A stretch of DNA of 49,350 nt from Bacteroidales bacterium (lineage in GTDB: Bacteria; Bacteroidota; Bacteroidia; Bacteroidales; UBA932). The notes beneath the pieces are model-generated. The model saw only the letters and a list, made by a program, of their open reading frames with translations, was not told the DNA's origin and did no database searches. Position numbers and translations under genes: made by a program. The stretch is taken from the NCBI GenBank assembly GCA_024398125.1, contig JAKSJO010000019.1, positions 1 to 49,350 of the forward strand. Reading direction: 5' to 3'. This document shows, piece after piece, positions 1-49,350 of this stretch. How positions within the stretch are numbered: position 1 is the stretch's first letter; every line of letters begins with the position of its first letter.

Positions 1-2
1 AA

Positions 3-242
3 CGAGATTTGATCAACCAACTTGCTTACGCCCACGACAAGGGTGTTGAAGAAGGTTTTGACAATGGCTTTGACAAGGGACGTGAAGATGGTAAAGCCGA
101 GGGTAATGCCGAAGGATTGGCCGAAGGAAAGTCTGAAGCCAGCAGGGCAATCGCATCAAATTTGAAGCAGCAAGGAACACTTTCCATGGAGCAGATTGCA
201 CAGGCGACAGGATTGTCGATTAAAGTAATCGAGACTCTTTGA
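3..242 (+). CDS. Rpn/PD-(D/E)XK nuclease transposase-type protein, C-terminal fragment
   Basis: Only the last 79 residues are in the window; the open frame runs off the left edge, so the catalytic part is not visible. The fragment has a charged run of repeated G-x-x-E-G units (roughly residues 15-45), then a short helical module with the words MEQIAQATGLS. This tail, a glycine/glutamate repeat followed by a small HTH-like 'ia..tGls...i' motif, is characteristic of Rpn-family recombination-promoting nucleases (PDDEXK_2), which are multicopy in Bacteroidota. The function is inferred from the tail alone. Confidence 0.7.
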   Translation, partial: RDLINQLAYAHDKGVEEGFDNGFDKGREDGKAEGNAEGLAEGKSEASRAIASNLKQQGTLSMEQIAQATGLSIKVIETL

Positions 243-249
243 TATACCA

Positions 250-278
250 TTGAGGGCGACCGTCAAGGCCGCCCTCAA
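250..278. terminator. Hairpin after the Rpn fragment
   Basis: Perfect 9-bp inverted repeat TTGAGGGCG / CGCCCTCAA with an 11-nt loop, 8 bases after the stop codon and between two convergent genes. There is no clear T run on either side, so it is only a probable terminator. Confidence 0.5.
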
Positions 279-310
279 AGTAATACATTCCCTGCGCGAT
301 TTATGAATCT

Positions 311-853
311 CTAAGCTACTTCTACGGTTTCCGGCCCCAGGCATGGACCTTCGATAAGGTATACGATCTCGGCCGTACTGTATTCATGTCCCTCGTATTC
401 GTATACGATATCGTTGTCAAATTCATCCAGAAGCAGGACAATACGGATATCTTTGATATAAAAAAGAGCTCGCTCAGCAGGCTTGTCTCCACTTGCTTTC
501 GTCACCAATCGAAGCGAATCATAAAAGAACGGTTCCAACCAGAATGCCTCGAATTCCCTTGCCTGCTCAGGAAGTTCAGTGTACTTGCCATACTCGTTTT
601 CCGTCATCTTATCTACATATCTGACAAACCTCTCAGAATACTCCGGACGGATTTCATGGCGGATCTCTGTTATGTAGCCACGGACCGCCTTGTCAAATGT
701 TCTCCTGTCAACTACAAGTTCCTGTGTTCTGCCGTATGACATATCAAGGACACCAAGACAGTTCCCTGGGCATAAATATATAGGATCCGACCTCATATCC
801 TCATTAGGATAAATGACCTCTTCGTTCCATCTTTTAACTTTTCTGCTGCTCAT
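311..853 (-). CDS. Hypothetical protein, 180 aa
   Basis: I do not recognise a family. The protein is soluble-looking and acidic, rich in Glu, Tyr and Arg, with no signal peptide or membrane segment. The ATG at 853 is preceded by a near-consensus -7 box (TTTCTTTG, 874-881 complement). It lies convergent to the Rpn fragment and downstream of a WYL regulator on the same strand, 67 bases away, so it could be read from that promoter as well as its own. The length and uninterrupted frame support a real gene; the function is unknown. Confidence 0.6.
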   Translation of the reverse strand: MSSRKVKRWNEEVIYPNEDMRSDPIYLCPGNCLGVLDMSYGRTQELVVDRRTFDKAVRGYITEIRHEIRPEYSERFVRYVDKMTENEYGKYTELPEQAREFEAFWLEPFFYDSLRLVTKASGDKPAERALFYIKDIRIVLLLDEFDNDIVYEYEGHEYSTAEIVYLIEGPCLGPETVEVA

Positions 854-920
854 ATCAATTCTCTTTATTGATGCAAAGAAACAGCTTCACTCGGCAAGAA
901 AGCATCCGCCAAATTATTAA

Positions 921-1877
921 TTACTCCTCAAAAAAGTCGCGATTGTACATCCGGTCAAGTTCCTCGGCGATAAGGGACATCTCGTATTTGAGGGACTGCG
1001 GCTCGAGAACTTCGATATCAAGGCCATTGTACAGAATAGCTCGACAGAAATCCGGCATGACACGCATGTGGTATTCATACACTGAATAATCCTCGTGATG
1101 CTCGATTTCCTTCTGGCTGTGATGCAGCGGAAGCGTGTCTATCCAGCCACGCTGATAGTCTGGAACCGCAAGAAGGACGCGCTCGACAGGCTTGTCGAAA
1201 TTGGAGTAGATGCCGTAGAAATCGCTGAAATAGGCTTCAGGTGAGAATCCCTCAGGATAGTCGAACGTCTCGCTCATAGTCTCCAGCCCCTTTATCCTGT
1301 CAAGGGCAAAGACTCTCATGACTCCAAATTGCCTGAATGGAGACGGATCGTCGTCCTTCGGCTGAACACCTTCCAGCCTTGCGAGCACGTACCAGCGGCG
1401 CTGGTGCATCTTCAGGGACATCGGCGCGATCAGCCTGCCCTCTCCCCCATCCTCGTTGAATCTCTTGTACTGAATGGTCATAAAACGGTTCTCCTTCATC
1501 GCCTCGATGATCTGCTGGAGATACGTCTCGCTGGATGGAATCGGTTCGAGGAGGATGCGGTCCTTCATCATGCTGCTGCCCGACACAGCGTCGCTTAGGG
1601 CAATGGACTGGAGCAGCCAGTTGGTCGTCGAGTCGTTTCCGATCTCGTCCAGATCCGCGATATAATATCTGTTGTAACCGTCTGCCACTATTTCGATGTG
1701 CAGTTCGGTCTCGATGATCTGACGCCAGTTGTAGAATGTCCTGGGCGACAGATCTCCCCTGTCGACATTGACCGATGATCGCAGCCATGCCGACTGGATT
1801 TCGCTCAGCGACATATGTCTTCCGTCCTTGAGCAATGTGATGATCCACAGATACTGTTTGAATAGAACCTTTGCCAT
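921..1877 (-). CDS. WYL-domain transcriptional regulator (copy 1)
   Basis: A 318-aa regulator with an N-terminal winged-helix-like region (about residues 1-80) and a WYL domain after about residue 140. The signature block is MHQRRWYVLARL, and later the shared words LPLHHSQKEIE occur. WYL domains usually bind a nucleotide or other small ligand and control an attached DNA-binding domain. The ATG at 1877 was chosen over an in-frame start at 1907 because the latter falls in the promoter (TATCTTTG at 1902-1895); GGAAGAG lies just upstream of 1877. It is a clear paralogue of the WYL gene at 5551. An inverted repeat overlaps its promoter, which suggests self-regulation. Confidence 0.85.
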   Translation of the reverse strand: MAKVLFKQYLWIITLLKDGRHMSLSEIQSAWLRSSVNVDRGDLSPRTFYNWRQIIETELHIEIVADGYNRYYIADLDEIGNDSTTNWLLQSIALSDAVSGSSMMKDRILLEPIPSSETYLQQIIEAMKENRFMTIQYKRFNEDGGEGRLIAPMSLKMHQRRWYVLARLEGVQPKDDDPSPFRQFGVMRVFALDRIKGLETMSETFDYPEGFSPEAYFSDFYGIYSNFDKPVERVLLAVPDYQRGWIDTLPLHHSQKEIEHHEDYSVYEYHMRVMPDFCRAILYNGLDIEVLEPQSLKYEMSLIAEELDRMYNRDFFEE

Positions 1878-1894
1878 ATCTCTTCCGTTTTGTA

Positions 1895-1932
1895 CAAAGA
1901 TACGCACTTACTCGGAAATAAAACTTCCGAGT
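1895..1932 (-). promoter_or_regulatory. Promoter and inverted-repeat operator of WYL gene 1
   Basis: The minus strand reads TATCTTTG (1902-1895), a perfect TAnnTTTG -7 box 17 bases before the ATG. Directly upstream lies a perfect 8-bp inverted repeat, ACTCGGAA (1910-1917) and TTCCGAGT (1925-1932) with a 7-base spacer, occupying the -15 to -40 zone. A dimeric repressor bound there would block RNA polymerase; autoregulation by the WYL protein is the simplest guess. Confidence 0.6.
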
Positions 1933-1948
1933 CAATAAACTTAATACA

Positions 1949-1981
1949 CAAAAAAAGCCCGGACCCATGAAGGTTCCGGGC
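1949..1981 (-). terminator. Rho-independent terminator of the lipoprotein gene at 2048
   Basis: On the minus strand a GC-rich stem (GCCCGGA 1957-1963 with TCCGGGC 1975-1981, extended by two more pairs around a bulge) is followed by a run of seven T. It lies about 65 bases after the stop of the minus-strand lipoprotein gene. Confidence 0.8.
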
Positions 1982-2047
1982 GTATGATTTTTCAAGAGCT
2001 AAATCATTCTTAAAACTATAAGGTAAAGATTTTTAATTCATCATTCC

Positions 2048-2593
2048 TTACTGATTCAGCGAGGGGAAGGAGTCAACAAAAACATAACCACGCTCGCAGT
2101 AAAGATAGCCGTCTATCAAGTAGTCACCCTGCCCGATATGGAAGCCGACCTTGTGGAAATCAAGGATGACATATTCCTCACCTTTGTCCGCTAGAGTAAT
2201 CTTTCCGCTGTACTCATCGGTATAATTACGACTGTCACTTGAGGCCGGGAGAGAGAACGATACGCGGTTTGGCTTCAGGGTTTCTCCGATCTTCATCACG
2301 TCAACGTCCTGGAAATATATGCTTAGGAAAAACATGTTGTAGGACATTCGTCCTCCACTCCACGCCGAAAGCCAGGATTGATCTTCAAACTCCGAAGTCT
2401 TGTATACACCCACAGTGTGGAAAGAGGCCGTCTCCTTTATCACTTCACCATCACCGCTCTTTACGGTAATCTTCGTCTTTGCAACCTTTGCTTCATTGCT
2501 GAAGAGCTCATCAGGTGTGATATAGTCCTTGCCGCAAGAGGCAGTCAGCATTGCGACTGACAATAATACGATCTGAGTAAGTATGCGTTTCAT
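2048..2593 (-). CDS. Predicted lipoprotein, 181 aa, unknown function
   Basis: The N-terminus (MKRILTQIVLLSVAMLTASC) is a lipoprotein signal with Cys20 as the likely lipidation site. The mature part alternates short beta-strand-like segments and has no catalytic motif I recognise. It is probably anchored in the outer or inner membrane on the periplasmic side. It is transcribed alone, divergent from the sigma-barrel fusion gene at 2785 and with its own terminator downstream. The divergent pairing with a sigma factor might mean shared control, but nothing in the sequence proves it. Confidence 0.7.
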   Translation of the reverse strand: MKRILTQIVLLSVAMLTASCGKDYITPDELFSNEAKVAKTKITVKSGDGEVIKETASFHTVGVYKTSEFEDQSWLSAWSGGRMSYNMFFLSIYFQDVDVMKIGETLKPNRVSFSLPASSDSRNYTDEYSGKITLADKGEEYVILDFHKVGFHIGQGDYLIDGYLYCERGYVFVDSFPSLNQ

Positions 2594-2784
2594 GGCTGTA
2601 AATGTAATAAAAGTGAATGAGTTTCAGAAGCTGTTTTTGATAAGAAGTACTAGATTGATACGGAATACTGCGCGGCAATTAATATTTTTTTTAAGGTTTT
2701 CATTTGCAGTTTTTATGTATCTTACCGACGCAGTCTTTCACTGTTTTTTCGAACGTATAGATTAGCGAGAAAAGATTACCTGGC

Positions 2785-4401
2785 TTGAAAACTGATCTTG
2801 AAGAGCTCTACAAGGAGAACGGCCGTGCACTCATGGCGGTGGCTATGCGCTACGTTCACGAAAAGGATGTAGCGGAAGACATAGTACACGACTCCTGGAT
2901 TATCATATTCACGAATCTGGACAGGCTTAGGTCAGAGGACAAGCTGCTTCCATGGATGAAAGGTATCGTCAAGAATCTTTCACTAAAGTATCTTGACAAC
3001 CAGAAACGTCATCCTTCAACAGACATTACTGAAAAGCATGATATCATTTCCGAGGATGATTCAGATTCAGTGCTTCCGCTCATCCCGCTGGACGAGCTGA
3101 TGTCAATGATCGATTCTCTTCCGGAGAAATATGGCGAAGTGTTCCGTCTTTCCGTACTGAACGGTATGTCACACCAGGAGATCGGTGATCTTCTCGGCAT
3201 TGCCGCTCATTCATCTTCATCTGATCTCTCGCGGGCAAAAAAGATTCTGGTACAGAAAGTCAGAAAGTATCTTCTCATGACTTTGGCACTTCTCCTGCCT
3301 GTTTCAATCTATATCCTTAGAAATATCGGGAACAGAGCCGATGAATCCACAGTCGCACAAGCTGCAGAGGAAGTGACACGGAACATGCCGGATGAATCGA
3401 ACGAGACATTCGCTCTCCAGGGAGATGAGACAGGCAGTTCTGGATTGACTCCAGCGAAGAAACCATCACTTGCAAAGAATGAGAAACTAATAAAAGACAG
3501 TATCGCTGTGCCTGGTCGTGAACTGTTGCCACGCCTGGAACTGTCAGCAGCAATCAGTCCTGCGGTCGCATCGACAACAAAGGCAAGCAGAATTGACCGC
3601 GGTGCAATATCAAGACCATTTGGCAGGACATCATACGCACAGGATGACAACAACCCAGCCAGAATGACTCTGGCAAATGGGTGGACTGCGTTAGTGGGGC
3701 TTTCCGGAATGACAGGATTATCTTCAGTCACCCTGGCGAACACCATCAGCCTGGGCGATTATTCAGGTAATGGACTGCTCAGCAATATTAAGTTCCACAA
3801 TTGGAATGATTACTCCAATTATGTACTCAACAACACACACTTTTTCAACAAGCATGAGGCACAGTCAATCCTGGAAATATTGAACAACAATCTGGGCAAC
3901 AATACAGAGCTGGAAGAAATACAGCACCATTTCAAGCCGCTGGTGCTCCAGCTTTCAGCCGAGAAGCCTCTTACTGAAAGACTGGCTCTTGAAAGTGGAC
4001 TTGGCCTGACATATCTGAGATCTGATTTTGAGAACAAGAATCTGGGATATCTTGGCAACAGGAAGCAAAAGTTATATTACATAGGAGTTCCTGTTGGTCT
4101 GAAATACACGGCAATAACACTCAACAGCCTGTCATTGTACCTTTCATTGGGTGGAGAACTGGACATCCCTGTATATGGAAGTCAAAGCGTTGCCAGTGCA
4201 AATCATATAAGGATCGGAGGATCAGTCATGGGGGCAATCAATACATCAGCCGGTGTGCAGTATGGGCTGACAAGCCATATCAATGCTTATATGGAGTTTG
4301 GACTCAGGTATAACATCACCGGAGACCCTGCTTTCGATACATATTATTCAGCTCATCCTCTTATGATTTCTACTCCTCTGGGGTTAAGGTGGCAATTCTA
4401 A
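2785..4401 (+). CDS. ECF-type sigma factor fused to a transmembrane segment and outer-membrane beta-barrel-like domain
   Basis: A 538-aa protein in three parts. Residues 1-75 resemble sigma-70 region 2 (AEDIVHDSWIIIF, PWMKGIVKNLSLKYL). Residues 100-160 resemble region 4 (LPEKYGEVFRLSVLNGMSHQ, then IGDLLGIA and a recognition-helix-like SSSSDLSRAKKIL). Residues 163-178 form one hydrophobic transmembrane helix. After a Ser/Thr-rich linker, about residues 300-538 look like a small PorT/OMP beta-barrel ending in GLRWQF, with the terminal aromatic typical of barrels. The frame opens after a TAG at 2758; TTG at 2785 is the only start that keeps the first sigma helix, with ATGs at residues 17 and 21 as alternatives. 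Soluble ECF sigma factors and anti-sigma/barrel proteins are normally separate genes. Whether the protein is cleaved is unknown. Confidence 0.75.
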   Translation: MKTDLEELYKENGRALMAVAMRYVHEKDVAEDIVHDSWIIIFTNLDRLRSEDKLLPWMKGIVKNLSLKYLDNQKRHPSTDITEKHDIISEDDSDSVLPLIPLDELMSMIDSLPEKYGEVFRLSVLNGMSHQEIGDLLGIAAHSSSSDLSRAKKILVQKVRKYLLMTLALLLPVSIYILRNIGNRADESTVAQAAEEVTRNMPDESNETFALQGDETGSSGLTPAKKPSLAKNEKLIKDSIAVPGRELLPRLELSAAISPAVASTTKASRIDRGAISRPFGRTSYAQDDNNPARMTLANGWTALVGLSGMTGLSSVTLANTISLGDYSGNGLLSNIKFHNWNDYSNYVLNNTHFFNKHEAQSILEILNNNLGNNTELEEIQHHFKPLVLQLSAEKPLTERLALESGLGLTYLRSDFENKNLGYLGNRKQKLYYIGVPVGLKYTAITLNSLSLYLSLGGELDIPVYGSQSVASANHIRIGGSVMGAINTSAGVQYGLTSHINAYMEFGLRYNITGDPAFDTYYSAHPLMISTPLGLRWQF

Positions 4402-4453
4402 AAGAAATCGACGCAGCCATTTCATCAATCAGGGACATATTCATAGCATTTAT

Positions 4454-4461
4454 TATATTTG
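4454..4461 (+). promoter_or_regulatory. -7 box TATATTTG of the lipoprotein gene at 4478
   Basis: Perfect TAnnTTTG match 16 bases before the ATG; no clear -33 TTTG at the usual distance. Confidence 0.55.
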
Positions 4462-4477
4462 TATCAATCCGTTCGTT

Positions 4478-5419
4478 ATGAAAAGAATACGCCATATTGC
4501 CATACTATTTGCCAGCTTTGCTGTATTGACAGCATGCATTGATAACACGCTCAACCCAGATGATACTCTCCAGGACTCGTACTCGTATATAGAAATTAAT
4601 CGAGAAGGGTATTTCGGTACTCCTATCCTGACAGCATACACCAAATCCCTTCAGTCCGCCTTATGGAAGGATGGAAGCGGTGTATGGAAAATCAAGGATA
4701 TCGATGAAAGCAGGCTGACCGGAAAAGGTTTTTCGTATCAAAACTGGGAAGACCATAAATCTGAAGCAGACGGCTATGCAGGGCTCATTGCACTATGTAC
4801 TCCTTCCGAGAGTGTGCTGAAAAAAATGTCTACCCGCAATCTGGCGATTTCAGCATATCTGTTCCCTTACAACGCCAATTACTTCGCTTTCAACTGCCCA
4901 CTCAGTGGTTTTTTCAAGACGCTGGATGACAGCAAGCTTTTTCAGACTCTTGCGACCCGCCCTTCCGGTCCGCTTGAAATAATGAAGATCTACGAGGAGA
5001 TTGCATTGAAAAAAGACTATGGTTCCTATACTCCTGTTCTTGAATGCAAGGATTATCTGAAACAGGACTCCAAAATGTTCGTGAGCTGGCTGGAAATGGT
5101 CTTGATGACGGCGGTAGATGAAGGATTGTTCTCAGTCGAAGAGATTGCGAAACTCGCCGGGCTGACCTATGACAAACTCGCATTCCAGATTGCCCATCCG
5201 AAGTCTTACTCATATATCGGTTCGTGGATGTACAGTGCCATGCTTGCTTCCGTAATCGTGTACCATTACAGCGAAGGCCTCAACGATGAAGAAATGAGTT
5301 TCGCAAGGGATTTCGTTTCTATTGAAAAGTCTCATCCGGAGTACGGTCTCAACCCTTCCGATGCGGAAATGATTGTTGCAAGCCTCAGCAAGATGGTCGG
5401 CAAGAAAAGTCCTCTCTAG
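4478..5419 (+). CDS. Predicted lipoprotein, 313 aa, unknown function
   Basis: The signal MKRIRHIAILFASFAVLTAC has a good lipobox (L-T-A-C, Cys20). The mature part is mixed helix and strand with no family I recognise; there is an Asp-rich stretch just after the lipidated Cys. It follows the sigma-barrel gene by 76 bases and has its own -7 box, so it may be transcribed independently. It could be a partner or target of the membrane-bound sigma fusion, but only proximity suggests this. Confidence 0.7.
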   Translation: MKRIRHIAILFASFAVLTACIDNTLNPDDTLQDSYSYIEINREGYFGTPILTAYTKSLQSALWKDGSGVWKIKDIDESRLTGKGFSYQNWEDHKSEADGYAGLIALCTPSESVLKKMSTRNLAISAYLFPYNANYFAFNCPLSGFFKTLDDSKLFQTLATRPSGPLEIMKIYEEIALKKDYGSYTPVLECKDYLKQDSKMFVSWLEMVLMTAVDEGLFSVEEIAKLAGLTYDKLAFQIAHPKSYSYIGSWMYSAMLASVIVYHYSEGLNDEEMSFARDFVSIEKSHPEYGLNPSDAEMIVASLSKMVGKKSPL

Positions 5420-5490
5420 TAGGTGCGTCTACGCCGATGCCTTAAGGACAGCCAGAAGATCAGGATTCATTTTGCAAAGCAAGCATCACA

Positions 5491-5539
5491 TTATGCAAAA
5501 TAACGGCACAATCTAATAGAATTCGCTATTTTTGCATAA
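5491..5539 (+). promoter_or_regulatory. Promoter with inverted repeat of WYL gene 2
   Basis: The -7 box TATTTTTG is at 5527-5534. It lies inside the right arm of an imperfect inverted repeat, TTATGCAAAATA (5491-5502) and TATTTTTGCATAA (5527-5539), differing by one inserted T. The left arm falls near the -40 position. The layout resembles that of WYL gene 1, though the arm sequence is different. Confidence 0.55.
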
Positions 5540-5550
5540 AAAGAAACGGC

Positions 5551-6468
5551 ATGGCATCTTCATCGAAAACCACGACAAGCAACCTGTTCAACAGATACGT
5601 CTGGCTTGCTAACTTAATCCATTCATGCGGTCCCATCTCCTTCGAAGAGATCGCGAAGCGTTGGAAGTCCTCATTCTGGAACGATGACCACTCAGAGCTT
5701 GCCCTGAGGACTTTCCATGCCCACAAGGACGCGGTTGAAGAGCTCTTCGGCGTCAGCATAAAGTGCAACAGGCACATCGGCTTCAAGTACTACATCGAGA
5801 ATGATGACGATATCGAGTCCGGCAGTCTCAGAAACTGGCTGCTGAACTCCATGGAGGTCTCCAATATGCTGACGGAGTCACAGGGGTTGCGCGACCGCAT
5901 CCTGCTCGAGGACATACCTTCCGGCCTAAGCTGGCTGTCCACGGTCGTAGGAGCCATACGCGATGGCCTGAAGCTGGAAATAACATACAAGAAGTACACG
6001 GAACAGGAGGGCAAAACCTCCGTCATCGAGCCATATTGCGTCAAGCTGTTCAGGCAGCGATGGTATCTTGTAGGCCACCATGCCGACGGTGACTATTTCA
6101 GGACATACTCTCTCGACAGGATCGTTTCATGCACCACGACTGGCGACTCGTTCAAGATGAAGGATGATTTCGATGCCAAGGAGTTCTTCAATGACTATTT
6201 CGGAGTATTCGTCATGCCGGAGGTCAAGCTGGAAAGGGTTCTTCTCAAGATTGAGGGCGTAACAGTCTCATACACACGCTCACTTCCCCTCCATCATTCC
6301 CAGAAAGAAATAGAAACGGGCGCAGGCTATTCAGTGTTTGAATACGCCATACGCCCGACAAAAGATTTCATCACAGAATTGGTGAACATGTCTCCTTCGG
6401 CCAAAGTGCTTGCTCCGGAATGGCTGGCCGAAGAAGTGAAAAAGCAGATTTCAGCAATGCAAGGCTGA
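5551..6468 (+). CDS. WYL-domain transcriptional regulator (copy 2)
   Basis: A 305-aa paralogue of the regulator at 921-1877. The N-terminal region carries a short DNA-binding fold (about residues 1-75). The WYL domain follows (about 130-225) with the block LFRQRWYLVGHH. The C-terminal extension shares the words LPLHHSQKEIE with copy 1, and NWLLNSMEVS corresponds to NWLLQSIALS there. It is cytoplasmic, with no signal. Transcribed alone, it converges on the gene at 6479. The ATG at 5551 sits 16 bases after the -7 box. The ligand and targets are unknown. Confidence 0.85.
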   Translation: MASSSKTTTSNLFNRYVWLANLIHSCGPISFEEIAKRWKSSFWNDDHSELALRTFHAHKDAVEELFGVSIKCNRHIGFKYYIENDDDIESGSLRNWLLNSMEVSNMLTESQGLRDRILLEDIPSGLSWLSTVVGAIRDGLKLEITYKKYTEQEGKTSVIEPYCVKLFRQRWYLVGHHADGDYFRTYSLDRIVSCTTTGDSFKMKDDFDAKEFFNDYFGVFVMPEVKLERVLLKIEGVTVSYTRSLPLHHSQKEIETGAGYSVFEYAIRPTKDFITELVNMSPSAKVLAPEWLAEEVKKQISAMQG

Positions 6469-6478
6469 TGCCCTTCGA

Positions 6479-7354
6479 TTAGAAGAGAAGGACAACGATT
6501 CCAGCTGAAACCTGTGGGAAGAATTTCACGTTCTTGATCTTGCTGAGGTCGAAGTCGATAGTCTTTGCGCTTGCATCGTATGCAACGGTTGAGTTGCTCG
6601 CAAGCTCAGGAGCACCATGATACCATGCTCCGAGGTCGAACTGAGCAGAAACTCTGTGCTTTGGAACGCTGCGGCCGATTCCGATTCCAAAATAAGGGCG
6701 AGCCTTAAGTACATTGACAGAAGCATCGATATGGCCACGTCCGTCCTTCTCCTTGACAGCATAAGTCTTGCCGTCGAGATTGGCCTTGAGTTCATCTACA
6801 GTATATGAAGTGTAACCGTAGTTTGCAAGCTCCTGATATTTTGCATTGAGAGCATTCACCTCAGACTGGAGTCCCTTGTAGCTGCTCCAGAAAGAAGCAT
6901 CGGTGTAGAGGTCTGCAGAAATGAAATCTCCAGTACCGATAACAGCACCAAGTACGAAGTGGAAAGAACTGTTTGCTGAAGGATAATACTCACACATTGC
7001 CTTCAATGCGCCCATATCAAGCTTTATCGGAGCCTCGAGATCAACATTCTTGTTGAATGTAGTATTGATACGGTCTGCGCCACCCACCTTGGAAATCTCG
7101 GCATTGACATTGTTGATTGTCGATGTCAGCTCGCTGATATCCATGGATGTGTTGACTGTATAGTTGACAGCTGGGAAATTATAACCGAGCTTCAAAGTGA
7201 CATGGTCAGTCACAACTGGGACAGCGACCTGTACTCCAGCACCGGTTGTACCAACCTGTAAACCGGCAGCCACATGCTTGAATGCCTCCTGGGCATTGGC
7301 GCTGACAGCCGCTGCCAGAACCATGAGAGAAACGATGATCTTTTTCATATTCAT
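6479..7354 (-). CDS. Secreted protein of unknown function, possibly outer-membrane
   Basis: A 291-aa protein with a signal peptide (MKKIIVSLMVLAAAVSANAQ, cleavage after A-N-A). The mature part has short amphipathic strands (KLGYNFPAVNY, HFVLGAVIGTG, RPYFGIGIGRS) and ends in VSAGIVVLLF, which is compatible with a small beta-barrel. A central helical stretch (about residues 75-100 and 150-185) may be an extracellular or periplasmic insert. ATG at 7354 or 7348 is preferred; the upstream TTG at 7369 lies within the promoter. It is monocistronic, convergent with WYL gene 2. No function can be assigned. Confidence 0.7.
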   Translation of the reverse strand: MNMKKIIVSLMVLAAAVSANAQEAFKHVAAGLQVGTTGAGVQVAVPVVTDHVTLKLGYNFPAVNYTVNTSMDISELTSTINNVNAEISKVGGADRINTTFNKNVDLEAPIKLDMGALKAMCEYYPSANSSFHFVLGAVIGTGDFISADLYTDASFWSSYKGLQSEVNALNAKYQELANYGYTSYTVDELKANLDGKTYAVKEKDGRGHIDASVNVLKARPYFGIGIGRSVPKHRVSAQFDLGAWYHGAPELASNSTVAYDASAKTIDFDLSKIKNVKFFPQVSAGIVVLLF

Positions 7355-7366
7355 ACTGTATTTTTT

Positions 7367-7398
7367 CAAATGTAGGTAAATAAATTGGATTTAAGCAA
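7367..7398 (-). promoter_or_regulatory. Promoter of the secreted protein at 6479
   Basis: The minus strand reads TTG (7398-7396), a 21-bp spacer, then TACATTTG (7374-7367), matching the Bacteroidota -33/-7 pattern. Confidence 0.65.
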
Positions 7399-7537
7399 GA
7401 TTGGATTCATTCGACATTCAGGAAATCGCTACGACCTCATGAGCCTCTTCGCCGACCATGAAGATGAATCTTCCGCTCGCAATCATCGAGCTCTGGGCGT
7501 GAGGATGGCTGTGAGATTTCTCGCTTGCTGCCATGGC

Positions 7538-10594
<3,057 letters not shown>

Positions 10595-10605
10595 TCAGAT
10601 TGATG

Positions 10606-10613
10606 CAAATCTA
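10606..10613 (-). promoter_or_regulatory. -7 box TAGATTTG of the GH2 gene
   Basis: Perfect TAnnTTTG on the minus strand, 23 bases upstream of the ATG; no convincing -33 element. Confidence 0.5.
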
Positions 10614-10668
10614 ACAATTAATCGCGGTTAAGACGAGGATATTTACTATTTTGGTGCAATAAAACCAA

Positions 10669-11490
10669 ATGAACATGAAAAAAGTCATCACAACCATCGC
10701 TTGCACGCTCGCATTCGCATCATGCGCGCTCGCACAGCAGACAAGTCCGACAAATTATACGGAGAAACTTGTATATCAGGGCAAGGACGTTGAGTTCCGC
10801 CAGATCGACGACCATACCTGGCACGGTCACGGAAACATGGTCTACAACGAGGCGATCTACGTGATTGAAGGCAATGACAAGGCGCTTGTCATTGACGCTG
10901 GAACAAACATTCCAGGTCTCCGCAAGATCATCGAGGGCATAACCTCGAAGCCTGTGATTCTCGCACTGACACACTTCCATCCAGACCATTCCGGATCTGC
11001 CATCCACGAATTCGACGAACTTTGGTTCTTCCCTGATACCAAGGACACTGAAGACAGATATCTCAAGACCTACAAGGGCAAGACAGTCAATATGACCGAC
11101 GGTATGACCATCGACCTCGGCGGACGTCAGATTCATGTATTCCATACTCCAGGACATACCTACGGCAGCTGTACATTCCTTGACTATGAGGCTGGATACG
11201 GCTTCAGCGGCGACTCTTTCGGATCGACCAACCTTCTTCTCAACAGCAGCGTTGAAGGCATGATGGGCGTATGTACAAAGATGCTCAAGCTTATGGAGAT
11301 CCATAACATCACAAAGCTCTACCCTGGTCACTATCATGGAGACAACCCTGAGACCGCTGAGGTTCTCCGCAAGGAAATCTTCATGTGTGAAGGAATCCTT
11401 ACCGGAGCGCTCGAAGGCGAAGCCGGAAGAGGCAACAAGGTTCTTAACGTCCTTGGCACCAGAATCCAGTACGACGACAGAAAGAACTAA
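10669..11490 (+). CDS. Exported metallo-beta-lactamase-fold hydrolase
   Basis: A 273-aa MBL-fold protein. A signal peptide (about residues 1-22) shows it is exported; Cys19 could make it a lipoprotein. The zinc motif THFHPDHSG (His102, His104, Asp106, His107) is complete. Further ligands are likely in HTPGHTYGS, the Asp of GFSGDSFGS, and the His of YPGHYHGDN. Such exported single-domain MBL proteins hydrolyse esters, lactams or lactones; the true substrate cannot be read from the sequence. It stands alone, divergent from GH2, and its 3' end abuts a very long perfect hairpin. Confidence 0.85.
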   Translation: MNMKKVITTIACTLAFASCALAQQTSPTNYTEKLVYQGKDVEFRQIDDHTWHGHGNMVYNEAIYVIEGNDKALVIDAGTNIPGLRKIIEGITSKPVILALTHFHPDHSGSAIHEFDELWFFPDTKDTEDRYLKTYKGKTVNMTDGMTIDLGGRQIHVFHTPGHTYGSCTFLDYEAGYGFSGDSFGSTNLLLNSSVEGMMGVCTKMLKLMEIHNITKLYPGHYHGDNPETAEVLRKEIFMCEGILTGALEGEAGRGNKVLNVLGTRIQYDDRKN

Positions 11491-11554
11491 AGATAGAAAT
11501 GTAAATAAAAGTCCTCTGAGATTATTCAGAGGACTTTTATTTACATTTCTATCT
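11491..11554. terminator. 64-bp perfect hairpin, bidirectional terminator
   Basis: Two perfect 29-bp arms (11491-11519 and 11526-11554) surround a 6-base loop. The arms contain the stem AGTCCTCTGA/TCAGAGGACT followed by TTTTATTTAC in either direction, so it can terminate both convergent genes. The right arm includes the last codons and stop of the TolC gene; the left arm begins directly after the stop of the MBL gene. Confidence 0.8.
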
Positions 11555-12725
11555 GTCGAAGGGTCGTCAAAGCCAGCTGGTAATCCCTGTCAGCTTCAAT
11601 GGAACGTGTAACCGCATCGTAATACATATCAAGTTCCACAAGATACTCCAGCAATGATATCTGTCCGAGTTCATACGCCTTCTGGGCATATACACTGTTA
11701 TCGCAGTGAAACAGTACCTGCGCGTAATCGTCGGCTATCTTTTTCAATCCCATCGCAGTAATGTATGCAGACTCAGCCTCCATACGATAGCTGGCAGCTG
11801 CATCTGCCGCCTCGGCTTCCGCCGCCTGGATTTCGTACCTGGCACTTCTTATACGACGCGCAGATGACCACAAAGGTACGGAAATGCCCATAGTCACACC
11901 ACGGAAGTTGCTTCCTGGGACAAGTTCTGCCATATATCCGACCGACATTGATGGAAGAGACTCGCTTCTGGCCAGCGATAGCTTGTCCTTAGACAGTTCA
12001 GTTGCCTGGCGGACATAAGCCAATATGCTGCTGGACTCAGACGCCTCATCAAACCATTCCTCAAAGTCCTCGGGAATCATCTCCGGGTCCATATTGACAG
12101 CGGATACGTCCACGCGGGTTCCACCATTCAGGGCTGCAAGACGACGCAGAAGGCTTTCGCGTTCCATCTCAACGGCAGAGAGTGACGCACGAGCCTCCGA
12201 TAGGGCAAGCACGGCCTTGTTATGGTCCATCACGGTTGCAGCGCCCTTCTCAAGCGAGCCTTTGAGAGCATCAGCCATCCCTTCGGCAAGCTGCGTGCGC
12301 CTTGCATACTCAGCGATAAGTGCATTACGGCACACGATTTCAGCCACCAGATTACGTGCCTCAGACATGATCTCGCGTCTTGTCGCCTTCCACTGCAGTT
12401 TCAGGAGCTCATTCTCCCCAAGAACAACATTTCTTCGAGCACCGGAAAGGGTTGCGATATCGAAACCCTGAGTAACAGAAATATCCTTTCGTATGCCAAT
12501 CTCGGAAGGGCTGCCGGCAAGAAGGGCAAACTCAATCTCTGGATCAGGGAGGGAAATCGCCGCCATGCTTTCATATCCACGCGCGGAAACCTGATTCTCA
12601 AGAGCCTTGAGAGTCAGATTGTTCGACATGACACGATCCAGCAGATCATTCGTAGACTGTGCATGAAGGATGTTTCCAAAAAACAGCGCGCAAATGACTG
12701 TAAAGGTATATCTAGACAGTTTCAT
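11541..12725 (-). CDS. TolC-family outer-membrane efflux protein of a heavy-metal pump
   Basis: A 394-aa TolC-like protein with signal peptide MKLSRYTFTVICALFFGNIL and cleavage after HAQ. The mature part has two repeats of long amphipathic helices (for example residues 140-180 and 325-390), as in outer-membrane efflux channels. ATG at 12725 is preferred over 12761; it overlaps the end of the pump gene by 14 bases, indicating translational coupling. Third gene of the operon adaptor-pump-channel. It forms the outer-membrane exit duct for the RND pump. Its last codons are part of the long palindrome downstream. Confidence 0.88.
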   Translation of the reverse strand: MKLSRYTFTVICALFFGNILHAQSTNDLLDRVMSNNLTLKALENQVSARGYESMAAISLPDPEIEFALLAGSPSEIGIRKDISVTQGFDIATLSGARRNVVLGENELLKLQWKATRREIMSEARNLVAEIVCRNALIAEYARRTQLAEGMADALKGSLEKGAATVMDHNKAVLALSEARASLSAVEMERESLLRRLAALNGGTRVDVSAVNMDPEMIPEDFEEWFDEASESSSILAYVRQATELSKDKLSLARSESLPSMSVGYMAELVPGSNFRGVTMGISVPLWSSARRIRSARYEIQAAEAEAADAAASYRMEAESAYITAMGLKKIADDYAQVLFHCDNSVYAQKAYELGQISLLEYLVELDMYYDAVTRSIEADRDYQLALTTLRQIEM

Positions 12726-15700
12726 CTTTCTTTGTCTTTGCTGAAACAAGTGAATAAACAACAGGAATCACGAATCCGTTCAGCAATGTAGAGCTTATGA
12801 GTCCTCCAAGAAGGACCTTAGCCATAGGGCTCTGGATTTCATTTCCTGGCAGTTCTGAACCGATGACCAGAGGAACAAGAGCGAGTGCCGAAGTCAGGGC
12901 CGTCATGATGATAGGATTGAGACGGTCAAGGGAGCCTGTACTGACAGCTTCGCGGAGCGACATTCCTCCCGCACGCAGGTCATTGTATCTGTCGATAAGC
13001 AGCATTCCATTTCTGGTAGCGATACCGAAAAGTGAAATGAAACCGATAATTGCAGGAATGCTGAGAATGCCATCGCTGAAGAAGATGGTAAGCACACCAC
13101 CGATAAGCGCAAGAGGCAGGTCGATGAGTACGATGGCACTCTGGCTAAGGCTCTTGAACTGGCCATATAGAAGAAGGAAGATCACAATCAGGGCGAATAG
13201 AGTCGTGATGGCAAGCGTCCTGGTTGCACTCTGGGCGCTCTCGAACTGTCCACCGAACTCTATGCGATAGCCCTCCGGAAGCTCGACTCTCTCCGCGATT
13301 CTGTCCTGCATGGCATCGACTGTACCCTGAAGGTCTCCCCCACTGACATTGGCGGAAACGACGATCTTGCGCTGGGCGTTCTCGCGATTGATGGTATTCG
13401 GACCGGCGGCCGAGCGGACGTCTGCAACCCAGCTGAGCGGAACCTTGCCGTCTGGGGTGTCGATGGTCATATCCTTTATGGTCTCTATGCGGTCGCGATA
13501 TATTCCGGAAGCCTTTACGGTCAGGTCGAACACCTTTCCATCCTCGTAAACCTGGCTGACAGCACGTCCTCCAAGGCAGACCTCGACATACTCAGCAAGC
13601 TCCGCCGGCGAGATGCCATAGCGGGCAAGCATTTCTCTTCTTGGGGTAATCAGGAGCTCAGGACGTTCAATCTGCTGCTCGACATTAAGATCTTCGACCC
13701 CAGGAATGTCCGCAACTGCGGCCTTTATCTCGTTACCAAGGGTAAACATGCGATTCAGGTCAGTTCCAAATATCTTTATCGCAATAGCCGACTGGGTTCC
13801 TGAAAGCATGGCGTCAATTCTATGAGATATAGGCTGACCGATCTCGACATTGACGCCCGGGAGCGAACCAAGCTTCTCGCGAAGCTCTGCTGTCACTTCC
13901 TCCTTGGAGCGCTTCCCCAGTTTGAACGGAGCCTCGAGCTCAGATGCATTCACGCCCAGAGCATGCTCGTCGAGCTCCGCACGGCCGGTCTTGCGGGCCA
14001 CGGTCTGGATCTCCGGGACACTCAGTATCAGTTCCTCAGTACGTCGACCGATATTGTCACTCTCCTCAAGAGAAACTCCTGGAAGAGTACCGACATTGAT
14101 TGTAAACGAGCCCTCGTTGAATGCAGGCAGAAAGCTTCGTCCGAATCCGAGCATCATGACAACTGCCATGACGAGGAAGGCTGCAGACACACCAAGGACT
14201 GCCCTGCCATGGCTGAGAGCCCAGTCAAGACCGCGTCCATAAACCTTCTTCAGCCAACGTGTAAAGCCAGGTTCACGCGCACTGCGCTCAGTTGCACCGG
14301 TGTTCTTCAGCAGGAAGCTGCAAAGCACAGGAGTAAGCGTAAGAGCGACGAATGTGGATGCAAAGAGAGATACTATGAATGCAATTCCAAGAGGAATGAG
14401 CATTCGGCCCTCGATGCCGGAGAGGAAGAACAGCGGCACGAAGCTGGCAACGATGATGAATGTCGAATTAAGAATAGGCATACGGACCTCGCGGGAAGCC
14501 TCGAACACCACGTCAAGAACCTTGCGGCGTCTGTCTGCCGGCAAGGCATGGTTCTCTCTGAGACGCTTGTATACGTTTTCTACATCAACAATCGCATCAT
14601 CGACCAGCGATCCTATCGCAATGGCCATACCTCCGATGCTCATGGTATTTATGCTCAAGCCTGTGAGACGAAGCACGATGATGGTTATCAGCATCGCGAG
14701 CGGAATGGTAACAAGCGAAATAAGGGTTGTACGTATGTTGAGGAGGAACAGGAAAAGCACGAGAACAACGAAGAATGCACCCTCGAGCAAAGCCTTCTTG
14801 ATGTTTCCGATGCTGGCATCGATGAAAGTGCTCTGACGGAAGATGTCTGTCTTGATGTCGATGTCTGCAGGGAGGGTCTTTGCCATGTCAGCCAGCTGAG
14901 AGTCCAGATTCGCAGTAAGTTCCTTGGTCGAAACATTCGGCTGCTTTGTGACTGTCAGGATTACAGCCGGTTTGGTTTCGACAGAAGCGGTTCCCATTCG
15001 AGGTTCCTTCGGGCCGATTCTTACTTCTGCGATATCGCGAAGTGTGACCGGATGCTTTGATAGACGGCTTACGACGGTACGTTCAAAATCTTCGATACTG
15101 GTTGTTGATGTCATGCCGCGGATGATATACTCATTTGAATACTCATACAGCACTCCACCCGCCGCATTTCTGTTCATGTCATCAGTCGCTCTTAAAACAT
15201 CATCGACGCTGATGCCGAAACGGCGCATCTTCTCAAGATCGAGAAGTATCTGGTACTCCTTGATATCGCCGCCAAGGACTGCCACCTGGGCCACACCGCC
15301 AGTTGCGAGCAGCTGGGGGCGGATGGTCCAGTCAGCCAAGGTCCTGAGCTGCTCCATATCGGTTTCTCCGTTGGCGGTGAGTCCGATGATGAGCACCTCT
15401 CCAAGGATGGATGACTGAGGTCCGAGAGTAGGATTGCCGACATTTGCAGGGAGCTGCTCGCCTACTGCAGCAAGCTTCTCGGAAACAATCTGGCGTGCAC
15501 GGTAGATATCCGTGCCCCAGTCAAACTCCACCCAGACAACGGAGAAACCCGTAGTCGACGACGAACGGACACGGCGGACATCGGTCGCACCATTTACTGC
15601 GGTCTCTATCGGGAATGTAACTATCTTCTCGACCTCTTCCGGAGCCATGCCGTTCGCTTCGGTCATGATGACCACCGTCGGAGCATTAAGATCCGGAAAC

Positions 15701-15813
15701 ACGTCAACCTCCATGTTGGAGCTGACATACAGGCCTCCTATTACAAGCAGAACCGCCGCCAGCAGCACTGCAAGCCTGTTACGCAGTGAGAAACTGATAA
15801 TACTGTCCAGCAT
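12712..15813 (-). CDS. Heavy-metal RND efflux pump (CusA/CzcA family)
   Basis: A 1033-aa inner-membrane transporter with the standard RND plan: TM1 at residues 10-30, two large periplasmic loops, and two blocks of TM helices (about 335-530 and 860-1025). The TM4 motif AIGSLVDDAIVDVENVYKRL is typical of the heavy-metal (HME) branch; its paired Asp residues include the proton-relay Asp. It resembles the HME5-type signature more than the copper/silver one, so the metal is not assigned. ATG at 15813 was chosen, 4 bases after the adaptor stop; the longer frame to 15864 overlaps the adaptor. It exports metal ions from periplasm or cytoplasm using the proton gradient. Confidence 0.93.
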   Translation of the reverse strand: MLDSIISFSLRNRLAVLLAAVLLVIGGLYVSSNMEVDVFPDLNAPTVVIMTEANGMAPEEVEKIVTFPIETAVNGATDVRRVRSSSTTGFSVVWVEFDWGTDIYRARQIVSEKLAAVGEQLPANVGNPTLGPQSSILGEVLIIGLTANGETDMEQLRTLADWTIRPQLLATGGVAQVAVLGGDIKEYQILLDLEKMRRFGISVDDVLRATDDMNRNAAGGVLYEYSNEYIIRGMTSTTSIEDFERTVVSRLSKHPVTLRDIAEVRIGPKEPRMGTASVETKPAVILTVTKQPNVSTKELTANLDSQLADMAKTLPADIDIKTDIFRQSTFIDASIGNIKKALLEGAFFVVLVLFLFLLNIRTTLISLVTIPLAMLITIIVLRLTGLSINTMSIGGMAIAIGSLVDDAIVDVENVYKRLRENHALPADRRRKVLDVVFEASREVRMPILNSTFIIVASFVPLFFLSGIEGRMLIPLGIAFIVSLFASTFVALTLTPVLCSFLLKNTGATERSAREPGFTRWLKKVYGRGLDWALSHGRAVLGVSAAFLVMAVVMMLGFGRSFLPAFNEGSFTINVGTLPGVSLEESDNIGRRTEELILSVPEIQTVARKTGRAELDEHALGVNASELEAPFKLGKRSKEEVTAELREKLGSLPGVNVEIGQPISHRIDAMLSGTQSAIAIKIFGTDLNRMFTLGNEIKAAVADIPGVEDLNVEQQIERPELLITPRREMLARYGISPAELAEYVEVCLGGRAVSQVYEDGKVFDLTVKASGIYRDRIETIKDMTIDTPDGKVPLSWVADVRSAAGPNTINRENAQRKIVVSANVSGGDLQGTVDAMQDRIAERVELPEGYRIEFGGQFESAQSATRTLAITTLFALIVIFLLLYGQFKSLSQSAIVLIDLPLALIGGVLTIFFSDGILSIPAIIGFISLFGIATRNGMLLIDRYNDLRAGGMSLREAVSTGSLDRLNPIIMTALTSALALVPLVIGSELPGNEIQSPMAKVLLGGLISSTLLNGFVIPVVYSLVSAKTKKDETV

Positions 15814-15817
15814 GGCA

Positions 15818-17098
15818 TCAATGGCTATGATTGTGAGCGTGAGGAACAATAGATGCAGAAGCAAGCTTCACCTGATATGCACCAGCGACAACAAGGTCAT
15901 CTCCCTCATGGAGTCCGGAAAGTATCTCCACATTCTCACCGTTGCGCTCTCCGACCTTGACAGGGACCTTCTTGTAGCAGTCCTCGTCCAGACGGACATA
16001 GACGAAGAACTCGCCCTGTTCCTCGGTAAGCGCAGACTCCGGGACAGAAATGACATTGTCCTTCCAGCCGGTAATCAGCCACACCTCGGCATAAGCGCCT
16101 GGCAGGATATCGCCACAGTTGTTGAACTCAAAAGTTATGTGGAGGTACGGAGAATCCGATTCGAGAGCATGAGCGACTGAGATAAGCTTGCCATCCAGCT
16201 CCTCAAGGGTATGAGAGTGGTCACCGTCCGCCATGCGGAAGTTGGCACTGCTTATCGAAGTACGGAGGCTCATGTATTTCTCCGGCAGATCTGCCTGGAG
16301 TCGAAGCTTGCGGTCCTGGGTAACGACACCGACAGGTTCACCGGCAGAAACGAACTCTCCCTCGCTCTTCAGCATCTCTTTGATGAATCCCGCAATAGGA
16401 GAAGTGACGCTGACGCCGCTGGCACCACTGCCGGCAGACACGCCTTCGTAAGAATTCTTTGCCGTAAGATAAGCGGCTTCTATAGCATTGAAGTCTCTTT
16501 CGGAAATGAGTTTTTCGTCGATGAGATTCTTTGCGCGTTCATATTCCTTAAGCGCTGCCTGGTATTCGATACGGGTACGGGTCACGATATCTCCTTCGGC
16601 CATGCTGCCACCAGAAACACGCGCTACACTCTGTCCCTTTGCGACCTGCTGACCGGGAGCCGGTGTACGCCCGCCAAAGCTAAGGATTCCGGATGTACGC
16701 GCAGTAAGATAAGCCTCGCTGCCGCTTGCTGGAAGAATAAGACCGGATGTATGGATGGTTGCATGGAATGGCCCTGGATGAACAACCTCGACCTTGACGC
16801 CAGCCGCCTCCGCTCTCTCCGGCTCGAGAACTATCTCGCCGGCAGCATGGCTTTCGCCTTCATGCTCGTGGTCATGATCTTCATGATCGTGGCCTTCATG
16901 ATCATGATGATGTCCTTCATGTTCGTGGTCATCGTGATCGTGGTCATGATCTTCATGGTCGTGGCCTTCATGATCATGATGATGGATCTCCTCCCCTTCA
17001 TGGGCATGATTATGGCCGGCATGATCACCACAGCCAGCCATAAGGAAAATTGTGCTGCCTATAAGCAGTACAGATAGTATTCTTTTTCTCATATTCAA
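15818..17098 (-). CDS. Periplasmic adaptor of the metal efflux pump with His-rich N-terminus
   Basis: A 426-aa membrane-fusion protein (CusB/CzcB type). It has a lipoprotein signal (Cys23 in LMAGC), then about 60 residues made almost only of His, Asp, Glu and Gly (roughly 25-85), a likely metal-collecting leader. The lipoyl-like and hairpin regions (about 125-235) and beta-barrel domain follow. The protein ends in HAHNHSH, another metal-binding tail. It links the RND pump to TolC and is the first gene of the operon. The leader contains a 24-residue internal duplication. High His with Asp/Glu favours divalent ions such as Zn, Ni or Co over Cu(I), but this is inference. Confidence 0.9.
   Translation of the reverse strand: MNMRKRILSVLLIGSTIFLMAGCGDHAGHNHAHEGEEIHHHDHEGHDHEDHDHDHDDHEHEGHHHDHEGHDHEDHDHEHEGESHAAGEIVLEPERAEAAGVKVEVVHPGPFHATIHTSGLILPASGSEAYLTARTSGILSFGGRTPAPGQQVAKGQSVARVSGGSMAEGDIVTRTRIEYQAALKEYERAKNLIDEKLISERDFNAIEAAYLTAKNSYEGVSAGSGASGVSVTSPIAGFIKEMLKSEGEFVSAGEPVGVVTQDRKLRLQADLPEKYMSLRTSISSANFRMADGDHSHTLEELDGKLISVAHALESDSPYLHITFEFNNCGDILPGAYAEVWLITGWKDNVISVPESALTEEQGEFFVYVRLDEDCYKKVPVKVGERNGENVEILSGLHEGDDLVVAGAYQVKLASASIVPHAHNHSH
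16867..16984 (-). repeat. 72-bp-period direct repeat in the His-rich leader
   Basis: Two 46-base copies (16867-16912 and 16939-16984) differ at one base and are offset by 72 bases, that is 24 codons in frame. They encode the repeated HDHEG/HDHED block of the adaptor leader. Confidence 0.85.
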
Positions 17099-17111
17099 AA
17101 CCGATTTGCTA

Positions 17112-17148
17112 CAAATTTACCCCCATTTGTTTGCAACTCGGTTGCAAA
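17112..17148 (-). promoter_or_regulatory. Promoter and palindromic operator of the metal efflux operon
   Basis: The minus strand has the -7 box TAAATTTG (17119-17112). Upstream is a palindrome with 8-bp arms, TTTGCAAC (17130-17137), TCG, GTTGCAAA (17141-17148), positioned like an activator or repressor site. No regulator gene is adjacent. Confidence 0.55.
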
Positions 17149-17160
17149 ATGCAGCCTACA

Positions 17161-17190
17161 AAAAAGAGAGCGCCCGAACGGACGCTCTCC
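17161..17190 (-). terminator. Rho-independent terminator of the GH43 gene
   Basis: Stem GAGAGCG (17167-17173) / CGCTCTC (17184-17190); on the minus strand it is followed by T6. It lies 23 bases after the GH43 stop. Confidence 0.85.
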
Positions 17191-17212
17191 ATCATTTAGT
17201 ATGGTCAGCCGA

Positions 17213-19384
17213 TTACTTGTCGTAAACGGTGGTGATCACAATCTTGCCGGCCTTCTCGCCTGGAACCACCTTGAGTTCCATGTGACCGGTCACCTTGGTA
17301 CCTACACCAAGCTCGGTGCAGAATGCCTCGACGGTAGGGCCACCGTTGCCGATGAGTTCCTTCTCAGTAAGAGTACCCTCCCAGAGGACAGGACCATAGG
17401 TATGGCTGAAGGTGTAGTCACCTGGCTCGATGTTGTCGAATACGTACTCGTTGACGCCTTCCACAACCATCTGTCTCCAGTCTGCTGCTGAGTAGCCACC
17501 GCGGCCGCGGCCACGTGCGAGCTGGATTTCAGCACCGCGACCCATGGTAGCGGCGTAGTTCTCCTTGTGGCTCTCGGTACCGTTGTCGATAGCCTCAACC
17601 TCGAAGTAGTACTCTGGAGCGGTATTGAGGCTGTACATTGTGAAGTGAGTCTCGTAACCGTAAACGATGTAGCTGTTGTAAAGCTTGTCAGGAGCGATAC
17701 CGTAGCGGATGATATATGCATCAGCACCCTCGACTGGCTCCCAGATGAGAGAAGCGATACGACGGTCCTCCTTGTTGCGTACAGCCTTGAGGTCGGTAAC
17801 CTTGGTGTACTTTGCAACGTCCTTGTTACCGAAGATACGGAGATCCTTGATTGCGAACTTACCGTCAGGGGTAAAGCAGTTGGTAACCTTTACGTATCTT
17901 GCCTGTACGCCGTCCTTGAGCTCGAAGTATCTGTGACGGAAATCCTGGCCGTTCTTGCTGAAGTCGATGATCTTGGTCCAGGTCTTGTTGTCCTGTGAAA
18001 CCTCGATGATGTATGACTGGTACTGATCTGGATAGGTAGCAGGAGCCATGTTTCTCATGCCGCCCATACCTGCAGGCATTGCAACAGGGGTTGGGTCAAC
18101 CTTGTCGATGTTTACCTGGATAGCGTTTACGGTGCAGCTCTGGCCGAGGTCAACGGTGTAGAACTCACCTGGATCGCCGGTCTTTGCTGCCCAGCAGGTC
18201 ATGAAGTTCTCGTCAACACCGAGAGCACCTCTGTGGTTGAGATCCTTCTGGGAAGAAACGATGACGTCCTTGCCCTTTGAAAGAAGAGCCCAGCCGGTGT
18301 AGTTGTTGTAGACTGCATCCTTGGCAACTCCTGGAAGGAACTGAGGGTAGTCACCGAGCTCATAGTTTGAGTGCATGATGCCATCCTCGTCAACTGCGGT
18401 AGGATACATGGCGAGCTCGCTGCTGCCACGACCTGGGCCGTATGAGCTAGGGATCATGCAGATGGTCCAGAGCTGGCCGTTCTTGTCATGGAAGGTGCTG
18501 CCATGGCCTGCGCCGACCTGGTAACCGGTAACCTTGAAGGTGAGAGGGTTGCTCTCAGAATAGGTGTAAGGTCCCATAGGATGGTCTGCTACATAAACAC
18601 CATGTGAGTATGAAAGGAACTCAAGACCGATGGCTGCATACTGGAGATAGTACTTGCCATTGTGCTTTACGACGTACGGACCCTCAATCCAAGGAAGCTC
18701 CTCAGGGAAGTAGTCACGATAGCCGTTGAAGATAGAGTAGATGTTGTCATGAGCCCAGCGGGTCTCGAAACCATGGTTGTTGATGTCGCTGAAGAAAAGG
18801 GTATTCGGCTCGCCGATCTCCTTGAAGGTCTTAGGATCGAGCTCGACAACCTTGAAGCACATGAGCTGTGACCAGCCGTAGAACATGTAGAGATGACCAT
18901 CATCATAGAACATGTTGGCGTCACCGTAGCGGTTGCTGTCGAGGGTACCGCACTGATACCATACACCGCTCTTAGGATCGTCGGTAGTATAGACATTGTA
19001 GTTGTTCATGGAGCAGCCGTAAAGCTTGCCTTCGATTTCAACTACAGAAACGACTCCACCTGGGTAGTTTGGAGCTGAAACATATGTCCAGTCACGGAAG
19101 TTGTCGGAATACCAGTACTCCTTTCCGTGGGAAACAAAGAGATAGTAGGTGTCTTCGAAAGTGATGACAACAGGCTCACCGCCTCTTCTTGCAGTCTGGT
19201 TGTCGACTACGAGGTCAAGAGGGTTACAGAAGGTGATAGGGCCATCATCGTTGCTGAGACGTACCTGGAACTCAGGGTAACCCTCAGTTGGAGGAGTAGG
19301 ACACTGAGCAACCGGTCCGTTGCCGCATGAAACTGCAGCCATTGCGGCAAGAGAAAAAGCCGCAAGAACAAATGGTTTTCTCAT
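17213..19384 (-). CDS. GH43-type glycosidase lipoprotein with F5/8C and Fn3 domains
   Basis: A 723-aa protein with a lipoprotein signal (Cys20). A five-bladed GH43-like propeller (about residues 50-370) is followed by an F5/8 type C carbohydrate-binding domain (about 400-530), an Fn3-like domain (about 535-610) and a C-terminal domain of unknown type. The general-acid Glu is in LPWIEGPYVVKHNGKYY, and the pKa-setting Asp in YGDANMFYDDG. Where most GH43 enzymes have the Asp base (xDPxV), this one reads GGEPVVI, so the base may be Glu or the enzyme may be altered. Predicted role: cleaving arabinose or xylose residues from plant polysaccharides at the cell surface. It has only a weak own -7 box (TATCTTTA, 19423-19416). 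Confidence 0.88.
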   Translation of the reverse strand: MRKPFVLAAFSLAAMAAVSCGNGPVAQCPTPPTEGYPEFQVRLSNDDGPITFCNPLDLVVDNQTARRGGEPVVITFEDTYYLFVSHGKEYWYSDNFRDWTYVSAPNYPGGVVSVVEIEGKLYGCSMNNYNVYTTDDPKSGVWYQCGTLDSNRYGDANMFYDDGHLYMFYGWSQLMCFKVVELDPKTFKEIGEPNTLFFSDINNHGFETRWAHDNIYSIFNGYRDYFPEELPWIEGPYVVKHNGKYYLQYAAIGLEFLSYSHGVYVADHPMGPYTYSESNPLTFKVTGYQVGAGHGSTFHDKNGQLWTICMIPSSYGPGRGSSELAMYPTAVDEDGIMHSNYELGDYPQFLPGVAKDAVYNNYTGWALLSKGKDVIVSSQKDLNHRGALGVDENFMTCWAAKTGDPGEFYTVDLGQSCTVNAIQVNIDKVDPTPVAMPAGMGGMRNMAPATYPDQYQSYIIEVSQDNKTWTKIIDFSKNGQDFRHRYFELKDGVQARYVKVTNCFTPDGKFAIKDLRIFGNKDVAKYTKVTDLKAVRNKEDRRIASLIWEPVEGADAYIIRYGIAPDKLYNSYIVYGYETHFTMYSLNTAPEYYFEVEAIDNGTESHKENYAATMGRGAEIQLARGRGRGGYSAADWRQMVVEGVNEYVFDNIEPGDYTFSHTYGPVLWEGTLTEKELIGNGGPTVEAFCTELGVGTKVTGHMELKVVPGEKAGKIVITTVYDK

Positions 19385-19430
19385 AAATTATTAATGTTAA
19401 TGGTTTTTCGGACTTTAAAGATAGATAATT

Positions 19431-20045
19431 TCATTCAAGAATCCTATCTATGTAGAGAATTCCGTCAAGATGATCGCACTCATGCTGGAAAATCACAGCC
19501 GTGAAACCCTCAACGAGCTCTTCCACAGGCTCCAAGGAGACCGGATCGGTATACATTAGCCGTATCTTGGAATACCTTTCCACTTCACCTCTCATGTCAG
19601 GAACAGACAGACATCCCTCAGATCCAATCTGCCTCTCATCCCCCACCGGCTCGATGTGGACATTCGGATACACCTCGAAAGGCTCCCCTTCCTTGTCAAA
19701 ACGCTGTACGGCCACGACGCGTCGGAGTATGCCGACCTGAGGGCCGGCGATTCCGACTCCATCCTGGGATGGGTCGGTAACGGTAGCCACCATGCGTCCA
19801 GCCAGAATTGCATACTCTTCGCTGCGAAGATCCTCATCGATGAAGAATGTGCTCTTGGAGCGCAACAGAAGCGAGTCCGCCTCATTGTCGATGGTAGTGA
19901 CACGCATAAGCCCTTCTCCATTCCGGATCAGGTTCAGTTCCTCAGCCGTCAATGGCTTCGCTGCATAAGGATCAGTCGAACAGGCTAAAAGAACAAGAGG
20001 CAGGGCCACGATAATCGAGGCCCTGCTGATAAGACTGGAAATCAT
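19431..20045 (-). CDS. def: Peptide deformylase-like lipoprotein (exported)
   Basis: A 204-aa polypeptide deformylase fold with a lipoprotein signal: residues 1-22 end in LVLLACS, Cys22. All three active-site motifs are present: GVGIAGPQ (96-103, usually G-L-A-A-P-Q), EGCLS (143-147, metal ligand Cys145) and QHECDH (187-192, His188, Glu189, His192). Deformylases normally act in the cytoplasm on nascent N-formyl-Met chains; an exported copy must have another substrate or role. The ATG at 20045 lies one base after the stop of the esterase gene, so the two are coupled. A longer frame to 20135 only overlaps the esterase. A second, housekeeping def gene is expected elsewhere in the genome. Confidence 0.85.
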   Translation of the reverse strand: MISSLISRASIIVALPLVLLACSTDPYAAKPLTAEELNLIRNGEGLMRVTTIDNEADSLLLRSKSTFFIDEDLRSEEYAILAGRMVATVTDPSQDGVGIAGPQVGILRRVVAVQRFDKEGEPFEVYPNVHIEPVGDERQIGSEGCLSVPDMRGEVERYSKIRLMYTDPVSLEPVEELVEGFTAVIFQHECDHLDGILYIDRILE

Positions 20046-20046
20046 C

Positions 20047-21165
20047 CTACTTGAAGATTTTCTGTGCGAACTCGTGGAATGACTTTCTCCAAACCTGCCA
20101 CTCATGGTCTCCTGGGAATGAGTTGAAGTATACATCCACGCCTGCCTGCTTCATGTTGTCGGTGTACTTCTTGGTATGAGAGATACGAGGATCCTGCTCA
20201 CCGCATGAAATATAGAACACGTCGAGACCCTTGTTGAACTTGTCAGTAGCGGAAAGCATGCCTGGAACTTCCTTCTCGAGATCGAGGTTGGCGCCCTGGA
20301 TGCCACCGAAGATGCCGGAGCTGAAGATACCGATGTTGCGGAAGAGCTCTGGATGTACAAGACCGATGTAGAAGGTCTGGCCGCCACCCATGCTGAGGCC
20401 GCACATTGCGCGGTTTGCTGCACCTGGCTTAACACGGAACTGACCCTCAACGAATGGAATGATGTTCTCGATGAGCTCCTTAGAGTATGCAGCCATGCCC
20501 TGCTGAGAATAGCCACCGCCGCCAGGGACATTGCTGTTCACGCTGACAACAATAGCCTCGGTAGCCTTGCCAGCAGCGATGAGGTTGTCCATGATGTTTG
20601 CGGTACGTCCCTGCTCTACCCAGCCGCGATGATCCTCGCCGCCACCATGATGGATATAGACTACAGGATACTTCTTCTTGCCCTTCTCATAGCTGGCAGG
20701 AGTGTATACGAAAAGCGGTCTCCAGCTGTTGGTCACATTAGAGAAATAGCGCAGTTCGCGTACCTGTCCGTGAGGAACCCTTGCGGTCTCGAAATCGTCG
20801 CAGCCCTTTTCCGGGATGTCGATGGCGCTCGCCATGCGGCTGGTGCCATAATAGCTCTCACTTGCCGGATCTGCAGTGCTGACGCCGTCAACAACGAGGC
20901 TGTAATAATGGAAACCGGGAACCTGCGGATCGGAAACGCCCTTCCACATACCGTTTTCATCGCGGGTAAGGTCATACTTCTTGCCGCAGAGGTCGATCTG
21001 GACACGCTGTGCCTCAGGAGCACGGAGCTGGAACTCAACGCGGTTGTCAGGAAGGATGTGAGGATAGCCGTTCTGGTTGATGTTGGTTACCGGAATGGTG
21101 TAATTCTGGGCCGATGCACCCAATGCGATGCATGCGAGACCTACACTGAGGATAAACTTATTCAT
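20047..21165 (-). CDS. Exported CE1-like esterase with N-terminal E-set domain
   Basis: A 372-aa protein: signal peptide (MNKFILSVGLACIALGASAQ), an immunoglobulin/E-set-like domain (about residues 22-118), then an alpha/beta-hydrolase of the esterase D / CE1 type. The nucleophile is Ser258 in GLSMGGG, with the oxyanion region YIHHGGGEDHRGW; the catalytic Asp and His are likely in SCGEQDPR and PGDHEWQVW. Relatives remove feruloyl or acetyl groups from xylan. It lies between the PriA-like gene (28 bases upstream) and the exported deformylase (1 base downstream), all on one strand. The start at 21165 fits the signal peptide. Confidence 0.88.
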   Translation of the reverse strand: MNKFILSVGLACIALGASAQNYTIPVTNINQNGYPHILPDNRVEFQLRAPEAQRVQIDLCGKKYDLTRDENGMWKGVSDPQVPGFHYYSLVVDGVSTADPASESYYGTSRMASAIDIPEKGCDDFETARVPHGQVRELRYFSNVTNSWRPLFVYTPASYEKGKKKYPVVYIHHGGGEDHRGWVEQGRTANIMDNLIAAGKATEAIVVSVNSNVPGGGGYSQQGMAAYSKELIENIIPFVEGQFRVKPGAANRAMCGLSMGGGQTFYIGLVHPELFRNIGIFSSGIFGGIQGANLDLEKEVPGMLSATDKFNKGLDVFYISCGEQDPRISHTKKYTDNMKQAGVDVYFNSFPGDHEWQVWRKSFHEFAQKIFK

Positions 21166-21193
21166 GTAGTTATTGGTTTTGGTTATCAATTAT

Positions 21194-23176
21194 CTATAGC
21201 GGATCCACATCCAGGTGGATATCACATCGGCGTTCCCTGGCGAACTGCATGACTATATTCTTCATGCCTTGTTTTCTCGCCGCCAATCCGCGATCCTTCG
21301 GCAGGACGACGCGGAGTTTCCTAATCTGGGAACTGCCAGGCTTTTCATATTCAGGCGGCATAGGTCCTTCCAGATCTACCCCATGCAAGGCTGAAGCCAA
21401 CTGCTGGCCGAGCTGGAAAGCAAGTGATTCCAGAGCTTCAGCATCGCGTCCACGCAGTATGATGTCCACAAGCCTTGAATACGGCGGATAGCTGAACTCC
21501 CTACGCTCATCCAAAAGTTTGGAACACAGGTCTTCATTTCCCATGAGGGCTTTGTAGACTGGATGATCTGACTGTGCGCTCTGTATCATGAACACAGGAG
21601 TCATTTCTTTCTCTGACGAGCCAAGCCGCGAACGGAACAATTCCAGTGTCTGCAAGGCATACTCATCTGCGCGGAAGTTCTGGCGCGCAACCATCTTGTC
21701 GGGCTGCATGACGCACAGAAGGTCAATGCGGCTCAGGTCTGCATGCCGTGACGATATCAGGGTTCCTACCACGATATCCGCATCGACACTGTCAGGATCG
21801 CCTATTGCATTATCGGGAAAAACGACCTTCAAATCATTGATGACGAAGTCTACCCTTCCCCATGCACGGAGCAGCATCACGCGTCCGCCCATGCTTATTG
21901 TACGTGTCATCTCGGCAATGAGTTTCCTGGAAAGGCAGCCAACCATGCCATTCTTCTTCACTTCAGCACGCGTATCTACAAGCTGAACCTCAGGCATGCA
22001 GCGCTTTTCACCGAGATCCGAATCGATCCGGACATATCTGCCACCCATACAGTTAAAGACCGATTCGAGGGATGGAGACGACGATGACAAGAGCAATCGC
22101 GCCCCATGTATTGACGCCAGCATGGAAGCCATATCGCGTGCATTGTACCGTGGAGTGGAATCCTGCTTGTACGAGGCATCGTGCTCGTCATCGACAATGA
22201 TCAGTCCGAGATTGCTGAATGGAAGAAAGATGGAGGATCTGGTGCCAAGGATAACGACAGGTTCGCCTTTACGCAGCGTTTCGGACATATCACGACGGAC
22301 CGATTCCGACTTGGATGAGTTGAAGGCAATCAACCTGTCTCCAAACTCTTCGATGAGACTGTCCTCAAGTCTCTTTGACATGGCAATCTCAGGTACCAGA
22401 ACAAGAGATTGACGGCCTTTGTCCAGTTCCCTCCGCAGCAATTCCCTGTAGACCTTTGGGCGGATTCGTTCCTGAATATCCAGCAGCACGGTCTTCCCGT
22501 CCTTGAATACACTTTCTATCCTGTCGACCAGTTCCGACGCAGCATTCTCCCAGACAAGACCGAGACGCGCGTCTTCCATGACCGGTGGGTTTTCCGACCG
22601 TTCAAGGGAATCGATCCTGAGATTGACGGCACGGATCTCGTCCAATATCTTCTTCCAGGCAGCATTCAGCTCCGCCGTCACCTTCTCATTGTGACGTTTT
22701 TGAAGTTCTTTCTCCTTTCTGGCCAATCTGTCCTGAAGCCTGGCAAGGCGGGAACGAAGAAGTTCTGCAGCCTTTCTAACAGCTTCCTCATGACGCTGGC
22801 GGGCGCGGATTCCTGCCTCTTCTTTATTTATACGGTTGCCTGGATAAGCCTGATGATATACCTCCCCTATAGAACACATATAATAGTCAGCCATGAAGCG
22901 CCATAGCTTGATCTCTTCCGGACTGACGGAAGGCAGACCAGTTTCAATGCGAGATACTGGAAGAACCTTTGCTTCAGGAATTGCAGGAGTATCGCTGACA
23001 TTGCTGACGACCCCCACATAGGTTCTGGGACCGAAACGGACTGAAATACGGTCTCCAACAGAAACTTCACGACAAGGAAGCATATCTGCATCACCCGAAC
23101 CTACCATGGCATAATACCACGGTTCCCAGTCCAGCCTGAGAGGGAGGATCACCTGCAGAAAGCGTTTTGAGGCCAT
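21194..23176 (-). CDS. priA: PriA-like primosomal protein lacking helicase motifs
   Basis: A 660-aa PriA relative. The N-terminal 3' DNA-binding domain (1-105), a coiled charged linker (120-190), the helicase scaffold (about 225-540) and the C-terminal domain (FSYPPYSRLVDI onward) are recognisable. The ATPase residues are gone. Walker A (normally GVTGSGKTE) is replaced by DIQERIRPK at 233-241. The DEEH box reads DDEH (329-332), and GSATPS reads SSSSPS. The zinc-binding Cys region is deleted after residue 445. The GRAGR arginine finger is replaced near 514-518. VLVPEIAMS and GTRSSIFLPF persist. The frame is intact, so it is not simple decay. The start at 23176 was chosen because the longer frame runs through tRNA-Phe. 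It probably acts as a loading platform, not a helicase. Confidence 0.85.
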   Translation of the reverse strand: MASKRFLQVILPLRLDWEPWYYAMVGSGDADMLPCREVSVGDRISVRFGPRTYVGVVSNVSDTPAIPEAKVLPVSRIETGLPSVSPEEIKLWRFMADYYMCSIGEVYHQAYPGNRINKEEAGIRARQRHEEAVRKAAELLRSRLARLQDRLARKEKELQKRHNEKVTAELNAAWKKILDEIRAVNLRIDSLERSENPPVMEDARLGLVWENAASELVDRIESVFKDGKTVLLDIQERIRPKVYRELLRRELDKGRQSLVLVPEIAMSKRLEDSLIEEFGDRLIAFNSSKSESVRRDMSETLRKGEPVVILGTRSSIFLPFSNLGLIIVDDEHDASYKQDSTPRYNARDMASMLASIHGARLLLSSSSPSLESVFNCMGGRYVRIDSDLGEKRCMPEVQLVDTRAEVKKNGMVGCLSRKLIAEMTRTISMGGRVMLLRAWGRVDFVINDLKVVFPDNAIGDPDSVDADIVVGTLISSRHADLSRIDLLCVMQPDKMVARQNFRADEYALQTLELFRSRLGSSEKEMTPVFMIQSAQSDHPVYKALMGNEDLCSKLLDERREFSYPPYSRLVDIILRGRDAEALESLAFQLGQQLASALHGVDLEGPMPPEYEKPGSSQIRKLRVVLPKDRGLAARKQGMKNIVMQFARERRCDIHLDVDPL

Positions 23177-23193
23177 TATTTCAGCGTTTTTTA

Positions 23194-23201
23194 CAAAAAT
23201 A
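23194..23201 (-). promoter_or_regulatory. -7 box TATTTTTG of the priA-like gene
   Basis: Perfect TAnnTTTG on the minus strand, 17 bases before the ATG and divergent from the tRNA-Phe promoter. Confidence 0.5.
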
Positions 23202-23212
23202 AACAAAATAAA

Positions 23213-23243
23213 TTTGGAAGAAATAAAATAATACCTATCTTTG
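23213..23243 (+). promoter_or_regulatory. Promoter of tRNA-Phe
   Basis: TTTG (23213-23216), 19-bp spacer, TATCTTTG (23236-23243): an exact Bacteroidota-type promoter, with the same geometry as that of tRNA-Cys. Confidence 0.8.
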
Positions 23244-23260
23244 CAATCCCGAACAACAAC

Positions 23261-23333
23261 GGTGCTGTAGCTCAGATGGTAGAGCAATGGACTGAAAATC
23301 CATGTGTCGGCAGTTCGATTCTTCCCAGCACCA
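23261..23333 (+). tRNA. tRNA-Phe (GAA)
   Basis: A 73-nt cloverleaf with acceptor GGTGCTG/CAGCACC, D-stem GCTC/GAGC, anticodon stem ATGGA/TCCAT and loop CTGAAAA giving anticodon GAA. The T loop is TTCGATT. The T stem (GGCAG/CTTCC) has one C-T mismatch at positions 51-63. CCA is not encoded. Confidence 0.95.
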
Positions 23334-23340
23334 CAATCGC

Positions 23341-23370
23341 AACCCTTTCCTTTATGGAAAGGGTTTTTTG
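23341..23370 (+). terminator. Terminator of tRNA-Phe
   Basis: Perfect 10-bp stem AACCCTTTCC/GGAAAGGGTT with a 5-base loop, followed by TTTTG. It lies 8 bases after the tRNA. Confidence 0.9.
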
Positions 23371-23387
23371 TTTTAAGCCAAATCAAG

Positions 23388-23395
23388 TACCTTTG
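23388..23395 (+). promoter_or_regulatory. -7 box TACCTTTG of the GH97 gene (near-leaderless)
   Basis: Perfect TAnnTTTG ending 5 bases before the ATG at 23401, so transcription would start at or next to the first codon. A TTTG 17 bp upstream lies in the T run of the tRNA terminator. Confidence 0.6.
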
Positions 23396-23400
23396 CATCC

Positions 23401-25374
23401 ATGAAAAGAACGATCTTGATAATTGCCACCGCCCTGTCGGCCTGCCTTGGTCTTCACGCCCAGGAATACAGAATCAAATCCCCAGACGGGCATATTTCCG
23501 TTTCCATAAAGAACTTTGAACTGCTTACATATTCCGTACAGCTGGATGGAAAGACTGTCATTTCCGACTCCCCCATGGGTTTTGAATTCAGGGACGAGAA
23601 GGACATGAACGGAGATTTTGCCGTAAAGAACGAAGCTTCCGTAAAGAGCGGGGTAGAAAAGTGGACTCCTGTCGTAAAGAGCAAGCACAGCTATTGCGAA
23701 GTCCCTTATAACGAACTCACCCTTGCGCTGCAGGAAAAGAGCAGCGGCCACAGGAAGATGGATCTCTCTTTCCGCGTCATGAACGATGGTGTAGCATTCC
23801 GCTACGGACTGTATGGATCCTCCCTGATGGGAAACCGTGAGATAACAAGAGAGATCACCGGCTATTCGATTCCTGAAGATTCATATCTGTGGATTCCCGA
23901 CTATGCCTATGAGCAAGGCGGGAAGAGTTACAAGTCATCCCAGGAAGGCGTTTTCGAGAAGACCCCTGTCAAAAGCATCAAGAACGACATCCACGCCGGT
24001 CTGCCTGGTCTTATCGAGATAGACAGCAACAACTGGCTGGCGATCATGGAAGCCGACCTTGACAACTTCCCGGCTTTCTATCTCGGCAGAAGCAAGGCTG
24101 CCAGCAATGGATTCCAGATGCTGGACACAAAGCTCACCCCTGTTTGGGGCAACGACGAAAGCGGGGCCAAGGCTCGTTTCGACGAAGAGATCAGTTCCTC
24201 ATGGCGCGTCATAATGGTTGGACATAATCCAGGCAAGTTCATCGAAAGCGAAATCCTCCGTTCACTCAATCCGGACTGCGTCATTGACGACCCATATTGG
24301 ATCAAGCCAGGCAAGAGCGCCTGGGACCATTGGTGGAGCGGCGAGGTAAAGATGGACCAGGATGAAATCAAGAAATACATCGACTTTGCATCAAGGGAAG
24401 GATGGCAGTATATGCTTATCGACTGGACCTGGTATGGTCCATACAACGTCCCTGAAGCCGACATCACGAAGCCTGCGCCTCAACTCGACATGCCTGCAAT
24501 AATCAGGTACGCCAACGTACATGGCGTGGACATCTGGCTTTGGCTCAGATGCGAGGATGCAAACAACAACAACCAGTACAAGGAGGCGTTTCCTCTTTAT
24601 CGCCAGTGGGGCGTCAAAGGTGTGAAGATAGACTTCATGGACCGCGACGACCAGGATATGGTCAACTGGTACAGAAGAATCATCAAGGCCGCAGCAGACA
24701 ATCACCTCATGGTGGATTTCCACGGCGCCTACAAGCCAGACGGAATCGAGAGGACATATCCGAACGTGATGACCCGCGAGGGTGTCATGGGTGCAGAGTA
24801 CTACAAGTTCTCGGACAAGATGACCCCTGAGCATAACGTAACTCTGGCATATACCAGACTGCTCGCCGGACAGATGGACTATACTCCTGGAGGATTCCTC
24901 AACGTGACAGCGGAGAATTTCAGGCAGCAGAGCCCTACCCTGGTTTCAAATACACGCGCTGCAGAGCTTGCGAAGTTTGTGGTTTATGAGAGTCCTTTCA
25001 CCGTAGTATGCGATAATCCTGACAACGTGTATGGAAAGGTTGGAGAAGATTTCATACGCGTAGTGCCAAGCGCATGGAGCGACGTTCACTTCCTTGGAGG
25101 CACTCCTGAGAGCTATGTGGCAGTTGCAAAGCTTCACCACGATTTCTGGTTCATAGGAGCTATAAACAACAGCGTTGAAAGAGATGCCTCACTCGACATG
25201 TCATTCCTTCCCGCAGGAACATACAGGCTTGAATACTGGAGAGACGGAAAGAAGACAGGCAAGACTCCGACCGTATGCGAACATGGATTCACAAGAGTGA
25301 CGATAGGAAAAGACAAGAAACTTCCTATAAAGATGGCAAAGGGCGGCGGTTACGCCGCAATCATATGGAAGTAG
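23401..25374 (+). CDS. GH97 glycosidase (alpha-galactosidase/alpha-glucosidase family), exported
   Basis: A 657-aa protein: signal peptide (1-20), GH97 N-terminal beta-sandwich (about 22-280), catalytic barrel (290-560) and C-terminal beta domain (565-657). In the barrel, Asp411 of VKIDFMDRDD occupies the place of the catalytic nucleophile of retaining GH97 alpha-galactosidases, and Glu460 in TREGVMGAEY is a candidate acid/base. The inverting SusB-type enzymes use a different Glu base, so the retaining type is favoured here (inference). It acts in the periplasm on alpha-galactosides or similar sugars. It is a single gene between two terminators. Confidence 0.9.
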   Translation: MKRTILIIATALSACLGLHAQEYRIKSPDGHISVSIKNFELLTYSVQLDGKTVISDSPMGFEFRDEKDMNGDFAVKNEASVKSGVEKWTPVVKSKHSYCEVPYNELTLALQEKSSGHRKMDLSFRVMNDGVAFRYGLYGSSLMGNREITREITGYSIPEDSYLWIPDYAYEQGGKSYKSSQEGVFEKTPVKSIKNDIHAGLPGLIEIDSNNWLAIMEADLDNFPAFYLGRSKAASNGFQMLDTKLTPVWGNDESGAKARFDEEISSSWRVIMVGHNPGKFIESEILRSLNPDCVIDDPYWIKPGKSAWDHWWSGEVKMDQDEIKKYIDFASREGWQYMLIDWTWYGPYNVPEADITKPAPQLDMPAIIRYANVHGVDIWLWLRCEDANNNNQYKEAFPLYRQWGVKGVKIDFMDRDDQDMVNWYRRIIKAAADNHLMVDFHGAYKPDGIERTYPNVMTREGVMGAEYYKFSDKMTPEHNVTLAYTRLLAGQMDYTPGGFLNVTAENFRQQSPTLVSNTRAAELAKFVVYESPFTVVCDNPDNVYGKVGEDFIRVVPSAWSDVHFLGGTPESYVAVAKLHHDFWFIGAINNSVERDASLDMSFLPAGTYRLEYWRDGKKTGKTPTVCEHGFTRVTIGKDKKLPIKMAKGGGYAAIIWK

Positions 25375-25395
25375 GGGCCTTGGCCAGGAAAAAGG

Positions 25396-25422
25396 AATCC
25401 CGGGAGTCGGACTCTCGGGATT
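25396..25422. terminator. Bidirectional terminator between GH97 and the VKOR fusion
   Basis: An 11-bp stem with one G-U pair (25396-25406/25412-25422), preceded by AAAAAGG (Ts for the minus strand) and followed by TCTTTAT, between convergent genes. Confidence 0.8.
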
Positions 25423-25425
25423 TCT

Positions 25426-26550
25426 TTATAAGATCTGTTCGAGCAATTGCCTCAGCTCCACGGCAGACGAAGCTTCAGGAACCAGCCACTGCTGTCCCGA
25501 TATGAGTCTTGGGATGCCGCTGTGACCTTCCGATGTGGTCCTGCCGAAAAGTTCGAATGCAAGAGCAAGATACGAATCTATCCATGGATCGGACAAGGCC
25601 TCGGACAGTCTTGCCTCCCCTATCAGAGACACTGCTTTTTCACGAGCCTCGGAGACGGGTCTAGGCAGCCAGGCATCATCTCCATAGCCAAAGAGCCAAT
25701 GATCGAATTCAAAGAACTTCTCATGTTCTGCTGTCCACACCGCCAATGCCAGACGGGCAAGATCACATGACCCTGTGAAACGGTCCTCGACATCTCTCGG
25801 AATATATGGATTGCAAGAAGGGCTTAAAGGTGACGGACAAAGGACAAAAGCGATGTCTCCATCAGCTGCGATTTCCTCAAGCCAAGGATGCATGGTACGG
25901 CAATGCGAGCACTGATAATCGAAAAGTACTTCCACGACACGAGATGCATCAGGATTGCCGATCACGGGAACATCCATACCTTCCGTTGTCGGAAGATCTT
26001 CCTCGACAAAACCGGAATCATAGATGGAGTCCGGTGCGGTCAGAGCATGCACGGCGGCAAACAAAATACCGGCAGCTGCACCTCCAAGCATCCACAGACG
26101 AGCCTTACCGTCACCGAAAGATCTATAGATCACAGCCAGGGAGATGATTATTCCGACAGCATGAGTCGCCATGCAGTATCTACAGAACTCGCGGACAGCG
26201 AACAGCTGCAGAGCGATGAACCACAAAGATGCCACCAGCACAGCGCCGGCGACAGCCTGCATGAAAGATTGCGCCATCGACCTCAGTTCTTCATCATCCG
26301 ATACAGCGCAGGCAATGCTGCAAATTATGAATGCAAGATACAGTCCGGCAGCCGGAAGGCTAACAGGCAGGACTCCGAAAAGATTCGACCACCTGCTGCT
26401 CATCACGGAATCACATGACGAGCCGGCAGAACAGCCGATCATTTGGGTTCCGCTCATGGCATGCACAGCCATGAATGTACATAAAGCCAAGGCAATGACA
26501 CCGAGAAGCGTCATTGCCCAGGCAAAAGATCTATCCGCAGTCCGCTTCAT
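25426..26550 (-). CDS. VKOR-DsbA fusion, membrane disulfide-forming enzyme
   Basis: A 374-aa fusion. Residues 10-170 form a vitamin-K-epoxide-reductase domain with about five transmembrane helices. It has loop cysteines Cys40 and Cys46, the active-site CRYC (Cys123/Cys126) and the conserved W-S-N-L-F-G segment. Residues 195-374 are a periplasmic DsbA/thioredoxin-type domain with CSHC (Cys214/Cys217). The DsbA part oxidises cysteines in exported proteins, and VKOR passes the electrons to quinone, doing the work of DsbA plus DsbB. The gene starts 9 bases after the GH54 stop on the same strand, so the two are probably cotranscribed; GH54 enzymes carry several disulfides. Confidence 0.9.
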   Translation of the reverse strand: MKRTADRSFAWAMTLLGVIALALCTFMAVHAMSGTQMIGCSAGSSCDSVMSSRWSNLFGVLPVSLPAAGLYLAFIICSIACAVSDDEELRSMAQSFMQAVAGAVLVASLWFIALQLFAVREFCRYCMATHAVGIIISLAVIYRSFGDGKARLWMLGGAAAGILFAAVHALTAPDSIYDSGFVEEDLPTTEGMDVPVIGNPDASRVVEVLFDYQCSHCRTMHPWLEEIAADGDIAFVLCPSPLSPSCNPYIPRDVEDRFTGSCDLARLALAVWTAEHEKFFEFDHWLFGYGDDAWLPRPVSEAREKAVSLIGEARLSEALSDPWIDSYLALAFELFGRTTSEGHSGIPRLISGQQWLVPEASSAVELRQLLEQIL

Positions 26551-26559
26551 CGATGCGGA

Positions 26560-29500
26560 CTAGTACTTGTTAGGAGCTCCAGGAGTAGCAGCATAGTTGA
26601 TGACTGCTGTTCCATTCGCATGAGAGTGCTTGAGTGGGTAAGCGAGACCGATACCTGTTCCACAGAACTCGGTTCCAGCCTTGACCGCACTCTTGAGAGG
26701 TGCTGCAAGAACAACGACATCGTTAGGTCTTGGACCTGCATTTTGAGGGCCCCAGCGGCGTGGAGCCGGCTTGACCGCCTCGACCATGCATCTGATGCCG
26801 CCGATGCTTGCCTCCTGACCGGCTACGAAGCCTGCTGAAGAAGCGACCTCGATGGAAGTGCTTCCTGCAGCTGCATCCTTGGCAAGAGTGGTTGCACCTG
26901 CGGTACCGATGGTAGCGGCGATAGCCTCTTCACGGGCAGAACCCGCACCGATGACGATGCGCTGTCCCCTCTTGAGGTCAGGAACCGATGTAACCTTGAT
27001 GTTGGTGCATCCTGCAGGTGCCGGAGCACAGATGTTGACTGAAATCTGGTTGGTGAAGTCCTTCTTGTTGTCATCGGTGTCAAGACCGTCCATGATACGG
27101 CCGACGCTGATCTCAGGAGTAGCGTTTACAGGGTTGTTGACATAGCCCCAGGCGAACGCGCCACGAGGAGATGGAGCCGGAGCGTAGCTTCCGTCTTCGC
27201 CTGCACCTGCGCCGCCATGATAGCCTTCGCTGAGCCATGGATCCACAAGACCGCCATAGTTGACAACGTCTACAACATTGCCGTTTGCATCACGGAGAGT
27301 GATGTTGCCCTGGTGGTTGTCAAGAGCCGGGCCACCATAGAGCTGATCTGCAGGAACGTCGGCGATGTAGCCGGCGCCTGTTGCCTTTGCATCAAATACC
27401 ACGTCATCGATGCCGTGTGCATTGCCGAGGGCCTCATCGAGCTCGATCGAGTAGACAAGCGCGAGGACAGGCTCATTTGATGAATGAGGATACTTGGTGG
27501 CAGGCTCGAATGAGATACCTGTTCCGTTCACGCTGTACGGCATGTTGGAAGCATGGTTGTACTTGAGAGGCTTGGTGAGGGTAAGACCTGTTCCCTTGTC
27601 CTCATTTGGCTTGAGCGGTCCGTTGAGTGTGTTGCGGACTGATGGTGTACCGACCTTCTTGACGGTAACCCACTCGATTCCGTGGCCCTGGCTGTCGATG
27701 TCGAGACGGATCTTGTCGCCGGCGGTTATGTTTTCGGTAGATGAAACATAGATGACCTTGTCACCCTTCTTGGCATCCATAGAAAGATATGCCTGGGTTC
27801 CTGGTTTGCCGACCTTGGTGACTGTAACGACCTCGTACTTCTCCATTGTATTGGATACGGCAGGATAGGTTGCGCCATAGCCGATAGCCATCTTGTCGCC
27901 AACCTTGAAATGCTGGGTGCTGGTTACAGGGATGTTCTTTGAACCTGCAGGGATGGTGATTACCGGTCCCTCAGGAAGAGGCTGCCAGAGGGTGGTAGGT
28001 GTACCAGGAGCGATTGCGCCGCGCATCATCATGCCTGTAGGAGCAGGCTGAGCCTCAGGCTCGTTGACCTTTGCGACCTTGCGCTTCTCGACATTGCGGC
28101 CTGTACCGATCTCGATCTCGTCGCCGGCCTTGATACCCTTGACACTGCGGACATAGATGGTCTTGTCGCCCTTGGCTGCATCAACGGCAAGACCTGAGGT
28201 AGAAAGACCGAACACATAGTAGCTCTTTCCAGCGATCTGGGTGCCGGCAGGAACCTCGATTTCAGAGAAATATGGAACATGTACGGCATGAGAGGTGAGC
28301 TTCCAGCCTGAGATGTCCACAGACTTGTCTCCAGCATTGTAGAGCTCGATGAAGTTGTTGGTGGCATTGCCTTCGCCATCAGCTGCGCGGAACTCGTTGA
28401 TCTTGACCGGAGCCACGTTGCGGATCTTCTGGACAGCGATATCCTTTGCAGCCTTGCCGTCAGCGCCTGTGTACGCTGCAACAGCAACCATGTCACCATT
28501 GAAAGCCCTGTCGCCGCTGGTGACTGAGAAATTGACAACTACTGTCTGGCCAGGAGCAACTGAATAGCCGACCTTCTTTGAGGTCTCGCCTGCGCCCATG
28601 ACGCTTGACTTCCATCCGCGTGGAAGATCGAGCGAGATGACGAGGTCGTTGATGGCTGCACCTGTGGTATTCACGAAGGTGACAGCTGAATTTGCGGTAG
28701 TTCCAGGAGCATAGGTCTGGACGCCGGCAGGCTCGTATGTCTTGTCCGCTGCGGTAACGGCAAGGCGCTGTACATCATAGCGTGCGGCAACGACGTTTGC
28801 CTGGATAGCCTGGTTGGTCTCGACGCTTGGGAAGGTGTTCGGCGCAGTCATGGCAGCCTCGTAGAAGGTACCTGATGATCCGTTCGAATTGTCGCCACCG
28901 TTTCCAAGGAGGATAGCGCCCTGCTTGCGCATAGGATCGTAGCTGTTGCGCTCGTTCTGGATACGCTGACCGTCGTAAAGGGTGATGAGTTCGCCGCTCT
29001 GGGCGTCACCGCCCATGCTGCGCCAATGATGAGGCTCACCGTCTGCGGTAGCGGTCACGAAACGCCAGTTGATGCTTGGAAGGTCTGCACAGTACTTGTC
29101 GTTAGGGTCCGGATTGACACAGCCGACGAGGTTGTTCTCCTGGTCGGTCATGATCCATGGGCCAGGGCCTGAGCCATAGTACCATGATGGCTGATTACCG
29201 AAATAGGTTGTCTCCATGGTACCGTCGCCGTCGTCGCGGCTGTCGGTCTCGGCGTTACCGTAGTCGAAGCAGCAGCCGGTGTTGTAGTGATGGCCGCTGA
29301 TCACCCAGTACTGACCTTCAGCCTGGTCGTCGACAGCCGTTCCCTTGGCATCGTTCCAGCGGAGACCCATGCCGGCGGTGATGAAGATACCATAGACCTT
29401 GTGGCCGCCGAGGGTCACAGGAGCCATGTCTGCGATAGGAAGGTTGTTGAAGCCGCCCATTGCGAGTCCGCTAAAGCCGCCGCGTGGAGCCTGACGGAGG

Positions 29501-29874
29501 TGGTTGGCATTAGGAGACTGGTCGTAGAGGACAGTCACCCAGCAGGTGGTGTTGGCACAGAACTCGTCCTGGGCAGCGGCATCGGCATAGCCGCCCGGAT
29601 CATTGGCAGTTGCCTTGACAACTCCGATGTCCAGTGTCTTGCCGTCAGAGGCACGCATGACCTGGTAGAGAGGTCCATTGTAGCTTGCATAGAGTGCACG
29701 GGTCGAGCTGTGTGCAGCCGCACATGGGGCTCCACCCTTTGCATAGACATCACAAGGACCTTCCGGTCTTGGAAGAGCGTCCTTTGCATCCTTCGCGATT
29801 GCGAAAGAAGCAGCGATGATGGTAGGGGTAAGAACCGCCGCACCGATCAAAGCGATGAATCTGGTCTTTTTCAT
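26560..29874 (-). CDS. GH54 alpha-L-arabinofuranosidase with NEW3, lamin-tail and repeat domains
   Basis: A 1104-aa exported protein with a signal peptide at 1-27. Residues 37-367 match the AbfB (GH54) catalytic domain: GPCDVYAKGGAPC, TRALYASYNGPLYQV, CCFDYGNAE, with catalytic Glu221 (MMETTYFGN-like context) and Asp328 (GGDNSNG). The cysteine pairs Cys41/51, Cys106/111 and vicinal Cys201/202 have the spacing of the three AbfB disulfides. A NEW3-like domain (386-460) follows. A lamin-tail domain begins at 487 (INEF, FIELYNAG, ISGWKL) and seems to resume at about 803-875. Five roughly 45-residue beta modules (563, 636, 698, 957, 994) of pattern V-x-S...G-D/Q-x-I-x-IG are inserted or appended. 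The start at 29874 was chosen for the signal peptide. It removes arabinose side chains from arabinan or arabinoxylan. Confidence 0.88.
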   Translation of the reverse strand: MKKTRFIALIGAAVLTPTIIAASFAIAKDAKDALPRPEGPCDVYAKGGAPCAAAHSSTRALYASYNGPLYQVMRASDGKTLDIGVVKATANDPGGYADAAAQDEFCANTTCWVTVLYDQSPNANHLRQAPRGGFSGLAMGGFNNLPIADMAPVTLGGHKVYGIFITAGMGLRWNDAKGTAVDDQAEGQYWVISGHHYNTGCCFDYGNAETDSRDDGDGTMETTYFGNQPSWYYGSGPGPWIMTDQENNLVGCVNPDPNDKYCADLPSINWRFVTATADGEPHHWRSMGGDAQSGELITLYDGQRIQNERNSYDPMRKQGAILLGNGGDNSNGSSGTFYEAAMTAPNTFPSVETNQAIQANVVAARYDVQRLAVTAADKTYEPAGVQTYAPGTTANSAVTFVNTTGAAINDLVISLDLPRGWKSSVMGAGETSKKVGYSVAPGQTVVVNFSVTSGDRAFNGDMVAVAAYTGADGKAAKDIAVQKIRNVAPVKINEFRAADGEGNATNNFIELYNAGDKSVDISGWKLTSHAVHVPYFSEIEVPAGTQIAGKSYYVFGLSTSGLAVDAAKGDKTIYVRSVKGIKAGDEIEIGTGRNVEKRKVAKVNEPEAQPAPTGMMMRGAIAPGTPTTLWQPLPEGPVITIPAGSKNIPVTSTQHFKVGDKMAIGYGATYPAVSNTMEKYEVVTVTKVGKPGTQAYLSMDAKKGDKVIYVSSTENITAGDKIRLDIDSQGHGIEWVTVKKVGTPSVRNTLNGPLKPNEDKGTGLTLTKPLKYNHASNMPYSVNGTGISFEPATKYPHSSNEPVLALVYSIELDEALGNAHGIDDVVFDAKATGAGYIADVPADQLYGGPALDNHQGNITLRDANGNVVDVVNYGGLVDPWLSEGYHGGAGAGEDGSYAPAPSPRGAFAWGYVNNPVNATPEISVGRIMDGLDTDDNKKDFTNQISVNICAPAPAGCTNIKVTSVPDLKRGQRIVIGAGSAREEAIAATIGTAGATTLAKDAAAGSTSIEVASSAGFVAGQEASIGGIRCMVEAVKPAPRRWGPQNAGPRPNDVVVLAAPLKSAVKAGTEFCGTGIGLAYPLKHSHANGTAVINYAATPGAPNKY

Positions 29875-29953
29875 TTGGTTATAGTAATTAGTGAATATCC
29901 ATAGAGCGCACAAAACGCTGTTCTGCACAAGTTACATATTATTTTCCACATTG

Positions 29954-29984
29954 TTTCTCTTTAGAGAAAATATCAGTAGTTTTG
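29954..29984 (+). promoter_or_regulatory. Promoter of the GH43 gene at 30014 with upstream inverted repeat
   Basis: -7 box TAGTTTTG (29977-29984). An inverted repeat TTTCTCT-TT-AGAGAAA (29954-29969) sits in the -33 zone, in the 139-bp gap between the divergent GH54 and GH43 genes; a shared regulator site is possible. Confidence 0.5.
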
Positions 29985-30013
29985 TAGAAACACGAAACCA
30001 ATAACCACACAAT

Positions 30014-31585
30014 ATGAAACTGATAACTTACATTTCAGTCCTTACCATTGCGGCCGCAACTGTTTCATGCGCACCATCGGCAAATCAGGACTCCGGCGTC
30101 AGCCTTCTTCCTGAAGCCGCAGGTTTAAGATACTGCAACCCTCTTCCTATGGAGATAGGCCCTGGTGGAAATGCTTCCGGCGACGTTTCTGTCTTCGAGC
30201 ACGAAGGCACATATTACATGTTCTGTACCGGTGGCGGTGCATGGACATCCACGGACATGACCAACTGGAAGCACCAGCACGTCGAGGGACGCATCCCTGT
30301 CGCACCTGACGTGGCATACTACAACGGCAGATTCTACATGACCGGAAACGACAGTCCCGTGTATGTCGCCGACAACCCACTCGGTCCATACGAGCTTTAC
30401 AGCGACTGGAAAGACGCCCCTAGCATCGAGCAGGGCTGGAACGGTGCATTCGACACCCATATCTATGTCGACGACGACAACAAGCCATATCTTTTCTGGC
30501 CGGGACGCGGAATCAGCGGAATCTATGGCTGCGCACTCGATCCTGAGGATTTAAGCCGCTTTGTCGGTCCTGTGCACCACCTCTTCGGTTTCAACGCCGA
30601 GCATGAGTGGGAGCGCTACGGCGAGATGAACGAGTACCAGGGCGTAGCATGGATTGAAGGTCCATGGGTTTTCAAGCACAACGGAACATACTACATCCAG
30701 TATTCAGCATCCGGAACCCAGTGGAAGACATACGCCGAAGGCTACTACACGGCAAAGTCTCCTCTCGGACCTTACACCTATGCCGGCAACAATCCTCTTC
30801 TCCGCAAGACCGAGGGGCTGGTTACCGGAACCGCCCATGGAAGCATGCTCAAGGGACCTGACGGCGGCATCTGGCAGTTCTACACCATCGTGCTCTCCAA
30901 TCCTCCGGGAGGCCGCCGAATCGGAATGGACCGCGTCATTGTTGACAAGGACGGTCTTCTTTCAGTTCAGGTTACAGACACCCCTCAGTGGGCACCGGGA
31001 GCTGTTGCAGACGCCACAAAGGGAGACAGCGGATCGCTTCCTGTCACTATCAACAAGATCAATGCGATGAACGCCCTGTCGAAGTTCTCTTCACAGCAGG
31101 ACGGTCACTATGCGACATACGCAGTAGACAACAACAGCGGCACATGGTGGATGCCTGCAGTCGAGGACGAGGAGCCTTCGATTACCGTCGAGCTCTCCCC
31201 TGCCACCCGCTTCGACGTCGTGGAGCTTTTCACGATCGACGGTATCAGACTCATGTTCGGCGGCGGCAACCGCGGTACGAGATGGTTCGGAAGAGGAGAA
31301 TTCACCCCGACCATCTACAGATACAAGCTTGAAGTTTCCGGAGACGGCGAGAACTGGACCATGGCTCTCGACAAGACAGGAAGCAACGACAGCAAGGACA
31401 CGATCTTCGAGGAAATCAAGCCTGTGGAGTGCCGTTTCGTACGCCTGACTGTCACCGACTGGCCAAAGGCGAACCCGCTTGGTCTTATCGAATTCACTGT
31501 ATTCGGCAAGGCCACCGGCATGCTTCCGGCAGCTGTTGCGACCCCGACATTCTCCGACCTCCCTATGGACGGCCAGAACCGGTAA
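30014..31585 (+). CDS. GH43 glycosidase lipoprotein with F5/8C domain
   Basis: A 523-aa protein: lipoprotein signal (Cys19), GH43 propeller (about residues 38-335) and F5/8 type C domain (about 345-500). The catalytic set looks complete: Asp in SGDVSVFEHEGTYYMF (base), Asp in FDTHIYVDDD (pKa setter) and Glu in AWIEGPWVFKHNGTYY (acid). Predicted surface or periplasmic alpha-L-arabinofuranosidase/beta-xylosidase type activity; the precise specificity cannot be read. It is divergent from GH54, with which it would act on the same arabinose-decorated glycans. It is related to but clearly different from the GH43 protein at 17213. Confidence 0.9.
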   Translation: MKLITYISVLTIAAATVSCAPSANQDSGVSLLPEAAGLRYCNPLPMEIGPGGNASGDVSVFEHEGTYYMFCTGGGAWTSTDMTNWKHQHVEGRIPVAPDVAYYNGRFYMTGNDSPVYVADNPLGPYELYSDWKDAPSIEQGWNGAFDTHIYVDDDNKPYLFWPGRGISGIYGCALDPEDLSRFVGPVHHLFGFNAEHEWERYGEMNEYQGVAWIEGPWVFKHNGTYYIQYSASGTQWKTYAEGYYTAKSPLGPYTYAGNNPLLRKTEGLVTGTAHGSMLKGPDGGIWQFYTIVLSNPPGGRRIGMDRVIVDKDGLLSVQVTDTPQWAPGAVADATKGDSGSLPVTINKINAMNALSKFSSQQDGHYATYAVDNNSGTWWMPAVEDEEPSITVELSPATRFDVVELFTIDGIRLMFGGGNRGTRWFGRGEFTPTIYRYKLEVSGDGENWTMALDKTGSNDSKDTIFEEIKPVECRFVRLTVTDWPKANPLGLIEFTVFGKATGMLPAAVATPTFSDLPMDGQNR

Positions 31586-31658
31586 TTCAGACTTGGCAAG
31601 TTTAGGAAAAATAGCTAATTTCGTAAGATATTACAAAAAGCCGCAAGGCCGGAAAAAC

Positions 31659-32852
31659 ATGCTGAATCTAGACAATTTCTACAAGGCCCGTTACGTACTC
31701 CAGCAGGTGATACGTCCAACTGACCTTATCAGGGCTCCAAGGATCAATCCTGCTGCCGACATATATCTCAAGCCGGAGAACCTTCAGGTGACCGGTTCCT
31801 TCAAGGTAAGAGGCGCCTACTACAAGATCTCTCAGCTTTCGGACGCAGAGAAGGCCAAGGGCGTCATCGCCTGTTCGGCAGGCAACCACGCACAGGGTGT
31901 CGCTCTCGGAGCGCAGAGAAACGGAATCAAGTCAATCATCTGCCTTCCATCCGTAGCCCCTATCAGCAAGGTTGAGGCGACCAGAGCGCTTGGAGCCGAG
32001 ATCTGTCTCGTTCCGGGCGTATATGACGATGCATACAAGCATGCAATCGAGCTCCGTGACGAGCATGGCTATACCTTCGTTCACCCATTCAATGACGAGA
32101 ACGTCATCGCAGGCCAGGGAACCATCGGACTTGAGATGCTTGACCAGCTTCCCGATGTCGAGAACGTCATCATACCTATCGGAGGAGGTGGTCTCATCAG
32201 TGGTGTCGCATTCGCCATCAAGTCACTAAACCCTCGAATCAAGGTATACGGAGTCCAGGCCGAAGGCGCTCCCAGCATGGTCAAGAGTGTCGAGCAGGGC
32301 AGCATCATAACCCTCCCGAAAGTTCAGACCATCGCGGACGGTATTTCTGTAAAGTCGCCGGGAGACATCACATTTGACATCTGCAGCAAGTATCTGGACG
32401 GCATCGCCACAGTCAGCGAAGACGAGATTGCGGCTGCCATCCTTGCCCTCATCGAGCAGCAGAAGCTTATCGCAGAGGGCGCTGGAGCAGTCAGCGTTGC
32501 AGCTGCAATGTTCAACAAGTTCCCTATCGCCGGCCAGAAGACCATCTGCCTGATCAGTGGAGGAAACATCGATGTTACCATCCTCAACCGCGTCATCAGC
32601 CGAGGTCTTGCAAAGAGCGGCCGCGTCTTCACCTTTGTCGTGGAGCTTGACGACCGTCCAGGACAGCTTGTCGGCGTCAGCGAGATCGTCAGCCGTCTTG
32701 GAGGAAACGTTGTCAGTGTCGTCCATGAGCGTAATGACGATGCCCGTCAGGTCACTGCATGTCAGCTCAGAATGAAGGTCGAGACCCGTAATCAGGAGCA
32801 TATTGACGAGATTCTCAGCGCTCTCAAGAACAATGGATTCAATTTAATATAA
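31659..32852 (+). CDS. ilvA: Threonine ammonia-lyase with C-terminal ACT domain
   Basis: A 397-aa PLP enzyme converting threonine to 2-oxobutanoate and ammonia. The PLP lysine lies in GSFKVRGAYYK (about residue 47) and the phosphate-binding loop is IPIGGGGLISG. A single ACT domain (about 325-397, DRPGQLVGVSEIVSRLGGN) suggests regulation by an amino acid. The size matches the short IlvA/TdcB type. The ATG at 31659 was chosen; the frame extends to 31479 but that overlaps GH43. It is first in a four-gene run with ridA 7 bases downstream; RidA clears the reactive enamine product. Confidence 0.93.
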   Translation: MLNLDNFYKARYVLQQVIRPTDLIRAPRINPAADIYLKPENLQVTGSFKVRGAYYKISQLSDAEKAKGVIACSAGNHAQGVALGAQRNGIKSIICLPSVAPISKVEATRALGAEICLVPGVYDDAYKHAIELRDEHGYTFVHPFNDENVIAGQGTIGLEMLDQLPDVENVIIPIGGGGLISGVAFAIKSLNPRIKVYGVQAEGAPSMVKSVEQGSIITLPKVQTIADGISVKSPGDITFDICSKYLDGIATVSEDEIAAAILALIEQQKLIAEGAGAVSVAAAMFNKFPIAGQKTICLISGGNIDVTILNRVISRGLAKSGRVFTFVVELDDRPGQLVGVSEIVSRLGGNVVSVVHERNDDARQVTACQLRMKVETRNQEHIDEILSALKNNGFNLI

Positions 32853-32859
32853 CATAATC

Positions 32860-33237
32860 ATGAAGAAAGCTGTACACACAGAACAGGCTCCGGCCGCTAT
32901 CGGCCCATACAGCCAGGCCATCGAGGCCAACGGATTCGTTTACGCTAGCGGTCAGATTCCTATCGACCCTGCAACCGGAAACTTCGTTGAGGGTGGCATC
33001 GAGGAGCAGGCACGCCAGTGCCTTACCAACGCCTCACACATCCTTGAGGCAGCCGGCACCAGCATGGCAAACGTAGTGAAGACTACTGTATACCTCGCAG
33101 ACATGAAGGATTTCGCAGCCATGAACGGCGTATACGCAACCTTCTTCAGCGAGCCTTACCCTGCACGTTCTGCCGTTGCAGTAAAGGATCTGCCAAAGGG
33201 CGCACTTGTAGAGGTAGAAGTTCTTGCAGTTAAATAA
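32860..33237 (+). CDS. ridA: RidA enamine/imine deaminase
   Basis: A 125-aa YjgF/YER057c/UK114 protein. It has the signature regions PAAIGPYSQAI, YASGQIPIDPATG and the conserved Arg near the end (PARSAVAVKDLPKGALVEVEV). It hydrolyses 2-aminoacrylate and related enamines made by PLP enzymes to the keto acids, protecting other PLP enzymes. The position right after threonine ammonia-lyase (7 bases) and just before the symporter (6 bases) fits that role. Full family length. Confidence 0.95.
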   Translation: MKKAVHTEQAPAAIGPYSQAIEANGFVYASGQIPIDPATGNFVEGGIEEQARQCLTNASHILEAAGTSMANVVKTTVYLADMKDFAAMNGVYATFFSEPYPARSAVAVKDLPKGALVEVEVLAVK

Positions 33238-33243
33238 ACTGTC

Positions 33244-34695
33244 ATGACTCCCGCCATTACATTGACGGCGATTGCTGTTTACTTCCTGCTCCTGTTTCTC
33301 ATTTCATGGGCTTCAGGACGCAGGAAGTCTGATTATTACGGAGGCCGCCAGAACTCCTGGCTGCTTGCTGCAATCGCTTCCATGGGTGCTCCTATATCAG
33401 GTGTGACCTTCATTTCCGTTCCTGGAATGGTGATAGCCAAGGACTGGTCCTACCTCCAGATGTCCATCGGCTTCATCGTCGGCTATTTCATCATCGCATA
33501 CGTACTTGTTCCGCTTTTCTACAAGAGAAACCTGGTGTCGATCTATGGCTATCTTGATGAGCGTTTCGGCAACGCAACACATGGAACGGGCGCATGGTTT
33601 TTCTTCGTAAGCAAGATGCTCGGCGCATCTGTCCGCTTTTTTGTGGTCTGCATCGTGCTCCAGAGCCTTGTGTTCGGCCCTATCGGAGTTCCATTCGCAC
33701 TGAATGTACTCATCTGCGTGACCCTGATCTGCCTCTATACGGTAAAGGGTGGAGTGAAGGCTGTCATCTGGACCGACGTACTGAAGAGTGTCGCACTCAT
33801 CGGCAGCGTCGTGCTCAGCATCGTATTCATAGCGAGCAGCATGGGACTGAACATTCCATCCATGTTCAGCAAGGTCGCACAGGAAGGCCATACAAGGATT
33901 TTCTTCTTCGATGACCCAAAGAGCGGCATCTATTTCTGGAAGCAGTTCCTCTCTGCCGTATTCATCGTAGTTGCAATGACCGGCCTTGACCAGGATCTCA
34001 TGCAGAGAAATCTTTCGTGCCGCAACTACAAGGAGTCACAGAAGAGTCTCATCGTAAGCTCATTCACCCAGACCGTCATCACCGCGATGTTCCTTATTCT
34101 CGGCTCCCTTTTGATGATCTGGTACAAGGGCAATCTCGGAGACCCTGCAGCCCTCGAGTCAAGCGACAATCTTTTCAGTTCAGTCGCAACCGCCAGCGGA
34201 ATGCCTATGATAGTAGGAATCCTCTTCATCGTGGGACTCGTCGCTGCCGCGACTTCCGCTGCCGCTTCGGCCCTTACCGCGCTTACCACATCATTCATGG
34301 TTGACATCATCCCATCGATGAAGATACGCGCAGCCGAGGGCAAGGCGAACGACAAGCGCCGCCTCCTGGTTCACTGCGGTATGGCTCTGTGCATGGCCAT
34401 CGTCATCGTTGTCTTCAACGCGATCAACAGCCAGGATGCAATCAGCGCTGTATATTCACTTGCCAGCTACACCTATGGTCCTATCCTCGGACTGTTCGCA
34501 TTCGGCATGTTCACCAAGCGCAAGGTCATGGACCTCGCAGTTCCTTTCGTATGTATCGCTGCGCCTTTCATCTGTCTCGGTGTAAAGGCATGGCTTCTCA
34601 ATTCCTTTGGTTATGTCATGAGCTTCGAGCTGCTTCTGCTCAATGCGGGACTGACCATCGCTGGACTTGCAATATTTTCAAAAAAACAACAATAA
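33244..34695 (+). CDS. Sodium:solute symporter (SSS family)
   Basis: A 483-aa integral membrane protein with about 13 hydrophobic segments from residue 5 to 480. It carries SSS-type features: an unwound TM1 (SDYYGGRQNSW, MGAPISGVTFISVPG) and a TM8 region with a Ser/Ala-rich sodium site (AAATSAAASALTALTTSF). The substrate is not evident; family members carry sugars, sialic acid, amino acids or vitamins. It is embedded between ridA and a GH3 gene that begins on the base after its stop, so uptake of the sugar released by GH3 is a reasonable but unproved guess. Confidence 0.88.
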   Translation: MTPAITLTAIAVYFLLLFLISWASGRRKSDYYGGRQNSWLLAAIASMGAPISGVTFISVPGMVIAKDWSYLQMSIGFIVGYFIIAYVLVPLFYKRNLVSIYGYLDERFGNATHGTGAWFFFVSKMLGASVRFFVVCIVLQSLVFGPIGVPFALNVLICVTLICLYTVKGGVKAVIWTDVLKSVALIGSVVLSIVFIASSMGLNIPSMFSKVAQEGHTRIFFFDDPKSGIYFWKQFLSAVFIVVAMTGLDQDLMQRNLSCRNYKESQKSLIVSSFTQTVITAMFLILGSLLMIWYKGNLGDPAALESSDNLFSSVATASGMPMIVGILFIVGLVAAATSAAASALTALTTSFMVDIIPSMKIRAAEGKANDKRRLLVHCGMALCMAIVIVVFNAINSQDAISAVYSLASYTYGPILGLFAFGMFTKRKVMDLAVPFVCIAAPFICLGVKAWLLNSFGYVMSFELLLLNAGLTIAGLAIFSKKQQ

Positions 34696-36945
34696 ATGAA
34701 CAGAATCTCTAGATCAGCACTTTTGCTTGCGGCTATCGCAGCCGTAGCCTGCACTGGAGCCAAGTCTCCACAGGATAAGCTGACCGTCAACGACAAGGCC
34801 ATTGATGCCATCATCGCCCAGATGACTCTCGATGAGAAAGTCGAGATGATGCACAGCAAGACCATCATGTCCAGTGAAGGCGTTCCACGCCTTGGAATCC
34901 AGGACATCAAGTATGCGGACGGTCCTTTCGGATGCCGTGAAGAGCTCACCGACGGTTTCCGCCCTGTTGGCTGGAAGCTTGATTCGGCGACATACTTCCC
35001 TACCGGTTCAGCACTCGCTGCAACATGGTCGACAGAAATGGCCTACAAGTACGGCCAGGGAATGGGTTCAGAGTGGAGGACCCGCGGCAAGGACGTCATC
35101 CTCGGACCTGCCATCAACATCCAGAGACTCCCTGTAGGTGGACGTACCTACGAGTACTTCAGCGAGGATCCGGTTCTTGCTGCAGCTCTTGCTGTAGGCT
35201 ACACCCAGGGCGCACAGGACATGGGTACCGCTGTATGTATCAAGCACTATGCACTGAACAACCAGGAAACCAACCGAGGCAGCGTCAATGTCATCGTCGA
35301 CGAGCGTACCATGCGTGAGATCTATCTCAAGCCTTTCGAAGCAGCCGTACGCGAAGCAGGCGCAATGTCAGTCATGACCGCTTATAACAAGGTCGGCGGC
35401 ACATACTGTTCCGAGAACGATATGCTCAACAACCAGATTCTCCGCGGCGAGTGGGGCTTCAAGGGCTTTACCGTTTCTGACTGGGGCGGCACACACAGCA
35501 CCATGGGAGCGGCTCTGGGCGGACTCAATGTCCAGATGACCGGAGACAACTATCTTGGACCTGCACTTATTGATTCCGTAAAGGCCGGCAAGGTTCCTAT
35601 GGACGTAATCGACCAGAAGGTCCGTGAAATCCTCCGCGTACGTTACGCTATCGATGCTATTCCCGAGGATCAGGCAAACCAGGTTCAGACTTCCCAGAAG
35701 TTCGGCCAGGATATCGCATACGAAGTTGCCAAGAAGTCAATCGTTCTCCTCAAGAATGAAGGTCACATCCTCCCTATCGACAAGTCAAAGGTAAAGAAGA
35801 TCGCTGTTATCGGTCTCAACGCAAAGGCTTCGACCGCAGCAGGCGGCATGGGCGCAGGCGTAAAGACTCTTTACGAAATCACTCCTCTCCAGGGCATCCT
35901 GAACGAGGTCGGCAGCGACGTAGAGGTTGTTTACGCTCCTGGATACAAGAACTACAGAGGAATGTTCGGCCGCAGAATGATAGGCCGACCTGGAGCAGAG
36001 GACATTGCAGCAGAAATCGACGAGCCTGCAGATCCAGCGCTTCTCGAGGAGGCAATTGCAGCTGCACGCGAGGCTGATATCGTTATCTTCTTCTCTGGTA
36101 CCAACAAGAACATCGAGACTGAGGGAAGCGACCGCAAGGACATCCTCCTTCCTGTCGGCCAGGACGAAATCGTCCGCGCACTCCGTGAGGCAAACAGCAA
36201 TCTTGTTACCGTAAACATCTCCGGTGGCCCATGCGACCTCAATGAGGTTGAGTTCAACTCAAAGGCAGTTGTCCAGGGCTGGTGGAACGGTCTTGAGGGT
36301 GGACACGCCCTTGCAGACGTTCTCTTCGGCAAGATCGCTCCTTCCGGCAAGCTTCCTTTCACCTTCCCTGTAAGACTTGAGGACTCCCCTGCTTACGCAC
36401 TTGGGAACTTCCCTCAGGGCCAGGAGATTCAGGGTGACCTCTTCGGCAACCAGTACAGAGAGGATATCGAAGGTCAGAAGGCTGCGCTTTCAGACGCCGG
36501 CAACGCATACTACAGCGAAGGCAGCCTCGTAGGATACCGCTGGTTCGATACCAAGAAGATGGATGTAATGTATCCATTCGGACACGGTCTCAGCTATGTT
36601 GACTTCAACTACTCAAACATCAAGGCATCTTTGAAGAAGGGCAAGATCACCGTCAGCTTCGACATCGAGAATCTCGGCGATCTCGATGCAGATGAGGTTG
36701 CACAGGTTTACGTGCGCCGTCCAGAATCAAAGATCGAGTGGCCGGAGAAGGAGCTCAAGGCTTTCGGACGTATCAACGTATACCATGGAGCGAAGTTCAA
36801 TGTAAGCATGGACATTCCTGTTGACGATCTCCGCTACTGGGATGTAGAGTCTCACAGCTGGGTTCTCGAGCCAGGCAACATCGAGATACTTGTCGGTTCA
36901 TCATCACGCGACATCCGTCTCTCAACAACCATCAATGTGAAGTAA
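34696..36945 (+). CDS. GH3 beta-glycosidase lipoprotein
   Basis: A 749-aa GH3 enzyme with a lipoprotein signal (Cys19). The N-terminal barrel (about 30-325) carries the nucleophile Asp262 in TVSDWGGTHS and the substrate-binding KHYALNNQE. The middle alpha/beta domain (about 350-570) contains a candidate acid/base region around NKNIETEGSDR. A C-terminal fibronectin-type domain (about 625-740, PFGHGLSY) follows. Likely a beta-glucosidase or beta-xylosidase at the periplasm or surface. The ATG directly follows the stop of the symporter with no gap, and a strong terminator lies downstream, so this ends the ilvA-ridA-symporter-GH3 operon. Confidence 0.93.
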   Translation: MNRISRSALLLAAIAAVACTGAKSPQDKLTVNDKAIDAIIAQMTLDEKVEMMHSKTIMSSEGVPRLGIQDIKYADGPFGCREELTDGFRPVGWKLDSATYFPTGSALAATWSTEMAYKYGQGMGSEWRTRGKDVILGPAINIQRLPVGGRTYEYFSEDPVLAAALAVGYTQGAQDMGTAVCIKHYALNNQETNRGSVNVIVDERTMREIYLKPFEAAVREAGAMSVMTAYNKVGGTYCSENDMLNNQILRGEWGFKGFTVSDWGGTHSTMGAALGGLNVQMTGDNYLGPALIDSVKAGKVPMDVIDQKVREILRVRYAIDAIPEDQANQVQTSQKFGQDIAYEVAKKSIVLLKNEGHILPIDKSKVKKIAVIGLNAKASTAAGGMGAGVKTLYEITPLQGILNEVGSDVEVVYAPGYKNYRGMFGRRMIGRPGAEDIAAEIDEPADPALLEEAIAAAREADIVIFFSGTNKNIETEGSDRKDILLPVGQDEIVRALREANSNLVTVNISGGPCDLNEVEFNSKAVVQGWWNGLEGGHALADVLFGKIAPSGKLPFTFPVRLEDSPAYALGNFPQGQEIQGDLFGNQYREDIEGQKAALSDAGNAYYSEGSLVGYRWFDTKKMDVMYPFGHGLSYVDFNYSNIKASLKKGKITVSFDIENLGDLDADEVAQVYVRRPESKIEWPEKELKAFGRINVYHGAKFNVSMDIPVDDLRYWDVESHSWVLEPGNIEILVGSSSRDIRLSTTINVK

Positions 36946-36958
36946 ATCTACAAAATGG

Positions 36959-36979
36959 CGCGAGGATTCTCCCCTCGCG
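36959..36979 (+). terminator. Small hairpin after GH3
   Basis: CGCGAGG (36959-36965) / CCTCGCG (36973-36979), 7-bp stem, no T run. Probably an RNA-stabilising stem ahead of the main terminator. Confidence 0.4.
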
Positions 36980-37011
36980 TCATGATTCGCTGATGCGGAT
37001 TCGATCCGCGA

Positions 37012-37055
37012 GAAAAAGAAGCCCCGGTTGGAATATCCAGCCGGGGCTTCTTTAT
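37012..37055. terminator. Bidirectional terminator between GH3 and bactofilin
   Basis: An 11-bp GC-rich stem with one G-U pair starting at 37021 (GCCCCGGTTGG / CCAGCCGGGGC). It is followed by TTCTTTAT on the plus strand and TTCTTTTTCT on the minus strand; the flanking genes converge. Confidence 0.88.
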
Positions 37056-37067
37056 GATTCAATGTGA

Positions 37068-37454
37068 TTATGCCTGCGATACGCCGGAGAGCTTTTCAAA
37101 CTCACCGTCTTCGATCATGTGACACGAACCGTTGAAACGGGCATTGAGTTCAACCTGGAGACGCTTGGTGTGCATGTCACCATCCACCTGGGCTGAGCTC
37201 TTGAGAGAAAGGGTATCCTTAACATAGAAATTACCCTTCATCTTGCCCCAGAAGTCAACATTGGTACCAACGATGTCGCCCGTGATCACAGCGGTCTCAC
37301 CGATCACCACGCGGCCTTTTGACACAAGTTTTCCTTCGAATTCGCCGTCGATGCGGATATCACTGTCGGTGTTGATCTCACCCTTCACCTTGGTTCCAGA
37401 TGAAATCCGGCTGACCTGATTGATGCTTGACTCGCTTCCGTCACTCTTTGCCAT
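37068..37454 (-). CDS. Bactofilin (polymer-forming cytoskeletal protein)
   Basis: A 128-aa bactofilin: a central right-handed beta-helix (about residues 18-105) built from short hydrophobic repeats (IRIDGEFEGKLVSKG, VVIGETAVITGDIVG, LSLKSSAQVDGD). Bactofilins polymerise without nucleotide and help shape the envelope or position cell-wall enzymes. It starts 27 bases after secA on the same strand, so it may be cotranscribed; a terminator follows. Confidence 0.9.
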   Translation of the reverse strand: MAKSDGSESSINQVSRISSGTKVKGEINTDSDIRIDGEFEGKLVSKGRVVIGETAVITGDIVGTNVDFWGKMKGNFYVKDTLSLKSSAQVDGDMHTKRLQVELNARFNGSCHMIEDGEFEKLSGVSQA

Positions 37455-37481
37455 ATTGTCGTGTGTTTTGATTGTTATATG

Positions 37482-40400
37482 CTAAAGACCCTGGCCGTGG
37501 CAGTTCTTGTACTTCTTGCCACTGCCGCAAGGACATGGGTCGTTACGTCCTACGCGCTTGTCCGCGATGATAGGTCTGTTGACCTTCTGCTCACCATTGG
37601 TGGTAAGCTCGCTACGCTTTGCCTGCATGCTGGTCATATCCTTCTTTACAGGTTCAGGTGCACGCTGTGGTTCCTCCTCGCGAAGAGGAATGAATGCACG
37701 GAGAAGGAATGAGAGAACATCCTGATTAAGGGTCTCAAGCATCTGGGCGAAGATGTTGTAGCTCTCAAGCTTGTAGACTACGAGTGGATCCTTCTGCTCG
37801 TATGATGCGTTCTGGACGCTCTGACGGAGGTCATCCATCTCACGGAGATGGTTCTTCCAGCGCTCATCGATCTGGTAGAGGATGATGGTCTGGCTGAGTC
37901 TCTTTGCAACCTCGCGGCTCTCGGTCTCGTATGCCTTCTGGAGGTTAACCGAGAGGTTGAGCATATGGCGGCCGTCAGAGATAGGGAGAGCGATGTTGGT
38001 GTACATCTGTCCCTGCTTCTCGTATACCTGCTTGATGATAGGATTGATCTTGGTTGCAATCGTATCCATGCGGCGGTTGTAGGTCTCCATCATGGTGTCG
38101 CGAAGCATCTTGGCGAGCTCCTGTGGCTTTGCCTTGGCATAAACCTCAGGATCCATGCCTGGATCGATCGAGAACTTGGCCATGATGAGTTCTGCGAAAT
38201 CCTCGTAAGAAAGACCTTCTGCGTTATCTACGACGAGAGAGGCTGAATCGGTCATCATGTTGAGTACATCGATCTCGATTCTCTCACCTGAGATTGCATT
38301 GCGGCGACGTGAGTAGATTGCCTCACGCTGATAGTTCATGACGTCATCGTACTCAAGGAGGCGCTTACGGATACCGAAGTTGTTCTCCTCGACCTTGCGC
38401 TGTGCCTTCTCGATTGCGCTTGAGAGCCATGAGCTTTCGAGTGCCTCATTGTCTTCCATACCGAGCTTGTCCACCATGCCGGCAATACGCTCCGATCCGA
38501 ACAGACGCATGAGCTTGTCCTCGAGAGAAACATAGAAGGTTGAGCTTCCTGGGTCTCCCTGACGTCCTGAACGACCACGAAGCTGACGGTCGACGCGGCG
38601 TGAATCATGACGCTCTGTACCGATGATTGCAAGACCACCGGCAGCCTTGACCTCCGGGGTAAGCTTGATATCGGTTCCTCGACCGGCCATGTTGGTTGCG
38701 ATGGTAACAGCACCCTTCTGACCTGCCTGAGCAACGATTTCAGCCTCGCGGGCATGCTCCTTAGCATTGAGGACATTGTGCTTGATGCCTCTCATGCGGA
38801 GCATACGGCTGAGGAGCTCGGAAGTCTCGACGTCAGTCGTACCGACGAGAACCGGACGGCCTGCCTCTGAAAGTTCGGCAACCTTGTCGATCACTGCAGC
38901 GTACTTGGCCTTTTTGGTCTTATAGATGAGGTCCTCGTTATCCTTTCTGAGGATAGGACGGTTTGTAGGGATCACTACTACATCGAGCTTGTAGATGCTC
39001 CAGAACTCGCCAGCCTCTGTTTCAGCGGTACCGGTCATGCCGGCAAGCTTGTGGTACATACGGAAGTAGTTCTGGAGAGAGATGGTCGCAAATGTCTGGG
39101 TTGCAGCCTCGACCTTCACGTTCTCCTTTGCCTCGACTGCCTGATGGAGACCGTCGCTCCAGCGGCGTCCCTCCATGATACGGCCTGTTCCTTCGTCGAC
39201 GATCTTGATCTTGTTGTCCATTACGACATAGTCGACATCCTTCTCGAACATTGCGTATGCCTTGAGGAGCTGGCTGACTGTATGTACGCGCTCGCTCTTG
39301 AGTGCGAAATCTTCCATAAGGGCATCCTTGCGCTCCTGCTTCTCTGCGAGTGAAAGGCCTGCCTTCTCGATCTCGGCGATCTGCGAACCTACATCAGGGA
39401 GGACGAAGAAATCAGCGTTGTTGACTGAGTTTGCAAGCATGTCATGGCCCTTGTCGGTCATGTCTACCGAATGCTGCTGCTCGTTGATCACGAAGAAGAG
39501 CGGATCGGTAACTACAGGCATCTCGCGCTCGTTGTCCTGCATATAGTAATTCTCGACCTTCTGGAGGAGTACCTTGATACCAGGCTCGCTGAGGTACTTG
39601 ATGAGCGGCTGGTACTTTGGAAGACCCTTGTGGCAGCGGAGAAGGAGCTTTCCGCCTTCTTTCTCGTCACCTGCAGCAATGAGCTTCTTTGCCTCATTGA
39701 GGGTCTGGTTGATGAGCGAACGCTGGTTCTGGTACAGCCTCTCGACGAATGGACGGAACTCCATGAACTGGTCATCGGAGGTTGCACGTCCGACAGGACC
39801 GGAAATGATCAAAGGAGTACGGGCGTCATCAATGAGGACTGAGTCGACCTCATCGACGATAGCGAAGTGATGCTTCCTCTGGACGAGGTCGGTCATGCGG
39901 GTCGCCATGTTGTCACGGAGGTAGTCGAAACCGAACTCGTTATTTGTACCAAAGGTGATATTGCTCTCGTATGCCTTCTTGCGGGCGTCGCTGTTTGGCT
40001 GATGCTTATCGATACAGTCGACTGAAAGTCCATGGAACTGATAGAGAGGTCCCATCCACTCCGAGTCACGCTTTGACAGGTAGTCGTTGACGGTAACGAC
40101 ATGAACGCCCTTGCCTGCAAGTGCGTTGAGGAATACAGGAAGGGTCGCAACGAGGGTCTTACCCTCACCGGTCGCCATCTCGGAAATTTTTCCCTGGTGG
40201 AGAATGATACCGCCGATGAGCTGTACATTGTAGTGTACCATGTCCCAGGTAATCTCGTTACCTCCGGCCATCCAGTGGTTCTGGTAGATTGCCTTGTCAT
40301 CCTCGATGGTTACAAAGTCGGACTTGATGCTGAGGTCGCGGTCGAACTGGTTCGCTGTTACGACGATGGTCTCGTTCTGGGCGAAACGGCGTGCAGTTGA

Positions 40401-40748
40401 CTTCATGATTGAGAAAGCAGCTGGAAGAATCTCGTCCAGACAGCTCTCGATTGCTGCATCCTCGTCCTTTGCAAGCTTGTCAGCCTCGGTTGCAAGCTTT
40501 TCCTTCTCTGAAATGGCGATATCGCCTTCCATAGTCTTCTTTATCTCCTCGATGCGGGCCTCGAATGGAGCCTCACAGTCTCTGAGCTTCTTCTTGAGTT
40601 CCTCGGTCTTCGCGCGAAGATCGTCATCGCTGAGCTTGTCGATGATCTCGTATTCGGCGAGGACCTTGTTGAGGATAGGCTTGATAGCCTTCATGTCACG
40701 TTCGGCCTTTGAACCGAACAATTTCTTTATTACTCCTGCAACTGACAT
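37482..40748 (-). CDS. secA: Preprotein translocase ATPase SecA
   Basis: A 1088-aa SecA, the motor that pushes preproteins through SecYEG. Visible are Walker A ([17 protein letters not shown]), the DEVD box ([19 protein letters not shown]), motif [10 protein letters not shown], and GTDIKLTP with [15 protein letters not shown]. The C-terminus carries the zinc SEC-C motif [16 protein letters not shown], which binds SecB or ribosomes. It is longer than E. coli SecA because of insertions typical of Bacteroidota. The ATG at 40748 gives [12 protein letters not shown], the usual N-terminus; the upstream start at 40769 is unlikely. Confidence 0.98.
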
Positions 40749-41041
40749 ATCTATTTGTTTTCTAATCAATTAAATAATCCCCATACGCCCTGCTTGTGCA
40801 TTCGGGACGCGACAAGGCATATAAGATTGCGAATATAGTGATTTTTAACAAGAAACGCAAAACGCCTTCTCTTCCATCAAATGCCGTTCCATTAGGGATT
40901 TCTGACATTCCTTCGGGTCATCTGACATGACAGGTGTCATGATTCCCGCTTTTTTCATGACATCCGGCCAATTACTAGCACCTAGATGTCACGCTTTCGG
41001 CCTTTTTCGTGACAGATGGAATTTGCGATGCTTCAAATTGA
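40749..41041. other. Non-coding region with a cluster of TGACA/TGTCA words
   Basis: This gap upstream of secA has no credible gene. Between 40903 and 41014 there are seven TGACA/TGTCA words. They include the perfect palindrome CATGACA-GG-TGTCATG (40926-40941), a wider inverted pair TGACATC (40958-40964) / GATGTCA (40985-40991), and a direct repeat TTTTTC[A/G]TGACA (ending 40962 and 41014). This looks like a multi-site protein-binding region or decayed repeat; the function is unknown. Confidence 0.5.
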
Positions 41042-41079
41042 CGGATAAAAAGAAAATGGAGGACCATATGATCCTCCAT
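41042..41079 (-). terminator. Terminator of tRNA-Gly
   Basis: Stem ATGGAGGA (41056-41063) / TCCTCCAT (41072-41079), followed on the minus strand by TTTCTTTTT. It begins 9 bases after the tRNA. Confidence 0.85.
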
Positions 41080-41087
41080 CAATGTTG

Positions 41088-41158
41088 AGCGGGATACGGG
41101 AGTCGGACCCGCCTCCTCGGCTTGGGAAGCCGATGCACTACCGATGTGCTAATCCCGC
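41088..41158 (-). tRNA. tRNA-Gly (CCC)
   Basis: A 71-nt cloverleaf on the minus strand: acceptor GCGGGAT/ATCCCGC, D-stem GCAC/GTGC, anticodon stem TCGGC/GCCGA and loop TTCCCAA giving anticodon CCC. T stem GCGGG/CCCGT, discriminator T. CCA is not encoded. Confidence 0.95.
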
Positions 41159-41176
41159 TTGGGCTTTTCGTTGATG

Positions 41177-41184
41177 CAAAGTTA
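41177..41184 (-). promoter_or_regulatory. -7 box TAACTTTG of tRNA-Gly
   Basis: Perfect TAnnTTTG on the minus strand, 18 bases upstream of the tRNA, back-to-back with the tRNA-Cys promoter. Confidence 0.65.
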
Positions 41185-41203
41185 GTCAATAGTTTTGAAA
41201 TTT

Positions 41204-41234
41204 TTTGGTATTAAGAAATCTTTTCATACATTTG
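41204..41234 (+). promoter_or_regulatory. Promoter of tRNA-Cys
   Basis: TTTG (41204-41207), 19-bp spacer, TACATTTG (41227-41234); 10 bases before the tRNA. Same geometry as the tRNA-Phe promoter. Confidence 0.8.
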
Positions 41235-41244
41235 CAATCCCAAC

Positions 41245-41315
41245 GGTGCGTTGGCCGAGTGGTTAGGCAACGGTCTGCAAAACCGTGCACAGTGGTTCGA
41301 TTCCGCTACGCACCT
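41245..41315 (+). tRNA. tRNA-Cys (GCA)
   Basis: A 71-nt cloverleaf: acceptor GGTGCGT/ACGCACC, anticodon stem ACGGT/ACCGT with loop CTGCAAA giving anticodon GCA, T loop TTCGATT, discriminator T. CCA is not encoded. Confidence 0.95.
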
Positions 41316-41320
41316 CATAA

Positions 41321-41352
41321 ATGCCTCTGGAGATTCTCCAGGGGCATTTTTG
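41321..41352 (+). terminator. Terminator of tRNA-Cys
   Basis: A 12-bp stem with one G-U pair (41321-41332/41336-41347), 3-base loop, then TTTTTGG. Confidence 0.88.
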
Positions 41353-41408
41353 GTTTCTTTTCTTTTTTTTAAAAAACTGCAAGCTCTAGAGAGCAATTAT
41401 TCCAAATC

Positions 41409-41903
41409 ATGCTTGACTTTGCCGCAATAGATTTTGAAACCGCCAATGAATGCGCCACAAGTGTATGCTCTGTGGGTATTGTAGTCGTGCGGGACGGCGA
41501 AGTAGTGGACAGGTTCTACTCGCTCATACAGCCGGAACCGAACTACTATAAATGGTTCTGCCAGCAGGTTCATGGCCTAGGCCACAGCGACACGGACGAT
41601 GCCCCTGTTTTCCCGTATGTGTGGGAACAGATCGAACCTCTCATTGAAGGCCTGCCGCTCGTTGCCCACAATGCCCGATTCGATGAAGGCTGCCTGAGAG
41701 CGGTATTCCGCTGTTATCGTATGGACTATCCGGAGTACACGTTCTACGATACCCTGGTTGCATCCCGCCGGCACTTCGGCCGTTCGCTCCCGAACCATCA
41801 GCTTCACACCGTGTCGAAAGCCTGTGGCTACGACCTGACCAATCACCACCACGCCCTGGCCGATGCCGAGGCCTGTGCCGCAATAGCCATTGAAATCCTG
41901 TAA
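41409..41903 (+). CDS. DEDDh 3'-5' exonuclease (DnaQ-like)
   Basis: A 164-aa exonuclease with all DEDDh residues: Asp8 and Glu10 in AIDFET, Asp92 in AHNARFDEG, His147 and Asp152 in HHALADAEA. It is only the exonuclease domain, with no BRCT or polymerase part, so it could act in proofreading, repair or RNA trimming. Such stand-alone proteins are often labelled polymerase III epsilon-like. Its coding region starts after the tRNA-Cys terminator; no strong promoter is visible. A bidirectional hairpin downstream separates it from fhs. Confidence 0.87.
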   Translation: MLDFAAIDFETANECATSVCSVGIVVVRDGEVVDRFYSLIQPEPNYYKWFCQQVHGLGHSDTDDAPVFPYVWEQIEPLIEGLPLVAHNARFDEGCLRAVFRCYRMDYPEYTFYDTLVASRRHFGRSLPNHQLHTVSKACGYDLTNHHHALADAEACAAIAIEIL

Positions 41904-42012
41904 GTCCCTCGGATTGGTCCAGAATGATTTGGCATGCAATCAATATCATTGACAAATACAATACAGTCAGCGATAGAGTATCCAGTGAATGAAATGTGCA
42001 GACCCTAATAAT

Positions 42013-42050
42013 AAAAGAGAGACTGGCCATTTTCAAGTGGTCAGTCTCTC
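42013..42050. terminator. Bidirectional terminator between the exonuclease and fhs
   Basis: A 13-bp stem with one G-U pair (42017-42029/42038-42050). On the minus strand it is followed by TTTTATTATT, matching fhs; the plus side has a weaker T tract. Confidence 0.8.
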
Positions 42051-42106
42051 ATTGTATTGCAAACAAAGGACTAAATAGAACGTCCTGAAAATACATCAGG
42101 TAAGAA

Positions 42107-43774
42107 CTAGCTCAGTCCGTCGATCTGGCCGTCGACCATGCAGATGCGGAGAGCCTGCGGTGACTTTGGAAGGCCAGGCATGCGAATGATGTCGCCTGCA
42201 ATGGCAACAAGCATCTCGGCTCCTGAGTTTATGACAAAGTCCTTGATGTCGAAGTTGAAGCCCTTTGGAACGCCGTAGGCCTTAGGATTCTGGGAGAAGG
42301 AGAACTGGGTCTTCGCGATGCAGACCGGATACTTGCCGAAGCCGAGATCCTCTGCGTTCTTGATCTTCTTTATCGCGTCGGACGAGAATGAAACTGACGC
42401 AGCGCCATAGATGTTGCGGGCAACTGCCTCGATCTTCTCCTTGATCGATGCATCATCCGGATATGCGAACTGGAGCGGACCGGAAGGGGTTTTCTCGATT
42501 GTCTCGACCACGAGGTTTGCAAGATCGACTGCGCCTTCTCCGCCCTCCATGAAGGCATTGTTCAGTGCGAAAGGAACACCCATCTCCGCAAGATGGTCGC
42601 GGACGATGGCGATTTCTTCGTCTGTGTCATGAGCAAACTTGTTGAAGCATACGAGGACAGTCTGGCCGAACGAGCGGAGGTTCTCGATGTGCTTGTCAAG
42701 GTTGCCGATGCCGTTCTTGACACCTGTCGCGTTAGGGAGCTTGATATCGGTTTCAGGCACGCCGCCGTGCATCTTGAGGCCCTGGAGGGTTGCAACGAGC
42801 ACAGTGAGAGCAGGCGAAAGACCTGCCTTGCGGCACTTGATGTCGAGGAACTTCTCAGCGCCAAGGTCTGCGCCGAAGCCGGCCTCTGTGATTACATAGT
42901 CACCATAAGTGAGGGCCATCTTGGTAGCGATGATGGAGTTGCAGCCATGTGCGATGTTTGCGAACGGACCGCCATGGATGAAAGCCGGCGTGTTCTCAGT
43001 GGTCTGGACGAGGTTTGGGTCGAAAGCGTCCTTGAGAAGAACAGTGATAGCGCCTGCAACACCCATGTCCCTTACGAAGAAAGGCTTGTTCTCAAGAGTA
43101 TAGCCGAGAAGGATGTTGCCGATTCTGCGCTCAAGATCTTCAAGACTGGTAGCGAGACAGAGGATAGCCATGATTTCGGAAGCAGGAGTTATGTCGAAGC
43201 TGCCCTGCTGCGGCACGCCGTTGCTGTATGGACCGAGACCGGTGACAATCTGGCGAAGCGAGCGGTCGTTGACGTCGAGGACGCGCTTCCAAAGAATCTG
43301 CTTCATGCCGAAACCCTCAGCCTGATGCTGGAAGATGTAGTTGTCCAGGAGTGCGGAAATCATGTTATTGGCAGATGTGATTGCATGGAAATCGCCTGTG
43401 AAATGGAGATTGATCTTCTCCATAGGAACGACCTGTGCGTAGCCGCCACCTGCCGCGCCGCCCTTCATTCCGAAGCATGGGCCGAGAGATGGCTCGCGAA
43501 GAGCAAGTACAGCCTTCTTGCCGATCTTGTTCATGCCCAGCGACAGACCTACCGAGACAGTGGTCTTGCCGATGCCGGCCTTGGTCGGAGAAATGGCTGT
43601 AACGAGGATGAGCTTGCTGTTCTTTACCTTCTCATCGTCGATGAGGGTGTAAGGGACCTTTGCAATGTAGCGTCCATACGGCTCGATCACATCAGTTGGG
43701 ATACCGACCTTTGCTGCAATGTCGGAAATTGGCTCGAGATGTGCCTCTCTTGCGATTTGGATGTCAGATTTCAT
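42107..43774 (-). CDS. fhs: Formate-tetrahydrofolate ligase
   Basis: A 555-aa enzyme that makes 10-formyltetrahydrofolate from formate, ATP and tetrahydrofolate, supplying one-carbon units for purines and other products. The P-loop reads [11 protein letters not shown] (about residues 62-72) and is followed by the conserved [21 protein letters not shown] and the folate-site region FTGDFHAIT. Full family length and no interruption. Monocistronic, with its own promoter and terminator. Confidence 0.97.
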
Positions 43775-43797
43775 CGGTGTTGGTTAGAAAATTTGAC

Positions 43798-43828
43798 CAA
43801 AGATACGCCAATGTAGTACAATCTACAA
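43798..43828 (-). promoter_or_regulatory. Promoter of fhs
   Basis: The minus strand reads TTG (43828-43826), 20-bp spacer, TATCTTTG (43805-43798); 23 bases to the ATG. Confidence 0.7.
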
Positions 43829-43949
43829 CTAAAACGATAAAAATAGTTTTCAACAGTAACTAAACAGTCTTTATTCCGTCATGATTCCAAGAGTTGCCGC
43901 GATACAAAACAAAACGCAGATTATGTAACGGCAAAAGCAAGGTATGGAT

Positions 43950-43957
43950 TAACTTTG
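43950..43957 (+). promoter_or_regulatory. -7 box TAACTTTG of the metal operon (near-leaderless)
   Basis: Perfect TAnnTTTG ending 4 bases before the ATG at 43962, so the mRNA would have almost no leader. No clear -33 TTTG, which fits an activator-dependent promoter. Confidence 0.6.
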
Positions 43958-43961
43958 CAGA

Positions 43962-44522
43962 ATGAAAGTCTATATCAAGAATATGGTATGTCCAAGGTGC
44001 ATATCTGCGGTGAAACGGATAGCCGGGAGCTGCGGACTGACTCCGGTAGACGTACAACTCGGCCATTGCGAGTTCAAGGAAGATATGGATGACGTGACGG
44101 TGAAGCGTTTCGCAGAGGCTCTCAGGTGCGATGGCTTCGAGATACTGCTTGATGCCGAGGCTAGACTGGTCCAGGCCGTAAAGGACAATCTTGTCACACT
44201 CCTCTACTCCGATGAAAGAGCTTCCGGGACCAACATTTCGGACTATCTCCAAGACAGGACACACTATTCATACAGTACTCTCCGCAAGGTATTTTCGACC
44301 GCAGAGGGCCGCAGCATCGAGAACTATTTCATCGCGTTGCGCATCGAGCGCGTCAAGGAACTCCTCAGATACGAAGAACTCACCCTTTCCCAGATAGCCG
44401 ACAGGCTCGGTTTCTCTTCTGTCGCACACCTCAGCTCCCAATTTAAGAAGGTGACAGGCCTATCAGCGTCGGAGTTCAAGAACAGCAGCACAATCGAGAG
44501 AAACAGCATTGACGAAATATAA
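43962..44522 (+). CDS. AraC-family regulator with N-terminal CxxC metal-binding-like domain
   Basis: A 186-aa regulator. Residues 1-75 resemble a heavy-metal-associated fold with the loop MVCPRC (Cys10, Cys13); extra Cys24 and Cys36 are nearby. Residues about 85-180 form an AraC double helix-turn-helix (ISDYLQDRTHYSYSTLRKVF, then LSQIADRLGFSSVAHLSSQF). A metal bound by the N-terminal domain would be expected to switch the HTH. The gene overlaps the TonB receptor gene by 14 bases and is first in the operon, so it most likely controls the genes it travels with. Confidence 0.87.
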   Translation: MKVYIKNMVCPRCISAVKRIAGSCGLTPVDVQLGHCEFKEDMDDVTVKRFAEALRCDGFEILLDAEARLVQAVKDNLVTLLYSDERASGTNISDYLQDRTHYSYSTLRKVFSTAEGRSIENYFIALRIERVKELLRYEELTLSQIADRLGFSSVAHLSSQFKKVTGLSASEFKNSSTIERNSIDEI

Positions 44523-46536
44523 AAAGATTTTGAACAGAAAAAGATACATATCAGCGTTGCTGGCTCTTTCTTGTTTCTGCGCAGGAGCGCAGGAGCTTGA
44601 CGAGAGGCTTGACACTCTTGAATCCGCCGTCTTCATAACAAGACAGAACGGAAATTATCTCGCCAAGAGCAAGGACATCCGCACAGAAGTGATTTCAAGC
44701 GCCGGCCTCCAGAAAATGGCCTGCTGCAGCCTTGCAGACAGTTTCGAAAACTCAGCCAGCGTCAATGTCGGCTTCTCGGACGCCGTGACCGGTGCCCGCC
44801 AGATCAGACTCCTCGGCCTCAGCGGCACCTACACCCAGATGCTCGACGAGGCGCGCCCTGTCATGAGAGGTCTCTCAGCGCCATTCGGACTCAGTTACAT
44901 CCCAAGTCCATGGCTCGAAAGCATCCAGATCGCGAAAGGAGCATCATCGGTCGTCGGAGGCGCCGAGGCCATGACCGGATCCATCAACATGGAGCATAAA
45001 AAACCAACCGACGAGAAGCCGCTGTTCATCAACGCATCGTACATGAACGACACAAAGACAGACCTCAACGCAGTGTCTTCTCTTCAGTTCGGCGACAGCT
45101 GGAGCACAGTCCTTTTCGGACATGTGTCAGGCAATCTCATGGCCATGGACGACAACGGGGACGGCTTTGCAGATGATCCGAAGCAACTCCAGTTCAACGT
45201 AGGCAACAGATGGCTCTTCTTCACCCCGGAGCTCCAGGTACGTTTCGGAGTCCGCGCCATCAAGGACAGCAGGCATGGTGGACAGATTGACGGACATGGC
45301 GAGCCTAGCTTCACTGGTGCCTGGGTGTCAGACATAGACAACAGCAACTTCAACGCATACCTCAAGGTTGGCAGGTCTCTCGGAGAGACCGCAAGCATCG
45401 CCATGGTCGCGGACTACAATTTCCAGAAGATGGATTCATCTTTCGGCCCTTTCACACGATATGATGCAGCTCAGAACAGCGGCTATTTCAATCTCCTGTA
45501 CCAGAACTCTTTCTCCGAGACTCACAGCCTTACGGCTGGCATCAGCGGTACTCTGGACAGCTATGACGAGGACCTCTGGCGCTTTTACTCATCCGTACCT
45601 GTTCCGTTGCTCAGCCAATCACCGATATTCCAGGGAGGCGCCTATGGAGAGTACACCTTCCATGGCGGTGATACATTCACCGCAATCGCGGGTATCCGTG
45701 CCGACCATTTTTCCGGCAACGGCATCAAGATCACGCCGCGCGTCAATGTAAAGTATTCGCCTTCGGAGAGCTTCGTATTCAGGGCAAATGCTGGAAGAGG
45801 ACTCCGTTACGCAAACCCAGTCACAGACAATATCGGAGTTCTTTCAACCTCGAAGGACATTGAATTCGACCTGACGAGAACACTCGAGGATGCATGGATT
45901 GCGGGTGGCAACGCCACATGGTACTTTGCCGGATCTTCATCCAATTATCTAAGCCTTGATTATTTCCACACAGGATTCTTCGAGCAGAAAATCGTCGACT
46001 ATGATTCTGCGACAAGCATTTCCTTCTATGACCTTTCGTCAATGAAGGATGGCCGCAGCTTTACAAATACATACCAGGCCGATCTGGCACTGGAGCCATT
46101 CGAGCGATTCACCGTAAACGCAACGTTCCGCTACACCGACGCCCGCGTGAGCCTGCGCGGCCAGGGGCTTGTCGAAAAGCCAATGACAAGCCGCTACAAG
46201 GGGGTCCTGAACCTTCAGTACGCACTTCCTCTCAACAAGTGGATCTTCGACTTTACGGCTTCGCTCAACGGTCCATGCCGTCTCTTCGACTTCATGGACG
46301 AGGAGTATTCCCCGGTCTACCCTACCCTCTACGCACAGATTACAAAGAGGATGAAGGGATTCGACATATATGCCGGAGGCGAGAACCTCACTGGTTTCCG
46401 TCAGAAGGATGTAATCATCAGTGCAGAAAACCCTCTTGACCCTACTTTTGATGCCAGCGCGGTCTGGGGTCCCGTCATGGGTGCAAAAATATACGCAGGC
46501 ATCAGAATCACTATTTGGAAACAATACAATGAATAA
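44509..46536 (+). CDS. TonB-dependent outer-membrane receptor, metal-operon type
   Basis: A 675-aa receptor: signal peptide (about residues 1-27, ending CFCAGAQ), plug domain (about 45-155) and 22-strand-type barrel to the C-terminus, ending in KIYAGIRITIW plus a short tail. The plug has a Cys pair (KMACCSLADSFENS) and the words TGARQIRLLGLSGTYTQ, seen in receptors placed beside HMA proteins. There is no N-terminal carboxypeptidase-like domain. No ATG is available; the TTG at 44509 (overlap with the regulator) or 44530 is the start. It probably imports a metal or metallophore through the outer membrane. Confidence 0.88.
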   Translation: MTKYKKILNRKRYISALLALSCFCAGAQELDERLDTLESAVFITRQNGNYLAKSKDIRTEVISSAGLQKMACCSLADSFENSASVNVGFSDAVTGARQIRLLGLSGTYTQMLDEARPVMRGLSAPFGLSYIPSPWLESIQIAKGASSVVGGAEAMTGSINMEHKKPTDEKPLFINASYMNDTKTDLNAVSSLQFGDSWSTVLFGHVSGNLMAMDDNGDGFADDPKQLQFNVGNRWLFFTPELQVRFGVRAIKDSRHGGQIDGHGEPSFTGAWVSDIDNSNFNAYLKVGRSLGETASIAMVADYNFQKMDSSFGPFTRYDAAQNSGYFNLLYQNSFSETHSLTAGISGTLDSYDEDLWRFYSSVPVPLLSQSPIFQGGAYGEYTFHGGDTFTAIAGIRADHFSGNGIKITPRVNVKYSPSESFVFRANAGRGLRYANPVTDNIGVLSTSKDIEFDLTRTLEDAWIAGGNATWYFAGSSSNYLSLDYFHTGFFEQKIVDYDSATSISFYDLSSMKDGRSFTNTYQADLALEPFERFTVNATFRYTDARVSLRGQGLVEKPMTSRYKGVLNLQYALPLNKWIFDFTASLNGPCRLFDFMDEEYSPVYPTLYAQITKRMKGFDIYAGGENLTGFRQKDVIISAENPLDPTFDASAVWGPVMGAKIYAGIRITIWKQYNE

Positions 46537-46879
46537 TATGAAACGTATCATCACACTCTTTGTCATTGCAGCAGCAATGCTCTCAGTCAATCCACAGCCT
46601 GCACAGGCTTCAGTTCCAGGCCGCGTAACCATCCAGGACAGCAAGCAAAAGGCAAACAAAACCGAGACTGTCGTTTTCGAGACCAGCATGCACTGCGACA
46701 AGTGCGTAAAAAAGATCACTGACAACATATCCTTCGAGAAGGGTGTCAAGGATCTCAAGGCAGACCTCCCTACCAAGACAGTGACTGTCAAGTACGACCC
46801 TGCCAAAACTGACAAATCAAAGCTCGCCGCTGCAATCAAGAAGCTCGGATACACAGCTACTGAGAAAGCAGATAAATAA
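46529..46879 (+). CDS. Secreted heavy-metal-associated (HMA) protein
   Basis: A 116-aa protein with a signal peptide (MKRIITLFVIAAAMLSVNPQ, cleavage near AQA) and an HMA domain (about residues 46-112). The metal loop is TSMHCDKC (Cys56, Cys59), and the fold ends in the usual KKLGYTA. It is a likely periplasmic metal chaperone or scavenger. ATG at 46529 overlaps the receptor stop by 8 bases; ATG at 46538 is nearly as good. The permease gene follows after 6 bases. Confidence 0.88.
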   Translation: MNNMKRIITLFVIAAAMLSVNPQPAQASVPGRVTIQDSKQKANKTETVVFETSMHCDKCVKKITDNISFEKGVKDLKADLPTKTVTVKYDPAKTDKSKLAAAIKKLGYTATEKADK

Positions 46880-46885
46880 TTCCTC

Positions 46886-48130
46886 ATGGTAACCTATCTG
46901 ATGCCATTCATCTATCTCTTCGCAGAGATGGCACCGTATCTCCTTCTGGGTTTCCTGATTGCTGGAATACTCCACGCATTCGTGCCTCAGACTCTCTACC
47001 ATAAATGGCTGAGCGGCAACGATGCGAAGTCGGTGTTTCTCAGCCTGCTGTTCGGGATCCCGCTTCCGCTGTGCTCATGCGGAGTTATACCTACTGCCGT
47101 TTCCATGCGCAAGGAAGGAGCTTCAAAGGGTGCTACAACCGCATTCCTTATCGGCACACCCCAGACCGGTGTGGACTCGATAGCCGCGACATATTCCGTC
47201 CTCGGCCTCCCCTTTGCCATTCTCAGGCCGATCGTGGCTCTGGTCACAGGCTTCGTCGGCGGATGTGCGGTCAACGCGGCCGACAAGGAAGATGCTGTTC
47301 ATGATCAGGGCTGCTGCAGAACAGAAAACACAGAAGAGAAGAGCTTTGCTCAAAGGTGCATGTCAGCTTTCAGATACGGTTTTTCCGACATGATCCAGGA
47401 CATCGGCCGCTGGCTGGTGATAGGTCTGGTTCTGGCCGGGCTTATCAACATCTTCGTCCCTGACGGATTCTTCACAGCATTATCCGGCACTCCCCTTCTC
47501 AACATGTTCGTGGTCCTGCTGATAGCGGTACCGATGTATGTCTGCGCGACTGGATCCATTCCAATCGCAGCCGCTCTGATGCTGAAAGGTCTCAGTCCAG
47601 GAGCCGCACTGGTATTCCTCATGGCCGGCCCTGCGACCAACCTTGCGTCCATAATGGTACTGGGCAAGACCCTGGGCCGCAAGACCATGATCATCTATCT
47701 TGTTTCTATCATCAGCGGAGCCATCCTTTTCGGCCTTGGTGTCGACTACTTGCTTCCAAGATTCTGGTTCACCAGCCCTGTCACATCGGCATTCCACTCC
47801 GACTGCTGTGTCGAGGATGGCGGGACATTGGCATGGTGGCAGATTGCATCGTCGGCCATTCTTGCCGTTTTGCTGATCAGAGCTCTTTACCTTAGATTCA
47901 AGACAAACGGAACAACAAAAACAAAAGATACAACAATGGAATTCAAAGTAACAGGAATGATGTGCAACCACTGCCGTGCACACGTCCAGAACGCAATCCA
48001 GGCAGTCAGCGGCGTCGAGTCAGTTGACGTCGATCTCGCAGCCGGCACAGCCACAGTGACAGGTTCTGCCGACCCATCCCAGATTATCGCAGCCGTCAAG
48101 GCATGCGGCTACGAATGCGTTGAGGCATAA
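46886..48130 (+). CDS. Cu/Zn-type efflux permease (SO_0444-like, DUF318) with C-terminal HMA domain
   Basis: A 414-aa membrane protein. Two permease halves (about residues 5-120 and 160-330, eight to ten TM helices) carry the family motif PLPLCSCGVIPT (Cys63, Cys65) and its partner VCATGSIPIAAA. A Cys-rich loop lies between the halves (DQGCCRTE) and another follows the second half (DCCVEDG). The last 65 residues are an HMA domain with the loop TGMMCNHC. The domain would hand metal to the channel. It is the last gene of the operon and probably exports copper or zinc from the cytoplasm; the metal is inferred from the family. Confidence 0.9.
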   Translation: MVTYLMPFIYLFAEMAPYLLLGFLIAGILHAFVPQTLYHKWLSGNDAKSVFLSLLFGIPLPLCSCGVIPTAVSMRKEGASKGATTAFLIGTPQTGVDSIAATYSVLGLPFAILRPIVALVTGFVGGCAVNAADKEDAVHDQGCCRTENTEEKSFAQRCMSAFRYGFSDMIQDIGRWLVIGLVLAGLINIFVPDGFFTALSGTPLLNMFVVLLIAVPMYVCATGSIPIAAALMLKGLSPGAALVFLMAGPATNLASIMVLGKTLGRKTMIIYLVSIISGAILFGLGVDYLLPRFWFTSPVTSAFHSDCCVEDGGTLAWWQIASSAILAVLLIRALYLRFKTNGTTKTKDTTMEFKVTGMMCNHCRAHVQNAIQAVSGVESVDVDLAAGTATVTGSADPSQIIAAVKACGYECVEA

Positions 48131-48322
48131 GCGTCTTAATGCAGGCACATAACAGATCGCAAACGTAGCAGAATCAATGGACTGAAAGAGTTTATGCTGA
48201 AGATCAGGCCGTAGGAGATGGCTACTATCATCAGCGTTGACAGGACTTTTGCATTGCCAGGGAAGGTGATGCCGTGCCCCGACTACTTTCTTGCGCATCA
48301 TTGTCCGCCCAGGATGAAACCC

Positions 48323-49168
48323 TTATTTCCTTACAGTGAGCTCTGAGCAGTATCCATTGAGAGTAATCAGATTGGTTTTTTCGTCCTTGCTGTATTCCAG
48401 AGCTGGGATGCTGTCGGCGAGGTGGAGTTTGCAGCGACGTCCCTCGCAGAGATAGGCTACGGGGGTGTCACAATCAAGGGAGAGAGTGGAAGTAGCTTTC
48501 CACTGGTTGATATCTATGCGGCCGTCTATGCTCTTGAGAACTATTTCAAGGTCCAGATTGCAGTCAATTTCAATATGGCCGCTGTTGCCTGTAAGCTCCA
48601 GCGATCCAAATTTTCCGCCAAGTTCGATCTGGTCGGACTTGATGCCATAGAGCTTTACTGAGGTGCATATTGCGTCCATCTCCACGTGCTTGACCATACC
48701 GGATGGTAGGAGAATCTCTATGTCCAGATTCTCTTTGCACTGTGTATCACCGACTCCTTGTATCTTTTTGAAGTCTATGTCAATGAGTCCCTTGTGTTCA
48801 TCGATCTTTATTACAGTGTAAGGGGTATTGGTCAAAACTTCTACCTTGCCTTCCGATGCTTCCTTGACGACAAGGCTGCGACATGCACCTATCCTTATGT
48901 CAAATACCTTCGGCTCGGTGATGTCGTACATGCAGCACGTCTTCATCCCTTCTTTCTGCTCCGCCGATGCCACATCACCGCGCAAGAGATCATCCACCGA
49001 TATGCCGAACACCTCGGCCAGAGCTTTGATGTTATAGAGGTCCGGAAGGCCTGCACTTGTCTCCCACTTCGTTACAGCTTGACGCGAAACGCCTATTCTG
49101 TCGGCGAGTTCTTCCTGAGACATGCCGGCTTCTTTCCTGAGTGTTCTGATCTTTTCCGAGATTACCAT
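48323..49168 (-). CDS. XRE-family regulator with beta-strand-rich C-terminal domain
   Basis: A 281-aa protein. Residues 1-66 form a Cro/C1-type helix-turn-helix (MSQEELADRIGVSRQAVTKW). The rest, about 75-281, is a run of short strands in a DUF4097-like pattern (VEMDAICTSVKLYGIKSD, IELGGKFGSLELTGNSG, HIEIDCNLDLEI), suggesting a beta-helix or adhesin-like fold. There is no membrane segment, so the strand domain is cytoplasmic, perhaps for ligand sensing or oligomerisation. It converges on the metal operon. A near-consensus -7 box (AACCTTTG, 49217-49210) with TTG 20 bp upstream precedes it. Confidence 0.8.
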   Translation of the reverse strand: MVISEKIRTLRKEAGMSQEELADRIGVSRQAVTKWETSAGLPDLYNIKALAEVFGISVDDLLRGDVASAEQKEGMKTCCMYDITEPKVFDIRIGACRSLVVKEASEGKVEVLTNTPYTVIKIDEHKGLIDIDFKKIQGVGDTQCKENLDIEILLPSGMVKHVEMDAICTSVKLYGIKSDQIELGGKFGSLELTGNSGHIEIDCNLDLEIVLKSIDGRIDINQWKATSTLSLDCDTPVAYLCEGRRCKLHLADSIPALEYSKDEKTNLITLNGYCSELTVRK

Positions 49169-49350
49169 ATCGTTGTAAAGTTAATGATTTGCGTTTGATT
49201 GATGTTCTGCAAAGGTTGCCCTTTTTTCTGGTGGCATCAACCAAAACTTGTTTGCAGTCGCCTGAAAGGCATGCTACGCTGCGTTGCATTTGCGGGCAGA
49301 ATCAGTCTTTTCGTCTCCATCATGTCAGATCAGGTCAATTATTCTTGCAG
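49169..49350. other. Right-edge non-coding stretch
   Basis: Apart from the likely promoter of the XRE gene near 49210-49240, I see no supported gene or repeat here; a gene may start beyond the window. Confidence 0.5.

Follow-up and report, generated by a model that had tools for sequence, protein, structure and literature searches.

Actinobacterial PriA proteins have degenerate helicase motifs. They have been called "smaller and very divergent" (PMC1193525), and the PriA of Deinococcus radiodurans has no ATPase activity and binds forks as well as DnaB (Lopper et al. 2015, PMC4504706). E. coli PriA carrying the K230R change has no ATPase or helicase activity and still supports stable DNA replication, and the sensitivity of recG mutants to damage is suppressed when the PriA helicase is lost (PMC7326373). 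The cysteine-rich domain of the E. coli protein provides both the dock for PriB and an unwinding hairpin, and forms, together with the second RecA-like lobe and the C-terminal domain, a pore for single-stranded DNA; three alanine changes in this region leave the protein unable to load DnaB in vitro (PMC10175261). In Caulobacter, DnaB loading is promoted by DciA, which the authors deem may act together with PriA (PMC9825169). Among the matches listed from the open-licence PMC literature, none describes by its title a PriA pseudohelicase in Bacteroidota.

Here we consider a priA ortholog, helicase-dead by its sequence, in a window of 49,350 nucleotides that makes up one contig of a Bacteroidales genome (2.34 Mb in 49 contigs, 97.6% complete). 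The gene lies on the reverse strand at 21194..23176, and its translation gives 660 amino acids followed by a single terminal stop, in agreement with the intact frame reported in a preliminary description of this DNA. The open frame extends upstream as far as 23398; since a tRNA-Phe gene on the forward strand (23261..23334) falls within this extension and limits the possible start codons, a start at 23176 is supported. Elsewhere, the window carries an RND efflux set (OEP, AcrB and HlyD; 11544-17098) and glycoside hydrolases at 7541-10582 and 17216-36942 (GH2, GH43, arabinofuranosidase, GH97 and GH3), contents that are ordinary for a plant-fibre degrader.

Both ends of the protein, which the preliminary description had held to be retained, pass the cut-offs of their Pfam models: the 3' DNA-binding domain (residues 1-112; 22841..23176, reverse strand, as are all features of the gene given below) matches PriA_3primeBD (PF17764) at 62.5 bits against a cut-off of 22.7, and the C-terminal PriA domain (residues ~556-660; 21197..21511) matches PriA_C (PF18074) at 32.3 bits against 26.9. 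The Pfam DEAD helicase model fails (22.3 against a cut-off of 26), and the NCBIfam priA equivalog TIGR00595 scores 217.4 bits, slightly below its cut-off of 230.35. PDB PriA chains are matched at 2.5e-36 (phmmer). The best PRK05580 models reach 254-268 bits; of the models for PRK14873, which we take to be the actinobacterial PriA type, four reach 43-92 bits and a fifth 16, well under the best PRK05580 models.

The structure predicted by AlphaFold2 is that of the PriA fold, with two RecA-like lobes in the PriA arrangement, minus the zinc domain, the winged helix and part of lobe 2. The preliminary description had aligned the scaffold with PriA along its full length; this holds as a match to PriA, except that the winged-helix domain of E. 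coli is missing as well, its place being occupied in the model by helices H113-159 and H164-192 of a linker (residues 113-204; 22565..22840) made up mostly of long predicted helices (113-192). Because a comparable charged linker is seen, in an alignment read by eye, in at least one relative with an intact gene (L026), the replacement of the winged helix is probably older than the loss of the helicase.

The first RecA-like lobe (residues ~205-400, limits approximate; 21977..22564) keeps its fold and has lost its catalytic residues. Its Walker A remnant reads DIQERIRPK (residues 233-241; 22454..22480), with an arginine aligned at the former Walker lysine, motif II reads DDEH (residues 329-332; 22181..22192) and motif III SSSSPS (residues 364-369; 22070..22087), while alignment to an intact relative shows motif Ib to be kept (ILGTRSSIF; 22226..22252). 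The second lobe (residues ~401-555; 21512..21976) is shortened: the cysteine-rich zinc domain is deleted, with none of the eight zinc cysteines present in the alignment to an intact relative, motifs V and VI are lost, SRLGSSEK (residues 516-523) standing at the position expected for motif VI, and FRADE is kept. The translation bears out the preliminary readings of Walker A, motif II and motif III, together with the reported deletion of the zinc-binding cysteine block and loss of the GRAGR finger. The further claim that every helicase motif is lost is correct for the ATPase motifs, as motifs I, II, V and VI are not retained, and slightly too strong overall, as motif Ib and PEIA are well kept.

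A search for a second, intact priA found none in the 97.6% complete genome, where the other priA-model matches all score at most 48 bits. These residual matches lie in frames of 1088 (C18), 730 (C48) and 730 (C49) amino acids; the C49 frame is RecG by RecG's own model, and the C18 frame, a second recG-model match, is probably Mfd. A second priA may sit in the missing part of the draft. The preliminary description had also raised the prospect of a sequencing or assembly error, and a genome in 49 contigs invites such a reading; an artefact of assembly or binning is nonetheless refuted, since the gene recurs in the sister genome G211, where it shows these losses and lies among these neighbours, and related losses, as had been anticipated of orthologues, occur in dozens of other species. 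In one relative (G352), whose genome is 5% contaminated, a reduced and an intact-type priA lie on different contigs; we do not count this as coexistence, and it is still a case against the view that the two never occur together.

What had been presented as one protein in one species is instead a repeated loss in one family, mostly of gut and rumen Bacteroidales. Most of the nearest relatives that bear a name are Bacteroidales assemblies from rumen and gut, and Candidatus Cryptobacteroides merdigallinarum is among the matches, with an intact gene; the window's genus may well be Cryptobacteroides. Using the priA-model cut-off as a proxy, which a reduced gene with summed pieces can pass, we find 205 of the 400 species of the genus above it and 195 below, the latter a mix of reduced genes, fragments and missing genes. 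At the level of the family, the share above it is 167 of 199 genomes, and in four other genera (g12, g13, g18 and g22) all 14 proteins that we read are reduced. The order has 192 of 197 genomes above the cut-off, and its five weakest best matches are those of the window's genome, of G842, G857 and G920 at the level of RecG or Mfd, and of G995 at 7.0e-66. This last genome, 99% complete and from a family of the order (f124) other than the window's, may represent another lineage with reduction, or its priA may be fragmentary. A sample of the phylum, in which the order is represented by the window's genome and just two others, has 245 of 247 genomes above the cut-off; the lowest matches come from the window's genome and from G699 (1.2e-13). 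Within these samples, and G995 aside, reduction is a feature of one family; because most relatives from the order and the phylum score above the priA cut-off, this conversion happened independently of those in Deinococcus and actinobacteria, as the preliminary description had suggested with regard to actinobacteria.

To compare the losses, we took one protein from each of 129 genomes (105 from the window's genus and 24 from other genera) into an alignment, after exclusion of duplicate loci and of L066, L098 and L111, which are incomplete at contig ends; the sample is not random, as its reduced members were chosen by short frames or low scores. Eight cysteines are found in 34 of these proteins, none in 93 and one in 2, with no value between. 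We set reduced apart from intact by this count, so that the absence of a zinc block from every reduced protein is true by definition; G406 and G407, intact outgroups with the P-loop SSGKT, are both scored intact by it. At the Walker lysine position, the 95 reduced proteins have arginine in 75 cases, lysine in 13 and another residue in 7, and an ungapped count of four residues back from a conserved tyrosine returns the same tally. Judging from these sequences, loss of the cysteine-rich domain seems to precede or coincide with loss of the ATPase, because the lysine is lost in none of the 34 proteins with the cysteines (K in 34/34) and is kept in some of those without. Both motif VI arginines are retained in only two reduced proteins (G363 and G411), and the arginine and glutamate of FRxxE, the arginine of the ER motif and the proline of PP stand in all 95. 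G363, the clearest illustration of this sequence of losses, has GVTGAGKTE, DEEH and GSATPS intact, with its zinc block and motifs V and VI unrecognisably altered or gone. Three proteins of genus g18 (L198, L199 and L202) have lost the P-loop and zinc block and largely keep motif V, which reads GTQTIHKGL in two of the three, unlike in other reduced groups. In alignment A1, PriA_3primeBD is matched by all 26 members and PriA_C, at E 0.01, by 6 of the 26.

We placed the losses on a marker tree built with 11 proteins encoded around rplB (LG+G4, 1000 ultrafast bootstraps), whose 70 tips remain from 80 sampled genomes after 9 without a match and one fragment (G168); 43 of the tips are reduced. With the zinc block treated as irreversible, the tree gives 9 losses, or 8 with nodes below 95 collapsed, and unordered parsimony gives 6 changes. 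The window's clade comprises 26 tips, all reduced, with moderate support (92), and a second clade, with support 100, contains nine reduced tips and the intact G037. Change of the Walker lysine to arginine maps to 5 branches and change to another residue to 2. A tree of the 129 PriA proteins themselves gives 8 losses; its deep order is not to be trusted because the reduced branches are long. In it G037 adjoins the reduced G363, so that a foreign origin of the G037 gene is not indicated.

Pairwise maximum-likelihood estimates, made with our own script, address whether such genes are still maintained. Against the sister gene in G211 (78% identity), omega is 0.074 (dN 0.139, dS 1.88), with omega = 1 rejected (2dlnL 486); omega by domain is 0.024-0.128, although dS has reached saturation in the linker and is also high in lobe 1. 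The window PriA is thus maintained under purifying selection, rather than at the dN/dS near 1 by which the preliminary description would have been refuted. Over 12 reduced pairs, including this one, omega ranges from 0.054 to 0.186 and omega = 1 is rejected in every pair; three intact pairs give 0.050-0.094. Because 6 of the 12 reduced pairs exceed all three intact pairs, some relaxation of selection on the reduced genes is possible. Such pairs could also be expected if priA were a pseudogene on its way out, with restart achieved by something else, as could the very short proteins of some reduced relatives (down to 472 aa) and the few near-complete genomes of the genus (G032, G234, G311 and others) in which even the reduced profile gives no PriA-level match, whether through incompleteness or through what may be true loss. 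However, the estimates for all 12 pairs already largely refute decay, which we regard as highly improbable; the reduced frames listed contain no internal stop (one stop, in G049, is in an intact-type frame), and the 6 of 150 good genomes that gave no PriA match are about what incompleteness would predict. Gene splits in G420 and G359 were considered as signs of decay and rejected, since they are runs of N, and a frame break in G342, between lobe 1 and the zinc region, affects an intact-type priA (L319; P-loop and four CxxC pairs, 96% complete genome).

The surroundings of the gene vary. A conserved neighbourhood of the window priA was considered and rejected, as def, GH97, GH43 and VKOR are nearby in the sister G211 only among 104 loci of at least 8 kb; an esterase is near priA in four of these loci (G211 and three more). 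A parB-like gene in the flank (~4-5 kb) accompanies 17 of 55 reduced and 20 of 44 intact distinct genes, which supports orthology for part of the set and not for the window's own clade. A tRNA-Phe gene is in the priA flank at 7 of the 14 loci scanned from the window's clade and at 1 of 10 from other groups; as in the window, it lies near reduced priA in L058, L062, L094 and L113-L116. Possibly, priA underwent a shared relocation away from the parB-like neighbourhood.

We consider it likely that the window gene is the species' own PriA turned pseudohelicase, which recognises forks without ATP and serves, with DciA, as a platform for DnaB. Abandoned forks would be recognised through the 3'-end-binding domain, lobe 1 and the C-terminal domain, and the reduced protein would then offer a landing platform for DnaB, whose loading DciA would aid. 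Lacking the cysteine-rich domain, it would have no unwinding hairpin, PriB dock or closed single-strand pore of the E. coli type, so that its action would be confined to forks with a lagging strand that is single-stranded beforehand or has first been unwound by another enzyme. DciA is matched in all 70 genomes (69 above cut-off), and RecG is above cut-off in 66 of 70, falling below it in three reduced genomes (G324, G170 and G218) and one intact (G096); a compensating gain of either in reduced species was considered and rejected, as both are present in both groups. With a fork-remodelling helicase so generally at hand, the motor might have been replaced in trans, RecG or another helicase unwinding the lagging strand and the reduced PriA just loading. 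The absence of any RecG gain in the reduced group speaks against this, and we judge it unlikely as an account of its own; it is compatible with a pseudohelicase PriA rather than opposed to it.

The role of replisome loader is plausible, though unproven, by homology to PriA and by the Deinococcus precedent (PMC4504706). The effect of the E. coli alanine changes on DnaB loading implies that a PriA without this region might not load DnaB in the same way, and the missing parts, the cysteine-rich domain and a portion of lobe 2, help to build the E. coli pore and PriB dock (PMC10175261). Such losses could instead point to a protein that binds forks or branches and no longer serves restart, for example in fork protection or in steering recombination, as could the high divergence of the A1 members, which share 36-42% identity with the window protein, the sister excepted. 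We find this repurposing quite unlikely, given that the protein keeps the general PriA architecture and the gene its single-copy status, and that no other PriA was found in the genome to take over restart. Bacteroidota are not known to have PriB, and its absence would weaken, without removing, the objection that the cysteine region raises to DnaB loading by a pseudohelicase PriA.

Extended to the family as a whole, our reading is tentative and could well prove wrong: in one mostly gut and rumen family of Bacteroidales, restart may repeatedly have become independent of the PriA motor, through loss of the cysteine domain and lobe 2 motifs first and of the ATPase thereafter (usually by lysine to arginine), leaving a motor-free fork clamp that hands over to DnaB with DciA. 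If true, the E. coli pore-and-PriB scheme would be dispensable for PriA-dependent restart. Why bacteria keep a PriA ATPase that E. coli can spare in the laboratory becomes testable by comparison and biochemistry in this family, where the motor is present in some species and missing from their close relatives, was lost several separate times and survives in part in at least one in-between form (G363).

Set beside known systems, the window PriA resembles the product of E. coli priA300, a laboratory allele (PriA K230R) deficient in ATPase and helicase, in having arginine at the Walker lysine; priA300, however, is a point mutant whose other domains, including the cysteine-rich region, are intact. 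Actinobacterial PriA is also small and divergent, yet belongs to a separate lineage; on the window protein PRK14873 scores well below PRK05580. With the PriA of Deinococcus radiodurans, the window protein shares PriA ancestry with loss of the ATPase residues, the change of the Walker lysine to arginine and the retention of the DNA-binding parts (PMC4504706), and, like a pseudohelicase of that type, it is kept by selection. The two differ in that motif loss is described for the Deinococcus-Thermus phylum, whereas here several losses occur in one family beside intact relatives; in the window PriA, moreover, the P-loop is also shortened, and its loss of the cysteine-rich domain may be a further difference. 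In sum, the window PriA belongs to a known kind, the Deinococcus PriA pseudohelicase; the place is new, the reduction goes further, and close relatives have undergone such losses repeatedly.
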